A stretch of 45,525 nucleotides of DNA from Rhodothermales bacterium (GCA_034439735.1 JAWXAX010000029.1:1-45525), one strand, 5' to 3'; shown: positions 1-45,525, numbered from the stretch's first letter. The notes: a model not told the origin generated them from the sequence alone. Translations and numbers: made by a program.

Positions 1-1
1 G

Positions 2-52
2 AACCATCCAGGCTTTAATGTTGCGCTGAAGCAAGCCAGGAACTGCAAGTGA
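2..52 (+). CDS. 3' end of an upstream gene (partial)
   Basis: An open frame enters from the left edge and reads NHPGFNVALKQARNCK before a TGA at 50-52. Only 16 residues are visible, so no family can be named. The context (directly upstream of two ABC permease genes on the same strand) would fit an earlier operon member, but the 160-base gap to the next gene weakens that. The call rests only on an open frame ending close to the edge with protein-like composition. Confidence 0.35.
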   Translation, partial: NHPGFNVALKQARNCK

Positions 53-75
53 GGTATTCTCGATTGTTCAATGGG

Positions 76-93
76 TCCCCGCGTTCGCGGGGA
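76..93. repeat. GC hairpin, dispersed-repeat type
   Basis: A perfect inverted repeat (TCCCCGCG, two-base loop, CGCGGGGA) lies in the 161-base gap between the upstream partial gene and the first permease. No T tract follows on either strand, so it is not a classic terminator. Read on the minus strand it begins GTCATCCC, the same edge as the much longer hairpin at 17217-17286. This suggests both belong to a dispersed intergenic repeat family. Nothing else was recognised in 94-213. Confidence 0.5.
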
Positions 94-213
94 TGACGAT
101 AAAAAGAGATCTCCGTGTCAACGGCTCCACCCGATAGAACACCATTGCGCGAATAGCGGCTGCCACTTTACAGCGCCTGACATACCTCGCGCCCGCACAC
201 CAGGAATCAACCC

Positions 214-1446
214 ATGCGTTTCCTCGCCACGTTATCCCAGTTTTTCTACGACCTCTGGGCGCAGCGCCTGCGGACGACCCTGACGATCCTCGGCATCACC
301 TGGGGTACGGTGGCGGTGATCGTCCTGCTGGCCTTCGGTGTCGGGCTCGAGAAGCAGTCGCGTAAAAACATGCACGGCATGGGGGATGGCATCGTGGTGA
401 TGTTCGGCGGGCGGACCACCAAGTCGTTTGAAGGGTTTCCGGACGGGCGCGAGATCCCTCTCCGGGAGGAGGACGCCATGATGCTCGCTCGGGAGATTTC
501 GGAAATCGAAAGCATCAGCCCGGAGTATATCGAGCGAAACACCGCGGTGCGGGTGGGTCAGGCCTCGACGATGCCGGCGATCACGGGGATTTACCCGGTT
601 TATGGCGATATGCGTAACGTCATCGCCGAGCCCGGCGGACGGTTCATCAACACGCTCGACATGCAGAACCGCCGGCGGGTGGCCGTGCTCGGAAACGAGA
701 TCAAGCGCCTCCTTTTTGCGGACGAGGACGCGATAGGGAAACAGATCATGGTCGGCGAGGCCGCCTTCACCGTGGTCGGCGTGATGCAGCCCAAGACGCA
801 GAATTCGTCCTACAACTCGCGGGATTCAGACCGGATGTTCATCCCGGCCAGCACCCATAAGTCGCTCTTCGGAGACCGGTACGTGAACAACATCATCTAT
901 CAGCCGGCGGACCCCCTGCTCAGCGAAGCTATCGAGACCCGCGTGTACGAGGTGATGGGCCGGCGCAACCGGTTCGACCCGACCGACGAGGACGCCCTCG
1001 GCATCTGGGATACCAACGAGGCCGACAAGTTCATGCGGGCCTTTTTCCTCGGATTCAACATCTTTATGGGCGTCATCGGGAGCTTCACCCTCACGGTGGG
1101 CGGAATCGGGGTGGCGAACATCATGTACGTCGTCGTCCGCGAGCGCACCCGCGAGATCGGCGTGAAACGGTCGGTCGGCGCCCGCCGGCGCGACATCCTC
1201 ATGCAGTTCTTCGGCGAAACATTCCTGATCGTGGGCATCGGCGCCACGCTCGGTTTCGGCATCGCTGTCGGCCTCGTGAAGGCCCTCGCCTTCCTCCCGA
1301 TCCAGGACGCCGTCGGCACCCCGGAAGTGTCGCCCATGGTGGCCGTGACCACGATGGCATTGCTCGCCATCATCGCCTTCCTCGCCGGCTTCTTCCCCGC
1401 CCGCAAAGCCTCCCGGCTGGACCCGGTGGAGTGCTTGCGAACTTGA
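214..1446 (+). CDS. ABC transporter permease, MacB/FtsX type
   Basis: A 410-residue inner-membrane permease of the MacB type. The N-terminal membrane helix (about 20-45, ending in an ILGITWGTVAVIVLLAFG segment) is followed by a periplasmic MacB core domain (about 50-270). The C-terminal FtsX domain has three membrane helices (about 280-400) and carries the family signature GGIGVANIMYV followed by RERTREIGVKRSVGA. Proteins of this family work with a separate or fused ATPase to drive mechanotransmission across the envelope, for example lipoprotein or drug export. No ATPase is in the window; it may lie upstream. The next gene is a homologous permease in the same direction, so the two probably form a heterodimer. 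The ATG at 214 is chosen because the N-terminal helix starts soon after it. Confidence 0.93.
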   Translation: MRFLATLSQFFYDLWAQRLRTTLTILGITWGTVAVIVLLAFGVGLEKQSRKNMHGMGDGIVVMFGGRTTKSFEGFPDGREIPLREEDAMMLAREISEIESISPEYIERNTAVRVGQASTMPAITGIYPVYGDMRNVIAEPGGRFINTLDMQNRRRVAVLGNEIKRLLFADEDAIGKQIMVGEAAFTVVGVMQPKTQNSSYNSRDSDRMFIPASTHKSLFGDRYVNNIIYQPADPLLSEAIETRVYEVMGRRNRFDPTDEDALGIWDTNEADKFMRAFFLGFNIFMGVIGSFTLTVGGIGVANIMYVVVRERTREIGVKRSVGARRRDILMQFFGETFLIVGIGATLGFGIAVGLVKALAFLPIQDAVGTPEVSPMVAVTTMALLAIIAFLAGFFPARKASRLDPVECLRT

Positions 1447-1450
1447 AGTG

Positions 1451-1533
1451 GTTGCAGGTTCGCAGGTTAAAAGTATAAAGCCTGCCAACCTCAACTTGCC
1501 AACCTGCAACTTGCCAACCTGCCAACCTGCAAC
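1451..1533. repeat. Tandem-word inverted repeat (CCTGCAA/CTTGCCAA words)
   Basis: The 91 bases between the two permease genes are made almost wholly of short repeated words. The left arm at 1451-1468 (GTTGCAGGTTCGCAGGTT) pairs with the right arm at 1516-1533 with one mismatch, and further AACCTGC/AACTTGCC words lie between them. The transcript could fold into a long hairpin just before the second permease start codon. It reads open in the permease frame by chance, which explains why a longer, probably wrong, start at 1448 is possible. Confidence 0.75.
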
Positions 1534-1537
1534 CCCC

Positions 1538-2782
1538 ATGTGGAAAATCCTCCTCCAGGAATTCTGGAACGACCTGCGGACGCAAAAGACGCGGGCGTTT
1601 CTGACGATGTTCGCCATTACGTGGGGGACGCTGTCGGTGGTGCTGTTGCTGGCCTTCGGCGAGGGGCTGGGGCGGACGATGCAGAGCGGGCTGCTGAATG
1701 CCGGCGACCGCATCTTCCAGATCTACGGGGGCGAAACCAGTCAGTCGTATGAGGGCCTCGACAAAGGCCGGCGCATCCGGCTCATCCGCGAGGACCTCGA
1801 CCTGCTTCAACGGTCGATCGCGGACGTAGACCTTGGCAGCATCTCCTACGGCCGCTGGGGCGTAGCGCTCCAGGTGGGGCAAAACAAAACCACGACGTAC
1901 ATGGAAGGCGTCGGCGAAGCCTTTGAGGATATGCGGCGCATGTATCCCGCGGCCGGTGGGCGTTTTCTGAATGCCATCGACGAGTCCCAGAAACGCCGCG
2001 TCGTGTTCCTGGGGCCGGAACTGGCCGGCCGGCTCTTCGGCGAGACCGAGCCTGTTGGGGGATCGGTGATGATCGACGGTCTCCCGTTCACCGTCGTCGG
2101 CATCATGCAGGAAAAGCTTCAGACCTCAATGAACAACGGGCCAGATGCCAACCGCGCCATCATCCCCTCGTCGACCTTCGAGACGATTTACGGGCATCGG
2201 TACATCGACCATATGGTCCTGCGGCCGCGCAATGTGGCGGTGGCGCCGGCGGTCAAGCAACAGATCTACGAGGTGCTCGGACGTAAATACAAATTTGATG
2301 CGTCGGACGAGCGGGCGCTGGGCATCTGGGACTTCATCGAGAACGAGAAGGAAAGCGCCAAGGTGTTTATGGGCATCCAGCTCTTCCTGGGGCTCGTTGG
2401 CGGGTTGACGCTGCTGCTGGCCGGGGTGGGGGTGGCGAACATTATGTACGTCACGGTCAAGGAGCGGACCCGCGAGTTCGGCGTCAAGCTGGCGCTAGGC
2501 GCCCGTAAGTATCACATCAAAATCCAGGTGATCTTCGAGGCGCTCCTCATCGCCCTGATGGGCGGCGCGATCGGGTTGCTGGTCTCCTACGGCGTCGTCA
2601 AAGCGATCCAGAGCTTGCCGAACAAAGAGGGTGCGATGGAATTCCTCGCCAACCCTGTGCTCTCCACGCCAGTCGCTCTCCTGACGGTGGGCGTATTGAC
2701 GGTGATCGGGCTCCTCGCCGGCTACTTTCCCGCGCGGAAGGCGGCGAACGTGGACCCGGTGGAGTCTCTCCGATACGAATAA
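1538..2782 (+). CDS. ABC transporter permease, MacB/FtsX type (second subunit)
   Basis: A 414-residue homologue of the preceding permease with the same plan: N-terminal helix with FAITWGTLSVVLLLAFG, periplasmic MacB core, and a C-terminal three-helix FtsX domain with AGVGVANIMYVTVKERTREF and a PARKAANVDPVESLR ending that matches the upstream protein's PARKASRLDPVECLR. The frame is open back to 1448, but those 30 codons translate the tandem-word repeat. The ATG at 1538 (MWKILLQEFWNDL) aligns with the start of the upstream paralogue and is preferred. The pair probably arose by gene duplication and acts as a heterodimeric exporter whose ATPase is elsewhere. The gene ends directly before a long hairpin. 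Confidence 0.93.
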   Translation: MWKILLQEFWNDLRTQKTRAFLTMFAITWGTLSVVLLLAFGEGLGRTMQSGLLNAGDRIFQIYGGETSQSYEGLDKGRRIRLIREDLDLLQRSIADVDLGSISYGRWGVALQVGQNKTTTYMEGVGEAFEDMRRMYPAAGGRFLNAIDESQKRRVVFLGPELAGRLFGETEPVGGSVMIDGLPFTVVGIMQEKLQTSMNNGPDANRAIIPSSTFETIYGHRYIDHMVLRPRNVAVAPAVKQQIYEVLGRKYKFDASDERALGIWDFIENEKESAKVFMGIQLFLGLVGGLTLLLAGVGVANIMYVTVKERTREFGVKLALGARKYHIKIQVIFEALLIALMGGAIGLLVSYGVVKAIQSLPNKEGAMEFLANPVLSTPVALLTVGVLTVIGLLAGYFPARKAANVDPVESLRYE

Positions 2783-2790
2783 GGTGTAAC

Positions 2791-2843
2791 GTTCGAGGTT
2801 CGAGGGTTAAGGCGTTTTGCCCCTTAACCCTCGAACCTCGAAC
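2791..2843. terminator. Long perfect hairpin at convergent gene ends
   Basis: A 22-bp perfect inverted repeat (2791-2812 and 2822-2843) with a nine-base loop containing TTTT. Each arm is built from the repeated word GTTCGAG plus GGTTAAGG. It sits between the stop of the permease gene (+) and the stop of the small minus-strand gene, as expected of a bidirectional terminator, but no T tract directly follows the stem. It shares its tandem-word design with the repeats at 1451-1533 and 45247-45387. Confidence 0.65.
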
Positions 2844-2853
2844 CTTAAACCCT

Positions 2854-3063
2854 TCAGATGTTGCTGGCGGTGCGGTACAACTCGAAGTACAAGGCCGCCT
2901 TGCTCTTGTATTCTTCCGCCATCCGCTGGCGTTGTGGCTCGGGCATGAGGAACAGGCGCCGGCGCGAGGACTCCAGGTAATCCCGATCGAGGCCTTGCAA
3001 ACTGGTCAGCCCGTCACGGATCGAATCAACATGTATATTCTGCTGCATGGAAGTGCTTGTCAT
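2854..3063 (-). CDS. Small conserved-looking hypothetical protein
   Basis: A 69-codon open frame on the minus strand starting at an ATG at 3061-3063 (a TTG one codon earlier is also open). The product is hydrophilic and probably helical, with an Arg/Glu-rich middle (LESSRRRLFLMPEPQRQRMA) and an aromatic C-terminal end (YFELYRTASNI). There is no signal peptide or membrane segment. No family was recognised. Amino-acid composition looks protein-like rather than random, and the frame ends right at the hairpin shared with the convergent permease gene, which supports a real small gene. The 247 bases upstream (3064-3310) contain no other convincing gene. Confidence 0.5.
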   Translation of the reverse strand: MTSTSMQQNIHVDSIRDGLTSLQGLDRDYLESSRRRLFLMPEPQRQRMAEEYKSKAALYFELYRTASNI

Positions 3064-3310
3064 CAAATGGGGTACTTAACCTTGTAAAGAGATTTCAAAA
3101 TACGTTAGCCGGCCGCCGAACCCGTACTCATTTAGACCAGAAGTGAACGGTACTTTTGGTGTACCGTACAGGCTACTTTGGCGCGGCGTGACGTTACTTT
3201 TGACGGCGTACCTCCAGCAACGCCGGCCGGTATCAGGAAAGTCCACCCAGGCCCATTGGAATGCGGATTCTACAACCCGTATTCGTGTGTATCTGCTGGA
3301 AACCGCCGGC

Positions 3311-4483
3311 CTATAATTCGGGCCTCCGAAAGTCCATTAGACTATCCGGCTCCACATGCGGCGATGCCACCGGCGCCGCATCCGGGTCCACGGGGGGCTG
3401 CCAGTCTGGATCCAACTCTACCGCCTCCCGCCGCACCTCGAACCGTACGACGACATCCGCCACGGAAGCCTGACCCGGCTGTAATCGATATTCCTCAAGC
3501 ACTACCTGTACCTCCCGCCCATACCAGATCGCGCGGCAAAACGGCCCTTTTTTCGTATGCAGCGTATCCGAATACGGGGCGCGGCCCATCTTGCGTTCCA
3601 GCGTCCGTAACATGTCGAAAAAGCCGATCGTCTGGCCCTGCGAATTGTCAAACCGAACCTCCATCGAGACGAGGCTATCCACTTTCGGCAGGAAATACAG
3701 GGCGACACGCGCCATGTCGAGGCCATAGAGACTCCGCCCTTGGACGCCAAAAAAGGACTGCACGAGGCTGTAGTCGATCATCCCGACGGCGCCCCGGCGA
3801 TCCGGGTTGGCCGTCCGACGGTACTGGTAGCGCCAGGTAGCGAACGGCTCGGTGATCTGGAGTTGGACGGAGCCGACTTCCTGCAGGGCGTCGAGCGCCG
3901 GGGAGGGGGCGTCGCGGCCGGCGGCGATCGCTCGTTGGATGCTCAGACGGCGCCCGCGCAGCTGGCGGTCGTACACCAGTAGCTCGGCATACCCCTCCCC
4001 CATCCCATACGCCAGCACCACACGTTCTCCTTCCCAGTGCCGCTGGTCGATCTGGACGAGCATGCCGGCACCGGCCACATCGTTCGAATACACCGCCGTC
4101 GGTATGCCATACCGCGCGATGAGCGAATCCAGCATAGCACGTTGTTGCACCGTGCCGGACTCCAGTTGGAACAACAGGGCATAGACCTGCCCATCGATCA
4201 CCCCGGCGGTCGACCGAGTGAGCGACACACCCATCATCCGGCGATCGTTGGAAACCGGCAGCGGGAGCTGGTCGGCAAACCGGCTGCCGGCCGTTTCAAA
4301 CTCCAGCACATCGTAATCGAGCCGTGTCCGCTCCGCCTCCCCGATGACGCTGCTGTAGAGCGAATCCCCCAGCACGTAGCCCTCAAACCCGTAGTCCGCA
4401 TCCAGCCGGCCCACACCCGCGGGCATCGGCTGGCAGGCCGACACGCTGGCGCACAGAAAAGTCAGGAGCAGGACACACCGCAT
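3311..4483 (-). CDS. Hypothetical lipoprotein
   Basis: An exported lipoprotein of about 390 residues. MRCVLLLTFLCASVSAC forms a typical lipoprotein signal with a lipobox (VSAC), so the mature protein should be membrane-anchored at that Cys. A longer frame from 4528 adds 15 residues before the signal; 4483 is chosen because it gives a standard short n-region. The mature part alternates short beta-like segments and has no catalytic motif I recognise. It lies a short distance downstream of the Tat-exported aminotransferase-like gene on the same strand (16 to 61 bases depending on start), so the two are probably co-transcribed and act in the same envelope compartment. Function unknown. Confidence 0.7.
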   Translation of the reverse strand: MRCVLLLTFLCASVSACQPMPAGVGRLDADYGFEGYVLGDSLYSSVIGEAERTRLDYDVLEFETAGSRFADQLPLPVSNDRRMMGVSLTRSTAGVIDGQVYALLFQLESGTVQQRAMLDSLIARYGIPTAVYSNDVAGAGMLVQIDQRHWEGERVVLAYGMGEGYAELLVYDRQLRGRRLSIQRAIAAGRDAPSPALDALQEVGSVQLQITEPFATWRYQYRRTANPDRRGAVGMIDYSLVQSFFGVQGRSLYGLDMARVALYFLPKVDSLVSMEVRFDNSQGQTIGFFDMLRTLERKMGRAPYSDTLHTKKGPFCRAIWYGREVQVVLEEYRLQPGQASVADVVVRFEVRREAVELDPDWQPPVDPDAAPVASPHVEPDSLMDFRRPEL

Positions 4484-4543
4484 GGCTACGCTGGAGAACC
4501 GCTGAAGGGGAAACACCGGGCCATCCATGCGCCTTCCGGGAGG

Positions 4544-5845
4544 TCAGGCAGAAGGCAGGCCGTGCTTGATCACATGTTCCATAGCATCGACGAAGCGATC
4601 CAGTTCCTCTAGCGTCGTATATACGTTCGGCGTCACCCGGAGACCTTCGAATTCCGGGTGGATGATGGGGACGACGATGATCCGGTGCTCTTTCCAGAGG
4701 TAGTTTTTGAGCGCGGCCGTATCTACGCCCACTACCTGCACATTCCCGATCCCGCAGGACATGCCGGGTTTCAGGCTGGTGTTGAGGCGCACGCGGTCGT
4801 GGCGGAGCAACGCGTCGGCCCAGTACTTCGTGAGGTACCGCAACCGCTCTTGCTTCCGCTCGGCCCCGATGCCCTGGTGGAATGTGAGGGCATCGGCGAT
4901 AGCGAGGTAATTGGCGGCCGGGTGGGTGCCGATCTCCTCGTACTTGCGGATGTTGTCGTCCATCGTATCCGGCGAGGCCATGAGCGGCCAGAGATCCTTG
5001 ATTTTCTCTTTGCGGACGTACAACAGGCCGGTACCGTGCGGCGCGAGCAGCCATTTATGCAGGCTGGAGCCGTAATAATCACAGTCGAGATCAGCATGTG
5101 TAAACGCGAAGTGGGCGTAGGCATGCGCGCCATCGACGACCACCGGGATGCCCTTTTCCCGCGCCATCTGGACGACTTTTTTGACCGGCAGGATCTGCCC
5201 CGTGATGTTCACGATGTGGGACATCAGGATCATCTTCGTGCGGGGCGTGATGTGCGACTCGAACAGCCGCACCACCTCGTCGTCGTCCTCGGCCGGCACG
5301 GGAAGCGGGAACTGGACGAGCCGGATGCCCTCCCGGCGCTCGCGCTGCTTGAAGGTGGTGAGCATGCGCGGATAGTCATGCGTGGAGGTCAGGACCTCAT
5401 CGCCGGCTTTGAGATCGATGCCGAGCTGGCAGATCTGGAGGCTCTCGGACGCATTCCGCGTCAGGGCGATTTCCTCCGTATCACATCCAAAATCCCGCGC
5501 CACACGTTGCCGGACACCCTCGCGCTGGGGCTCGAGGATCTCCCACATCGTATAGACGGGTGCGAGATTCGAGAAGTCGAGGTACCGCTTCATGGCAGCC
5601 TGGACGTCCGCCGGCGACGGGCTCACACCGCCGTTGTTGAGGTTCACCAGGCTGCGATCCACCGTAAATGCCTGCTGCACGGTACGCCAGAATGCCTCGT
5701 CAGCCGCCACTACGGCCGGTGCGCCCGGGTAGTGGGCGAGGGTTTCCAGGAGATTGGGAAGGGCGGCCGGATTAAGGCTCGCGGCGGTCAGGGCGGCGGC
5801 GGCAGGCCGGCCGATATGACCGAAGAAGTCGCGACGGGTAGACAT
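4544..5845 (-). CDS. Tat-exported class V aminotransferase-fold protein (isopenicillin N epimerase-like)
   Basis: A 433-residue PLP-dependent enzyme of the class V aminotransferase / isopenicillin N epimerase-like / cysteine desulfurase fold. The start MSTRRDFFGHIG matches the twin-arginine motif and is followed by an Ala-rich hydrophobic stretch, predicting export of the folded cofactor-bound enzyme to the periplasm. The core has the expected order: NNGG substrate loop (about 70-73), RNASESL cofactor-phosphate region (about 130-136), VVVDGAHA with the pyridine-binding Asp238, and SSLHKW with the Schiff-base Lys264. Length is normal for the family. The substrate cannot be told from sequence; close families include epimerases, desulfurases and selenocysteine lyase-like enzymes. 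The downstream lipoprotein gene is probably in the same operon. Confidence 0.9.
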   Translation of the reverse strand: MSTRRDFFGHIGRPAAAALTAASLNPAALPNLLETLAHYPGAPAVVAADEAFWRTVQQAFTVDRSLVNLNNGGVSPSPADVQAAMKRYLDFSNLAPVYTMWEILEPQREGVRQRVARDFGCDTEEIALTRNASESLQICQLGIDLKAGDEVLTSTHDYPRMLTTFKQRERREGIRLVQFPLPVPAEDDDEVVRLFESHITPRTKMILMSHIVNITGQILPVKKVVQMAREKGIPVVVDGAHAYAHFAFTHADLDCDYYGSSLHKWLLAPHGTGLLYVRKEKIKDLWPLMASPDTMDDNIRKYEEIGTHPAANYLAIADALTFHQGIGAERKQERLRYLTKYWADALLRHDRVRLNTSLKPGMSCGIGNVQVVGVDTAALKNYLWKEHRIIVVPIIHPEFEGLRVTPNVYTTLEELDRFVDAMEHVIKHGLPSA

Positions 5846-5922
5846 GGGGTCGACGAGGCATGGGTGAGCGAAGGTCCTGACGCACAGTATAGGCGACGGA
5901 TGCGGACTCTATCAACGCCCCA

Positions 5923-8900
5923 TCAGCGCACGACGATAAAACGGCGGACCTGCGCGGTATCCCCGGCCTGGATTCGGTAGAGGTAGATGCCGGCGGCCAG
6001 CCGTGAGCCATCGTAGGCGACGGCGTACGGCCCGGCCGGCTGTAGCTGATCGACCACCACATCCACTTCCCTTCCCAGCACATCGTACACCCGGAGCGAC
6101 ACCTGCGCAGTTGCGGGGAGGATGTAGCGGATGGTGGTTTCGGAGCGAAATGGATTCGGGTAGTTCTGCTCCAGGACAAAGGCCGGCGGCGTCATGGCGT
6201 CGGGTTCGTCGACCGCCGTGATGATCACCTGCCCCTCGAGCGCGACCAAATAGGCCGAGCCGGCGGTCGCGCCGTTCCCGTTGGCGTCGTACCGCGCGCC
6301 GATGAGGGCGTCTTCGCCATCGAGGGCGACCGTCTGTCCGAACCGATCAGGCCCGCCCTCGTCGGTGGGCCCCATGCGGGCTTTTTCTAGCCAGTTCGTG
6401 CCGCTCCGCTGGAAGACGTAGGCGGCGCCTCGCTCGGCATCCGCCCCATCCGCGCCGATGAGCGCATAACTGCCGCTCAGGGCGACGCCACGGCCGAAGC
6501 GCTGGCCGTCGCTTTCGTCGGAAGCCTGGAGCACGGCCAGTTCACGGACGCCCCACAGGCCGCCGGTGCGCCGGAAGACATAGGCGGCGCCGGCGTCGGC
6601 ATCGCCTCGGTTTGGCGCGCCGACGAGGGCAAAGTCGCCCTCCAGCGCCACGGAAGCTCCGAGACCGTCATCCACCGATCCGACCGAAGCCACGAGTTTG
6701 GCCTCGGGGTTCCAGTCCAGCCCATCCCATCGGAAGATGTAGGCCGCGCCGGTTGCAAAAGGTCCTTCCTGGGGCGCGCCGATCAGCAGGTCCACCCCAT
6801 CGACCGACACACTCTCGCCGAACCGGTCGCCCGCGCCGCCGTCACTGGCCAGCAGCGTGCCGGTGGACGGCCACTGGGCCCCATCGCGGCGGAAGACAAA
6901 TACGGCGCCGGCATCCTCGCCGTTGGTGTTGTCGTCCGCCGGCGCGCCCACGAACACCTCTTCGCCCTGTACAGTGATTGCGGCGCCGAACGCATCGCCG
7001 ACGGCCCCCGATGGGGCCACGATACGCGACTGCTCGCTCCACGATTCGCTGCCGCGGAGGAAGACATAGACGGCGCCGGCGTCGGCGCCGCGCTCGTTGT
7101 CATCGCCTGGTGCGCCCACAAACAGGTAGTTGCCGGCCAGAGCCACCGCCGCGCCGAAGCCATCACCGCCCTCGCCATCGGAGGCGACCAGCTCGGCGAC
7201 CTGCCGCCAGCTTACCCCCGTGCGCTCATAGACATAGGCCGCGCCCGGAGTCCCCTCGCCGCCGCTCGCGCCGATGACGGCCATCCCATCGCCCAGCGTC
7301 ACCGAGGCGCCGAAGTAGGGCTCGATGACCCGGCTCGAGGCGATGACCAGAGTTTGCTGCGCCCAGGAAAGGCCGATCCGGCTGTAGAAGTAGACGGCGC
7401 CGGCGTCGGTCCCGTTGAGGTTGTCGGCATCCGGAGCGCCCACGATGAGATCGCTGCCGCTAAACCCGAGGGCGCCGCCAAAGCCATCGCCGTCGCGGGC
7501 CCCGAGGGCCGAGATGCGAACATCGAACAGCCAGTCCTCACCACTTTTTGAGAACACGTAGGCCGCGCCGCGCTGGTTGTCGACACCGACCGCGCCGACG
7601 ATCACCTCGTCCCCCTGGATGGCGACGGCCGTTCCAAACTCGGCTCCGCTCGCGCCGTCCGTGGCGCCTAGCCGGGCGCGCTCGACCCACTCCGCTTCCA
7701 CCCGCTCGAAGATGTACGCTCCCCCTACATCCAGCGTGCTGTCGCCGTCGCGCAACGGCGCGCCCACCACCGCCACATCGCCTTCGATGGCGAGTGTGGC
7801 GCCAAAGCCGTCGCTCAGTCCGCCGTCCGACGCGGCGAGCTGGCCTTCCGCATCCCACACCGTGCCGTCGAACTCAAAGATGTAGGCCTTGCCCTCTCCA
7901 AAAAAGCCTCCGTTCGCCGCGCCGACGATCAACTGGAGATCGCGCAGGGCCACGGCGCTGCCGAATCGATCCCCCTGCCGGCCGTCCGAGGCCGCGAGGC
8001 GGGTTTGTTGCGTCCAATTCGAGCCCGAGCGCTGGAAGAGGTAGACGCTGCCGGCGCCCAGGCCGCGCTCGTTGTCATCCTCCAGGGCCCCGATCGCGGC
8101 CGCGTTGCCGTCGATCGAGACCGACCAGCCGAATCGGTCGCCCGGCAACGCATCGTCCGCCTGGATGCGGGCTTGCTGGACCCATACCGAGCCGCTACGC
8201 ACAAAGACGTACGCGGCGCCCCGCGCCTCGTCGGCGCTCCATGCGCCGATCAGGGCCCGGTCGCCGTCGATCGACACCGCGCTCCCAAATCGATCCCCGC
8301 CCATCCCTTCGTTGGCCATCAACCGAGCCTGCTGGATCCACGTTTCGCCCGAACGCCGATAGATATACGCGGCCCCCGGATCCGTATCGTTTAAGCCTTC
8401 GGCGCCGACGATGGCAAAATCTCCGCTCACGGCCACCGTGCTGCCGAATCGCGGTTCGACCTCCCCGCGAGAGGCCAGCACCCGCGCGATGCCGGGCTGG
8501 AGGCCATCACTCCCCTGGCCGTTGAGTTCCACCTCGTGCGGACTGTCCGCCGCGTTGCTGACGATGACGAGGCGGGCCGGCTTCGCGCCCGGGCTCTGCG
8601 GCGAAAAACGCACGGTAACGCCGATACTAGCCAGAGGCGCCAGCAACGCGGGTCCTCCGGAGACCACCACGTACGAAGACGCGCCCTCCCCTTCGATGGA
8701 GACGCCGGTGATGTTCAGATCGGCCGTTCCGATATTTGAAATCGTGAACGAGTTTTCTACCGATTGTCCCACCGCCACGGTGTTAAACGAGAGACTGGCG
8801 CTGCTGGCGAGTAACGCCGGCAGCCCGCTGCCGCCTACGGGGAAAATGTACGCCGCGCCGGCGTCCTGGCCGCCGTCGTTGTCGTCCCATCGCGCCCCCA

Positions 8901-10065
8901 CGATCGCCTGCTCGTTGCTGAACCCGAGCGCGCTCCCGAACTGATCGCCAAAGGCGCCGTCAGCGGCGATGAGCTGGGTTTCGAGCGACCAGGCCGCGCC
9001 GAAGCGCTCGAACAGATATACCGCGCCGGCTTTGTCGCCGTCGCCATTGCGTCGCCAGCGGGCGCCGACGATTGCGTACCCCCCTTCAATGTGTACCGCA
9101 GAGCCAAACTCGTCGCCTTCGCCGCTCGAGAACGGCAGCATACGCGTCTGGAGGCTCCAGGCCGTGCCGGTGCGGACAAAGAGGTAGGCCGCGCCCGCTT
9201 CGTCCCGCCCTTCCACGGATTCGCGGGCGTTGCCGACCACCGCGTACAGGTCGCTGATCGAGACCGAGCCGCCGAAGCCGTCGTCGCCGGCGGGGGTCGT
9301 CGCGGCGAGGGTGGCTTGCTGGACCCAGAGGGATCCCGTGAAGCTGAAGACGTACGCTGCGCCGGCATCCACCAGTCCGTTGGTATCATGAGCCTCGGCG
9401 CCGACCACCACGTGGTCGCCATCGATCGCCACCGCTTCGCCGAAGGCATCGCCATCCGCTCCGTCCGCGGCCTCGATGCGGCCTTCCAGCACCCATTCGG
9501 CGTCCGTTTTCCGGTAGATGTAGGCCGCGCCCCGCTGACGCGTAAAGCCGGGGGCTCCGACGACGACACGATCCCCCGACACATCAACCGCTGCCCCGAA
9601 TTGATCGTCGAAGGCGCCTTCCGGCGCCAGGAGCCGCGCGTCCTCCCGCCAGCCCGCGCCATCGCGGACAAACACATAGGCCGCGCCGGCGAACGGACCG
9701 TTTTCGTTGTCGTCGCGTCGTGCGCCCACCACCGCGACCTCCCCATCGATCGCCACCGAGACGCCGAACTGGTCGCCGGCCTCGCCGTCGCTCGCGAGCA
9801 ACGTCGCGTCGAGATCCCACCCGGGCCCATTCTGGCGATAGAGGTAGGCGGTGCCGGCGTCCTTCCCGTTCGCATTATCCCCCAGCCAGCTTCCCACGAC
9901 GGCATACCCGCCGTCGATGGCTACCGACTCCCCGAAATAATCGAATGGCCCGCCATCTTCACCCAGAGACAGCTTGACGCTGACCTGCGCGTGCGCTAAG
10001 GAGAACCCGCCGGCACTCACGAGAAGGGACAGGAAAACAGAGACAAAAACGCGGGGGAGTTGCAT
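5923..10065 (-). CDS. Giant secreted FG-GAP beta-propeller protein with T9SS sorting domain
   Basis: A 1380-residue secreted protein. The start at 10065 (MQLPRVFVSVFLSLLVSAG, then AHAQ cleavage) is preferred over an upstream ATG at 10254 because it opens directly with the signal peptide. The body holds 21 repeats of about 50-56 residues of the form FGxSVAIDGDxAVVGA...AGAAYVFxRxGxxW. Seven repeats (about 30-412) are followed by an ASH/choice-of-anchor-D-like Ig domain (about 413-536), then fourteen more (about 537-1270). The C-terminal 90 residues are a type A T9SS sorting domain (FVLEQNYPNPF, VYDVLGREV, AAGIYLYRI), so the protein should be secreted across the outer membrane and the tail cleaved. 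FG-GAP repeats usually form seven-bladed propellers used in adhesion. Ligand unknown. The gene is divergent from the one at 10217. Confidence 0.93.
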   Translation of the reverse strand: MQLPRVFVSVFLSLLVSAGGFSLAHAQVSVKLSLGEDGGPFDYFGESVAIDGGYAVVGSWLGDNANGKDAGTAYLYRQNGPGWDLDATLLASDGEAGDQFGVSVAIDGEVAVVGARRDDNENGPFAGAAYVFVRDGAGWREDARLLAPEGAFDDQFGAAVDVSGDRVVVGAPGFTRQRGAAYIYRKTDAEWVLEGRIEAADGADGDAFGEAVAIDGDHVVVGAEAHDTNGLVDAGAAYVFSFTGSLWVQQATLAATTPAGDDGFGGSVSISDLYAVVGNARESVEGRDEAGAAYLFVRTGTAWSLQTRMLPFSSGEGDEFGSAVHIEGGYAIVGARWRRNGDGDKAGAVYLFERFGAAWSLETQLIAADGAFGDQFGSALGFSNEQAIVGARWDDNDGGQDAGAAYIFPVGGSGLPALLASSASLSFNTVAVGQSVENSFTISNIGTADLNITGVSIEGEGASSYVVVSGGPALLAPLASIGVTVRFSPQSPGAKPARLVIVSNAADSPHEVELNGQGSDGLQPGIARVLASRGEVEPRFGSTVAVSGDFAIVGAEGLNDTDPGAAYIYRRSGETWIQQARLMANEGMGGDRFGSAVSIDGDRALIGAWSADEARGAAYVFVRSGSVWVQQARIQADDALPGDRFGWSVSIDGNAAAIGALEDDNERGLGAGSVYLFQRSGSNWTQQTRLAASDGRQGDRFGSAVALRDLQLIVGAANGGFFGEGKAYIFEFDGTVWDAEGQLAASDGGLSDGFGATLAIEGDVAVVGAPLRDGDSTLDVGGAYIFERVEAEWVERARLGATDGASGAEFGTAVAIQGDEVIVGAVGVDNQRGAAYVFSKSGEDWLFDVRISALGARDGDGFGGALGFSGSDLIVGAPDADNLNGTDAGAVYFYSRIGLSWAQQTLVIASSRVIEPYFGASVTLGDGMAVIGASGGEGTPGAAYVYERTGVSWRQVAELVASDGEGGDGFGAAVALAGNYLFVGAPGDDNERGADAGAVYVFLRGSESWSEQSRIVAPSGAVGDAFGAAITVQGEEVFVGAPADDNTNGEDAGAVFVFRRDGAQWPSTGTLLASDGGAGDRFGESVSVDGVDLLIGAPQEGPFATGAAYIFRWDGLDWNPEAKLVASVGSVDDGLGASVALEGDFALVGAPNRGDADAGAAYVFRRTGGLWGVRELAVLQASDESDGQRFGRGVALSGSYALIGADGADAERGAAYVFQRSGTNWLEKARMGPTDEGGPDRFGQTVALDGEDALIGARYDANGNGATAGSAYLVALEGQVIITAVDEPDAMTPPAFVLEQNYPNPFRSETTIRYILPATAQVSLRVYDVLGREVDVVVDQLQPAGPYAVAYDGSRLAAGIYLYRIQAGDTAQVRRFIVVR

Positions 10066-10216
10066 ACGAGGGGGGGCTGGGGGGTGTACCCGAAAACTAC
10101 CGAATTCGATCCCATCAATCCAGCATCGCGCAAGGTTAAGCACCGAAGGGCCCGACCGATACCAATTCAGACACTCCGCAGGGACCCACCCCCCTTTCGA
10201 CATGTGAGGTAGCTTC

Positions 10217-11437
10217 ATGTATGAGGCGCTCAGCATAGCTCTTCTTGACACCATTACACGCTTTTACCTCCGGTCGAACCGGTTTACAGGGATCCCTGTA
10301 GCCACGCTCGCCGATCGGGAGAAGACGTCCCTCGAGACCGTTCGACAGGCGCTGCGTCCGCTCGTGCGGGCACAGCTGGTCAGCATCGAGTTCGGCGATC
10401 GATATCCGGACCCGCATGTGCGGGCGTTGCACGACGCGCCGATCTGGCGCCAGGAACAGGGGCTCGAAGGGGGGGATATCGAACTGGCCTGCGTCTTTCC
10501 GGCCCAGCGTCACCTGGAGCGGGTGGTCAATGCGCGGTTGTTTGCGGGCAGGCCGTACACGCTCGGTCTTGCGCTTGGGGCGCCACGGCTGAAGATCGAG
10601 ACGTTCCATCCTTCGGTGCTAAGCTGGTACGATGCGCAGCCGGCAGAGGCAGGCATCGTGGTGGGCCGCGGGGCCACGCCGCCGCAGCCACCGGCGTACG
10701 GCATGGCGTACGACACTTCGTTTCATCGGGCGGTAGCCACGTGCGTGGGCGACCTCGCCGAGCTGCCCCCGGCCGAGCAACAGCTCTGGCTCGGAAAGGC
10801 CATTCACGGACCGTTCCGTATCCACCCCGAGTTCGAGCGGTCGCTTTACGGCCACTCCTTCAACCGGCGCCTGTCGATTTATCGGGCCCTCCAGGAAGAG
10901 CTTCAGACCATCAATCGGTGCTGCGCCTACCTGCGTCGGCCCCTCCTCTTTCCGCACGCCCTGTCCGATGGGCTGTTTCTCAACGAGGTCGGCCTGCTCG
11001 CCCGGCCCAGCGTCGCCACGGCGAGCCGCTTCCTCACCTGCCTCCAGACCCTTACGATCCAAAATCTCGACACCGCCTTTTTTGCCGGCGACGACGTCGA
11101 AACTCGCGCCACGGTCGGCGTCTACCCCCGGGAGGTGACCCTCGCCACAACCACCCTCGAACGGCTGGACAACTGGATGATGCGGTATCAGGGCGCCGAG
11201 GAATCGGCGTTTCGGCCGTACCTCAAGGTGCTGCGCAGCGCCCGCCGGCGTATTCGGCGCATTCAACTCGCTTCCCCAGGAGAGGGCTGGGAAGATACCA
11301 TGAGCGACCTCCAGCGGCGCGTCGTTCGCGCCGCCTACGTGAGCTTCCGAGATATCCGCAAGCACCTCGAACAACGGATCGGGGCCGACCTCTACATGCA
11401 TCCCGCCGCTCGGGAGGAAATGGTCTGGAGTCTCTGA
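10217..11437 (+). CDS. Orphan hypothetical protein with possible N-terminal winged helix
   Basis: A 406-residue soluble protein with no signal peptide or membrane segment. The first 70 residues resemble a winged helix-turn-helix (ATLADREKTSLETVRQALRP is a plausible recognition region, followed by a short beta wing). The middle has a recognisable-looking block HRAVATCVGDLAELPPAEQQ followed by LWLGKAI, which resembles a D-L-x-x-L-P-x-x-E-Q-x-x-W block I recall from large uncharacterised proteins; this is memory, not a search. The C-terminal third is Arg-rich and helical. The start ATG lies 151 bases from the divergent FG-GAP gene, so they share a promoter region. It stands alone, with no partner gene on its strand before the ammonium channel. 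Function not known; a DNA-binding role is only a guess. Confidence 0.75.
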   Translation: MYEALSIALLDTITRFYLRSNRFTGIPVATLADREKTSLETVRQALRPLVRAQLVSIEFGDRYPDPHVRALHDAPIWRQEQGLEGGDIELACVFPAQRHLERVVNARLFAGRPYTLGLALGAPRLKIETFHPSVLSWYDAQPAEAGIVVGRGATPPQPPAYGMAYDTSFHRAVATCVGDLAELPPAEQQLWLGKAIHGPFRIHPEFERSLYGHSFNRRLSIYRALQEELQTINRCCAYLRRPLLFPHALSDGLFLNEVGLLARPSVATASRFLTCLQTLTIQNLDTAFFAGDDVETRATVGVYPREVTLATTTLERLDNWMMRYQGAEESAFRPYLKVLRSARRRIRRIQLASPGEGWEDTMSDLQRRVVRAAYVSFRDIRKHLEQRIGADLYMHPAAREEMVWSL

Positions 11438-11693
11438 CCCCTTATAGGGCCATCACATCATACGGCAGGGGCATCATCAGGCTTATTTTGTAAGATGAGC
11501 CCGCCCATTTGCAAGCATTTCACAAAAAGATTCGGGTTTTCCCTTCTTTTTCTCTGCGTTCTATTCCCCCCCAAGCACTTGTTAATGAACGCGTTAGCCC
11601 GACAGGAAGCGCTTTCGTAACTATTTTGGTTTATGTCCACTTTGTATTATTAAATTAACCAAACCTAGACCATGCACCTAACTTTATTCCATC

Positions 11694-13067
11694 ATGAATC
11701 GCTACACCCTACTCTTGCTCCCGCTCGTAGCGCTGGCACAGCCGGCCTATGCCCAGGACGCAGCTGAGGTTGCCATCTCCGGGGCCGACACGGCCTGGAT
11801 CCTGATGTCGACCGCCCTTGTGCTGCTGATGACCCCTGCTCTGGCGTTCTTCTACGGCGGCCTGGTTCGCTCGAAGGACATGCTCAACACGATGATGATG
11901 AGCTTTGTCTCGCTGGGCATCACCGGAGTGCTCTGGGCGCTGGTCGCCTACTCCCTGGCGTTCGGCGCCGGTAGCCCCTGGCTCGGCGATCTGTCAATGG
12001 CCTTCCTCGCCGGTGTGGGTCTCGAGGCGAAAGGTAGTATCCCTCACATCCTCTTTATGGCGTTCCAGGGGACGTTCGCGATCATCACGGTGGCGCTCAT
12101 CTCGGGAGCGATCATCGGTCGGATGCGGTTCAGCGCCTACATGCTCTTCATTGCAGCGTGGATTCTGTTGGTTTATGCGCCGGTATGTCACTGGGTATGG
12201 GGAGGTGGATGGATCGGAGGGATGGGTGCGTTGGACTTCGCCGGCGGCGCCGTCGTCCACGTCAACGCCGGCATCGCCGCGCTGGTAGCGGCTTCGATGC
12301 TCGGGCCGCGGAAGGACTATGGTCGCCAGGCCCTGCTGCCCCACAACGTCCCGTTTGTGCTGCTCGGCACCGGTCTCCTCTGGTTCGGATGGTTCGGCTT
12401 CAACGGCGGCAGCGCCCTGGGCTCCAACGGAATCGCCGCGCTGGCCTTCGTCAATACCATGCTCGCGCCGGCCGCCACGGCCGTCGTCTGGGCGTTGTTG
12501 GACTACCTGCGGAATGGCAAGGTGACGGCCGTTGGGCTCGCCACCGCCATCGTCGTGGGCCTCGTCGCCATAACGCCGGCCGCAGGCTTCATCTCCCCAA
12601 TGTTTTCGCTCCTGCTCGGCGCGATCGCGGCATTCCCAAGTTATTACCTGATCCTGTGGCGCTCGCGTACCCGGCTCGACGACTCGCTCGACGTGTTCGC
12701 GGCGCACGGCGTGGGCGGCCTCACGGGCGCCCTGCTCACCGGCGTGTTCGCCCAGCAGTCCATCAACGGCATCGCCGATGGGCTCCTGTTCGGCAATCCC
12801 ACCCAGTTCATCATCCAGCTCGGCTCTGTCGTCGCCGTGCTGCTGTACAGCGGGGGCATTACCTTCGGCATCCTGAAGGTGCTTGGCCTCTTCATGAAGA
12901 TCCGCGCGACGGATAAGGAAGAAGGCATCGGTCTGGACCTCACCTATCACGGCGAGGAGGCCTACGCCAACGGCGACGGCACGGTGCTGCTGCTCGACGA
13001 AGAGATGAATGGAGACGGCGCTTCCCATGGAGTGCACGTCAAACCGGCTCGTGTAGCCGGCGCCTGA
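11694..13067 (+). CDS. amtB: Ammonium transporter (Amt/AmtB family)
   Basis: A 457-residue ammonium/ammonia channel. A cleavable signal peptide (ends AYAQD) precedes about eleven membrane helices, which is normal for bacterial Amt proteins. Family hallmarks are visible: TAWILMSTALVLLMTPALAF and FFYGGLVRSKDMLNTMMM at the start, DFAGGAVVHVNAG with the first pore His, and FAAHGVGGLTGALLTGVF with the second pore His. The C-terminal cytosolic tail (about 400-457) is the usual docking region for P-II. A P-II gene starts 26 bases downstream, so the two form an operon in which P-II blocks the channel under nitrogen sufficiency. The AT-rich stretch 11590-11690 upstream probably contains the promoter; the 256-base gap 11438-11693 holds no gene. 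Confidence 0.96.
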   Translation: MNRYTLLLLPLVALAQPAYAQDAAEVAISGADTAWILMSTALVLLMTPALAFFYGGLVRSKDMLNTMMMSFVSLGITGVLWALVAYSLAFGAGSPWLGDLSMAFLAGVGLEAKGSIPHILFMAFQGTFAIITVALISGAIIGRMRFSAYMLFIAAWILLVYAPVCHWVWGGGWIGGMGALDFAGGAVVHVNAGIAALVAASMLGPRKDYGRQALLPHNVPFVLLGTGLLWFGWFGFNGGSALGSNGIAALAFVNTMLAPAATAVVWALLDYLRNGKVTAVGLATAIVVGLVAITPAAGFISPMFSLLLGAIAAFPSYYLILWRSRTRLDDSLDVFAAHGVGGLTGALLTGVFAQQSINGIADGLLFGNPTQFIIQLGSVVAVLLYSGGITFGILKVLGLFMKIRATDKEEGIGLDLTYHGEEAYANGDGTVLLLDEEMNGDGASHGVHVKPARVAGA

Positions 13068-13093
13068 CCCCGCCACGCAATCCAGATACGGAC

Positions 13094-13447
13094 ATGAAAC
13101 TCATTAAAGCGATCATTCGCCCCGAAAAACTAAACGACGTGCTCAAGGCCCTTTACCAGGCCGAAGTCCACGGCATCACCGTAACCCGCGTGCACGGCCA
13201 CGGCGGCGAAACAGACCTGGTCGAAACCTACCGCGGCACCACCGTCAAGAAGGTGTTGACCGAAAAAGTGGCGCTGGACATCGGCGTCTCCGAGCCGTTT
13301 GTCGAACGGACCGTCCAGGCCATCCTCGGAGCCAGCCGCACCGGCGAGGTTGGTGACGGCAAGATCTTTGTCCTCCCCGTCGAAAAAATCTATCGGATCC
13401 GCACCGGCGAGGAAGACATGGCCGCGGTGACGCCCGTGACCGCCTGA
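13094..13447 (+). CDS. glnK: P-II nitrogen regulatory protein (GlnK-type)
   Basis: A 117-residue P-II signal protein, normal length. MKLIKAIIRPEKLNDVLKAL opens the ferredoxin-like fold; the T loop is near ETYRGTTVKKVLTEK (44-58); GASRTGEVGDGKIFV with IYRIRTGEE is the ATP-binding C-terminal signature. It senses ATP/ADP and 2-oxoglutarate and, being encoded directly behind amtB, most probably gates that channel. Oddity: the residue aligned with the uridylylated Tyr51 of enterobacterial P-II is Val51, although Tyr46 is kept. Regulation by uridylylation at the usual site is therefore not possible here, and effector binding alone is likely to control it. A strong terminator follows at 13487. Confidence 0.95.
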   Translation: MKLIKAIIRPEKLNDVLKALYQAEVHGITVTRVHGHGGETDLVETYRGTTVKKVLTEKVALDIGVSEPFVERTVQAILGASRTGEVGDGKIFVLPVEKIYRIRTGEEDMAAVTPVTA

Positions 13448-13486
13448 TCCAACACATCGGCGTTTTACTTCACTACGGACCCACAG

Positions 13487-13519
13487 AGCCCGCTCTCGCT
13501 TCGGCGAGGGCGGGCTTTT
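13487..13519 (+). terminator. Rho-independent terminator of amtB-glnK
   Basis: A strong GC stem-loop runs from AGCCCGC at 13487 to GCGGGCT at 13516, with an inner CTCGC/GCGAG stem closed by a TTCG tetraloop. The T-rich run TTTTGTTTGTT follows. It lies 40 bases after the P-II stop, as expected for the operon terminator. Confidence 0.88.
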
Positions 13520-13618
13520 GTTTGTTCCTTCAACGCAAGGCCCTGGTATTCTTGCCGACCGGCGCAACGCTCCCTATCATAAGGCCGTATTCCCCTCGTC
13601 TTCCATCCAGATGCACCT

Positions 13619-14185
13619 ATGGATACTGTTTATCTGGTCAGCATGATCGTTGGCGGCTTCTTCGTCCTGCTTTCCATCTTTGGAGGGGAGATGGAACACC
13701 ACGTCGACGTTTCCAGCGATGTGCATGGCGATTTCGGCGGAGCTACCGCGCACGACTCGGATACGGGCGGCGGCGGCTTTGTGGACCTCCTCTCTCTTCG
13801 CACCCTGTTCTTTTTCCTGGCCTTTTTCGGTCTCACGGGCTCTCTCCTGTCGTGGACGGGCTCGAGCGAAACGCTGACTGCCATTACAGCCACGGTGGTG
13901 GGCCTCGTCGTCGGCTTAGGGGGCAACTTCGCCATCCAGCGCATCGGCCATGCCCGGGTCTCGAGCGAGATCACGTCGAACGACCTGACGGGGCTGACCG
14001 GACGGGTACTGATCCCGTTTTCGGGCAGCGACCGGGGGAAGATCAGAGTCGTGGTCAAGGGCAACGAACTCCGCCTGCCGGCCCGCTCCCTCGATGTCGA
14101 ATCGGCTGAATCGTTCGAAACCGGCGATGAAGTGGTGGTCGTCTCGCGCGACGGCGTCACTGTCGAAGTCGTAAAGCCTACCTGA
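13619..14185 (+). CDS. NfeD-like membrane protein (flotillin partner)
   Basis: A 188-residue membrane protein. The first helix (5-22) is followed by a short His/Asp-rich loop (EMEHHVDVSSDVHGDFGG), then two further hydrophobic segments (about 60-100). The C-terminal domain from about residue 120 (LTGLTGRVLIPF ... GDEVVVVSRDGVTVEVV) has the beta-rich pattern of the NfeD OB-fold. Short NfeD proteins are typically encoded next to flotillin/SPFH genes and help organise membrane microdomains. That is the case here, with the SPFH gene 50 bases downstream in the same direction. The His-rich loop could bind metal, but this is speculation. The start ATG at 13619 directly precedes the first helix. Confidence 0.82.
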   Translation: MDTVYLVSMIVGGFFVLLSIFGGEMEHHVDVSSDVHGDFGGATAHDSDTGGGGFVDLLSLRTLFFFLAFFGLTGSLLSWTGSSETLTAITATVVGLVVGLGGNFAIQRIGHARVSSEITSNDLTGLTGRVLIPFSGSDRGKIRVVVKGNELRLPARSLDVESAESFETGDEVVVVSRDGVTVEVVKPT

Positions 14186-14235
14186 AACCTGCGCGGGGAC
14201 TGTCCCCACCACACCCTTATTGGAACGGAACGTCT

Positions 14236-15462
14236 ATGTTCGAGCTCATTGTCGCCGGCGTCATCATCCTGGCCATCCTCACCGTACTCGGCGTCATCCG
14301 CGCCAACCTGAAAATCTGCCAGCCCAACGAAATCCTCATCTTCAGCGGCAAACGACGGGTCCTGCCGGATGGCACGACACTCGGCTACCGCCTCATCCGC
14401 GGCGGCCGCGCGTTCCGCATCCCGATCATCGAGCGGGTGGATCACATGATGCTTACCACGATCCCTATCGATCTGTCGGTTTCAAACGCCTACTCCAAAG
14501 GGGGCATTCCGCTCACCGTCCGCGCCATAGCCAACGTCAAGATTGCCTCTACCGAGCCCGAGATTAACAACGCCGTCGAGCGCCTGCTCGGTAAACCGCT
14601 GGACGACGTGCAGGCGATCGCCAAGGAAACCCTCGAGGGCAACCTCCGCGGCGTACTCGCCCTACTGACCCCCGAGGAAGTGAACGAGGACCGGCTCAAG
14701 TTCGCCAAGCAGCTGGTCGACGAAGCCGACCAGGACATGAACGCCCTCGGGCTTCAGCTGGACACGCTCAAAATCCAGAGCGTAGAGGACGAACGGGGCT
14801 ACCTGAAGGCCATTGGCCGACAGCGGACCGCCCAGATCATTGCCACGGCTGAAATTACCGAAGCCGAACAACGCGAGCAAGCCAAACTGGCTGAAGCTAA
14901 AGCCAACCAGTCGATCGCCGAGGCCGAGAACAAGGTACGTGTCGTTCGCGCCCAACTCGCCGCCGACGCCGAAGCCGAGGAGGCGAAGATCAGCATCGCC
15001 GCGAAAGTCGCCCAGGCGCGCGCCGAACAGGAGTTGGCCGAGCAGGAAATCACCCTCGCCGAAAAACGCCAGCGGTCCACGGTAATCGTCGCTGCCGAAG
15101 GCGAGCGCCGGGCGAAGGAAGAGATCGCCAAGGGCAACGCCGCTCGCATCTTCGAAGACGGGCTGGCCGAGGTAGAGGTTCTTCGCCGGAAACTCGAACT
15201 CTGGAACCTGGCCGGCCCGGACGCCGAGCGCCTGTTCCTCATCCAGATGCTCCCGGACATCCTGAAGCAGGTGGTGCAGACGGTCGACAACCTGAGGATC
15301 GACAAACTCACCGTGGTCGATAATGGCGGCGGGAATGGCGGCGTGCCGGCTGTGTTTAACCAGATCGCCGGCGCCACGCCGGCCCTGCTGGAAAGCCTGA
15401 AAGCATCCACGGGCATCGACGTGGCCGGGATGCTTGGCCGGGCGTCGGCGCACAATGATTGA
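14236..15462 (+). CDS. Flotillin-like SPFH domain protein
   Basis: A 408-residue flotillin family protein. One N-terminal membrane segment (about 1-22) is followed by an SPFH/band 7 domain (about 28-190: NLKICQPNEILIFSGKRR through TLKIQSVEDERGYL). Next comes a long Ala/Glu-rich coiled coil (about 195-310) with many AEA/EAE repeats, and a C-terminal region that usually mediates oligomerisation. Flotillins scaffold ordered membrane microdomains. The NfeD-like gene immediately upstream makes this a typical NfeD-flotillin pair. Length and domain order are as expected. No regulatory element was recognised upstream apart from the intergenic gap after the amtB-glnK terminator. Confidence 0.93.
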   Translation: MFELIVAGVIILAILTVLGVIRANLKICQPNEILIFSGKRRVLPDGTTLGYRLIRGGRAFRIPIIERVDHMMLTTIPIDLSVSNAYSKGGIPLTVRAIANVKIASTEPEINNAVERLLGKPLDDVQAIAKETLEGNLRGVLALLTPEEVNEDRLKFAKQLVDEADQDMNALGLQLDTLKIQSVEDERGYLKAIGRQRTAQIIATAEITEAEQREQAKLAEAKANQSIAEAENKVRVVRAQLAADAEAEEAKISIAAKVAQARAEQELAEQEITLAEKRQRSTVIVAAEGERRAKEEIAKGNAARIFEDGLAEVEVLRRKLELWNLAGPDAERLFLIQMLPDILKQVVQTVDNLRIDKLTVVDNGGGNGGVPAVFNQIAGATPALLESLKASTGIDVAGMLGRASAHND

Positions 15463-15526
15463 GGGGGAATACAAGGGGGTGTAAAGTGGTCCAAGGGCTG
15501 AGGTACATCCACAAATCCATCGTCCT

Positions 15527-16045
15527 ATGCGCCGGCCTTCTTCCATTTCCCTATTTGCCCTCCTCATCGTCACCTTTTCCCCCGGCTGCCGCGTGATCGA
15601 CAGCGAAGACGAAGCGGAAGTAGCGTTGTTCGCTTACGCCTCTGCGTCGTGTGCCCCCTGGGATGGGCCGGCGCTGGATCTGGTGCTGACCACACGGGAA
15701 CAGAGTTGCGCGAATATCGAACACGTCACATACGGCGATGGCCCCGCGCTGGACTTCACACGCCTGGTCATCTACGGGATCAACGAGCCGGAAAGCGGCC
15801 GGAGCTGGACGATCGATCTTGACGAAGACGGGGGCCTCACGCCGGCCAGCGCCGGCTGGGGCCAGAGGTGCCCTGGAAACGAACAGAGCTGCGCGCCCAT
15901 CGACCGGGCGACGGTGGCGTTCACCCCGGCCGGCGATGACGCGTTTACGATTATGACCACCATTCTCTATCCCGACGGTTCCGAGGACACCACTCGACGC
16001 AACGTGTGCGTTTGCCCGCGCCCAAGTTTTCCATTGTGCGGCTGA
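15527..16045 (+). CDS. Small Cys-containing lipoprotein, hypothetical
   Basis: A 172-residue exported lipoprotein. The signal peptide ends in a SPGC lipobox (Cys at about 21). The mature part begins with an acidic linker (DSEDEAEVALF) and contains at least seven further Cys residues, including a CVC pair near the end (RRNVCVCPRPSFPLCG), suggesting disulfide bonds in the periplasm or at the cell surface. No family was recognised. It starts 64 bases after the flotillin gene but has a different flavour, so co-function is not implied. It converges on the minus-strand micro-ORF and chaperone-like gene. Confidence 0.65.
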   Translation: MRRPSSISLFALLIVTFSPGCRVIDSEDEAEVALFAYASASCAPWDGPALDLVLTTREQSCANIEHVTYGDGPALDFTRLVIYGINEPESGRSWTIDLDEDGGLTPASAGWGQRCPGNEQSCAPIDRATVAFTPAGDDAFTIMTTILYPDGSEDTTRRNVCVCPRPSFPLCG

Positions 16046-16058
16046 CGCCGGCTCGAGC

Positions 16059-16148
16059 TCAGGAACGCAACGCCAATAGCCCGCATAGGATCAAAAAGGC
16101 CACGTGAATCCAGATGGTCGACACGGGTTTGGCCGCGACACTTTTCAT
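16059..16148 (-). CDS. Possible 29-residue single-pass membrane peptide
   Basis: Directly behind the pilus-chaperone-like gene (five bases after its TGA) is an ATG at 16146-16148 opening a 29-codon frame that ends in TGA at 16059-16061. The peptide starts MKSVAAKPVSTIW and continues into a clean hydrophobic segment (IHVAFLILCGLLALRS). The positive N-terminus, a single 14-16 residue membrane helix and the tight coupling to the upstream stop all fit a small membrane protein. There is no strong ribosome-binding site, but translational coupling could replace it. Chance is possible at this length. Confidence 0.4.
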   Translation of the reverse strand: MKSVAAKPVSTIWIHVAFLILCGLLALRS

Positions 16149-16153
16149 CCCGA

Positions 16154-16972
16154 TCACCAGGCCGTCACGTTCAGTGTATACTGGGCGCCGAAGATGTTTT
16201 CTCCCCCGGCGTCCACCACGATCAGGGCTTCGTAACTGCCGGCGTTGAGCGTATCAAGCGGCAGGCGATGCCGGAGGGAGTCGCCCGGATACAGCCGCAA
16301 CGACATGGCCTGATGACGTTCGACGAGTTCGCCGGCAGGGGTATAAAGCTCTACAGAGATCAAGGGCTCGATCATCACATCACCCGTGTTTTCCAGGTCC
16401 GCCGTCATGATGCGCACACCAGCCTCGTCATGTACATCGACCCCACGAAACAGGAGATTCGCGTGACCAGTGCCCTCGATATGGGTGGCTAACTGGACGC
16501 TCTGGCGGACATCGTGTGTCGCCGGCGACGCAACGGCATCAGCAATAAACTGGAAGGCCCCATGCGTGGACTCAATGGCCAGGTCGGACACCGAGAGCAG
16601 GCTTCGATAGGATCCAGCGGGCGGCGCCCCCTTCAGACGCGCGGGGACGGTGATATCATAATCGACCCGCCGCGCTTCGCCGGGCGCAACGGAGAAGCGA
16701 GACGGCGATACGACAATCCAGCCGGCGTTACTACGGCGATGCGTGGCCGGAGGCCTGAGGGTCGCCAGGGAGTCGCTATCGAGCCGATAATCGTGCTGAA
16801 GCACCTGAACGTCGCGCGGCGTGTTCGAGTCGTTTCGGACCAGGAACGAGCCGGCGTAGCGGTCGCCGGGGCGAACCGTGCGGTCGTCCATGAGCCGGCC
16901 GTGGACCGAAAGCTGGGCGAACGCGGGAGTGACCGAAAGTAAAAGGAGTACCAGAACGATGCGGATACGCAT
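16154..16972 (-). CDS. Exported protein with pilus-chaperone/Ig-like fold
   Basis: A 272-residue secreted protein. The start ATG at 16972 (MRIRIVLVLLLLSVTPAFAQ) gives a textbook signal peptide; an upstream start at 17011 would put 13 residues before it. The mature N-terminal half looks like the first domain of periplasmic pilus chaperones or related Ig-like domains: RTVRPGDRYAGSFLVRN, then WIVVSPSRFSVAPGEARRVD and PAGSYRSLLSV. The second half repeats an Ig-like pattern (TADLENTGDVMIEPLISVEL, then LNAGSYEALIVVDAG). No usher or pilin genes are next to it, so a true fimbrial role is doubtful; a generic surface-protein chaperone or adhesin is as likely. A 29-codon membrane micro-ORF follows immediately. 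Confidence 0.72.
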   Translation of the reverse strand: MRIRIVLVLLLLSVTPAFAQLSVHGRLMDDRTVRPGDRYAGSFLVRNDSNTPRDVQVLQHDYRLDSDSLATLRPPATHRRSNAGWIVVSPSRFSVAPGEARRVDYDITVPARLKGAPPAGSYRSLLSVSDLAIESTHGAFQFIADAVASPATHDVRQSVQLATHIEGTGHANLLFRGVDVHDEAGVRIMTADLENTGDVMIEPLISVELYTPAGELVERHQAMSLRLYPGDSLRHRLPLDTLNAGSYEALIVVDAGGENIFGAQYTLNVTAW

Positions 16973-17109
16973 GATGGTCAGAACCCCATCGTGTTTGGTG
17001 ATCGGGGCCACGCGCTATGCGGGGCCAGGATGCCGCGCGGTTTGGGGACGCGGCGAAGGGACGCGCAGGAGGAGTCCGGACGACTCGGCGGGGTGTGGGG
17101 TAATAAAAC

Positions 17110-17137
17110 GCCAGGCTCAGGGGGGCTTGAGCCTGGC
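17110..17137 (-). terminator. Probable minus-strand terminator
   Basis: Ten-base arms GCCAGGCTCA (17110-17119) and TGAGCCTGGC (17128-17137) form a hairpin. On the minus strand it is followed by GTTTTATTA, giving a terminator-like T-rich tail. The likely served gene is the minus-strand hypothetical at 17413, some 275 bases upstream on that strand. The rest of the 440-base gap 16973-17412 contains the long repeat hairpin at 17217 and no gene. Confidence 0.5.
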
Positions 17138-17216
17138 TAAGAGATGTATCGGCGGAAAGGGTAGAAGTATTAAATGACTTGAAAAACCGGGCAGGATAGC
17201 GAAACCCCAAATAATT

Positions 17217-17286
17217 GAGTCATCCCGAGCCTGTCGAGGGACCTCCCGGACGATCGAGAGGTCCCTCGACAGGCTCGGGATGACTC
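17217..17286. repeat. Long perfect palindromic dispersed repeat
   Basis: Two 29-base arms (17217-17245 and 17258-17286) are exactly complementary around a 12-base loop; they start GAGTCATCCCGAGCCTGTCG. From general familiarity, hairpins of the type GTCATCCCGAG...GGGACCTC recur between genes in many environmental genomes. They also give rise to spurious ORFs containing PRQARDD, as happens here on the minus strand. No transposase is nearby. The short hairpin at 76-93 shares the GTCATCCC edge. Confidence 0.8.
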
Positions 17287-17412
17287 GGATACGGGAATTA
17301 GCGATTTTGGCCTTTAACCATGTGTTCATGCCCGGTAAGAAAGCCCCGTGCAACTGGGCTATGGGTCTCAGCATGACATGATCGCAGGATCTGCGTAATA
17401 TCGGATATTAAA

Positions 17413-18138
17413 TCACGCCGTCTTCGCCCAGTGGCCGCGGAGCTGGCCGACGGTGATGCCAACATGCGCGAGCGCCTCGTCCACCTCCCGCATCCAGCCG
17501 GCGGGGTGGTAGCGGCTCATGCGACGGACGGTCAGACGGTCGCCGGCCTCCTCCGACGGCCAGATAAAGGCCTCTCCGATCCACCCATCCTCTTCCGGCG
17601 GGAGGATGAGGGCGATGGGACCGCTCTCCTGCCCCGGCGTGGGATAGAATGCCCGGGCCGCCGGCGAGGCCTGCGCCTCGATCTTCGCCAGCCCGCGATC
17701 GCTGAAGAGCCCCGGGTTCCAGCGGGCGATCAGGCACAGGGTGTCGAACAACCGATGCTGGAGGTCCGCTTCGTCGATCCGGTACAGGATGTCCACTAGG
17801 CCGGCGTCGACCAGCAATGTGTCGTGAAAGGCCGCGTCGACCTCGTCCTCCCCTTCCGAGGAGCGCGTCACCTGAAGGCCCATTCGCTGCCGGCCGTACT
17901 CCACCAGAAACGTCACCTCGAACGAAGCATACGACGTCCCCATCCGCGCCTGGTAGTGTAGACCGGCCGTTTCTGCCAGCGTCCCGACCAGCTGGTAGGC
18001 GAGATCGTCCTCCGCCTCCGTCTCGTACGGGGGATGATAAAACAAAGCCGGCTCCTGGAGCAGGTGGCGTACGGAGGAAGCCGCGGGGACCGGGAAGAGG
18101 CGGCCGATGGCCGGGCGTGGGTTCTGGGCGTTCAGCAT
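17413..18138 (-). CDS. Hypothetical soluble protein
   Basis: A 241-residue protein with no signal peptide or membrane segment, acidic overall. The start ATG at 18138 (MLNAQNPRPAIGRLFPV) is preferred; the frame is open to 18222, but that stretch reads through the divergent promoter region. Notable segments are ALFYHPPYETEAEDDLAYQL, FEVTFLVEYGRQRMGLQVT and the C-terminal MREVDEALAHVGITVGQLRG. A competing open frame on the same strand (17408-18292) is Gly/Pro/Arg-rich in the way shadow frames of GC-rich genes are, so it was dropped. No family was recognised. It is divergent from the VIT/vWA gene, with about 170 bases between starts. Confidence 0.7.
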   Translation of the reverse strand: MLNAQNPRPAIGRLFPVPAASSVRHLLQEPALFYHPPYETEAEDDLAYQLVGTLAETAGLHYQARMGTSYASFEVTFLVEYGRQRMGLQVTRSSEGEDEVDAAFHDTLLVDAGLVDILYRIDEADLQHRLFDTLCLIARWNPGLFSDRGLAKIEAQASPAARAFYPTPGQESGPIALILPPEEDGWIGEAFIWPSEEAGDRLTVRRMSRYHPAGWMREVDEALAHVGITVGQLRGHWAKTA

Positions 18139-18309
18139 GAGCGTGTCCGTTTCTGTGGGATGAAACCCTGTTCGGGTCAGGTAGGAGCAAGATAAAAAGG
18201 CAGGGTGACAACATTGTGTCATAGGGCAATAACCCTGAAGATGGCCACGTTATCCACACGACCCCGCGATTCACATCCCCGTTTCCGCGCACCCATCGCT
18301 ACCGCTACC

Positions 18310-20538
18310 ATGGCACTTCGCACGATCGCATTCCTGCTGGTTTTCCTCATCGCCCGCGCCGGCCTGGCCCAGGGCCTGATCATCGGGCCGGACTACCACT
18401 TCTCCCCCATCTCCCTCACCGAACACACCGTCGATGCCGCGATCGACGAGCAGGTGGCCGTCGTGAATGTCAGCCACACGTTCACGAATCAATCGCGCGC
18501 CCAGATCGAAGGCACGTTCCTCTTTCCGCTCCCCAAGGACGCGCAGGTATCGCGGTTCAGCATGGAGATCGATGGGAAAGAGGTGGCTGGCGAGCTCCTC
18601 GCGGCCGACGAAGCGCGGGCGATCTACGAAGCCATCGTCCGCAAAAATATCGATCCGGCCCTGCTGGAAATGGTGGAGCACCGCACGTTTCGGGCAAACA
18701 TCTTTCCGATCCCTCCCGGCCAATCACGCACGATCACCCTCCGGTATGACGCCACCCTGCCGGCGGATGGCGCGACGGTCGCCTTCACCTATCCGTTCCA
18801 GGGCATCCTCGGGTCGCGCGGGCCCGGGGTAATCCCGATGCCACGGCCTATGCCGCACCGCGAGGACCGTCGGGAACCCCGGGATCGTCCTGATCGAGAA
18901 CCGCAGGCGACGCATACGACCCTCACGGCCACGATCCGGAGCGACCGGGGCGTCGGCGCCGTGTATTCGCCGTCGCACGCGGTCCAGACCGAGCGCCGGA
19001 ACAGCCGGCACGCGGTCGTCCGTTACGAGCACACCGGCGACCGCGACGGGCGCGATTTTGTACTCTACGTGACCCGCGACAACGCGGAAGTTGGCGCCAC
19101 GCTGTTGTCCCACCGCCCCTACAGCGACAAAGCGGGGTATTTCATGTTGATGCTATCGCCCAACGCCGAGCGCGGCGCGGAGGCCGTCCAGCCGCGCGAC
19201 GTCGTCTTCGTGCTGGACACCTCGGGCAGCATGGCCGGCGACAAGATGACCCAGGCCCGCGACGCGCTCCGCTACTGCGTCCAGCGCCTCGGCGCTCAGG
19301 ACCGGTTCGGGATCGTCGCCTTCAGCTCGGATGTCGATGCGTTTCGCGAGACGCTTGTGCCGGCCTCGGCGAAAGAAGACGCGCTGTTTTTTATCGACCA
19401 GCTCGAGGCCCGCGGCGGCACCAACATCGACGAAGCGCTGAAAACGGCGCTCGGGCAGCTGGACGATAGCCGGCGGGGCCAGATCGTATTCCTGACGGAC
19501 GGCCTTCCCTCGACCGGCGAAACCGACGAGGAGGCGATCCGCAAAAACATCCGCACCGCTAACGGGCAGGACGTGAACGTGTTTGCCTTTGGCGTCGGCT
19601 ACGATGTCAACACCCGCCTGTTGGACGGGTTAGCGGCCGAATCGGGGGCGTTCGCGGACTACATCTCCCCGGAAGAAACCATCGAGGAGCGCGTCGGCGG
19701 CTGGTACGACAAGGTGCGTTTCCCGGTGATGACGGATCTGAAGCTAACGATCGAAGGCGGAGAGACGTTTGCCGTAAGCCCGGGCCGGATGCCCAATCTC
19801 TACAAAAACGGACAACTCGTCGTCGCCGGCCGTTACCGTAAGGCGGGGCCGGCGCGGATCCATCTCACGGGGATGCTGGACGGCCGGGAGCAGTCGTTCC
19901 AGTACTCATTCGATATGCCGGAACGGGAGCGCGAGCGCGACTTTGTCGCCCGCCTCTGGGGCCAGCGCCGAGTCGGAGCCTTGCTGGATGAAATCCGGAT
20001 GCACGGGGAAAGCGACGAACTCAAAGAAGAAGTCATCGCCCTCGCAAAGGAGTTCGGCATCGTTACGCCCTATACCTCGTATCTGGTGACCGAGGACGAG
20101 TCGATGGCGATGGATCAGATGCCGCCGCCCGGTGCGCCGCGGCCGACGTATCAAACCCGGAGCATGAGCGCCGACGCCGGCTTCAGCCAGACGTCCGGCC
20201 AGGCGGCCGTCGAAATGAGTAAATCGATCCGGGAGATGCGTGAGGCCGAGGTGGCCGCGCCGGCCGAGGCCGGCGTCGCTGCCATCCAGGGCCGCACGAT
20301 GGTGCAGACTTCAGAAGGCATCTGGCAGGATGACGATTTCGACGCCGCGAAGGACAAGCCTCTCGCCATCGCCTTCGGGTCCGACACCTACTTCCGCCTC
20401 CTCCGCCTCTATCCGGACGCCCTGCCCTTCGCGCAGCTCGGGGAAAAGGTGGTGTTTAAACTCGGCGAGCATTTCGTTTCCATCGAGGCAGGTGGTGATA
20501 CGCTGGACGACGCAGCGCTTAGGCGATTGTTTGGCTGA
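18310..20538 (+). CDS. VIT domain and von Willebrand factor A domain protein
   Basis: A 742-residue secreted or periplasmic protein of the inter-alpha-trypsin-inhibitor-heavy-chain-like type. The start at 18310 (MALRTIAFLLVFLIARAGLA) gives a signal peptide; upstream in-frame starts at 18205 and 18241 add only disordered residues. The VIT domain follows (about 25-155: VNVSHTFTNQSRAQIEGTF, FPLPKDAQVSRFSMEIDG). A Pro/Arg-rich linker leads to the vWA domain (about 295-465) with an intact MIDAS start FVLDTSGSMAG. A C-terminal extension of about 270 residues includes a Met/Ala-rich linker and a small beta domain. Such proteins bind divalent metal and ligands through MIDAS; the partner is unknown. 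In some bacteria homologues sit with sortase or marine proteobacterial sorting genes, not seen here. Confidence 0.9.
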   Translation: MALRTIAFLLVFLIARAGLAQGLIIGPDYHFSPISLTEHTVDAAIDEQVAVVNVSHTFTNQSRAQIEGTFLFPLPKDAQVSRFSMEIDGKEVAGELLAADEARAIYEAIVRKNIDPALLEMVEHRTFRANIFPIPPGQSRTITLRYDATLPADGATVAFTYPFQGILGSRGPGVIPMPRPMPHREDRREPRDRPDREPQATHTTLTATIRSDRGVGAVYSPSHAVQTERRNSRHAVVRYEHTGDRDGRDFVLYVTRDNAEVGATLLSHRPYSDKAGYFMLMLSPNAERGAEAVQPRDVVFVLDTSGSMAGDKMTQARDALRYCVQRLGAQDRFGIVAFSSDVDAFRETLVPASAKEDALFFIDQLEARGGTNIDEALKTALGQLDDSRRGQIVFLTDGLPSTGETDEEAIRKNIRTANGQDVNVFAFGVGYDVNTRLLDGLAAESGAFADYISPEETIEERVGGWYDKVRFPVMTDLKLTIEGGETFAVSPGRMPNLYKNGQLVVAGRYRKAGPARIHLTGMLDGREQSFQYSFDMPERERERDFVARLWGQRRVGALLDEIRMHGESDELKEEVIALAKEFGIVTPYTSYLVTEDESMAMDQMPPPGAPRPTYQTRSMSADAGFSQTSGQAAVEMSKSIREMREAEVAAPAEAGVAAIQGRTMVQTSEGIWQDDDFDAAKDKPLAIAFGSDTYFRLLRLYPDALPFAQLGEKVVFKLGEHFVSIEAGGDTLDDAALRRLFG

Positions 20539-20561
20539 TCGCGCCCAATCCGGGTTCAAAT

Positions 20562-20580
20562 TCTAATACGCCTTTAATAC
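20562..20580 (+). promoter_or_regulatory. Two-box TCTAA/TTTAA element upstream of the regulator gene
   Basis: TCTAA at 20562 and TTTAA at 20573 are 11 bp apart and read AATTCTAATACG...TTTAATAC across the site. The same pattern recurs as a four-box array at 23756-23793. The TAATAC end resembles a -10 hexamer, as TAATAT does in the other array. The rest of the 332-base gap 20539-20870 carries no convincing gene and would be a long leader if transcription starts here. Inferred to be the autoregulatory site of the downstream winged-helix regulator. Confidence 0.4.
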
Positions 20581-20870
20581 AGCGTGCCCGCAGCTCGTGT
20601 ATCATTCACTGATCTTACGCAGCAGCCCTGATTGGAGGAAGCCAGTGGCCGAATTATGGCCATGGCCACATGTCTATCGTGTGCCTGCCCGGCTGGCGCG
20701 TAATGGTAGTCCTTCAGCATCATTCCCGGGCGATATACAGCGCGTCGCCACCATTGTGCGATACAAAGGCATAAATTCCCATTAAAAAACCGGTATTGAA
20801 CGAGCGATTTCCCCGATTCTTTCTGCATCAGAACCAGGAAGTCCTATCTTGTACTGAGTACGTGCGCCTC

Positions 20871-21665
20871 ATGTATTCATCACCCGTCATGCTGAACTCG
20901 CCGAACCGTAGCACTGATTCCGCTCTACAAGCTGAGAAGGTGAAGCTATGCCTTGTCGGGATTGAATCGATGTCGGACCTCGCCGAGGACACACCATCGG
21001 ACAGTGTTTCCGTCATAGCTCGCTTATCCTGGACGTTCTTTGATCGCATGGTCGATTCGCCGCAACTGCCGATCGGCTGTGATGCGCTTTGCTGCGCGTG
21101 GTCGCTCGATGAGCAGCCCCGTTTCGACCGTCTCTGCCGGCTGGCCAGGGAGGCAAAAATCCCCGTAATTGCATTGTGCGACGCCCCAGGCGATATCGTC
21201 CCCGCCCTGCTGATGGGCGCTGACGAAGCCGTCCCGTTGCCTTTCGACCTCGAGTGGCTCGACGCCCGCATTGCGGTGTTCAGGCGATGGACGAATCCCC
21301 CGCAGGCTACTGAAAGCACTCCAATTAGGGAAGCTGATACATCCTATCAGCTCGTTTTTGGCTCTTTGAAGATGGACCTTGTGGCGAGAACACTGCACAT
21401 CAACGATGAGCCCATCGAGTTGACGTACAAGGAATTCGAATTGCTTCGTTTTATGATGGAGCGCCCTGGAAAATGCTGTTCGCGGGATGACATCCTCGAT
21501 CATGTATGGGACATCGACTTCCATACCGGCACCAACATGGTTGAAGTGTATATGTTTTATTTGCGCCGCAAGCTGCGTGAACACCATGCGTCGGATCTCA
21601 TACAAACGGTGCGAGGTGCCGGATACCGGCTCTCCTTGCCGCAAAACGGGGGTATAACACCATGA
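20871..21665 (+). CDS. OmpR/PhoB-type regulator with degenerate receiver domain
   Basis: About 264 residues from the ATG at 20871 (a TTG at 20796 and an ATG at 20889 are alternatives). The C-terminal part is a clear OmpR/PhoB winged helix: IELTYKEFELLRFMMERPGK, then CCSRDDILDHVWD, NMVEVYMFYLRRKLR and IQTVRGAGYRL. The N-terminal part keeps the receiver fold (VIALCDAPGDIVPALLMGAD), but the phospho-accepting Asp position reads Ala/Trp (CDALCCAWSLDEQP) and the switch Lys before PF is replaced (AVPLPF). It is therefore predicted to act without phosphorylation. Its stop overlaps the next ATG (ATGA at 21662-21665), coupling it to the Asp23/AmaP genes, which it probably controls. No histidine kinase is near. 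Confidence 0.85.
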   Translation: MYSSPVMLNSPNRSTDSALQAEKVKLCLVGIESMSDLAEDTPSDSVSVIARLSWTFFDRMVDSPQLPIGCDALCCAWSLDEQPRFDRLCRLAREAKIPVIALCDAPGDIVPALLMGADEAVPLPFDLEWLDARIAVFRRWTNPPQATESTPIREADTSYQLVFGSLKMDLVARTLHINDEPIELTYKEFELLRFMMERPGKCCSRDDILDHVWDIDFHTGTNMVEVYMFYLRRKLREHHASDLIQTVRGAGYRLSLPQNGGITP

Positions 21666-22123
21666 ATGACCCCATGATTACCAGAGGGAGGATCAGAGTT
21701 TCAGCGGCGGTATTGGACAAGTTGGCGCTGGCAGCTACCCGTGAAGTACAAGGGGTGCACGATATCGAGCACCTCGTTGTCGGCGCATTGATCGGCAGTA
21801 TTGCCGGCGGCGCGCTCGGCTTTTCACAGGGCGGGCCTGCGGGTGCCGCGATAGGCGCCTCATTTGGCACTGCTGCCGGGGCCTTTCTCGGCCATTTGAT
21901 AGAGCAATCGGTCGATGCACTCCACGATACGGAGTCCGATCACCCACCACTCCACGTCCGAATCAGCGCCGAATATGGGTCGAACTTGTATCAGGTTGCT
22001 GAGGATGTGCGCCGCCGCGTTCGGGAGACGGTTTACGATCTCGCCGGCCTGCGAGTCGGCGCCATCGAAATAGAAATAGTTGAGGTTGTACAACCACGTG
22101 CCGTGCGCGCGCGAATTCACTGA
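21662..22123 (+). CDS. Asp23/Gls24-family protein interrupted by a glycine zipper
   Basis: A 153-residue protein. The N-terminal half of an Asp23 domain (about 7-35: GRIRVSAAVLDKLALAATRE, then VQGVHDI) and its C-terminal half (about 96-142: LHVRISAEYG ... VAEDVRRRVRETVYDLAGL ... IEIEIVEV) are separated by a Gly/Ala-rich segment of about 40 residues (GALIGSIAGGALGF ... GAAIGASFGTAAGAFLGHLI). That segment has the GxxxG spacing of membrane-associated glycine zippers. The two Asp23 paralogues downstream have instead a polar loop (YGAGQSVASLASAITRSDIK). The insertion could let the protein embed in or cross a membrane. It overlaps the regulator stop by four bases. Asp23 proteins in Gram-positives coat the inner face of the membrane via AmaP. 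Confidence 0.85.
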   Translation: MNDPMITRGRIRVSAAVLDKLALAATREVQGVHDIEHLVVGALIGSIAGGALGFSQGGPAGAAIGASFGTAAGAFLGHLIEQSVDALHDTESDHPPLHVRISAEYGSNLYQVAEDVRRRVRETVYDLAGLRVGAIEIEIVEVVQPRAVRARIH

Positions 22124-22173
22124 CGGCCTCCTTCCAGCAACGACAGGTCCGCCCACTCAAACACGCCACGCGA

Positions 22174-22773
22174 ATGAACGAATCGATTCTTACGACAAGT
22201 TGGCGATCGATCACGCTCGTACTGGGCGTCTTCCTCTTGCTTCTGGGCGCAACGCTCGCAGGGTATGCTGTCGTGCCAGGGAAGGGCCTTTCAGGTTCAC
22301 TCGGTGGGGCTACGTTGGCGTTCGATCTATCCGATCAATCCGCTGCCGTGCGGAGTACCTGGTTTGGGACCGGTATCCTGGGCGTGCTGTTGTCGTTGTT
22401 ACTGCTGCGCATCGGATTCGCGCGTATCGGCCAGAGGGGAAAACAGGTGATCCTGAGCGATGTGTCTTCGTCCGGAGCATTCGGCAGCGGACGCGTATCC
22501 ATTGCCATCGACAGTCTGACGGCATTGCTCGTACATGTTGCGGAGCGCGTCGAGGGGATTCGCGAGATCGACCCTAAACTGCAAATGACAAAAAAGGGGT
22601 GGCGTCTCGACTGCGTCGCCGCTATAACACCCGATGCCTTGATGCCTTCAGTGACCTCGGCCTTGAAGGCACAGCTAAAGGACACACTGGAGCAGCACAC
22701 GGGCCTACCGGTTGCCACGGTGAACATATCGGCGCAACTTCTCCCCATTCGGAATTTAAAACGCGTACGATAA
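22174..22773 (+). CDS. amaP: AmaP-like alkaline shock response membrane anchor
   Basis: A 199-residue membrane protein with the AmaP plan: a first helix (about 12-32, ITLVLGVFLLLLGATLAGYA), a short extracytoplasmic loop, a second helix (about 65-82, GTGILGVLLSLLLLRIGFA) and a cytosolic Asp23-like domain (about 95-195). In staphylococci AmaP holds Asp23 at the membrane. Here it lies between an Asp23 gene 50 bases upstream and a DUF2273-like gene 15 bases downstream, the same neighbourhood as in Gram-positives. The C-terminal domain ends TVNISAQLLPIRNLKRVR. Family assignment rests on topology, domain order and context rather than strong motif identity. Confidence 0.82.
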   Translation: MNESILTTSWRSITLVLGVFLLLLGATLAGYAVVPGKGLSGSLGGATLAFDLSDQSAAVRSTWFGTGILGVLLSLLLLRIGFARIGQRGKQVILSDVSSSGAFGSGRVSIAIDSLTALLVHVAERVEGIREIDPKLQMTKKGWRLDCVAAITPDALMPSVTSALKAQLKDTLEQHTGLPVATVNISAQLLPIRNLKRVR

Positions 22774-22788
22774 CTGGCATTACTTACC

Positions 22789-23112
22789 ATGGGCCCAGGA
22801 GATCCGTTTAAAACTATTCATACACCCATCGGGGACGACAGACTGGATCCACCCGCAATCGATTCAGAAACGGGGACCTCGGTACATTCGAGCTATTCCC
22901 CCACAACCGATATGAAACTCCGCTATATGCTACTCGGGTTTTTATTCGGCGCCCTTTTCGGTGCCAGCGTCCTGACATTCGGGTGGGGCAATACGCTCTT
23001 GATCGGGCTATGCGGTGGCGTGGGACTCCTGGCCGCGCTAATACTACATGAACTTGCGAATGGCCGATTCGACGTACGAGCCGCCTGGCATGCGTTGCGA
23101 AATACACGTTGA
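22789..23112 (+). CDS. DUF2273-like small membrane protein
   Basis: A 107-residue protein. A hydrophilic N-terminal tail of about 45 residues precedes two closely spaced hydrophobic helices (about 46-65 LRYMLLGFLFGALFGASVLT and about 68-88 NTLLIGLCGGVGLLAALIL) and a short cytosolic tail. The Gly-rich double helix after which the chain ends matches the DUF2273 small membrane proteins commonly encoded beside amaP and asp23 in Firmicutes and Actinobacteria. The N-terminal tail is longer than usual, so the true start might be the internal ATG before KLRYML at about 22912. Presumed role: membrane partner of the Asp23/AmaP assembly. Confidence 0.72.
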   Translation: MGPGDPFKTIHTPIGDDRLDPPAIDSETGTSVHSSYSPTTDMKLRYMLLGFLFGALFGASVLTFGWGNTLLIGLCGGVGLLAALILHELANGRFDVRAAWHALRNTR

Positions 23113-23148
23113 TCGCACTTATGTCCGCTCACTTTATTGGTGATTGTA

Positions 23149-23670
23149 ATGACTAAGAAATCGAGATCGAATATCACGCAGGACAACACCGTTGAAAACA
23201 TGGCCGACGATCCTGTTCGTTCTACGGGCATGGCCTTGCGCGAGAAGCATCCCGCAGCACCCGGTTCTATCGTCCTCAAAGGGGAAAATGGAAGAACGGT
23301 GATTCAGACGGAAGTTGTAGCAAAAATCGCCGGCCTCGCGGTGCGTGAGGTGTCAGGGGTCCACAAACTCGTGCCGTATGGCGCGGGCCAATCGGTGGCG
23401 TCGCTGGCCAGTGCGATCACGCGGAGTGACATCAAGGACCTCGGTGTGCAGGTCGAGGTCGGACAGAAAGAGGCGGCGATCGATGTACGAATCATCACCG
23501 ACTATGGAGCCAATATCCCCGAGATCGCGCGATCGATCCGCCAGGTAGTCGCTGAACGAATAGCGAGCATGACCGGACTTGTCGTGGTCGAAGTCAATAT
23601 CGATATCGTCGATCTTTATTTCGGACAGGACGACGACGGGCTTTCGCCCCGAGACGCCCGTGTCGAATGA
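23149..23670 (+). CDS. Asp23/Gls24-family envelope stress protein
   Basis: A 173-residue cytosolic protein. The ATG at 23149 is chosen over a TTG at 23137. A charged, disordered N-terminal tail (about 1-40) leads into a complete Asp23 domain: GRTVIQTEVVAKIAGLAVRE, VSGVHKLVPYGAG, QVEVGQKEAAIDVRIITDYG, IPEIARSIRQVVAERIASMT and VVEVNIDIVDLYF. It is strikingly similar to the next Asp23 protein at 23872 (same GRTxI opening, same ITRSDxKDLGxQVEVGQKEA core), so the two are recent duplicates. It ends the first block of the cluster, 36 bases after the DUF2273-like gene. Gram-positive relatives polymerise under the membrane and respond to envelope stress. Confidence 0.92.
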   Translation: MTKKSRSNITQDNTVENMADDPVRSTGMALREKHPAAPGSIVLKGENGRTVIQTEVVAKIAGLAVREVSGVHKLVPYGAGQSVASLASAITRSDIKDLGVQVEVGQKEAAIDVRIITDYGANIPEIARSIRQVVAERIASMTGLVVVEVNIDIVDLYFGQDDDGLSPRDARVE

Positions 23671-23755
23671 TCGCGGTGGGTACTCAGTGCAATGCGTCCT
23701 TACTGGCGCCGACCTCTATCCCTCCATCCAGCCCGGTTCGAGGCACATCAGCATC

Positions 23756-23824
23756 TCTAATGTAATTCTAATCCGGTTCTAACACCGCTCTAATATGCGG
23801 TGCGTCGTTTTGCTCAATATTGAG
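23756..23824 (+). promoter_or_regulatory. Four TCTAA boxes at exact 11-bp spacing plus palindrome
   Basis: TCTAA occurs at 23756, 23767, 23778 and 23789, each exactly 11 bp after the last. Direct repeats at this spacing are how OmpR/PhoB-type winged-helix dimers are usually loaded in tandem on one DNA face. The last box runs into TAATAT (23791-23796), a good -10 hexamer with no proper -35, as in activator-dependent promoters. The last box is also flanked by CACCGC/GCGGTG arms (23783-23802). A perfect palindrome CTCAATATTGAG (23813-23824) follows. The site precedes the Asp23 gene at 23872. Confidence 0.62.
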
Positions 23825-23871
23825 TGGTCATCATCCGGTGGCGTTCACCCAGCAAAATGACATAGCACCCT

Positions 23872-24366
23872 ATGGAAACGAGCAGGACGTCCAAGAAAAC
23901 TTCATCGGCCAGGACGACGGCCGTTTCAACTTCGGCGAGCGCCCATCACAGCGGAGCACATGTGCTGGAGGGTGATCGCGGCCGGACCATGATCCACCGC
24001 GAAGTCGTCGCAAAGATCGCCGGCCTGGCCGTACGCGAAGTGGAAGGCGTCTACCGGCTTGTCTCATACGGAGCAGGTCAAGCTGTTGCATCATTGGCCC
24101 GGTCCATCACACGCTCGGATGTAAAAGACCTCGGTATTCAAGTCGAAGTAGGGCAGAAGGAAGCCGCCATCGACGTCAAGATCGTGACCGAATACGGGTA
24201 CAGCATCCCCTCGATCGCGGAATCAATCCGAAAAAACCTCGACCACCGCGTCCATGAGATGACGGGGCTCAATGTAGTGGATATCAACATCGAGGTCATG
24301 GATCTCTATTTCCCAGAGGATGAGGTGGTCGATGCCGCCGGAGCCCCCACCCGGCGTGTCGAATAA
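23872..24366 (+). CDS. Asp23/Gls24-family envelope stress protein (paralogue)
   Basis: A 164-residue cytosolic protein. The N-terminal 35 residues are a Ser/Thr/Lys-rich tail (METSRTSKKTSSARTTAVST). The Asp23 domain follows with GRTMIHREVVAKIAGLAVRE, VEGVYRLVSYGAGQ, ITRSDVKDLGIQVEVGQKEA, IPSIAESIRKNLDHRVHEMT and VVDINIEVMDLYFPEDE. It closely matches the protein at 23149. It has its own upstream region with the four-box TCTAA array, so it and perhaps the outer-membrane genes after it may be induced separately from the regulator operon. The 120 bases to the next gene contain an inverted repeat at 24375-24400. Confidence 0.92.
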   Translation: METSRTSKKTSSARTTAVSTSASAHHSGAHVLEGDRGRTMIHREVVAKIAGLAVREVEGVYRLVSYGAGQAVASLARSITRSDVKDLGIQVEVGQKEAAIDVKIVTEYGYSIPSIAESIRKNLDHRVHEMTGLNVVDINIEVMDLYFPEDEVVDAAGAPTRRVE

Positions 24367-24374
24367 TCGCCTTG

Positions 24375-24400
24375 ATAACCGGCCGCCACTAACCGGTTAT
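24375..24400. other. Inverted repeat ATAACCGG ... CCGGTTAT
   Basis: Perfect 8-base arms around a 10-base spacer begin nine bases after the Asp23 stop. With no T tract it is a weak terminator candidate; it could be an attenuator or operator ahead of the outer-membrane protein gene at 24487. The remaining bases up to that gene show nothing else. Confidence 0.35.
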
Positions 24401-24486
24401 GGCTTGTATCATTCCGCTCATCCGCGAGCCCTCTCTCATCATTGCGCACAGCCCTGGAGGCCGCGTGTTAACGAATAGAAAACACC

Positions 24487-27084
24487 ATGGACTGTATTGA
24501 TAGAATCAAGCGAGTTTCGAAGACTCGCAATATGTGGAAGGGTGCGGCAGTGCTCCTATGGCTCCTGTCATACACCGGGATTTCCAGCGCTCAGGTTTCT
24601 GATCTGAGCTATACCCTTTCTCCTACCGCCCAACGCGTCAACTGGGCTGGCGATGCCGGATTGAAGGATGGCTATCAGTTTGGAGGATCCCTGGGCTTCG
24701 GCTTCGGGGAATTCGTTCAGCTGAGTGGACTGTATATGCTGGGCCGCGATTTCGCGACCGACTTTGGAGACTTCTCGTCAGGCGACTCCCTGTTCATGCA
24801 GTCGATCGAGTCCATTCCATCGCGGGATCTCGAATTGCAGCGTTATGGCGGCGAACTGCGGCTCAATATCGCACGCGGGTCGATTACCCCCTTCATTACC
24901 GCAGGCACCGGCCTCATCAAGTTCGAACCCAAAGATCTGGAGTCGTTCGAGCGCATCTACCTGTCGGGCGGAGCCGGTGTGTCGTTCAGTGTGGCGGATC
25001 GGTATAGGCTTTCCGTACAGGCGCAAAACCTGGCGTATCGGTACAGTCCGTCTTCTTTATTCTCGGTGGATGAACTTGCCACCCTCGGCGACACCGGTAC
25101 GCTCAGCGAGCAGCAATCCGTCCGCAACTGGGCGTTCAGCGGTAGTCTTTCGCTCTTCCTTGGCGGGCGGCGCCCGGGGCAACTGTCTGAAATTGACCGC
25201 GCGTTCAGCGACCAGTTCTCCAGCGGGTTGCGAGGACTTAGTGTGACAGCTGAACCCTTTTACGGGCAGATTAGCTTCGATGAAAATCTGGGGTACCGGA
25301 CCAGCCAGACGGTTGCCGGCGTCGGTGCGAGTTTTGATTTCGGGCCCTACCTGGGATTGCGCGGGTTCTACTGGCGTGGCTTAGACGGGAGTGCAGCGGA
25401 CGACATCCAGTTCTACGGCGGCGAGATGCAGTTCAACCTGAGCGACGGAGAGGGAGTCGTCCCGTACTTATTGATAGGGGGAGGCTACGTTGACGTACTG
25501 AATGGGTATCAAGTACCAGATGCACTCGTCGAAGCCAAGGACAATCCGTTCGCGGTTGGCGGCGGCGGTCTGGCGTTCCCGATTTCGCCGCGCTTCAAAT
25601 TGCACGCCGGCGTGCGCGCCATGTTAATGAGCACGGACAACCTGGAATCCATCAGCGCGCCGAATCAGGTTCAGACAAGTTGGATGTATACCGGTGGCGT
25701 CAAGTTCGCACTGGGTGGCCAGCGGGCTACACGCCCCGATGTGCTGTACAGACAAGAAATGGAGGACGAAGTCGCTCGTGTACAGTACGAAGCGGCCCTT
25801 CGAGAAGCTGAATTGAACGACGCCATTGCCATTTCGCAGGCACGCACCGACTCGCTGAATCACGCACTTCTGCTCGCGGACGCGCGCGGCGATTCGTTGA
25901 ATGCATCCCGGCTACGGCTCGAAAAAGCAAGCCAGGAAGCGGCTCAACAGCGCATCGAAGATCAAGCAAACCGGGCCGCGCACGTAAGCGAAGCAGCGCA
26001 GGTCACTGCCGAGCCTGCGGTGGTTCGCACCGCCAGCGGTGATCGTTTTGTCACGCTCCCTCTTCCTGAAGAAGGCGAACTATACATCCGGTTCGGCACG
26101 CCCGGCGGCGTGAACATCGAATCGACCTATGAAGAAACAGGCGTGAGCGCTCCGCAGCCAACAACAGCGGTATCCGCTCCAGTTGAGCCGCCGCTCACGA
26201 ATACCCAGATCCGTGCGATCATGAGCGAGACGCTCCGGGAAGCTCTGCGTTTACAGGAGACCGATTCCCTGCGCAGCCAGGCGCTGCCTTCGCAAAACAA
26301 GACGGGCAGTGAATCCATCGATCGGCAGCAGGAAATCTTCGACCAGCTCCAGCTGCGGCTCGACGAACTGGAACGCCGCATCGATTCGACGCAGCGTCCT
26401 TCTCAACCCGCACCCACGGGCGACGTGAGGCCGCCTGCCGGCGTCACCCAGGATGACATCGGGCAACTCGAGCGTCGCTTCGAAGACCGATTGGACGATC
26501 GTATCGAGTCGCTTCGCGCCGAGATTCGTGCGATCCCGAGATCGAACACAACGCCGCAACCGGCACCGCCTGCCGTCGTCGTCGTGCAGCCGGCCGAGTC
26601 GGCCGGCCAGACGCAGACGGTGGAACAGGTCGAGGTCGGCTCAATCTCGGGAAGCGGCCGTCAGCGTCCCTCGTATCAGCTGGACCATATCCGGCCATTT
26701 ATCGGATACAATCTCGGAGGAGATCCGAACCAGTTTCTGGTCGGGCTACGCGCCGAGTGGCAGCAACGGCAAGGCACCAGCGCATGGCGTTTTCTGCCAG
26801 AACTCGTCCTCGGGTTTGGCGAGGGTTCGACCATGATAAACCCCAGTCTGAATGTTGCCGTCCCAGTGGTCCCAATACAGCGGCTTTACCCGTACGTCGG
26901 AGGCGGACTTGGCTTGCTTGGATTTCTAAGTGCGCCCGATGGAACAGACGCCTTCGAGGCCACTCTCAACCTCCTGGTTGGGACAGAATTCGATATGGGG
27001 ACGAGCCGCCTCTTCATCGAATATGCGAACATCGACTTATCGAGTTACAACCGCATCAATGCAGGGTACAGATTAACGTTCTAA
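24487..27084 (+). CDS. Large multi-barrel outer-membrane protein with coiled coils
   Basis: An 865-residue exported protein. The signal peptide ends at about 35 (GISSAQ); an inner ATG at 24532 is a possible alternative start. Two regions with the alternating pattern of small outer-membrane beta-barrels lie at about 40-235 and 250-410 (QFGGSLGFGFGEFVQLSG; TVAGVGASFDFGPYLGLRGF). Helical, coiled-coil stretches follow (about 420-500, then 610-640 and 660-690 with heptad-like DELERRIDS and LERRFEDRLDDRIESLRAEI). The C-terminal 140 residues form a third barrel-like region (RPFIGYNLGG ... INAGYRLTF, ending in Phe as outer-membrane proteins do). Residues 524-545 carry LPLPEEGELYIRFGTPGG, a block shared with the next protein. 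Presumably an outer-membrane anchor with long periplasmic helices; exact role unknown. Confidence 0.8.
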   Translation: MDCIDRIKRVSKTRNMWKGAAVLLWLLSYTGISSAQVSDLSYTLSPTAQRVNWAGDAGLKDGYQFGGSLGFGFGEFVQLSGLYMLGRDFATDFGDFSSGDSLFMQSIESIPSRDLELQRYGGELRLNIARGSITPFITAGTGLIKFEPKDLESFERIYLSGGAGVSFSVADRYRLSVQAQNLAYRYSPSSLFSVDELATLGDTGTLSEQQSVRNWAFSGSLSLFLGGRRPGQLSEIDRAFSDQFSSGLRGLSVTAEPFYGQISFDENLGYRTSQTVAGVGASFDFGPYLGLRGFYWRGLDGSAADDIQFYGGEMQFNLSDGEGVVPYLLIGGGYVDVLNGYQVPDALVEAKDNPFAVGGGGLAFPISPRFKLHAGVRAMLMSTDNLESISAPNQVQTSWMYTGGVKFALGGQRATRPDVLYRQEMEDEVARVQYEAALREAELNDAIAISQARTDSLNHALLLADARGDSLNASRLRLEKASQEAAQQRIEDQANRAAHVSEAAQVTAEPAVVRTASGDRFVTLPLPEEGELYIRFGTPGGVNIESTYEETGVSAPQPTTAVSAPVEPPLTNTQIRAIMSETLREALRLQETDSLRSQALPSQNKTGSESIDRQQEIFDQLQLRLDELERRIDSTQRPSQPAPTGDVRPPAGVTQDDIGQLERRFEDRLDDRIESLRAEIRAIPRSNTTPQPAPPAVVVVQPAESAGQTQTVEQVEVGSISGSGRQRPSYQLDHIRPFIGYNLGGDPNQFLVGLRAEWQQRQGTSAWRFLPELVLGFGEGSTMINPSLNVAVPVVPIQRLYPYVGGGLGLLGFLSAPDGTDAFEATLNLLVGTEFDMGTSRLFIEYANIDLSSYNRINAGYRLTF

Positions 27085-27148
27085 CCAGCTCTCGACCGCT
27101 TTTCCCCGCCCTGTATTTCCCTGCACCAGGCTTTTTCCGGATGATGCC

Positions 27149-28411
27149 ATGCGCTACCACCCCTTACTTGCGGGACTGTTGGCTGTTTGCATCGGGTCAA
27201 ATCCCTCCCTGGCACAACAGGCTACTGATCTTCCCTCCGATGCGCAGCGTGCGGATAGTTCGGCGCGCCCGGTCATGGAGCGCGTGACGATGCCATTGCC
27301 CGAGTCCGGGCTGTTTTACCTCCGGATGGGGACCCCGGGCGGTGTACAGATCGACAAACGACGCACCGTGAGACACGCTCCGAGAACGCCTGATAGGCCG
27401 GCGGCACTTCCTGTCGCCGCGCCCGAACCGATGTTCCTCTTGATCCCTACCCCGCCTGTGTCGGAAGCGGTCGTTCAGCGCGCCGCGCCTGCAACGACTG
27501 AACGGCTCGCTCCGACACCCTCCGAAGAAGGTGCAGACTGGAGGGATCTACAGGACCTCGAGCGCTACTTGCTTGAGCAAATGACCGCCCGCATCGATGC
27601 GTCGATCGAAAAGAATCGAGCCCTCATGCGCGAAAGCGAGGCCTACTTGATCGGGCGCATCGACGACCGATTCGATGTGCTCCGCCGGGAGATCTCGGAA
27701 TTACGCGCCACGCTGCAACCCGCCGGCCAGACTGCTGTCGTAACAATACCGGGCGGACAGGCACCTGGACGGGATACGACGAGTAGCCTGGCCATTCGAG
27801 CCAATGAAGCCATCGTACCGTCTCTGGATGCACAGACCCAGCGCACGCTCACCCCTGCACCTCCCCCCCACTTGTCCTTGCCCATCGTCGAACGCATTGA
27901 ACGGGCTATGCTCGAGACCGGTGTCTTTCTGGCGCTGTCGATCAACTTCGAGCTCGGTAAGGAACAGCTCCTGCCTTCCTCCCTACCCACCCTCGACGCC
28001 GTTGGCCATGTCCTGACCAATTATCCTGACCTGCAGATCGAGATTGCAGGCCATACCGATTCTACCGGCCCCCTGGCGTTAAATCAGACGCTCTCGCAGG
28101 CGCGGGCCGAGTCCGTCCGCTCGTATCTCCTCGCTACAAATCCCGGCATCGTCCCGGAGCGGCTTGTGGCGCGCGGATACGGACCTACCCGGCCGCTCGC
28201 CAGCAATGATCGACCAACCGGACGCATGCTCAACCGGCGGGTAGAGTTTACCGTCCTCAATCCTGAAGCGACGCAACGGCTCACGCGCACCACTTCGCTA
28301 TCACCCGTGGATTCATCGACGACGGATAGCGAAGTACTCCGCCTGCTGCGCGAACTGCTCGAACAAGAACTGCTGCGTACCGAGCCTGCACGCCCAGACA
28401 CTTTGCATTGA
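27149..28411 (+). CDS. OmpA-family peptidoglycan-binding protein
   Basis: A 420-residue exported protein. The signal peptide (MRYHPLLAGLLAVCIGSNPS, then LAQ) is followed by a copy of the block seen in the upstream protein (residues 48-69, MPLPESGLFYLRMGTPGG). A Pro-rich stretch and a coiled coil come next (about 130-190, MTARIDASIEKNRALMRES, IDDRFDVLRREISELRATL). The C-terminal OmpA domain lies at about 265-375 (LSINFELGKEQLLPSSLPTL, IEIAGHTDSTGPLALNQTLS, QARAESVRSYL, ERLVARGYGPTRPLASN, NRRVEFTVL), with the peptidoglycan-contacting Asp and Arg residues in place. It lacks a transmembrane barrel of its own, so it probably binds the wall and partners the multi-barrel protein 64 bases upstream. 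The lipoprotein gene follows after five bases. Confidence 0.9.
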   Translation: MRYHPLLAGLLAVCIGSNPSLAQQATDLPSDAQRADSSARPVMERVTMPLPESGLFYLRMGTPGGVQIDKRRTVRHAPRTPDRPAALPVAAPEPMFLLIPTPPVSEAVVQRAAPATTERLAPTPSEEGADWRDLQDLERYLLEQMTARIDASIEKNRALMRESEAYLIGRIDDRFDVLRREISELRATLQPAGQTAVVTIPGGQAPGRDTTSSLAIRANEAIVPSLDAQTQRTLTPAPPPHLSLPIVERIERAMLETGVFLALSINFELGKEQLLPSSLPTLDAVGHVLTNYPDLQIEIAGHTDSTGPLALNQTLSQARAESVRSYLLATNPGIVPERLVARGYGPTRPLASNDRPTGRMLNRRVEFTVLNPEATQRLTRTTSLSPVDSSTTDSEVLRLLRELLEQELLRTEPARPDTLH

Positions 28412-28416
28412 CGATT

Positions 28417-29367
28417 ATGAACGCGAAACGCGTACCCACTCCGCTTATGTCTGCCCTGATCACAGGGCTCTTCCTCGTTGCAGGATGCACTGCTCCCGAA
28501 CCTCCGGCAGTGGAGATGCAGGACGGTCGCCTCGTGCTCGCCGGCGCTTCCCTGGAGGAGCACATCGAACGTTCGTTGGCCTTTGAAGGCAGAACCTTCG
28601 TGTGGAAAAACCCGGAAGGAGATGTTACGCTCGAAGGAATAGATGCTCCAATCGCGACCTTACGTTTTACGAAACGAGCAAGGGGAAACGACCGAGTCGC
28701 TGCGCAAGAGCATCTCGATGGCATTGAGCTACGTGAAAGTGGCAGCGAATCCGCATTCTCGTTCACGGCGCATTATCCACGTAAATCCACACACAGTGCT
28801 GTCGCGTTGGCCGGCCAGCTCCCCAGAGCTACGAACCTCTCACTCGAAATCAATAATGGTAATATCGCGTTGACAGATGTCGCCGGCGACCTTACTGCAA
28901 AAAGCGTCAATGGCTCGATCACGGTTCGGCATCAGAACGGTACCCTCAAGCTGGCCACCGAGAATGGTGATATCTTCCTGGTGGAAAACACCGTGCATCT
29001 ATCTCATCGTATCGAAATGACAACCCTGAACGGGGACATAGAACTCTTTCTCCCGGAAAACATCGACGCAACTGTAGACGCCAGTACGTCCGTCGGCACG
29101 ATCGAGTTGTCCGGTCTTGCGCTCTCCACAAAAGCATTCGAACAAACATCCGTGGGTGCTGCATTGGAAGCCACGCTCGGAAAAGGTGGCCCAACAATCC
29201 TACTGAGCACCCAGAAAGGGCGAATTAATATCGGCACGATCCCCGTATCTATACCCGAGAAGAGGCCTGAGACTACTGGCGTCGACTCAGTAGAGGTCCA
29301 GCAAACGGTGCCCGACTATCCAATGCCTGACACCACAACAACGCCGGCTCGCCAACCGGTGTTGTAA
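28417..29367 (+). CDS. Lipoprotein with DUF4097-like beta-helix domain
   Basis: A 316-residue lipoprotein. The ATG at 28417 (three codons inside an open TTG start) leads to a signal ending in the lipobox VAGC. The central part (about 120-270) has the repeating short-strand pattern of the DUF4097/adhesin-like beta-solenoid: LSLEINNGNIALTDVAGDLT, AKSVNGSITVRHQNG, LATENGDIFLVEN, TTLNGDIELFLPENIDATVD, STSVGTIELSG. DUF4097 proteins are often found with envelope-stress or anti-sigma systems, which fits the Asp23 cluster. The C-terminal tail is Pro/Thr-rich and disordered. Only five bases separate it from the OmpA-family gene, so they are co-transcribed. Confidence 0.82.
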   Translation: MNAKRVPTPLMSALITGLFLVAGCTAPEPPAVEMQDGRLVLAGASLEEHIERSLAFEGRTFVWKNPEGDVTLEGIDAPIATLRFTKRARGNDRVAAQEHLDGIELRESGSESAFSFTAHYPRKSTHSAVALAGQLPRATNLSLEINNGNIALTDVAGDLTAKSVNGSITVRHQNGTLKLATENGDIFLVENTVHLSHRIEMTTLNGDIELFLPENIDATVDASTSVGTIELSGLALSTKAFEQTSVGAALEATLGKGGPTILLSTQKGRINIGTIPVSIPEKRPETTGVDSVEVQQTVPDYPMPDTTTTPARQPVL

Positions 29368-29448
29368 TGTGCCGTACTGCGTCTTCGAGTTCATGATGGT
29401 TACCGATCCGGTACATTTTGCCTACCTTGTGGCTCTGCATTCGAAGAC

Positions 29449-30486
29449 ATGCGTAGGAGCTGTATGATTCCCTTTGTTGTACCACAGGATGCCCGCGTTC
29501 CCAGGGACTCTCTGTCGATCTCCCAGTCGCTCGCGGATTCCAGCGCCGCGGCGGATTCACTTCAGAGCGACAGTTCGATCTTATCGCTCACCCCGCGACT
29601 GGCCGAGGCGCAATCCCAGCTCATCGACGGTCAATGGGAAGAGATCATCAAGACGTTTTACACCGAACTTACGAGCATTGCGGCGACGTTCATCCCCAGG
29701 CTGGCCAGCGCCTTGTTCGTCCTTTTCCTGTTCTACCTCCTGTTCCGATTTAGCAGCAAGCTCCTGCGCCAGCTCTTACATCGGAGCAAACATGTTGACG
29801 CCGGCCTGGAAGGCCTGCTCACGAAGACCTACGCCGTCGTCGCGTGGATCTTCATCGGGATCATGGTGCTCGCACAGTTCGGCATCAACGTCACCGCTCT
29901 GCTTGCCGGCCTGAGCGTGGCCGGCATCGCGGTGGGGTTTGCGGCGCAAGATACCCTCCAGAACTTCATCGCCGGCATCACCATCCTGACCGATCGTCCC
30001 TTTCGAATCGGTCATTTTGTTGAAGTGGACCAGGTGTATGGGCAGGTAGAGGAAATCACGCTCCGTTCCACGCGTGTACGAACCCCGAATAACGAGGTCA
30101 TGGTGATGCCCAATTCGCTGATGATCAACCAGAAACTGGTCAACCATTCGCTCTTCGGAGTGCTGCGTATCGAGATCCCGTTCGGCATTGCGTACAAAGA
30201 ATTTCCCCAGGAGGCTCGCGACGTGGTGCTTGCTATCGTTAAGGGCGACGAACGCCTGCACCCCGATTATACGCCGGATGTCGTGGTGACATCCCTGAAC
30301 GACTCCAGCGTGGACATGAAGCTTAGGCTCCACATCAGCGACTCAAAACTGGCTGTCCCGATGAAAAGCGAGTACACGGAACGGATCCGGGAAGCGCTCC
30401 GCGATGCCGACATTGAAATCCCATTCCCACACCTCCAGCTGTTTATCGACGAAGCGAAGGCATTCCCCCAGGGCGGGGTCGCCTGA
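29449..30486 (+). CDS. MscS-family mechanosensitive channel
   Basis: A 345-residue small-conductance mechanosensitive channel. An acidic, Ser-rich N-terminal region of about 70 residues (extracytoplasmic) precedes membrane helices at about 80-105 and 125-145. The pore helix follows with the family signature ALLAGLSVAGIAVGFAAQDT, then LQNFIAGITILTDRPF. The cytosolic beta domain contains RSTRVRTPNNEVMVMPNS, and the alpha/beta vestibule ends near IPFPHLQLFID. It releases solutes on hypo-osmotic shock. Starting 81 bases after the lipoprotein gene on the same strand, it completes the envelope cluster and links it to membrane tension. The start could also be the ATG at 29464. Confidence 0.93.
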   Translation: MRRSCMIPFVVPQDARVPRDSLSISQSLADSSAAADSLQSDSSILSLTPRLAEAQSQLIDGQWEEIIKTFYTELTSIAATFIPRLASALFVLFLFYLLFRFSSKLLRQLLHRSKHVDAGLEGLLTKTYAVVAWIFIGIMVLAQFGINVTALLAGLSVAGIAVGFAAQDTLQNFIAGITILTDRPFRIGHFVEVDQVYGQVEEITLRSTRVRTPNNEVMVMPNSLMINQKLVNHSLFGVLRIEIPFGIAYKEFPQEARDVVLAIVKGDERLHPDYTPDVVVTSLNDSSVDMKLRLHISDSKLAVPMKSEYTERIREALRDADIEIPFPHLQLFIDEAKAFPQGGVA

Positions 30487-30503
30487 GCGCGACCGCATCG
30501 TAT

Positions 30504-30645
30504 CCGGGGTTCGCGCGGGCATATCCGTAAATCTTATCACAAATTTTCATAATGAACCCGGGAATTCGCGCGGGCATTTCGCAAACCCCGGGTTCGCGCG
30601 GGCATATCCGCAAATCTTATCACAAATTTTCATAGCGAACCCGGG
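30504..30645. repeat. Duplicated short element with terminal inverted repeats
   Basis: Two near-identical 58-59 bp copies (about 30504-30562 and 30587-30645) each begin (C)CCGGGTTCGCGCGGGCATA-like and end GCGAACCCGGG or TGAACCCGGG. In the second copy the ends are a perfect 11-base inverted repeat (CCCGGGTTCGC / GCGAACCCGGG). The interiors share ATCTTATCACAAATTTTCAT. A truncated third piece (about 30563-30585) lies between them. This has the look of a non-coding miniature element or a paired regulatory RNA structure; no transposase is in the window. It ends seven bases before the BlaI promoter. Confidence 0.72.
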
Positions 30646-30652
30646 CTACGGG

Positions 30653-30699
30653 TTGACATCTACGAATCACTTCGTATATTATCTACGAACCTATTCGTA
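30653..30699 (+). promoter_or_regulatory. Promoter with two BlaI-type operator dyads
   Basis: TTGACA (30653-30658) and TATATT (30675-30680) lie 16 bases apart, a near-consensus sigma-70 promoter. Two dyads of the same type overlap it: TACGAATCACTTCGTA (30661-30676) in the spacer and TACGAACCTATTCGTA (30684-30699) just after the -10. Their starts are 23 bp apart, about two helical turns. BlaI/MecI repressors bind dyads overlapping their own promoters, and the BlaI-type gene starts 18 bases further on, so autorepression is the natural reading. Confidence 0.8.
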
Positions 30700-30717
30700 C
30701 ATTAACTCCAGACCATC

Positions 30718-31107
30718 GTGCCTCCAGAATCCACCCTGCCCCGCCCCACCGATGCCGAGCTAGCGATCCTGCGTGTATTGTGGGATTGCGGCGCCAGCAC
30801 CGTGCGCGCCGTCCACGAAGCGCTCGAGTCCACCCAGTCGACCGGCTACACGACCGTCCTCAAGCTGATGCAGATCATGCACGGCAAGGGCCTGGTGACG
30901 CGCGACGACGCCAACAAGGCGCACGTATACCGGCCGGCTGTTGAGGAGGAGGCCATCCAGCGCAACCTGGTGGCATCATTGCTCGACCGGGCGTTTCAGG
31001 GCAGCGCCGAGAAGCTCGTGCTCCGCGCCTTATCCCTGAAACCCAGCACCCCCGAAGAACTCGCCGCGATTCGTGCGTTGTTGGACAAACTGGAGGACAC
31101 GCCATGA
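30718..31107 (+). CDS. BlaI/MecI/CopY-family transcriptional repressor
   Basis: A 129-residue repressor starting at GTG. The winged helix is clear: RPTDAELAILRVLWDCGAST, VRAVHEAL, GYTTVLKLMQIMHGKGLVTR, HVYRPAV; the dimerisation tail follows (about 85-129), with a plausible protease-sensitive region in the middle. It is expected to dimerise on the TACGAA-N4-TTCGTA dyads in its own promoter and to be inactivated by the membrane peptidase encoded next. The stop overlaps the peptidase start codon (ATGA at 31104-31107), so the two are translationally coupled, as in blaI-blaR1 pairs. No beta-lactamase gene is present in the neighbourhood, so the signal need not be a beta-lactam. Confidence 0.93.
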   Translation: MPPESTLPRPTDAELAILRVLWDCGASTVRAVHEALESTQSTGYTTVLKLMQIMHGKGLVTRDDANKAHVYRPAVEEEAIQRNLVASLLDRAFQGSAEKLVLRALSLKPSTPEELAAIRALLDKLEDTP

Positions 31108-33011
31108 ACGCGACTTTTGTAGATCTTGCGGGCTTGGCGCTACTGCACTCGCTGTGGCAGGGATTGGTAATCGCTGGGGCGTTGGGCCTGGCGCTGCACC
31201 TGCTGCGCGGCGTCTCACCGGGGGTGCGGTATCTGGTGTGTTGGGTGGCGTTGGTGGCGATGGTTGCCGCGCCGGTGGGGTTGGTGTTGGGTGGACAGGG
31301 GGGACTCGCTGGACAGGGTGTTGGGGGATGGGAGGAAGGAGCGGTGGCGCCGGCCACGACAGAGGGTTTGGGGGGTGGAGTGGATGAGGAGTTGGCGGCC
31401 TTGCAGGAATCCAGTTTTGCGGTGCGGCCGTTTCTGGTTGTGGGGTGGTTGGTGGGTGTTGTTGTGATGCTCGCCCGACTGGTGCTGGGTTGGCGGGCCG
31501 TGCATCGACTGTGCCGGCTGCCGGGCGAGGCGCTCGGCGAGGACCTACGGCTGGCCGTCGACCGGTTGCGGAATCGGTTGGGGATAGACCGGCTCATCCG
31601 CATCACCGTGACCGACCGCGCCGGCGAGCCGATGCTTATCGGATGGCTCAAGCCCGTTGTCCTGATCCCGGCCGCCCTGCTCGCCGGCATGCCGGTAGCG
31701 CAGGTCGAGGCCATCCTCGCCCATGAGCTGGCGCACATCCGCCGGCACGATTACCTTTTCGCCGTGCTTCAATCGCTGATGGAGGCCGTGCTGTTTTACC
31801 ATCCGGCCGCGTGGTGGATTTCGGGGAAGATCCGCGAGGAGCGCGAGCGGGCGTGTGACGACCTGGCGGTAGCGGCGATCAACAACCGGGTGACGTATGC
31901 CCGTGCGCTGGCCGGACTGGAGCAGCGCCGGGTGGAGTCGACGCGGCTGGCGCTGCTGGCTGGCGGAGGGTCGTTGCTGGAGCGGATCCAGCGCCTGGTG
32001 GAGCCGCCGGCGCCGGACCGGTTGCGGTCGAGCGCCGGCGTGGTGCTGGTGGTGGCGATGGTGGTGATTTCCGGCTTCTTGATGGCGGCCTGCAACGAAA
32101 AAACCCTGCCTGGAGAGCCCCTCGTCGAAGACCTCGCCGCCCTTCCCGACGAGCTGGCCACGATGATCCAACAGGCGGATATCGAGGGGACGATTACGTA
32201 CCTGCACGACCGGCGGGAGGCGGGGGATCCGGGGGCGTATCAGCTGTTGCTGGATGCTTTTCGGGCAGCGAAGGATGACGAATTGCGCCGTAACATGGTG
32301 TTCGTCTTCGCCCACTTCAACACGCTGGAGGCGGATCGAGAGCTGATCCGGATTGCTGAGACAGATTCGGAACCGAGAGTTCGGCAGAATACAGTTCGAG
32401 CCATCAATATGCGTATCCCCCGAGATCAGGCGGCCACTTATGGTGTCGCATTCACCCGGGGAGAGCCCATCGGATACAACGAACACTATCCCAAAATGTC
32501 CGATGAACAGATTGAAGCCGTCCGCCCGGGATTGAGGCGCATTGCGCTAGATTCCGACAACCCATCTAACTCATCTGCCGTGCATGCACTGGCGTGGCAT
32601 GGTGACGAAAAAGAATTGCTCGAGGAGTTATTGATGGGTAGTGAAAACTATCTGCTACTTTCTGATGCCGTGGTGTTGCTGGGAACACCCGATGATCAGG
32701 GACGCTCCCTCAGGGATCTCTATCATCGCTGGAACGGCGAGGGATTGGGACGACACCACGTTTTAGGTCGACTGGTATCCAGCTTCCCTTCCATGGAAGG
32801 CGTTGAGTTGGTACTCGACGCCGCGAGAGACGACATGAAGCAACATTTCGAGGGGGAGTACGCGATTCTGATGGGTTATCTCGAGCGTTTTCCGCCGGAG
32901 CTTCGCCTGAACGCCATCACTCGATTGGAACAGGAGCAGGGGACATTCGAGGCGGGTAGTCAACCTGCCGACGAGCTGCGCGATATGATTAAGCGGCTGA
33001 ACACGTTGTAG
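31104..33011 (+). CDS. M56 (BlaR1-like) membrane sensor peptidase with repeat C-terminus
   Basis: A 635-residue membrane protein. Several N-terminal helices (first at about 5-30, then 38-56 and 110-130) enclose the M56 metallopeptidase domain with the zinc motif HELAH at 207-211 (AILAHELAHIRRHDYLF), and ERERACDDLA supplying the further metal ligand. A helix at about 312-332 (VVLVVAMVVISGFLMAAC) leads to an extracytoplasmic domain of about 300 residues. In place of the beta-lactam-binding domain of BlaR1, this domain is made of helical, HEAT-like repeats (RQNTVRAINMR, SNSSAVHALAWHGDEKELLE, SDAVVLLGTPDDQGRSL). It is expected to cleave or release the BlaI-type repressor when the outer domain senses its signal, which is unknown. 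Confidence 0.88.
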   Translation: MNATFVDLAGLALLHSLWQGLVIAGALGLALHLLRGVSPGVRYLVCWVALVAMVAAPVGLVLGGQGGLAGQGVGGWEEGAVAPATTEGLGGGVDEELAALQESSFAVRPFLVVGWLVGVVVMLARLVLGWRAVHRLCRLPGEALGEDLRLAVDRLRNRLGIDRLIRITVTDRAGEPMLIGWLKPVVLIPAALLAGMPVAQVEAILAHELAHIRRHDYLFAVLQSLMEAVLFYHPAAWWISGKIREERERACDDLAVAAINNRVTYARALAGLEQRRVESTRLALLAGGGSLLERIQRLVEPPAPDRLRSSAGVVLVVAMVVISGFLMAACNEKTLPGEPLVEDLAALPDELATMIQQADIEGTITYLHDRREAGDPGAYQLLLDAFRAAKDDELRRNMVFVFAHFNTLEADRELIRIAETDSEPRVRQNTVRAINMRIPRDQAATYGVAFTRGEPIGYNEHYPKMSDEQIEAVRPGLRRIALDSDNPSNSSAVHALAWHGDEKELLEELLMGSENYLLLSDAVVLLGTPDDQGRSLRDLYHRWNGEGLGRHHVLGRLVSSFPSMEGVELVLDAARDDMKQHFEGEYAILMGYLERFPPELRLNAITRLEQEQGTFEAGSQPADELRDMIKRLNTL

Positions 33012-33029
33012 AAACGTCGTGGCAGCCCG

Positions 33030-33382
33030 AATCGCTCCTCCCCGCCCTCGCTAGCGCTCTGGCTGCCCCTCCTCACGGAGGAGGGGCCTGACCAAAATCC
33101 GCCGCCACCGCAATACCCAACCAGCCACCGCAATACCCAACCAGCCCCATCCTCCCGGGAGGGGGACAAGGGGGATGGTCGCGCCCCAATCGCTCCTCCC
33201 CGCCCTCGCTAACTCTCGGGCTGCCCCTCCTCACGGAGGAGGGGCCTGACCAAAATCCGCCGCCACCGCAACACCCAACCAGCCCCATCCTCCCAGGAGG
33301 GGGACACAGGGGGTGGTAAACCGGGTGGCACATTGCCTCCCAGGAGGGGGACACAGGGGGTGGTAAACCGGGTGGCACAACG
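33030..33382. repeat. Nested intergenic repeats beside a DUF559 gene
   Basis: Two long near-identical units (33030-33187 and 33188-33335) share AATCGCTCCTCCCCGCCCTC, the hairpin CCCCTCCTCACGGAGGAGGGG-like core, GCCTGACCAAAATCCGCCGC and CCCATCCTCCC(A/G)GGAGGGGG. The first unit contains an internal 22-bp tandem duplication (CCACCGCAATACCCAACCAG). A third, partial copy of the last 47 bases follows at 33336-33382. The 433-base gap 33012-33444 is mostly this repeat and has no gene of its own. Confidence 0.82.
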
Positions 33383-33444
33383 CCAAACGTTATGCCCGCA
33401 CCCGGCGAAACGTCTATATAGGCAGACCCCTCCCTCTGCCTCCC

Positions 33445-33804
33445 ATGTCTCCCCAAGACCTCGCCCGAATCCGACGCCGCATCCTCCGCAAAAACGCCAC
33501 GCCGGCGGAGCGCGTCCTGTGGGAATGCCTCCGCAACCACCGCTGTGCCGAACGCAGATTCCGCCGGCAGCATTCCATCGGACCCTTCATTGTCGACTTC
33601 TACTGCCACTCCGCCCGACTTGTCGTTGAAGTCGAAGGCGGCGTCCATAATGACCCATGGCGCGCCGATTATGACTACCGAAGGGATAGGTATCTGCGTT
33701 CGATGGGGCTCCGCGTTATCTATTTCAGCAACGAAGATGTCATCTACGCAACCGAGGCGGTGTTCTCCGCCATCGCGCAACATATCGTCAGAACGGGATC
33801 TTAA
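33445..33804 (+). CDS. DUF559 endonuclease-like protein
   Basis: A 119-residue protein of the DUF559 family, a small restriction-endonuclease-like fold related to Vsr. Typical motifs are present: RKNATPAERVLWECLRNH, CAERRFRRQHSIGPFIVDFY, ARLVVEVEGGVHNDP and the C-terminal GLRVIYFSNEDV. The Glu of VEVEGG and nearby Asp are the likely metal-binding residues. The start ATG at 33445 aligns with family members, although homologues are often mis-extended into the flanking repeats. The gene sits directly behind a set of GC-rich intergenic repeats. Biological role of the family is not established. Confidence 0.92.
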   Translation: MSPQDLARIRRRILRKNATPAERVLWECLRNHRCAERRFRRQHSIGPFIVDFYCHSARLVVEVEGGVHNDPWRADYDYRRDRYLRSMGLRVIYFSNEDVIYATEAVFSAIAQHIVRTGS

Positions 33805-33834
33805 TTCCTCCCTATATCATTCAGACCGTGCACA

Positions 33835-36768
33835 ATGTACAGCCGAATGATGAAATCCATCCTCCTCGCGTTTATTGCCCTTTTTCTTGTTTCCGATACC
33901 GCCTCCGCCCAGGGCTTCCAGATCTTCAACGGACGCAATCACCCGGAGCTGAAGTGGCAGGTCGCCGAGACCGCCCACTTCCTGATCATGTACCCCCGGC
34001 ACCTCGCCGGCATCGAGGCCGAGGCCGCCCCCATCGCCGAGGCTACCTACGCCGCGCTTTCCAGTAACCTCGGGGTGACGTTCGACCAGAAAATCCGCAT
34101 CTACCTCTCCGACGAGGACGAAATCCTCAACGGCTTCGCCGTCCGTATCGGCAACGGGTACACGAACATCTGGGTACACGTAAACGACGTCGCCACCACA
34201 TGGTCCGGCCAGACGAAATGGCTCCGCACCGTGCTCTCCCACGAACTCGCGCACCTGTTCCACTACCGGGCGGTGAAGGGGTCGCTCGGGTTCGCCGACA
34301 TCTTCTTCGGCGACCCGCTTCCAGGGTTCTGGACGGAGGGCCTCGCGCAGTACCAGACCGAGCGCTGGGACGCCTACCGGGGCGACCAGTGGCTCCGCAC
34401 CGCCGTCCTCGACGACCGGCTCTCCTACGAAGACGGCCGCTCGCTCTACAACGGGCGGCTCCTCTACGCCTCCGGCAATGCCCAGCTTCGTTTCTTCGCC
34501 GAACAATACGGCGACTCCGCCCTGGCCGACATGCTCGCCCACCGCAAAAAGGCATTTTTCGGGAGGATAACGGTGCACGACTTCTACACGGCTTTCGAGG
34601 AGACGACGGACAAGACCTACCGCGAGTTCTTCGACGACTGGCGCCGGCACATGAACGTGTACTACAACACGCTCGCCGGCCAGATGGAGAATATAGACTC
34701 GCTCGGGGTCGACCCGCTCGCGCTGCCCGGGCAGTACCTGTACGACGTCCGCTATAGCCCGGACACGACGCGTGTCGCCGTGCTTTCCGTACTCTCCGTC
34801 CGCCGGCCCGTGCGCCGGCTGTATGTGATCGACACAAAAAAGAAAACCCGCACCATCGCCGCCGAGGGCAGCATCGACGGACCCGTTTCCTGGAGCCCCG
34901 ACGGCCAGACGATTGCGTTTGCTCGGACCGTGCGCGGTGCGCGAGGCAGCCTGCTCAGCGACCTCTTCACCGTCCGCGCCGACGGCAAGAAGCTGCGCCG
35001 GCTCACGAACAGCCGCCGCGCCTCTTCGCCTGCCTTCTCGCCGGACGGTCGCCAACTCGCGTTCATCGGCTCAGACGCCGGCACAGCCAATATTTTCTTG
35101 CTGGATCTTGCCTCGGGGCGAGAGCAGCAACTTACCTCGTTTGAGGGGGATGTCCAGATCGGCTCCCTGGCCTGGCATCCGTTCCAGCCCAAAATCGCCT
35201 TTGCCCGTTTTGACGCCGAAGGCAGGCGGGATATCCAGATTATCGACATCGATGCCCGCACCATCGCGCCGGCGACGGACGGGCAGCACGAAGACCACGG
35301 CCCGGTATGGAGTCCGGATGGCGATCAACTGGCCTACACGTCGCTGCGGGACCGGGTGCCGAACGTCTTTGCCGTCGACCTCGCCTCGGGCGCGCACCGC
35401 CGGGTGACCCACCTCGTCGCCGGCGCGCGGGTCCACCAGTGGATCCAGCCGGACTCCCTGCATCCCGCCGGCCGCCTCGTCGCCACAGCTGCATCATCCA
35501 AAGAGCGCGAGGAAGCGTACCGGATCGATGCGGACCGGCCCGTATTCACCGGCGAGCCCGTCGTCCCACCCGCCTACGCGGCGTGGACCGTGCATGAGCC
35601 GCCCGCTATTGTCCCCGCCCGGATAGCGCCCGATCCCACACTCATCATCGGCCGGAGTCGTTATCACTCGCTCCGCAACTTGACTCACGTCGCTTCCATT
35701 GCGCTGCCCTACTACAACGCGGCCGATGACTGGGGCGTGGCCGGCCTGACAAGCTGGACCGAGCCGCTGGGCAAACACCTGTTCGCCCTCACCGGTAGCC
35801 TGTCGATCCCCACGCCGTTCGCCAACAGCTTTGTGCTCGCCAGCTACGTCAACAACCAGCTCGTTCCCTCGATCACCCTCAACGGCTACTCCCTCCTCCC
35901 CAGCGTGCAGGCCTACGGAGACACCTACCTGGCGGACGGATTGAGTGGCGGCGACGTATCTGTCGACTGGCCGCTGGACATCGGGATCCAGCCGTATACG
36001 GCCACGCGGTTCGAGGCCCGGCTGCGGTATCTCCGCTTCGACCCGCTCAATCCCGACGAATTCGAGGCCTCGAGCCTCCTTCCCACACCGGCCGAAGGCG
36101 AGCAGGCCGACCTGCGGCTTTCCCTTACCCGCAAGCGTCTGCGCCCGTACGCCGACAACCTCATCCACCCGATCGACGGCCACGGCATCCGGCTGGAGGC
36201 GACGGCGGGGGCCCGCGTGTTGGGCGCCGACACCCGGTTTGTGCGTGGGGATGCGTCGGCCTTTGCCGTCCTGCCGGCGCTCGGGCTGAGCCGGCTGTAT
36301 GTTTATGCTCATGGCCAGTTGATTCTGGGGGATGTCCTGCCCCAGCACCGCGTCGGCTTCGCGCGGTACGACGATGTGCAGATCACCGCGCCCGAAGTGG
36401 GCCTGCTCGCATTTGTCGACGCCAACCGGGTGCGAGGGTATCGTGAATTCGTGCTGGGCAACCGGCTCGCGTTCGGGACGGTGGAGTATCGGATGCCCAT
36501 CGCCCCGAGCCTGCAGACCACCGTGCTCGGCTTTGTGTCACTCGGCGCCACTACCCTGGCCTTGTTCGCGGATGGGGGGATGGTCTGGGAGGACCGGGTG
36601 CGGCAGGCGCGCCGGCTGGGCGTGGGCGCGGAAGTCAAGAACGCTCTTGTCCTGGGCGGCGTGCTGACGATCGCGCACGCGGTGGGAATCGGGCAGCCCT
36701 ACGATGTGCTGGGGACGGATCGGAATTACGAGATTTATTACCGCCTGAGGGCGGCTCTGCCGTTTTGA
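33835..36768 (+). CDS. Metallopeptidase-like / TolB propeller / outer-membrane barrel fusion
   Basis: A 977-residue exported protein. The signal peptide (MMKSILLAFIALFLVSDTAS; starts at 33835, 33847 or 33850 possible) is followed by three parts. First, a peptidase-MA-like gluzincin domain (about 30-285) with HELAH at 136-140 and the third zinc ligand Glu168 in FWTEGLAQYQ. Second, a TolB/WD40-type beta-propeller (about 300-560) with repeats such as GPVSWSPDGQTIAFAR, SPAFSPDGRQLAFIG and GPVWSPDGDQLAYTS. Third, a C-terminal region of about 350 residues with the pattern of a BamA/D15-like outer-membrane barrel, ending in YYRLRAALPF with terminal Phe. Similar proteins in Bacteroidota are usually labelled Tol biopolymer transport proteins, although the peptidase site looks intact. 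Function unproven. Confidence 0.85.
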   Translation: MYSRMMKSILLAFIALFLVSDTASAQGFQIFNGRNHPELKWQVAETAHFLIMYPRHLAGIEAEAAPIAEATYAALSSNLGVTFDQKIRIYLSDEDEILNGFAVRIGNGYTNIWVHVNDVATTWSGQTKWLRTVLSHELAHLFHYRAVKGSLGFADIFFGDPLPGFWTEGLAQYQTERWDAYRGDQWLRTAVLDDRLSYEDGRSLYNGRLLYASGNAQLRFFAEQYGDSALADMLAHRKKAFFGRITVHDFYTAFEETTDKTYREFFDDWRRHMNVYYNTLAGQMENIDSLGVDPLALPGQYLYDVRYSPDTTRVAVLSVLSVRRPVRRLYVIDTKKKTRTIAAEGSIDGPVSWSPDGQTIAFARTVRGARGSLLSDLFTVRADGKKLRRLTNSRRASSPAFSPDGRQLAFIGSDAGTANIFLLDLASGREQQLTSFEGDVQIGSLAWHPFQPKIAFARFDAEGRRDIQIIDIDARTIAPATDGQHEDHGPVWSPDGDQLAYTSLRDRVPNVFAVDLASGAHRRVTHLVAGARVHQWIQPDSLHPAGRLVATAASSKEREEAYRIDADRPVFTGEPVVPPAYAAWTVHEPPAIVPARIAPDPTLIIGRSRYHSLRNLTHVASIALPYYNAADDWGVAGLTSWTEPLGKHLFALTGSLSIPTPFANSFVLASYVNNQLVPSITLNGYSLLPSVQAYGDTYLADGLSGGDVSVDWPLDIGIQPYTATRFEARLRYLRFDPLNPDEFEASSLLPTPAEGEQADLRLSLTRKRLRPYADNLIHPIDGHGIRLEATAGARVLGADTRFVRGDASAFAVLPALGLSRLYVYAHGQLILGDVLPQHRVGFARYDDVQITAPEVGLLAFVDANRVRGYREFVLGNRLAFGTVEYRMPIAPSLQTTVLGFVSLGATTLALFADGGMVWEDRVRQARRLGVGAEVKNALVLGGVLTIAHAVGIGQPYDVLGTDRNYEIYYRLRAALPF

Positions 36769-36869
36769 AGCCGACTCGCGTGGGTACATCTGGGGGTGCC
36801 CGTTGAGGCGTGAGGACGCGGAGGGCACCTCCTTTAAACCTGTAACCAGTAAACCTGCAAACCTGTAAC

Positions 36870-36900
36870 AAAAAAGCCGGCGGGATGCGCCGGCTTTTTT
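36870..36900. terminator. Bidirectional rho-independent terminator
   Basis: GCCGGCG (36876-36882), loop GGATG, CGCCGGC (36888-36894), flanked by six A on the left and six T on the right. This gives terminators on both strands for the convergent TolB-barrel gene (+) and sigma factor gene (-). Just upstream (36834-36868) is a run of words of the type TAAACCTGTAACC, another tandem-word stretch. Confidence 0.92.
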
Positions 36901-36901
36901 A

Positions 36902-37741
36902 TTACCCAATGTGCATCTGCAGCTCTTCGCGGCGGTGTTTTTGCCGGAGTTTGCGGAGTGCCTTTTCCTTGATCTGGCGGACCCGTTCGCGGGTGAGCCC
37001 GAAGCGCTGGCCGATCTCCTCGAGCGTGAGCGGGTGCTCGCGACCGATCCCGAAATAGAGCCGAGTGATTTCGGCCTCGCGGGGATGCAGGAGGCTCAGG
37101 GCGCGTTCGATGTCGATTTTGAGCGACTCGTCCATGAGCGAGTCGTCCGGTGCCGTATCCTCATCGTCCGGGAGCACGTCGAGCAGGCTGTTATCGTCCT
37201 CCTCGTTAAACGGCGCGTCCATGGACAGATGCCGGCTGGTATGCTGCATCGCTTCACGAACCTTTTCGACATCGACGTCGAGTTCGCGGGCGAGCTCTTC
37301 GATATTTGGCTGGCGCTCGTGCGTCTGCGCGAGGCGAGCACTCGTTTTGCGGATCTTGGAGATCGTGCCGATGCGGTTCAGCGGGAGCCGCACGACGCGG
37401 CTTTGCTCGGCGAGCGCCTGCAGAATCGCCTGACGGATCCACCACACCGCGTAGGAAATAAACTTGAACCCTCGGGTCTCGTCAAAGCGTTGCGCGGCCT
37501 TGATGAGGCCGTAGTTGCCTTCGTTGATCAGGTCGGCCAACGTGAGGCCCTGTCCCTGATACTTCTTGGCAACTGAGACCACAAAGCGAAGATTGGCGCG
37601 CGTCAGTTTATGCAGCGCTTCCTGGTCGCCCTGTTTGATCAGACGCGCTAACCTGACTTCCTCTTCGGGGACGAGCAGAGGGATCTGCCCGATCTCCTGA
37701 AGATACTGGTCCAGCATACGTTGCTGGCGAGGAACGTACAT
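36902..37741 (-). CDS. rpoD: RNA polymerase primary sigma factor (RpoD/SigA type)
   Basis: A 279-residue sigma-70 factor without region 1.1, the short form typical of Bacteroidota and relatives. Region 1.2 ([20 protein letters not shown]), region 2 ([59 protein letters not shown]), region 3 ([19 protein letters not shown]) and region 4 ([40 protein letters not shown]) are all intact. It most probably directs transcription of housekeeping genes. An acidic insert ([20 protein letters not shown]) lies between regions 3 and 4, as is usual in this group. It ends against a bidirectional terminator. The start ATG at 37741 is preferred; an inner ATG at 37717 is possible. Confidence 0.95.
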
Positions 37742-38274
37742 AGGCCTTCTAGCGGTTTGGTTGTAGCGATTGTGCGGGGAAGCTTCTCAGTTCTGGATGA
37801 GTGGAAGCGCCAAAGCAGAAGCGCCGGCAGTTCCTGCGTACACAGGCGGCGAATTCAGGTTGTATGCGCTGGATACAGCCAGTGGATGCGTCCCTTTCAA
37901 ACCCCGGGCGCGTCGATTACTGGAGGACACGTACGCACGTGCTCACATACCGTTCCGAGCCTTATACAGGATTCAGCGGGGGGACCGATTTCCGCCGGAC
38001 GCATCCCAAAAAGGACGTGGTTACCGGAGCGGGCACGGGGTTGTACTGGCACAAAACGAGCACAATACGGGCAACGCACATGCGGAACCTGAACCAACCA
38101 GCCCATGCCGGCCGTTCTCGTAAGGTTGAAGGCTCGCTGCCGGTGAAGGTTCCAACGGTGGGGAGGCGAGCCCATGGGTAGTGAAATCATCGGCAATTTC
38201 GGGTACGAAGTTAAACCCGGCGCCGGTTGTACTATAGAACAGTGCGTAGAACGACAAAACGAGTCGCCTCCATC
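37742..38274. other. 533-base divergent intergenic region without a recognised gene
   Basis: This stretch separates the divergent sigma factor and folP genes. Several overlapping short open frames cross it on both strands, but none has protein-like composition, a signal peptide or a family motif. I looked for tRNA, SRP RNA (GGAAGGAAGCAGCC core), RNase P and tmRNA features and saw none. It presumably holds the promoters of both genes. Confidence 0.5.
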
Positions 38275-39177
38275 ATGCTTCCTACACACCATCCTTTCAT
38301 CCTGGACGCTCGCGGAAAGTGGCTCGATTGCCGGCGCGAGAATCCAGCCGGCCCGGTCGTCATGGGCATCCTGAACGTCACGCCGGATTCGTTCTCCGAC
38401 GGGGGCCGCTACACCTCCCTCGATGCGGCGCTGGCCCGAGTGGAAACGATGATTTCGGAAGGTGCGGCGATCATCGACGTCGGCGGCGAGTCCACGCGGC
38501 CGCGGGGGCGGGCCTATGGCGCCGGGGCTAGCGCGGTGGCCGAGGCCGAAGAGCGCGAGCGGGTTGTCCCCATCATCCGAGCCATCACTGGGCGTTTCCC
38601 GGACATCCTCGTCTCCATCGACACCTACAAGCCGGCCGTCGCCCGCGCCGCCCTCGAGGTCGGCGCCCACCTCGTCAACGACGTGACGGGTCTCCGCCTC
38701 TTCCCCGAGACGGCCGCCGTCGCCGCCGAGGCCGGCGCGCCGCTGATCGTCATGCATTCGCTTGGCCGTCCGGGCGAGATGCCCCACGAGCACCCCTACA
38801 CCGACGTCGTCGCGGAGGTCTACGCCTCGCTCGACGCCTCGATCCAGACCGCCCAACGCGCCGGCGTGCGCGACATCGTCGTGGACCCCGGCTTTGGTTT
38901 CGGGAAGACGCCGGCGGAAAACGCCGCCCTGATTCGCCACACCGACGCCTTTCTCGCGCTGGGCCGGCCTGTGCTGGTGGGTGTCTCCCGCAAAAGCTCG
39001 ATCGCCACCTTCCTCGGCGACCCCTCCCGCCCGCCGGACGCCCGGCTCTTCGGCAGCCTCGGCGCCACCGCCGTGGCCGTCCTCCGCGGCGCCACGCTCG
39101 TCCGCACCCACGACATCCGCGAAACCGTCGATCTGCTGCGGGTCATCGCGGCGGTGACGACAGCCGCGCCCCGTTGA
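38275..39177 (+). CDS. folP: Dihydropteroate synthase
   Basis: A 300-residue folate biosynthesis enzyme that joins para-aminobenzoate to 6-hydroxymethyl-7,8-dihydropterin diphosphate. Signatures are complete: VMGILNVTPDSFSDGGRY near residue 25, AAIIDVGGESTRPRG, ILVSIDTYKPAVARAAL, LVNDVTGL, PLIVMHSLGRPGEMP, DPGFGFGKTPAENAAL, and VGVSRKSSIATFLG near the end. The frame is open from a TTG at 38227, but the ATG at 38275 (MLPTHHPFILDARG) matches family starts. The c-di-AMP cyclase gene follows 78 bases later; folP next to cdaA is a common arrangement in Bacteroidota. Confidence 0.96.
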   Translation: MLPTHHPFILDARGKWLDCRRENPAGPVVMGILNVTPDSFSDGGRYTSLDAALARVETMISEGAAIIDVGGESTRPRGRAYGAGASAVAEAEERERVVPIIRAITGRFPDILVSIDTYKPAVARAALEVGAHLVNDVTGLRLFPETAAVAAEAGAPLIVMHSLGRPGEMPHEHPYTDVVAEVYASLDASIQTAQRAGVRDIVVDPGFGFGKTPAENAALIRHTDAFLALGRPVLVGVSRKSSIATFLGDPSRPPDARLFGSLGATAVAVLRGATLVRTHDIRETVDLLRVIAAVTTAAPR

Positions 39178-39255
39178 GGCCTTCGAACCATTTTACGGCG
39201 TGCGATTTGAACGCGTGAAGCCTACCTTGGGCTATTCATCAAGCCGGCCTCCGCG

Positions 39256-40017
39256 TTGACGTTATTCGAGTGGTTCATACCGATCCGCGTCGTCGATCTC
39301 ATCGAGATCGGCATCGTGGCGTTCATCCTGTACAAGCTGTATGTACTGATGCGCGGCACGATCGCCGTCCAGATCTTCCTGGGGATCGTCGCCCTCTCGC
39401 TCGTGCAGATCGTTGTCGCCTGGGCGGACATGACGATGCTTCAGACCCTCTTCCGATCGATCAACGAGGTGTTTGCCGTCGCCGTCATCATCCTATTCCA
39501 GCCCGAAATCCGTCGCGTCCTGTTCCTGCTCGGCAAAAACAACCCCCTCGCCCAGCGCTTTTTTGTCCCCCAGAGCCAGGAATCCGTTATTTCAGATGTG
39601 ATCTCCGCGATCGCCGAAATGAGCAAGCAACGGATCGGGGCACTGATCGTATTCGAGCGACAAACGGGGCTGCGCAACTATATTGAAACCGGCACCCCGC
39701 TCCAGGCGGCGATCAGCCGTGACCTGCTCATCGCCATATTCTTCGAAAAAAACCCGCTGCACGACGGCGCCCTGATCATCCGCAACCAGCGGATCGAAGC
39801 CGCGCGGTGTATCCTACCGGTCTCCAACAGCAACCGGCTCAGTCCGAACCTCGGCCTGCGCCACCGCGCGGCCGTCGGCCTCACCGAGCAGACGGACGCG
39901 TTCGTGGTGGTGGTTTCCGAAGAAACCGGCCACATTTCGATCTCGAAAAGCGGAGAATTGATCTCGCGTTTGACCGCCGAGGAGCTCCGTTCCTACCTTA
40001 CTGACGCGCTGGCGTGA
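39256..40017 (+). CDS. cdaA: Diadenylate cyclase CdaA
   Basis: A 253-residue c-di-AMP synthase. Three N-terminal membrane helices (about 10-30, 38-57, 63-80, starting IRVVDLIEIGIVAFILYKLY) precede the DAC domain. That domain has both catalytic motifs: HDGALIIRN (DGA) and GLRHRAAVGLTE (RHR). It makes c-di-AMP from two ATP at the inner membrane; in other bacteria the product controls potassium, osmolyte balance and wall homeostasis. The start appears to be TTG at 39256 (MTLFEWFIPIRV); no better in-frame ATG is visible upstream. The stop overlaps the start of pcm (GTGA at 40014-40017). No CdaR-like partner follows directly. Confidence 0.95.
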   Translation: MTLFEWFIPIRVVDLIEIGIVAFILYKLYVLMRGTIAVQIFLGIVALSLVQIVVAWADMTMLQTLFRSINEVFAVAVIILFQPEIRRVLFLLGKNNPLAQRFFVPQSQESVISDVISAIAEMSKQRIGALIVFERQTGLRNYIETGTPLQAAISRDLLIAIFFEKNPLHDGALIIRNQRIEAARCILPVSNSNRLSPNLGLRHRAAVGLTEQTDAFVVVVSEETGHISISKSGELISRLTAEELRSYLTDALA

Positions 40018-40724
40018 CACTTCTCCCTCAACCATCCCCTACCGTGACCTCCGACGACCGCAAATACGACCGGCTTCGGGCCCGCCTCGTGGAGGACCTG
40101 CGCGTCAAAGGGATCGAGGACGAGCGGGTTCTCGCCGCCATCGGCCGGGTGCCGCGGCACCGGTTTGTCGAGCCGGCCATGCAACAGCGCGCCTACGAAG
40201 ACGAGGCCCTGCCGATCGGGCTCAACCAGACCATCTCCCAGCCCTACACGGTGGCCCATCAGACCCTGCTGATCGAACCGAAACGGCGCGATCGGATTCT
40301 CGAGATCGGCACCGGGAGCGGCTACCAGGCGGCGGTATTATGTGAGATGGGCGCCGAGGTCTATTCCATCGAACGGCATCAGGCCTTGCACGACCGCGCG
40401 AAGGCGATCCTGCGGGAGCTCGGCTACCGGGTCATCACCAAGTGCGGAGACGGAACGCTCGGCTGGCCGGCCTTTGCGCCTTACGACAAAATCGTGGTGA
40501 CCGCCGGCGCCGCCGGCGTGCCCGAAGCGCTGCTGGAACAACTCGCCCAGCCGAAAGGCGACACATCCGGCGGCTGCCTGGTCATCCCCGTCGGATCGGC
40601 GGACGAACAGATGATGAAGCGCATTTACCGCACCGGCGAACACACCTATCGACACGAAGAAACCAACGTCTTCCGCTTCGTCCCGCTGGTTGGGGAGGGG
40701 AAATTGATCCGGGGGAACCGGTAA
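40014..40724 (+). CDS. pcm: Protein-L-isoaspartate O-methyltransferase
   Basis: A 236-residue repair methyltransferase that methylates isoaspartyl residues in damaged proteins using S-adenosylmethionine. The N-terminal signature VLAAIGRVPRHRFVEP and ALPIGLNQTISQPYTVA, the SAM-binding EIGTGSGYQAAVL, and VTAGAAGVPEALLEQL are all present, at normal length. It starts with GTG overlapping the cdaA stop by four bases, so translation is coupled. The following minus-strand gene converges on it with only 67 bases between stops, and no strong terminator is evident there. Confidence 0.95.
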   Translation: MTLLPQPSPTVTSDDRKYDRLRARLVEDLRVKGIEDERVLAAIGRVPRHRFVEPAMQQRAYEDEALPIGLNQTISQPYTVAHQTLLIEPKRRDRILEIGTGSGYQAAVLCEMGAEVYSIERHQALHDRAKAILRELGYRVITKCGDGTLGWPAFAPYDKIVVTAGAAGVPEALLEQLAQPKGDTSGGCLVIPVGSADEQMMKRIYRTGEHTYRHEETNVFRFVPLVGEGKLIRGNR

Positions 40725-40791
40725 AAACGCGTTAATCGTCAGACACAACGGCTCCGAATCCGGACCATACGGACACGATGGCACAACGTCA

Positions 40792-42102
40792 TCATTCGAT
40801 GATCGTGCACGCGCCTGTTTCGAATGCTTCGCGGAGGGCTTCGGTGGCGTCGGCGCGTAGGGCGTCAGGGGTGGTGTGGCGGTCGTGCAGGAGGGCGATG
40901 CCGATGCTCACCCCGCCGACGAGGTGCTCGGTATCCGCGGCCAACTGTTCCTGCAGGCTCAGCGCCCAGGCCTCGACATCGGACACCTCTTCATGGTGGA
41001 AAACGCCGTACGTGAGTTCGCCGAACCGTTCGAGCCGGCCGTCCAGCAAGGCCTCCTGAAGGGACTTCTGCATCGCGCGTTCCGTGGCACCCAGCGCCTT
41101 GACACCCTGGCCGGCGATGGCTTCCGCCCGGTTGAGGTAGATGAGCGCGAGCGAGAGGGGCAACTCGTTGGCCCGTGCGTTCTCCATCTCTTCGGCGATG
41201 ATTTCACGACGGGGCCGGATGCGCAGACGATCTTTCTGGACCGCATCGCCGGGGAGCGGCGAGCCCAGGTAGGTCCCGATCAACGTGGCGAACTGCCCCA
41301 GAAGCAAGCGCTGCCAGGGATCGTCGAGGTCCCGCCAGGCCAGCGCGTCGATGAGCAACAGATAGGCCAGTTCGTCGTCCGGCACCCGCACCGGCGCTAC
41401 GGCCACCTGCCGCACCGATACCGGCTGGCGGTAGTAGCCGAGCGCCTCCCAGGTCGTTTCATCGCTGCCGATGTCTTTGATGGAGACCGGCACCAGCTCC
41501 ATCGCCTCTACCAGGAGGGACGGGTGGATGGAGATCGATCCGTCGGCGTGGACGTGCTCGTTTTCACTAACGATGGCGACAACCTCGTACCGGTTGCCGC
41601 CGTCCTGACGGACGAGGCACACCGAGTAGCCGCCGGCGGAGGCCCGGATGGCCTGGAGCAAAGCCACCAGGTCCGGCCGACCGCCGCTCTGTGCGACCGG
41701 CGCAGACGCCGGTTTCGCAGGCGCCGGAGGCTCGGGTTCGACAGGGGCGGTCACGCGTTCGACCGGAGGTGCGCTGACCGGTTCGGGCTCGAGCTCCTCA
41801 TCCCGTGCATTCACCAACTCGGAGACGGGCTCAATCACAGGTAGCGAAGCAGGCGTCGGCGAAGCAACCGGAACCGGCGCCGATTGGGCCGGCGGGCTGT
41901 CCGACCGGCGCGCCCTGGGCTTGATTTCAAGGATACCGAGCGCGCTCAGCTCCTGCTGAGGCGGCACGGTGGGCGGCGAGGGGATCGTCCGTGTGCCAAT
42001 GGCGGAGCGCTCGAACCGCTTGTACAAAACTAGAGCGCCCAAACCGACAACCAGTAAAATCCCGAACGCAACAGTGAGCACGATAGCGAGGGTGCTGCTC
42101 AT
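40792..42102 (-). CDS. Membrane-anchored protein with degenerate GGDEF domain
   Basis: A 436-residue protein. A single N-terminal helix (about 4-27, LAIVLTVAFGILLVVGLGAL) is followed by a long Pro/Glu/Val-rich linker (about 35-140). A GAF-like middle domain follows (about 140-285: GYSVCLVRQDGGNRYEVVAI ... YLLLIDALAWRDLDDPWQRL). The C-terminal 140 residues fold like GGDEF: LSLALIYLNRAEAI, then RFGELTYGVF at 359-368 where GGDEF should be, and GGVSIGIALL. The signature is not conserved, so diguanylate cyclase activity is unlikely; it could bind a nucleotide or act as a scaffold. It stands alone on the minus strand, divergent from the T9SS cargo gene. Confidence 0.75.
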   Translation of the reverse strand: MSSTLAIVLTVAFGILLVVGLGALVLYKRFERSAIGTRTIPSPPTVPPQQELSALGILEIKPRARRSDSPPAQSAPVPVASPTPASLPVIEPVSELVNARDEELEPEPVSAPPVERVTAPVEPEPPAPAKPASAPVAQSGGRPDLVALLQAIRASAGGYSVCLVRQDGGNRYEVVAIVSENEHVHADGSISIHPSLLVEAMELVPVSIKDIGSDETTWEALGYYRQPVSVRQVAVAPVRVPDDELAYLLLIDALAWRDLDDPWQRLLLGQFATLIGTYLGSPLPGDAVQKDRLRIRPRREIIAEEMENARANELPLSLALIYLNRAEAIAGQGVKALGATERAMQKSLQEALLDGRLERFGELTYGVFHHEEVSDVEAWALSLQEQLAADTEHLVGGVSIGIALLHDRHTTPDALRADATEALREAFETGACTIIE

Positions 42103-42381
42103 GCAGAATACGAGGAAGGACGTGAGCTTTGAGATACGCCCGCACGTGGCGGGCTTCGTAACGGACGGGCTGTAATCCGGTCCGGCAATCTAGCAGGAAG
42201 CCTCGGCAAAGTCAACTCGCCCGCCGGCAGCGCGGCGCCCCGCCTGGAGCGCACGGTCAGTACATAGGCAGATCCAATCTCACACAAAAACAGCACATTT
42301 CACGCATAACTTCGCGGCTTGGATTGTGGTACCAGTGGCCGATACCAAGCGTACCGGTATACACATGCCCCTGGAATTACA

Positions 42382-45246
42382 ATGCCCTACTTACTCTATG
42401 CGGATGCGCCGATCTCGGCCGCATCCGTGCACCCTACGCTGAAGCGCTCGCTGCCTCTTCTCGCCGCCTTCGCCCTGCACATCCTCACCGCTGGGGGCGT
42501 ATTCGCCCAGTCCCAGGTCATCGACTTTGAAAGCCTGATGGAAGGGCAGATTGTCCGCTCCGTGACCGCCACAGGTGGATACGGCGACATCAGCGTGTGG
42601 GGCACAAACCCCGGCTGCGCGGCCAACGCCGCCGTGATCTATGCCACGACCTGCCCGGGCGGCTGCTCGGGTGACGACGAGGACCTCGGCACGCCGAATG
42701 AAACCTACGGAGGCCCCGGCATCGGCTCGGGCGGGGAGGCAGGCAGCGCCTATCCGAACGACAGGCCGCTCGGCAACGTACTGATCGTCCAACAGGGCTG
42801 CGGCACGCTTAATTCCGACCCCGTGGCAGATCCCCGCGACCACGGCGGGAATACCACCCTCCGCCTCGATTTCCCGACACCGATCTCCGTCACCGCCTTC
42901 ACGGCGCTGGATGTGGAAACGCACGAGTCGATGATCGTTGAGTTCCTCGACGCCGCCGGTGCCGTCGTGACGGCTGTCGCCCCGCCGGCCACCGGCGACA
43001 ACGGTAAGGTTGTCGTCGCCACCAACGCGGTAGACATCAGCACCATGCGTGTCACCCGCCAGGGCTCTGGGGCGTTGGACAACATCACCTTCACGCCCGG
43101 CGCATCGGCCGACCTTGAGATTGCCAAAACGGTGGATAACCCGGCGCCCGACTCCGGCGCGACGGTCGTCTTTACGATTACCCTTACCAACCAGGGTCCG
43201 GACGAAGCGACGGGCATTCGCATAGAAGATCGGATGCCGGCCGGGCTGGTATATGTCGACTACGCCGGCGACGGCACGGTCGTCCTCAACGCCAGCTCCT
43301 TGGAGATCGCCATCGACGCCCTCGCGGCTGGCGCTTCCGTGACCGGAACGCTCACCGCACGCGTCGAAACCATGCTGCCGGTCGAAAACGTGGTCGAGGT
43401 CATGGCCGCGGAGCCGCCCGACCCCGATTCGACACCCGGCAACGGAGATACTTCGGAGGACGACTGGGCCTCGGCCGCCGTCACCCCGGGGAGCACCTCG
43501 GGGGGCGGCGACGGCGGCATCGAGAGCGACGGCAACATGGCCTCCCAGCTTGCGCGGCGTATGTTCACTCGCCGGCAGGACGCCCAGGCCGCCCGAGCCC
43601 TCCGCGCCGCACCGGAGCCCGTGCCGTTTCATGCGCAGACGCTCAAGGGCGAACGCGTGTACGGGCTGGCTTCCGATAACGTCGCCGGCATCATCCCCGA
43701 AGAAGGGCCCCAGTTCAGCCGCGCCTTCGAGGTCTCCCCGGTCGACTTGCTCGATTTCACCAATGCGACGAGCGTGCTCGCAGTGGATTACATCCGCCTC
43801 GACGGCCGGCGCGTGGCCGCGATCTTCACGGCCACGTCGGCCTCCGGCGAGTTGTACGACCATACCAAAGTCACCTGCGACCGCCTCGGCGGCGGCATGC
43901 TCAGCGATGTACGGACGGTGACCGTGAACGAGCAACCGTTCATCCTGTCCAAGCTGCACCAGCCGAACGGCGAGATCGACTACGCGATCAGCTTCGTGGC
44001 CTACCGCCAGGGCGATCGGTACACGATCGATAGCCGATTCGCCCCCCGAGAGTACGACGTGCCCGACGGCATCGACGAGGTCATCAACATGCAAATCTGG
44101 AGCGTCGCTCCCGAATTCACGCAGGCGCTGTTGAGCGACCTGCTTGGCCGGCTCGGCCAGCGCGGCTACGTGACCTACGCCAACGACGACACCCAAGCGC
44201 CGAGCGTGTTCGTGGTGGACGGCACCTACCGCCAGGGCTCGCTTCGTCTTCGCCTCGCCAACCGCGTCGGCCCGACGCAGGTCACCCTCCGCGGCTCCCT
44301 GGCGATGACCGAAAGCGACGCCGACAACCGGATTCGAACCCCCTTCATGCGGACGATCGCGCTGCCGGCCCCCGCCCCGGGCACGCACTATTCGACGGTC
44401 GACGTCGAGGTGGGCGCCGTCTACGACGCCGCCTTCTTCGTCGAACACGAAGCCTCTGCAAGCTACGACCAGATCTACCATGCCGACGGCCCCTGGAGCT
44501 TCGCCGCAGGCGAACAGACCACAGTCGACGCCTTCGAGACGCACGGCTTCCGGCAGACGTTCGTCGGCGACCGCTATGTCGTCGAGCGCGGCGGTACGTT
44601 GGACGGCACGGTGACCGACTGGGCGAGCCTGTTCCGCTACCTGCGCCCCGATGGCGAGCCGGTCGACCTGTCCGACTACGGCAACCTGTCCTTCTCTGCC
44701 TATGGCGAGGGCCGCGTCCGCCTCGTGATCGAAAAAGCCGGCATCGACACGTGGGATCAGTTCGGCTACACGTTCGAACTGTCCCCGGAACCTACGACGC
44801 ACCAGATCAACTTCGCCGACTTCCGCCGCTCCCTCGTCCAGGGCGACGCATTCGACGCGAATGACGTGACGCTGCTCGCCTTCTACGCGTTGGGCAATGG
44901 CAATACAACAACGCCGTTTACCATCCACATCGAACACATGAGCTTCGGCCTGGACGGGGCGGACTCGCCGGCCGGCCTGCCCCTGGAATTCGGGCTGGAG
45001 CAGAACTATCCGAACCCGTTTAATCCGACGACGGAGATCGCGTTTATGCTTTCGGAGGCAAGTGACGTCCGCATGGCGGTGTACGACATGCTCGGCCGCG
45101 AGGTAGCCGTGCTGCTGGAGGGCCTCCAGCCGGCCGGCCGCAACACGGTCGCTTTCGAAGCAAGCAACCTCCCGAGCGGCCTCTATCTCTACCGGATCGA
45201 GACGTCAAAAGGCGAAACCGCGAAGCTGATGAGCCTGATGAAATAG
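42382..45246 (+). CDS. Large secreted protein with DUF11 domain and T9SS sorting tail
   Basis: A 954-residue secreted protein. The ATG at 42382 is preferred to a TTG at 42319; the signal hydrophobic core (LPLLAAFALHILTAGGVFAQ) ends near residue 43. An N-terminal all-beta domain with Cys pairs (GCAANAAVIYATTCPGGC) spans about 45-235. A DUF11/CARDB-like Ig domain follows (about 239-340: LEIAKTVDNPAPDSGATVVF, NQGPDEATGIRIEDRMP). A long middle region (about 400-860) has beta-sandwich or carbohydrate-binding character. The tail (about 866-954: FGLEQNYPNPFNPTTEIAF, VYDMLGREVAVLL, LPSGLYLYRIET) is a type A T9SS sorting domain. Surface-exposed or released protein; function not known. Confidence 0.88.
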   Translation: MPYLLYADAPISAASVHPTLKRSLPLLAAFALHILTAGGVFAQSQVIDFESLMEGQIVRSVTATGGYGDISVWGTNPGCAANAAVIYATTCPGGCSGDDEDLGTPNETYGGPGIGSGGEAGSAYPNDRPLGNVLIVQQGCGTLNSDPVADPRDHGGNTTLRLDFPTPISVTAFTALDVETHESMIVEFLDAAGAVVTAVAPPATGDNGKVVVATNAVDISTMRVTRQGSGALDNITFTPGASADLEIAKTVDNPAPDSGATVVFTITLTNQGPDEATGIRIEDRMPAGLVYVDYAGDGTVVLNASSLEIAIDALAAGASVTGTLTARVETMLPVENVVEVMAAEPPDPDSTPGNGDTSEDDWASAAVTPGSTSGGGDGGIESDGNMASQLARRMFTRRQDAQAARALRAAPEPVPFHAQTLKGERVYGLASDNVAGIIPEEGPQFSRAFEVSPVDLLDFTNATSVLAVDYIRLDGRRVAAIFTATSASGELYDHTKVTCDRLGGGMLSDVRTVTVNEQPFILSKLHQPNGEIDYAISFVAYRQGDRYTIDSRFAPREYDVPDGIDEVINMQIWSVAPEFTQALLSDLLGRLGQRGYVTYANDDTQAPSVFVVDGTYRQGSLRLRLANRVGPTQVTLRGSLAMTESDADNRIRTPFMRTIALPAPAPGTHYSTVDVEVGAVYDAAFFVEHEASASYDQIYHADGPWSFAAGEQTTVDAFETHGFRQTFVGDRYVVERGGTLDGTVTDWASLFRYLRPDGEPVDLSDYGNLSFSAYGEGRVRLVIEKAGIDTWDQFGYTFELSPEPTTHQINFADFRRSLVQGDAFDANDVTLLAFYALGNGNTTTPFTIHIEHMSFGLDGADSPAGLPLEFGLEQNYPNPFNPTTEIAFMLSEASDVRMAVYDMLGREVAVLLEGLQPAGRNTVAFEASNLPSGLYLYRIETSKGETAKLMSLMK

Positions 45247-45387
45247 CGATTAGCGAATAGCGATTAGCGATTAGCGAATAAACGATTAGCGAATAAACGA
45301 TTAGCGAATAAATGGTGGCGGCCTTTCCCCGTTCCCCAATCGTTTAATCGCTAATCGCTATTGGCTAATCGCTAATCCTAATCGTTT
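45247..45387. repeat. Tandem-word inverted repeat (GCGATTAGCGAATA words)
   Basis: After the T9SS gene stop comes GCGATTAGCGAATAGCGATT-like text, including three tandem 15-base units GATTAGCGAATAAAC. After a 30-base spacer the complementary words follow (AATCGTTTAATCGCTAATCG ... CTAATCGCTAATCCTAATCG). The two halves can pair into a long hairpin between convergent gene ends. The right half runs into the 3' end of the partial minus-strand gene and supplies its last codons and stop. Confidence 0.82.
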
Positions 45388-45525
45388 CCGTTCCATCCGG
45401 CATCGGGATCTCGGGCAGACGGATGGCCGGGTCTTCGTCGGGGTCCCACGGGTTGGGCTCGGCCCAGATCTGGCCGCCGTAGGTGCGCATCACCACGCGA
45501 TCGCCGCTGCGTCCCAGGACGTAGC
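45365..45525 (-). CDS. 3' end of a minus-strand gene (partial)
   Basis: An open minus-strand frame enters from the right edge and runs about 52 codons to a TAG at 45365-45367. The visible part reads YVLGRSGDRVVMRTYGGQIW and then an acidic, Pro-rich tail (NPWDPDEDPAIRLPEIPMPD) before GTETIRISD. The composition is protein-like and unlike a shadow frame. The family cannot be told from this fragment. The final residues (ETIRISD) and the stop lie inside the tandem-word repeat, so the repeat seems to have replaced or extended the original end. Confidence 0.6.
   Translation of the reverse strand, partial: YVLGRSGDRVVMRTYGGQIWAEPNPWDPDEDPAIRLPEIPMPDGTETIRISD

Follow-up and report, generated by a model that had tools for sequence, protein, structure and literature searches.

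The question raised by this locus is whether Asp23, AmaP and DUF2273-like proteins, encoded among outer-membrane genes in a member of the Rhodothermales, belong to a single envelope module or are simply neighbours of the genes beside them. Asp23 proteins are abundant in Gram-positive bacteria, and in Staphylococcus aureus the filament-forming Asp23 is anchored at the inner membrane by AmaP, the loss of either protein inducing the cell-wall stress response (PMC6954212). The same source describes the family as 'exclusively' Gram-positive, while PMC5437119 also lists it in other phyla, including Bacteroides/Fusobacterium and Thermotoga. The original prediction proposed a ten-gene module bracing or monitoring the whole envelope. 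It took the system as established in Gram-positive bacteria, which is right for what is known of its function there, but the family had been noted more widely.

The window, as we call the whole stretch of 45,525 nucleotides that was analysed, is contig 29 of a draft genome of 5.13 Mb (304 contigs, 98.1% complete). As predicted, ten consecutive ORFs lie on the + strand between 20796 and 30486, and they are accompanied by two groups of operator-like boxes:

20562..20577, no strand: two operator-like boxes, 11-bp-phased (TCTAA-N6-TTTAA), 5' of the regulator and glycine-zipper Asp23 genes
20796..21665, +: winged-helix regulator of the OmpR/PhoB family, its receiver degenerate (Trans_reg_C 6.7e-26)
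21662..22123, +: glycine-zipper Asp23 protein (Asp23 4.8e-12; Gly-zipper_Omp 5.9e-7)
22174..22773, +: AmaP-like protein (NF033218 3e-13; hydropathy)
22789..23112, +: DUF2273-like protein, two membrane helices predicted (PF10031 21.5 bits; hydropathy)
23137..23670, +: Asp23 paralogue 1 (PF03780 4.1e-24)
23756..23793, no strand: four operator-like TCTAA boxes, 11-bp-phased, 5' of Asp23 paralogue 2 and the OMP gene
23872..24366, +: Asp23 paralogue 2 (PF03780 1.4e-25)
24487..27084, +: candidate multi-barrel outer-membrane protein (OMP) with long coiled-coil linkers (OMP_b-brl 8.3e-9)
27149..28411, +: secreted protein with an OmpA C-terminal domain of the peptidoglycan-binding type (OmpA 1.3e-16)
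28408..29367, +: DUF4097 lipoprotein, a mere neighbour of the module (DUF4097 9.2e-11; lipobox VAGC)
29449..30486, +: MscS-type mechanosensitive channel (PF00924 6.6e-23; PF21082 1.3e-6)

The probable start codon of the regulator is ATG 20871. Overlaps between the genes, which had been part of the claim, are real at two junctions, each of 4 bp and one dependent on a TTG start, but the other junctions do not overlap. Given that the gene for Asp23 paralogue 2 is flanked by gaps of 201 and 120 bp, several promoters are likely in the run. The named families were recovered by profile matches, with AmaP and DUF2273 scoring just below the curated cut-offs. The three Asp23 proteins reach 90.2, 85.5 and 46.7 bits against PF03780, all above the cut-off of 28, the AmaP-like protein reaches 49.9 bits against the NCBIfam profile NF033218 (equivalog cut-off 55), and the 21.5 bits of the third family stand below the PF10031 (DUF2273) cut-off of 25.4, so that we use the name DUF2273-like only. 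The structure prediction of the OMP contains three groups of about 8 strands, which fits the multi-barrel description, although the model is of low confidence (pLDDT 45.7).

The Asp23 domain of the protein encoded at 21662-22123 is interrupted by a glycine zipper, a form kept in four Rhodothermales genomes, while paralogues 1 and 2 are 57% identical and their doubling is peculiar to the window within the Rhodothermales set. Hydropathy places membrane helices at the N-terminus of the AmaP-like protein and an Asp23-like tail in the cytosol, as fits AmaP, and all nine aligned diderm AmaP homologues matched NF033218. The DUF2273-like protein of the window begins with MGPGDPF. This MGPxDPF start was found in seven diderm loci (the window and six others); it is absent from the DUF2273-like ORFs of two loci, L013 and L015, and from all Firmicutes loci compared. 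A plasmid search returned Asp23 records only of the Gram-positive type. The window, which comes from a diderm, has in common with the set of S. aureus and other Gram-positives the Asp23 proteins, the AmaP-type anchor and the DUF2273-like neighbour, and adds to it the glycine-zipper Asp23, the MGPxDPF-type DUF2273-like protein, an OmpR-type regulator with YTAA boxes and the OMP and OmpA genes.

Asp23 was detected in 3 of the 60 Rhodothermales genomes searched, the window's own included, and in the identical three among 395 genomes of the phylum; two same-family genomes searched lack it. An alignment search of genome contigs gave matches where a single-protein search had given none. Roseithermus sacchariphilus (locus L010, genome G009), whose chromosome is complete (CP030158.1), also carries the set. 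In this genome and in G012 the order is glycine-zipper Asp23, AmaP, DUF2273-like, Asp23, (a lipoprotein of ~175 aa), OMP and OmpA, and in loci L008 and L009 the OmpA homologues lie directly 3' of the OMP gene. In a fourth Rhodothermales genome, SS_bin_36, the set is divided between two contigs, L013 running from AmaP to OMP and L097 carrying the glycine-zipper Asp23 and then, where the contig ends, the first part of AmaP. Three Rhodothermales families share this gene order, their proteins being about 32-64% identical. The regulator gene is present in all four genomes: first and on the same strand in the window, upstream and divergent in G009, and divergent between the Asp23 and OMP halves in G012 and SS_bin_36. 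That it keeps company with the module despite these changes of place and strand was counted in favour of a module.

Synteny of all ten genes among relatives had been named as a check. The conserved unit runs from the regulator to the OmpA gene, eight genes in the window, and leaves out DUF4097 and MscS: homologues of these two were found neither near the module in relatives with sufficient flank nor near the OMP genes of other genomes. Ten genes are, therefore, too many for the conserved unit and, judged by gene order, the conserved core in the window is the eight genes at 20796-28411. Wherever Asp23 was found in Rhodothermales, its half of the module stands beside the outer-membrane half, as had been proposed.

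The reverse does not hold. An alignment search with the OMP matched 20 of 60 genomes. Two of these matches are marginal (E about 1e-5), and Asp23 is missing from 15 of the 18 genomes with a strong match. Around many of these Asp23-free OMPs there are lipoprotein or OmpA homologues, and no Asp23, AmaP or regulator gene was found there. The OMP-OmpA part of the window is thus a member of a commoner Rhodothermales unit of lipoprotein, OMP and OmpA-type peptidoglycan anchor, most examples of which, unlike the window, have no Asp23, AmaP or regulator alongside. The Asp23-linked OMPs are not monophyletic (AU p 0.0185), a result that leaves a single origin of these OMPs unsupported, though a single gain followed by losses may still account for them. 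Since the OMP unit so often occurs without Asp23 and the linked OMPs are not one clade, the outer-membrane half does not need Asp23. A regular break in synteny between the halves, named beforehand as evidence against the module, was accordingly seen in one direction, as OMP without Asp23, but not in the other, Asp23 without OMP having not been found in Rhodothermales. The outer-membrane unit is commoner than the Asp23 set, and in Rhodothermales Asp23 is found only attached to that unit.

The two halves are further linked by a putative operator of PhoB type, 11-bp-phased YTAA, that is common to both and favours the predicted association. Winged helices of the OmpR/PhoB family bind tandem repeats of 11 bp. 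At 23756-23793 of the window, four TCTAA boxes follow one another at exact 11-bp spacing, where none would be expected. The triple form TYTAAN6TYTAAN6TYTAA has one site per genome in the three Asp23 genomes, always inside the module, and occurs in 1 of the 57 other genomes of the order (G023), in an unrelated place, as a repeat array 5' of a SusC/D-type pair without Asp23. At 4 of 60 genomes, the triple box is not a general promoter element. The YTAA arrays are located 5' of the glycine-zipper Asp23, Asp23 and lipoprotein/OMP genes (L010:8279, 9838; L009:7396, 7468, 9300, 11043). Sites equivalent to that at 20562 of the window, 5' of the glycine-zipper Asp23 gene, are L010:8279, L009:7468 and L097:2464, and arrays similar to that at 23756-23793 are L010:9838, L009:9300, L009:11043 and L013:2063. 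With palindromic YTAA-core matches counted on both strands, relaxed boxes number 8 and 10 in these loci against 0.02 and 0.04 expected, counts that are descriptive because the motif was first spotted by eye in these loci. The looser core gives 4 matches in the window against 0.64 expected, which is weaker by itself. In the loci read, relaxed YTAA boxes occur only at module promoters, and they recur in SS_bin_36, a genome that had no part in defining the motif, with three at L013:2063 and two at L097:2464.

The candidate reader of these boxes is the regulator, described at the outset as a degenerate winged-helix protein, and aptly so: the winged helix is clear, and the receiver has lost its D, T and K. 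A canonical OmpR/PhoB receiver has a phospho-acceptor Asp together with a conserved T/S and K. In an alignment of four species, the Asp is replaced (LVSW, LVHW, LIAW and CCAW), and in all four the T/S has become C and the K is lost. The protein, therefore, has the winged helix and phased putative sites of the OmpR/PhoB family without the phospho-acceptor residues and, judging from this alignment, ordinary phosphorylation on Asp cannot act as its switch. The fold of its model matches PrrA, MtrA, the PhoB effector on the pho box and the orphan regulator 2hqr, so that the matches include full-length OmpR-family proteins and one orphan, phosphorylation-independent regulator. The regulator is not exclusive to Asp23 loci; strong relatives exist elsewhere in the order, and in three genomes paralogues adjoin YkuD L,D-transpeptidases, as would suit a family that regulates the cell wall.

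The two halves could nevertheless form one regulon rather than one machine, the Asp23 and OMP-OmpA genes answering the same stress and regulator and acting separately on the inner and outer membrane. The existence of the OMP unit without Asp23 in most genomes, the separate operator-like boxes of each half and the 120-201 bp between the parts are consistent with this explanation. Against it, the tight adjacency is held across families though the regulator gene moves, and Asp23 is similarly linked to OmpA/OMP genes in Myxococcota. On balance we regard a regulon of separately acting parts as a serious possibility, if somewhat short of probable.

Outside Rhodothermales, Asp23 was detected in 10 of 284 Myxococcota genomes and in 2 of 195 genomes of one further phylum. 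In several of these loci (L011, L012, L015 and L091 of the Myxococcota set, and L014/L096), Asp23 occurs with an ECF sigma factor gene, a PF05552 channel gene and OMP and/or OmpA, and in G416, G417 and G419 the linked channel gene is the sole PF05552 gene found in the genome. In another genome, G884 (L108), Asp23 and an AmaP-like gene, named by topology and position as it has no Pfam match, are divergent to a canonical MscS gene. By comparison, L092 and L094, both of the Myxococcota set, have Asp23-AmaP-DUF2273 with no outer-membrane module beside it, and neither channel nor outer-membrane matches were obtained for L089, L090, L093 or L095. Among eight diderm genomes picked for Asp23 loci with enough flank, a mechanosensitive channel lies <9 kb from Asp23 in six (4.6e-6 with one draw per phylum group) and OmpA lies near it in seven (1.4e-3), values that are guides only given the preselection and the simple draw model. 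The MscS gene, predicted as part of the module, is not conserved there in Rhodothermales, but the link between Asp23 and a mechanosensitive channel recurs in other diderm phyla.

A known arrangement resembles these loci. PMC8999054 and PMC7641640 present the proposal that SigX of Pseudomonas aeruginosa is controlled by a mechanosensing complex in which CfrX (84 aa; PMC7641640), the CmpX channel and the OprF porin take part. As in the window, a transcription factor, an OmpA-type protein and an MscS-like channel belong to one locus. In L011, L012 and L015 the likeness extends to the ECF sigma factor and to a short acidic ORF (83-94 aa) located between the sigma and PF05552 channel genes, with OmpA also present, the resemblance of this ORF to CfrX being one of size. 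The SigX system, as far as these accounts describe it, has no Asp23 or AmaP, and the window, with an OmpR-type factor and a canonical MscS instead, is not a member of that set. In the literature searched, mostly outside subscription papers, no report brings together Asp23, OmpA and mechanosensitive channels.

These loci also bear on the possibility that Asp23 is chiefly an anti-factor sequestering a transcription factor at the membrane, with bracing a minor role. In PMC8999054, ECF286 and ECF292 sigma factors adjoin Asp23 proteins predicted as anti-sigma factors; a transcription factor is encoded beside Asp23 in the window as well, where it is a pseudo-receiver OmpR-type regulator, though the ECF286/ECF292 case is known from prediction only. 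A regulator lacking its phospho-site would suit such control, as would the presence of ECF sigma genes beside Asp23, seen in Myxococcota and an actinobacterial locus. The small protein between sigma factor and channel in Myxococcota may, however, itself be the anti-sigma factor, and Asp23 of S. aureus forms filaments (PMC6954212), and so we hold a chiefly sequestering role to be rather unlikely.

A role in lipid or fatty-acid homeostasis, like that of Bacillus subtilis YqhY, which is tied to ACCase control (PMC5437119), would make the outer-membrane genes targets of altered membrane supply. The module includes no lipid-synthesis gene, and its AmaP and DUF2273-like proteins agree with a set of the AmaP type, which leaves this role very improbable. 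Misassembly, contamination or chance might be suspected in a 304-contig draft whose two searched family members lack Asp23, but the Roseithermus chromosome and a second single-contig genome carry the set, refuting an artefact, whose chance we consider negligible, and a coincidental neighbourhood is excluded because other families of the order keep the set.

We consider it moderately probable that the core at 20796-28411 is a co-regulated, envelope-spanning stress module of a diderm in which Asp23 forms the membrane-anchored cytoplasmic layer. The gene set and its order are conserved, the operator-like boxes are common to both halves and the receiver is degenerate. The occurrence of the OMP unit without Asp23, the scatter of the Asp23-linked OMPs over more than one clade, the lack of conservation of the DUF4097 and MscS genes, and the two Myxococcota loci without an outer-membrane module were counted against this reading. 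In the proposed mechanism, the Asp23 proteins would make up a layer lining the cytoplasmic side of the inner membrane, with AmaP and the DUF2273-like protein as its anchors, the part that AmaP plays for Asp23 in S. aureus, and the glycine-zipper Asp23 may insert into, or clamp onto, a membrane. On the outer side, the multi-barrel OMP would act with the OmpA-domain protein to link the outer membrane to peptidoglycan. The regulator would drive both halves via the tandem YTAA boxes at 11-bp spacing and probably reads the envelope state via a protein partner, the likeliest being the membrane-anchored Asp23/AmaP layer. The Asp23 layer inside and the OMP-OmpA layer outside would thus be expressed together by a phosphorylation-independent regulator. 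We infer the physical coupling of the layers, the signal, and the bracing or monitoring of the envelope by the module.

Given that Myxococcota and another phylum wire the Asp23 set to an ECF sigma factor, a CmpX/MscS-type channel and mostly OmpA/OMP, the recurring theme appears to be mechanical or osmotic envelope stress. In diderm bacteria Asp23/AmaP might even be the cytoplasmic side of a mechanosensing complex that spans the envelope, with outer-membrane barrels and OmpA anchors passing strain to a membrane-anchored Asp23 layer holding or releasing a transcription factor (the pseudo-receiver regulator in Rhodothermales, an ECF sigma factor in Myxococcota), an extension that we judge unlikely at present. 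The cultured Roseithermus is a possible host for testing. A diderm version of Asp23 beside outer-membrane, wall-binding and tension-channel genes hints, at the genomic level, that mechanical or osmotic envelope sensing may be what the Asp23 layer serves.

A short motif resembling VTLPVPxEGELYIRFGxPGGVxIES is present in both the multi-barrel outer-membrane protein and the secreted OmpA C-terminal protein encoded in the window:

~aa 523-548 of the 24487-27084 product, outer-membrane protein
~aa 44-70 of the 27149-28411 product, OmpA protein

Cross-matches between these two proteins were also detected in the relatives' loci L008 and L009. A small extra ORF carrying the motif ETRGRGxxVRG, and perhaps encoding an Asp23-like protein, overlaps the end of the gene for the glycine-zipper-split Asp23 protein in two relatives, while none was seen in the window:

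L009:7990-8373 (approximate), ORF overlapping the Asp23 gene end
L097:2990-3370 (approximate), the same in Rhodothermales SS_bin_36

In a low-GC genome of the Myxococcota set (L092), Asp23-AmaP-DUF2273 adjoins putative PBP1C and alpha-2-macroglobulin genes, identified by eye. Paralogues of the module's pseudo-receiver winged-helix regulator are adjoined by YkuD L,D-transpeptidase genes in three Rhodothermales genomes (L110, L111 and L115). Five TTTAAGGTTCR-like tandem repeats with 11-bp spacing, located upstream of a SusC/D-type pair in G023, a genome without Asp23 (L037:9073-9121), possibly constitute another OmpR-type operator.

In the window, the module is preceded on its 5' side by genes encoding a flotillin-like Band_7 protein (14236-15462) and a VIT/VWA-domain protein (18205-20538). 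Immediately 3' of the MscS channel gene, 30718-33011 encodes a BlaI-type repressor together with a BlaR1-like peptidase of the M56 family that carries HEAT-like repeats, a pair that is perhaps another envelope sensor.
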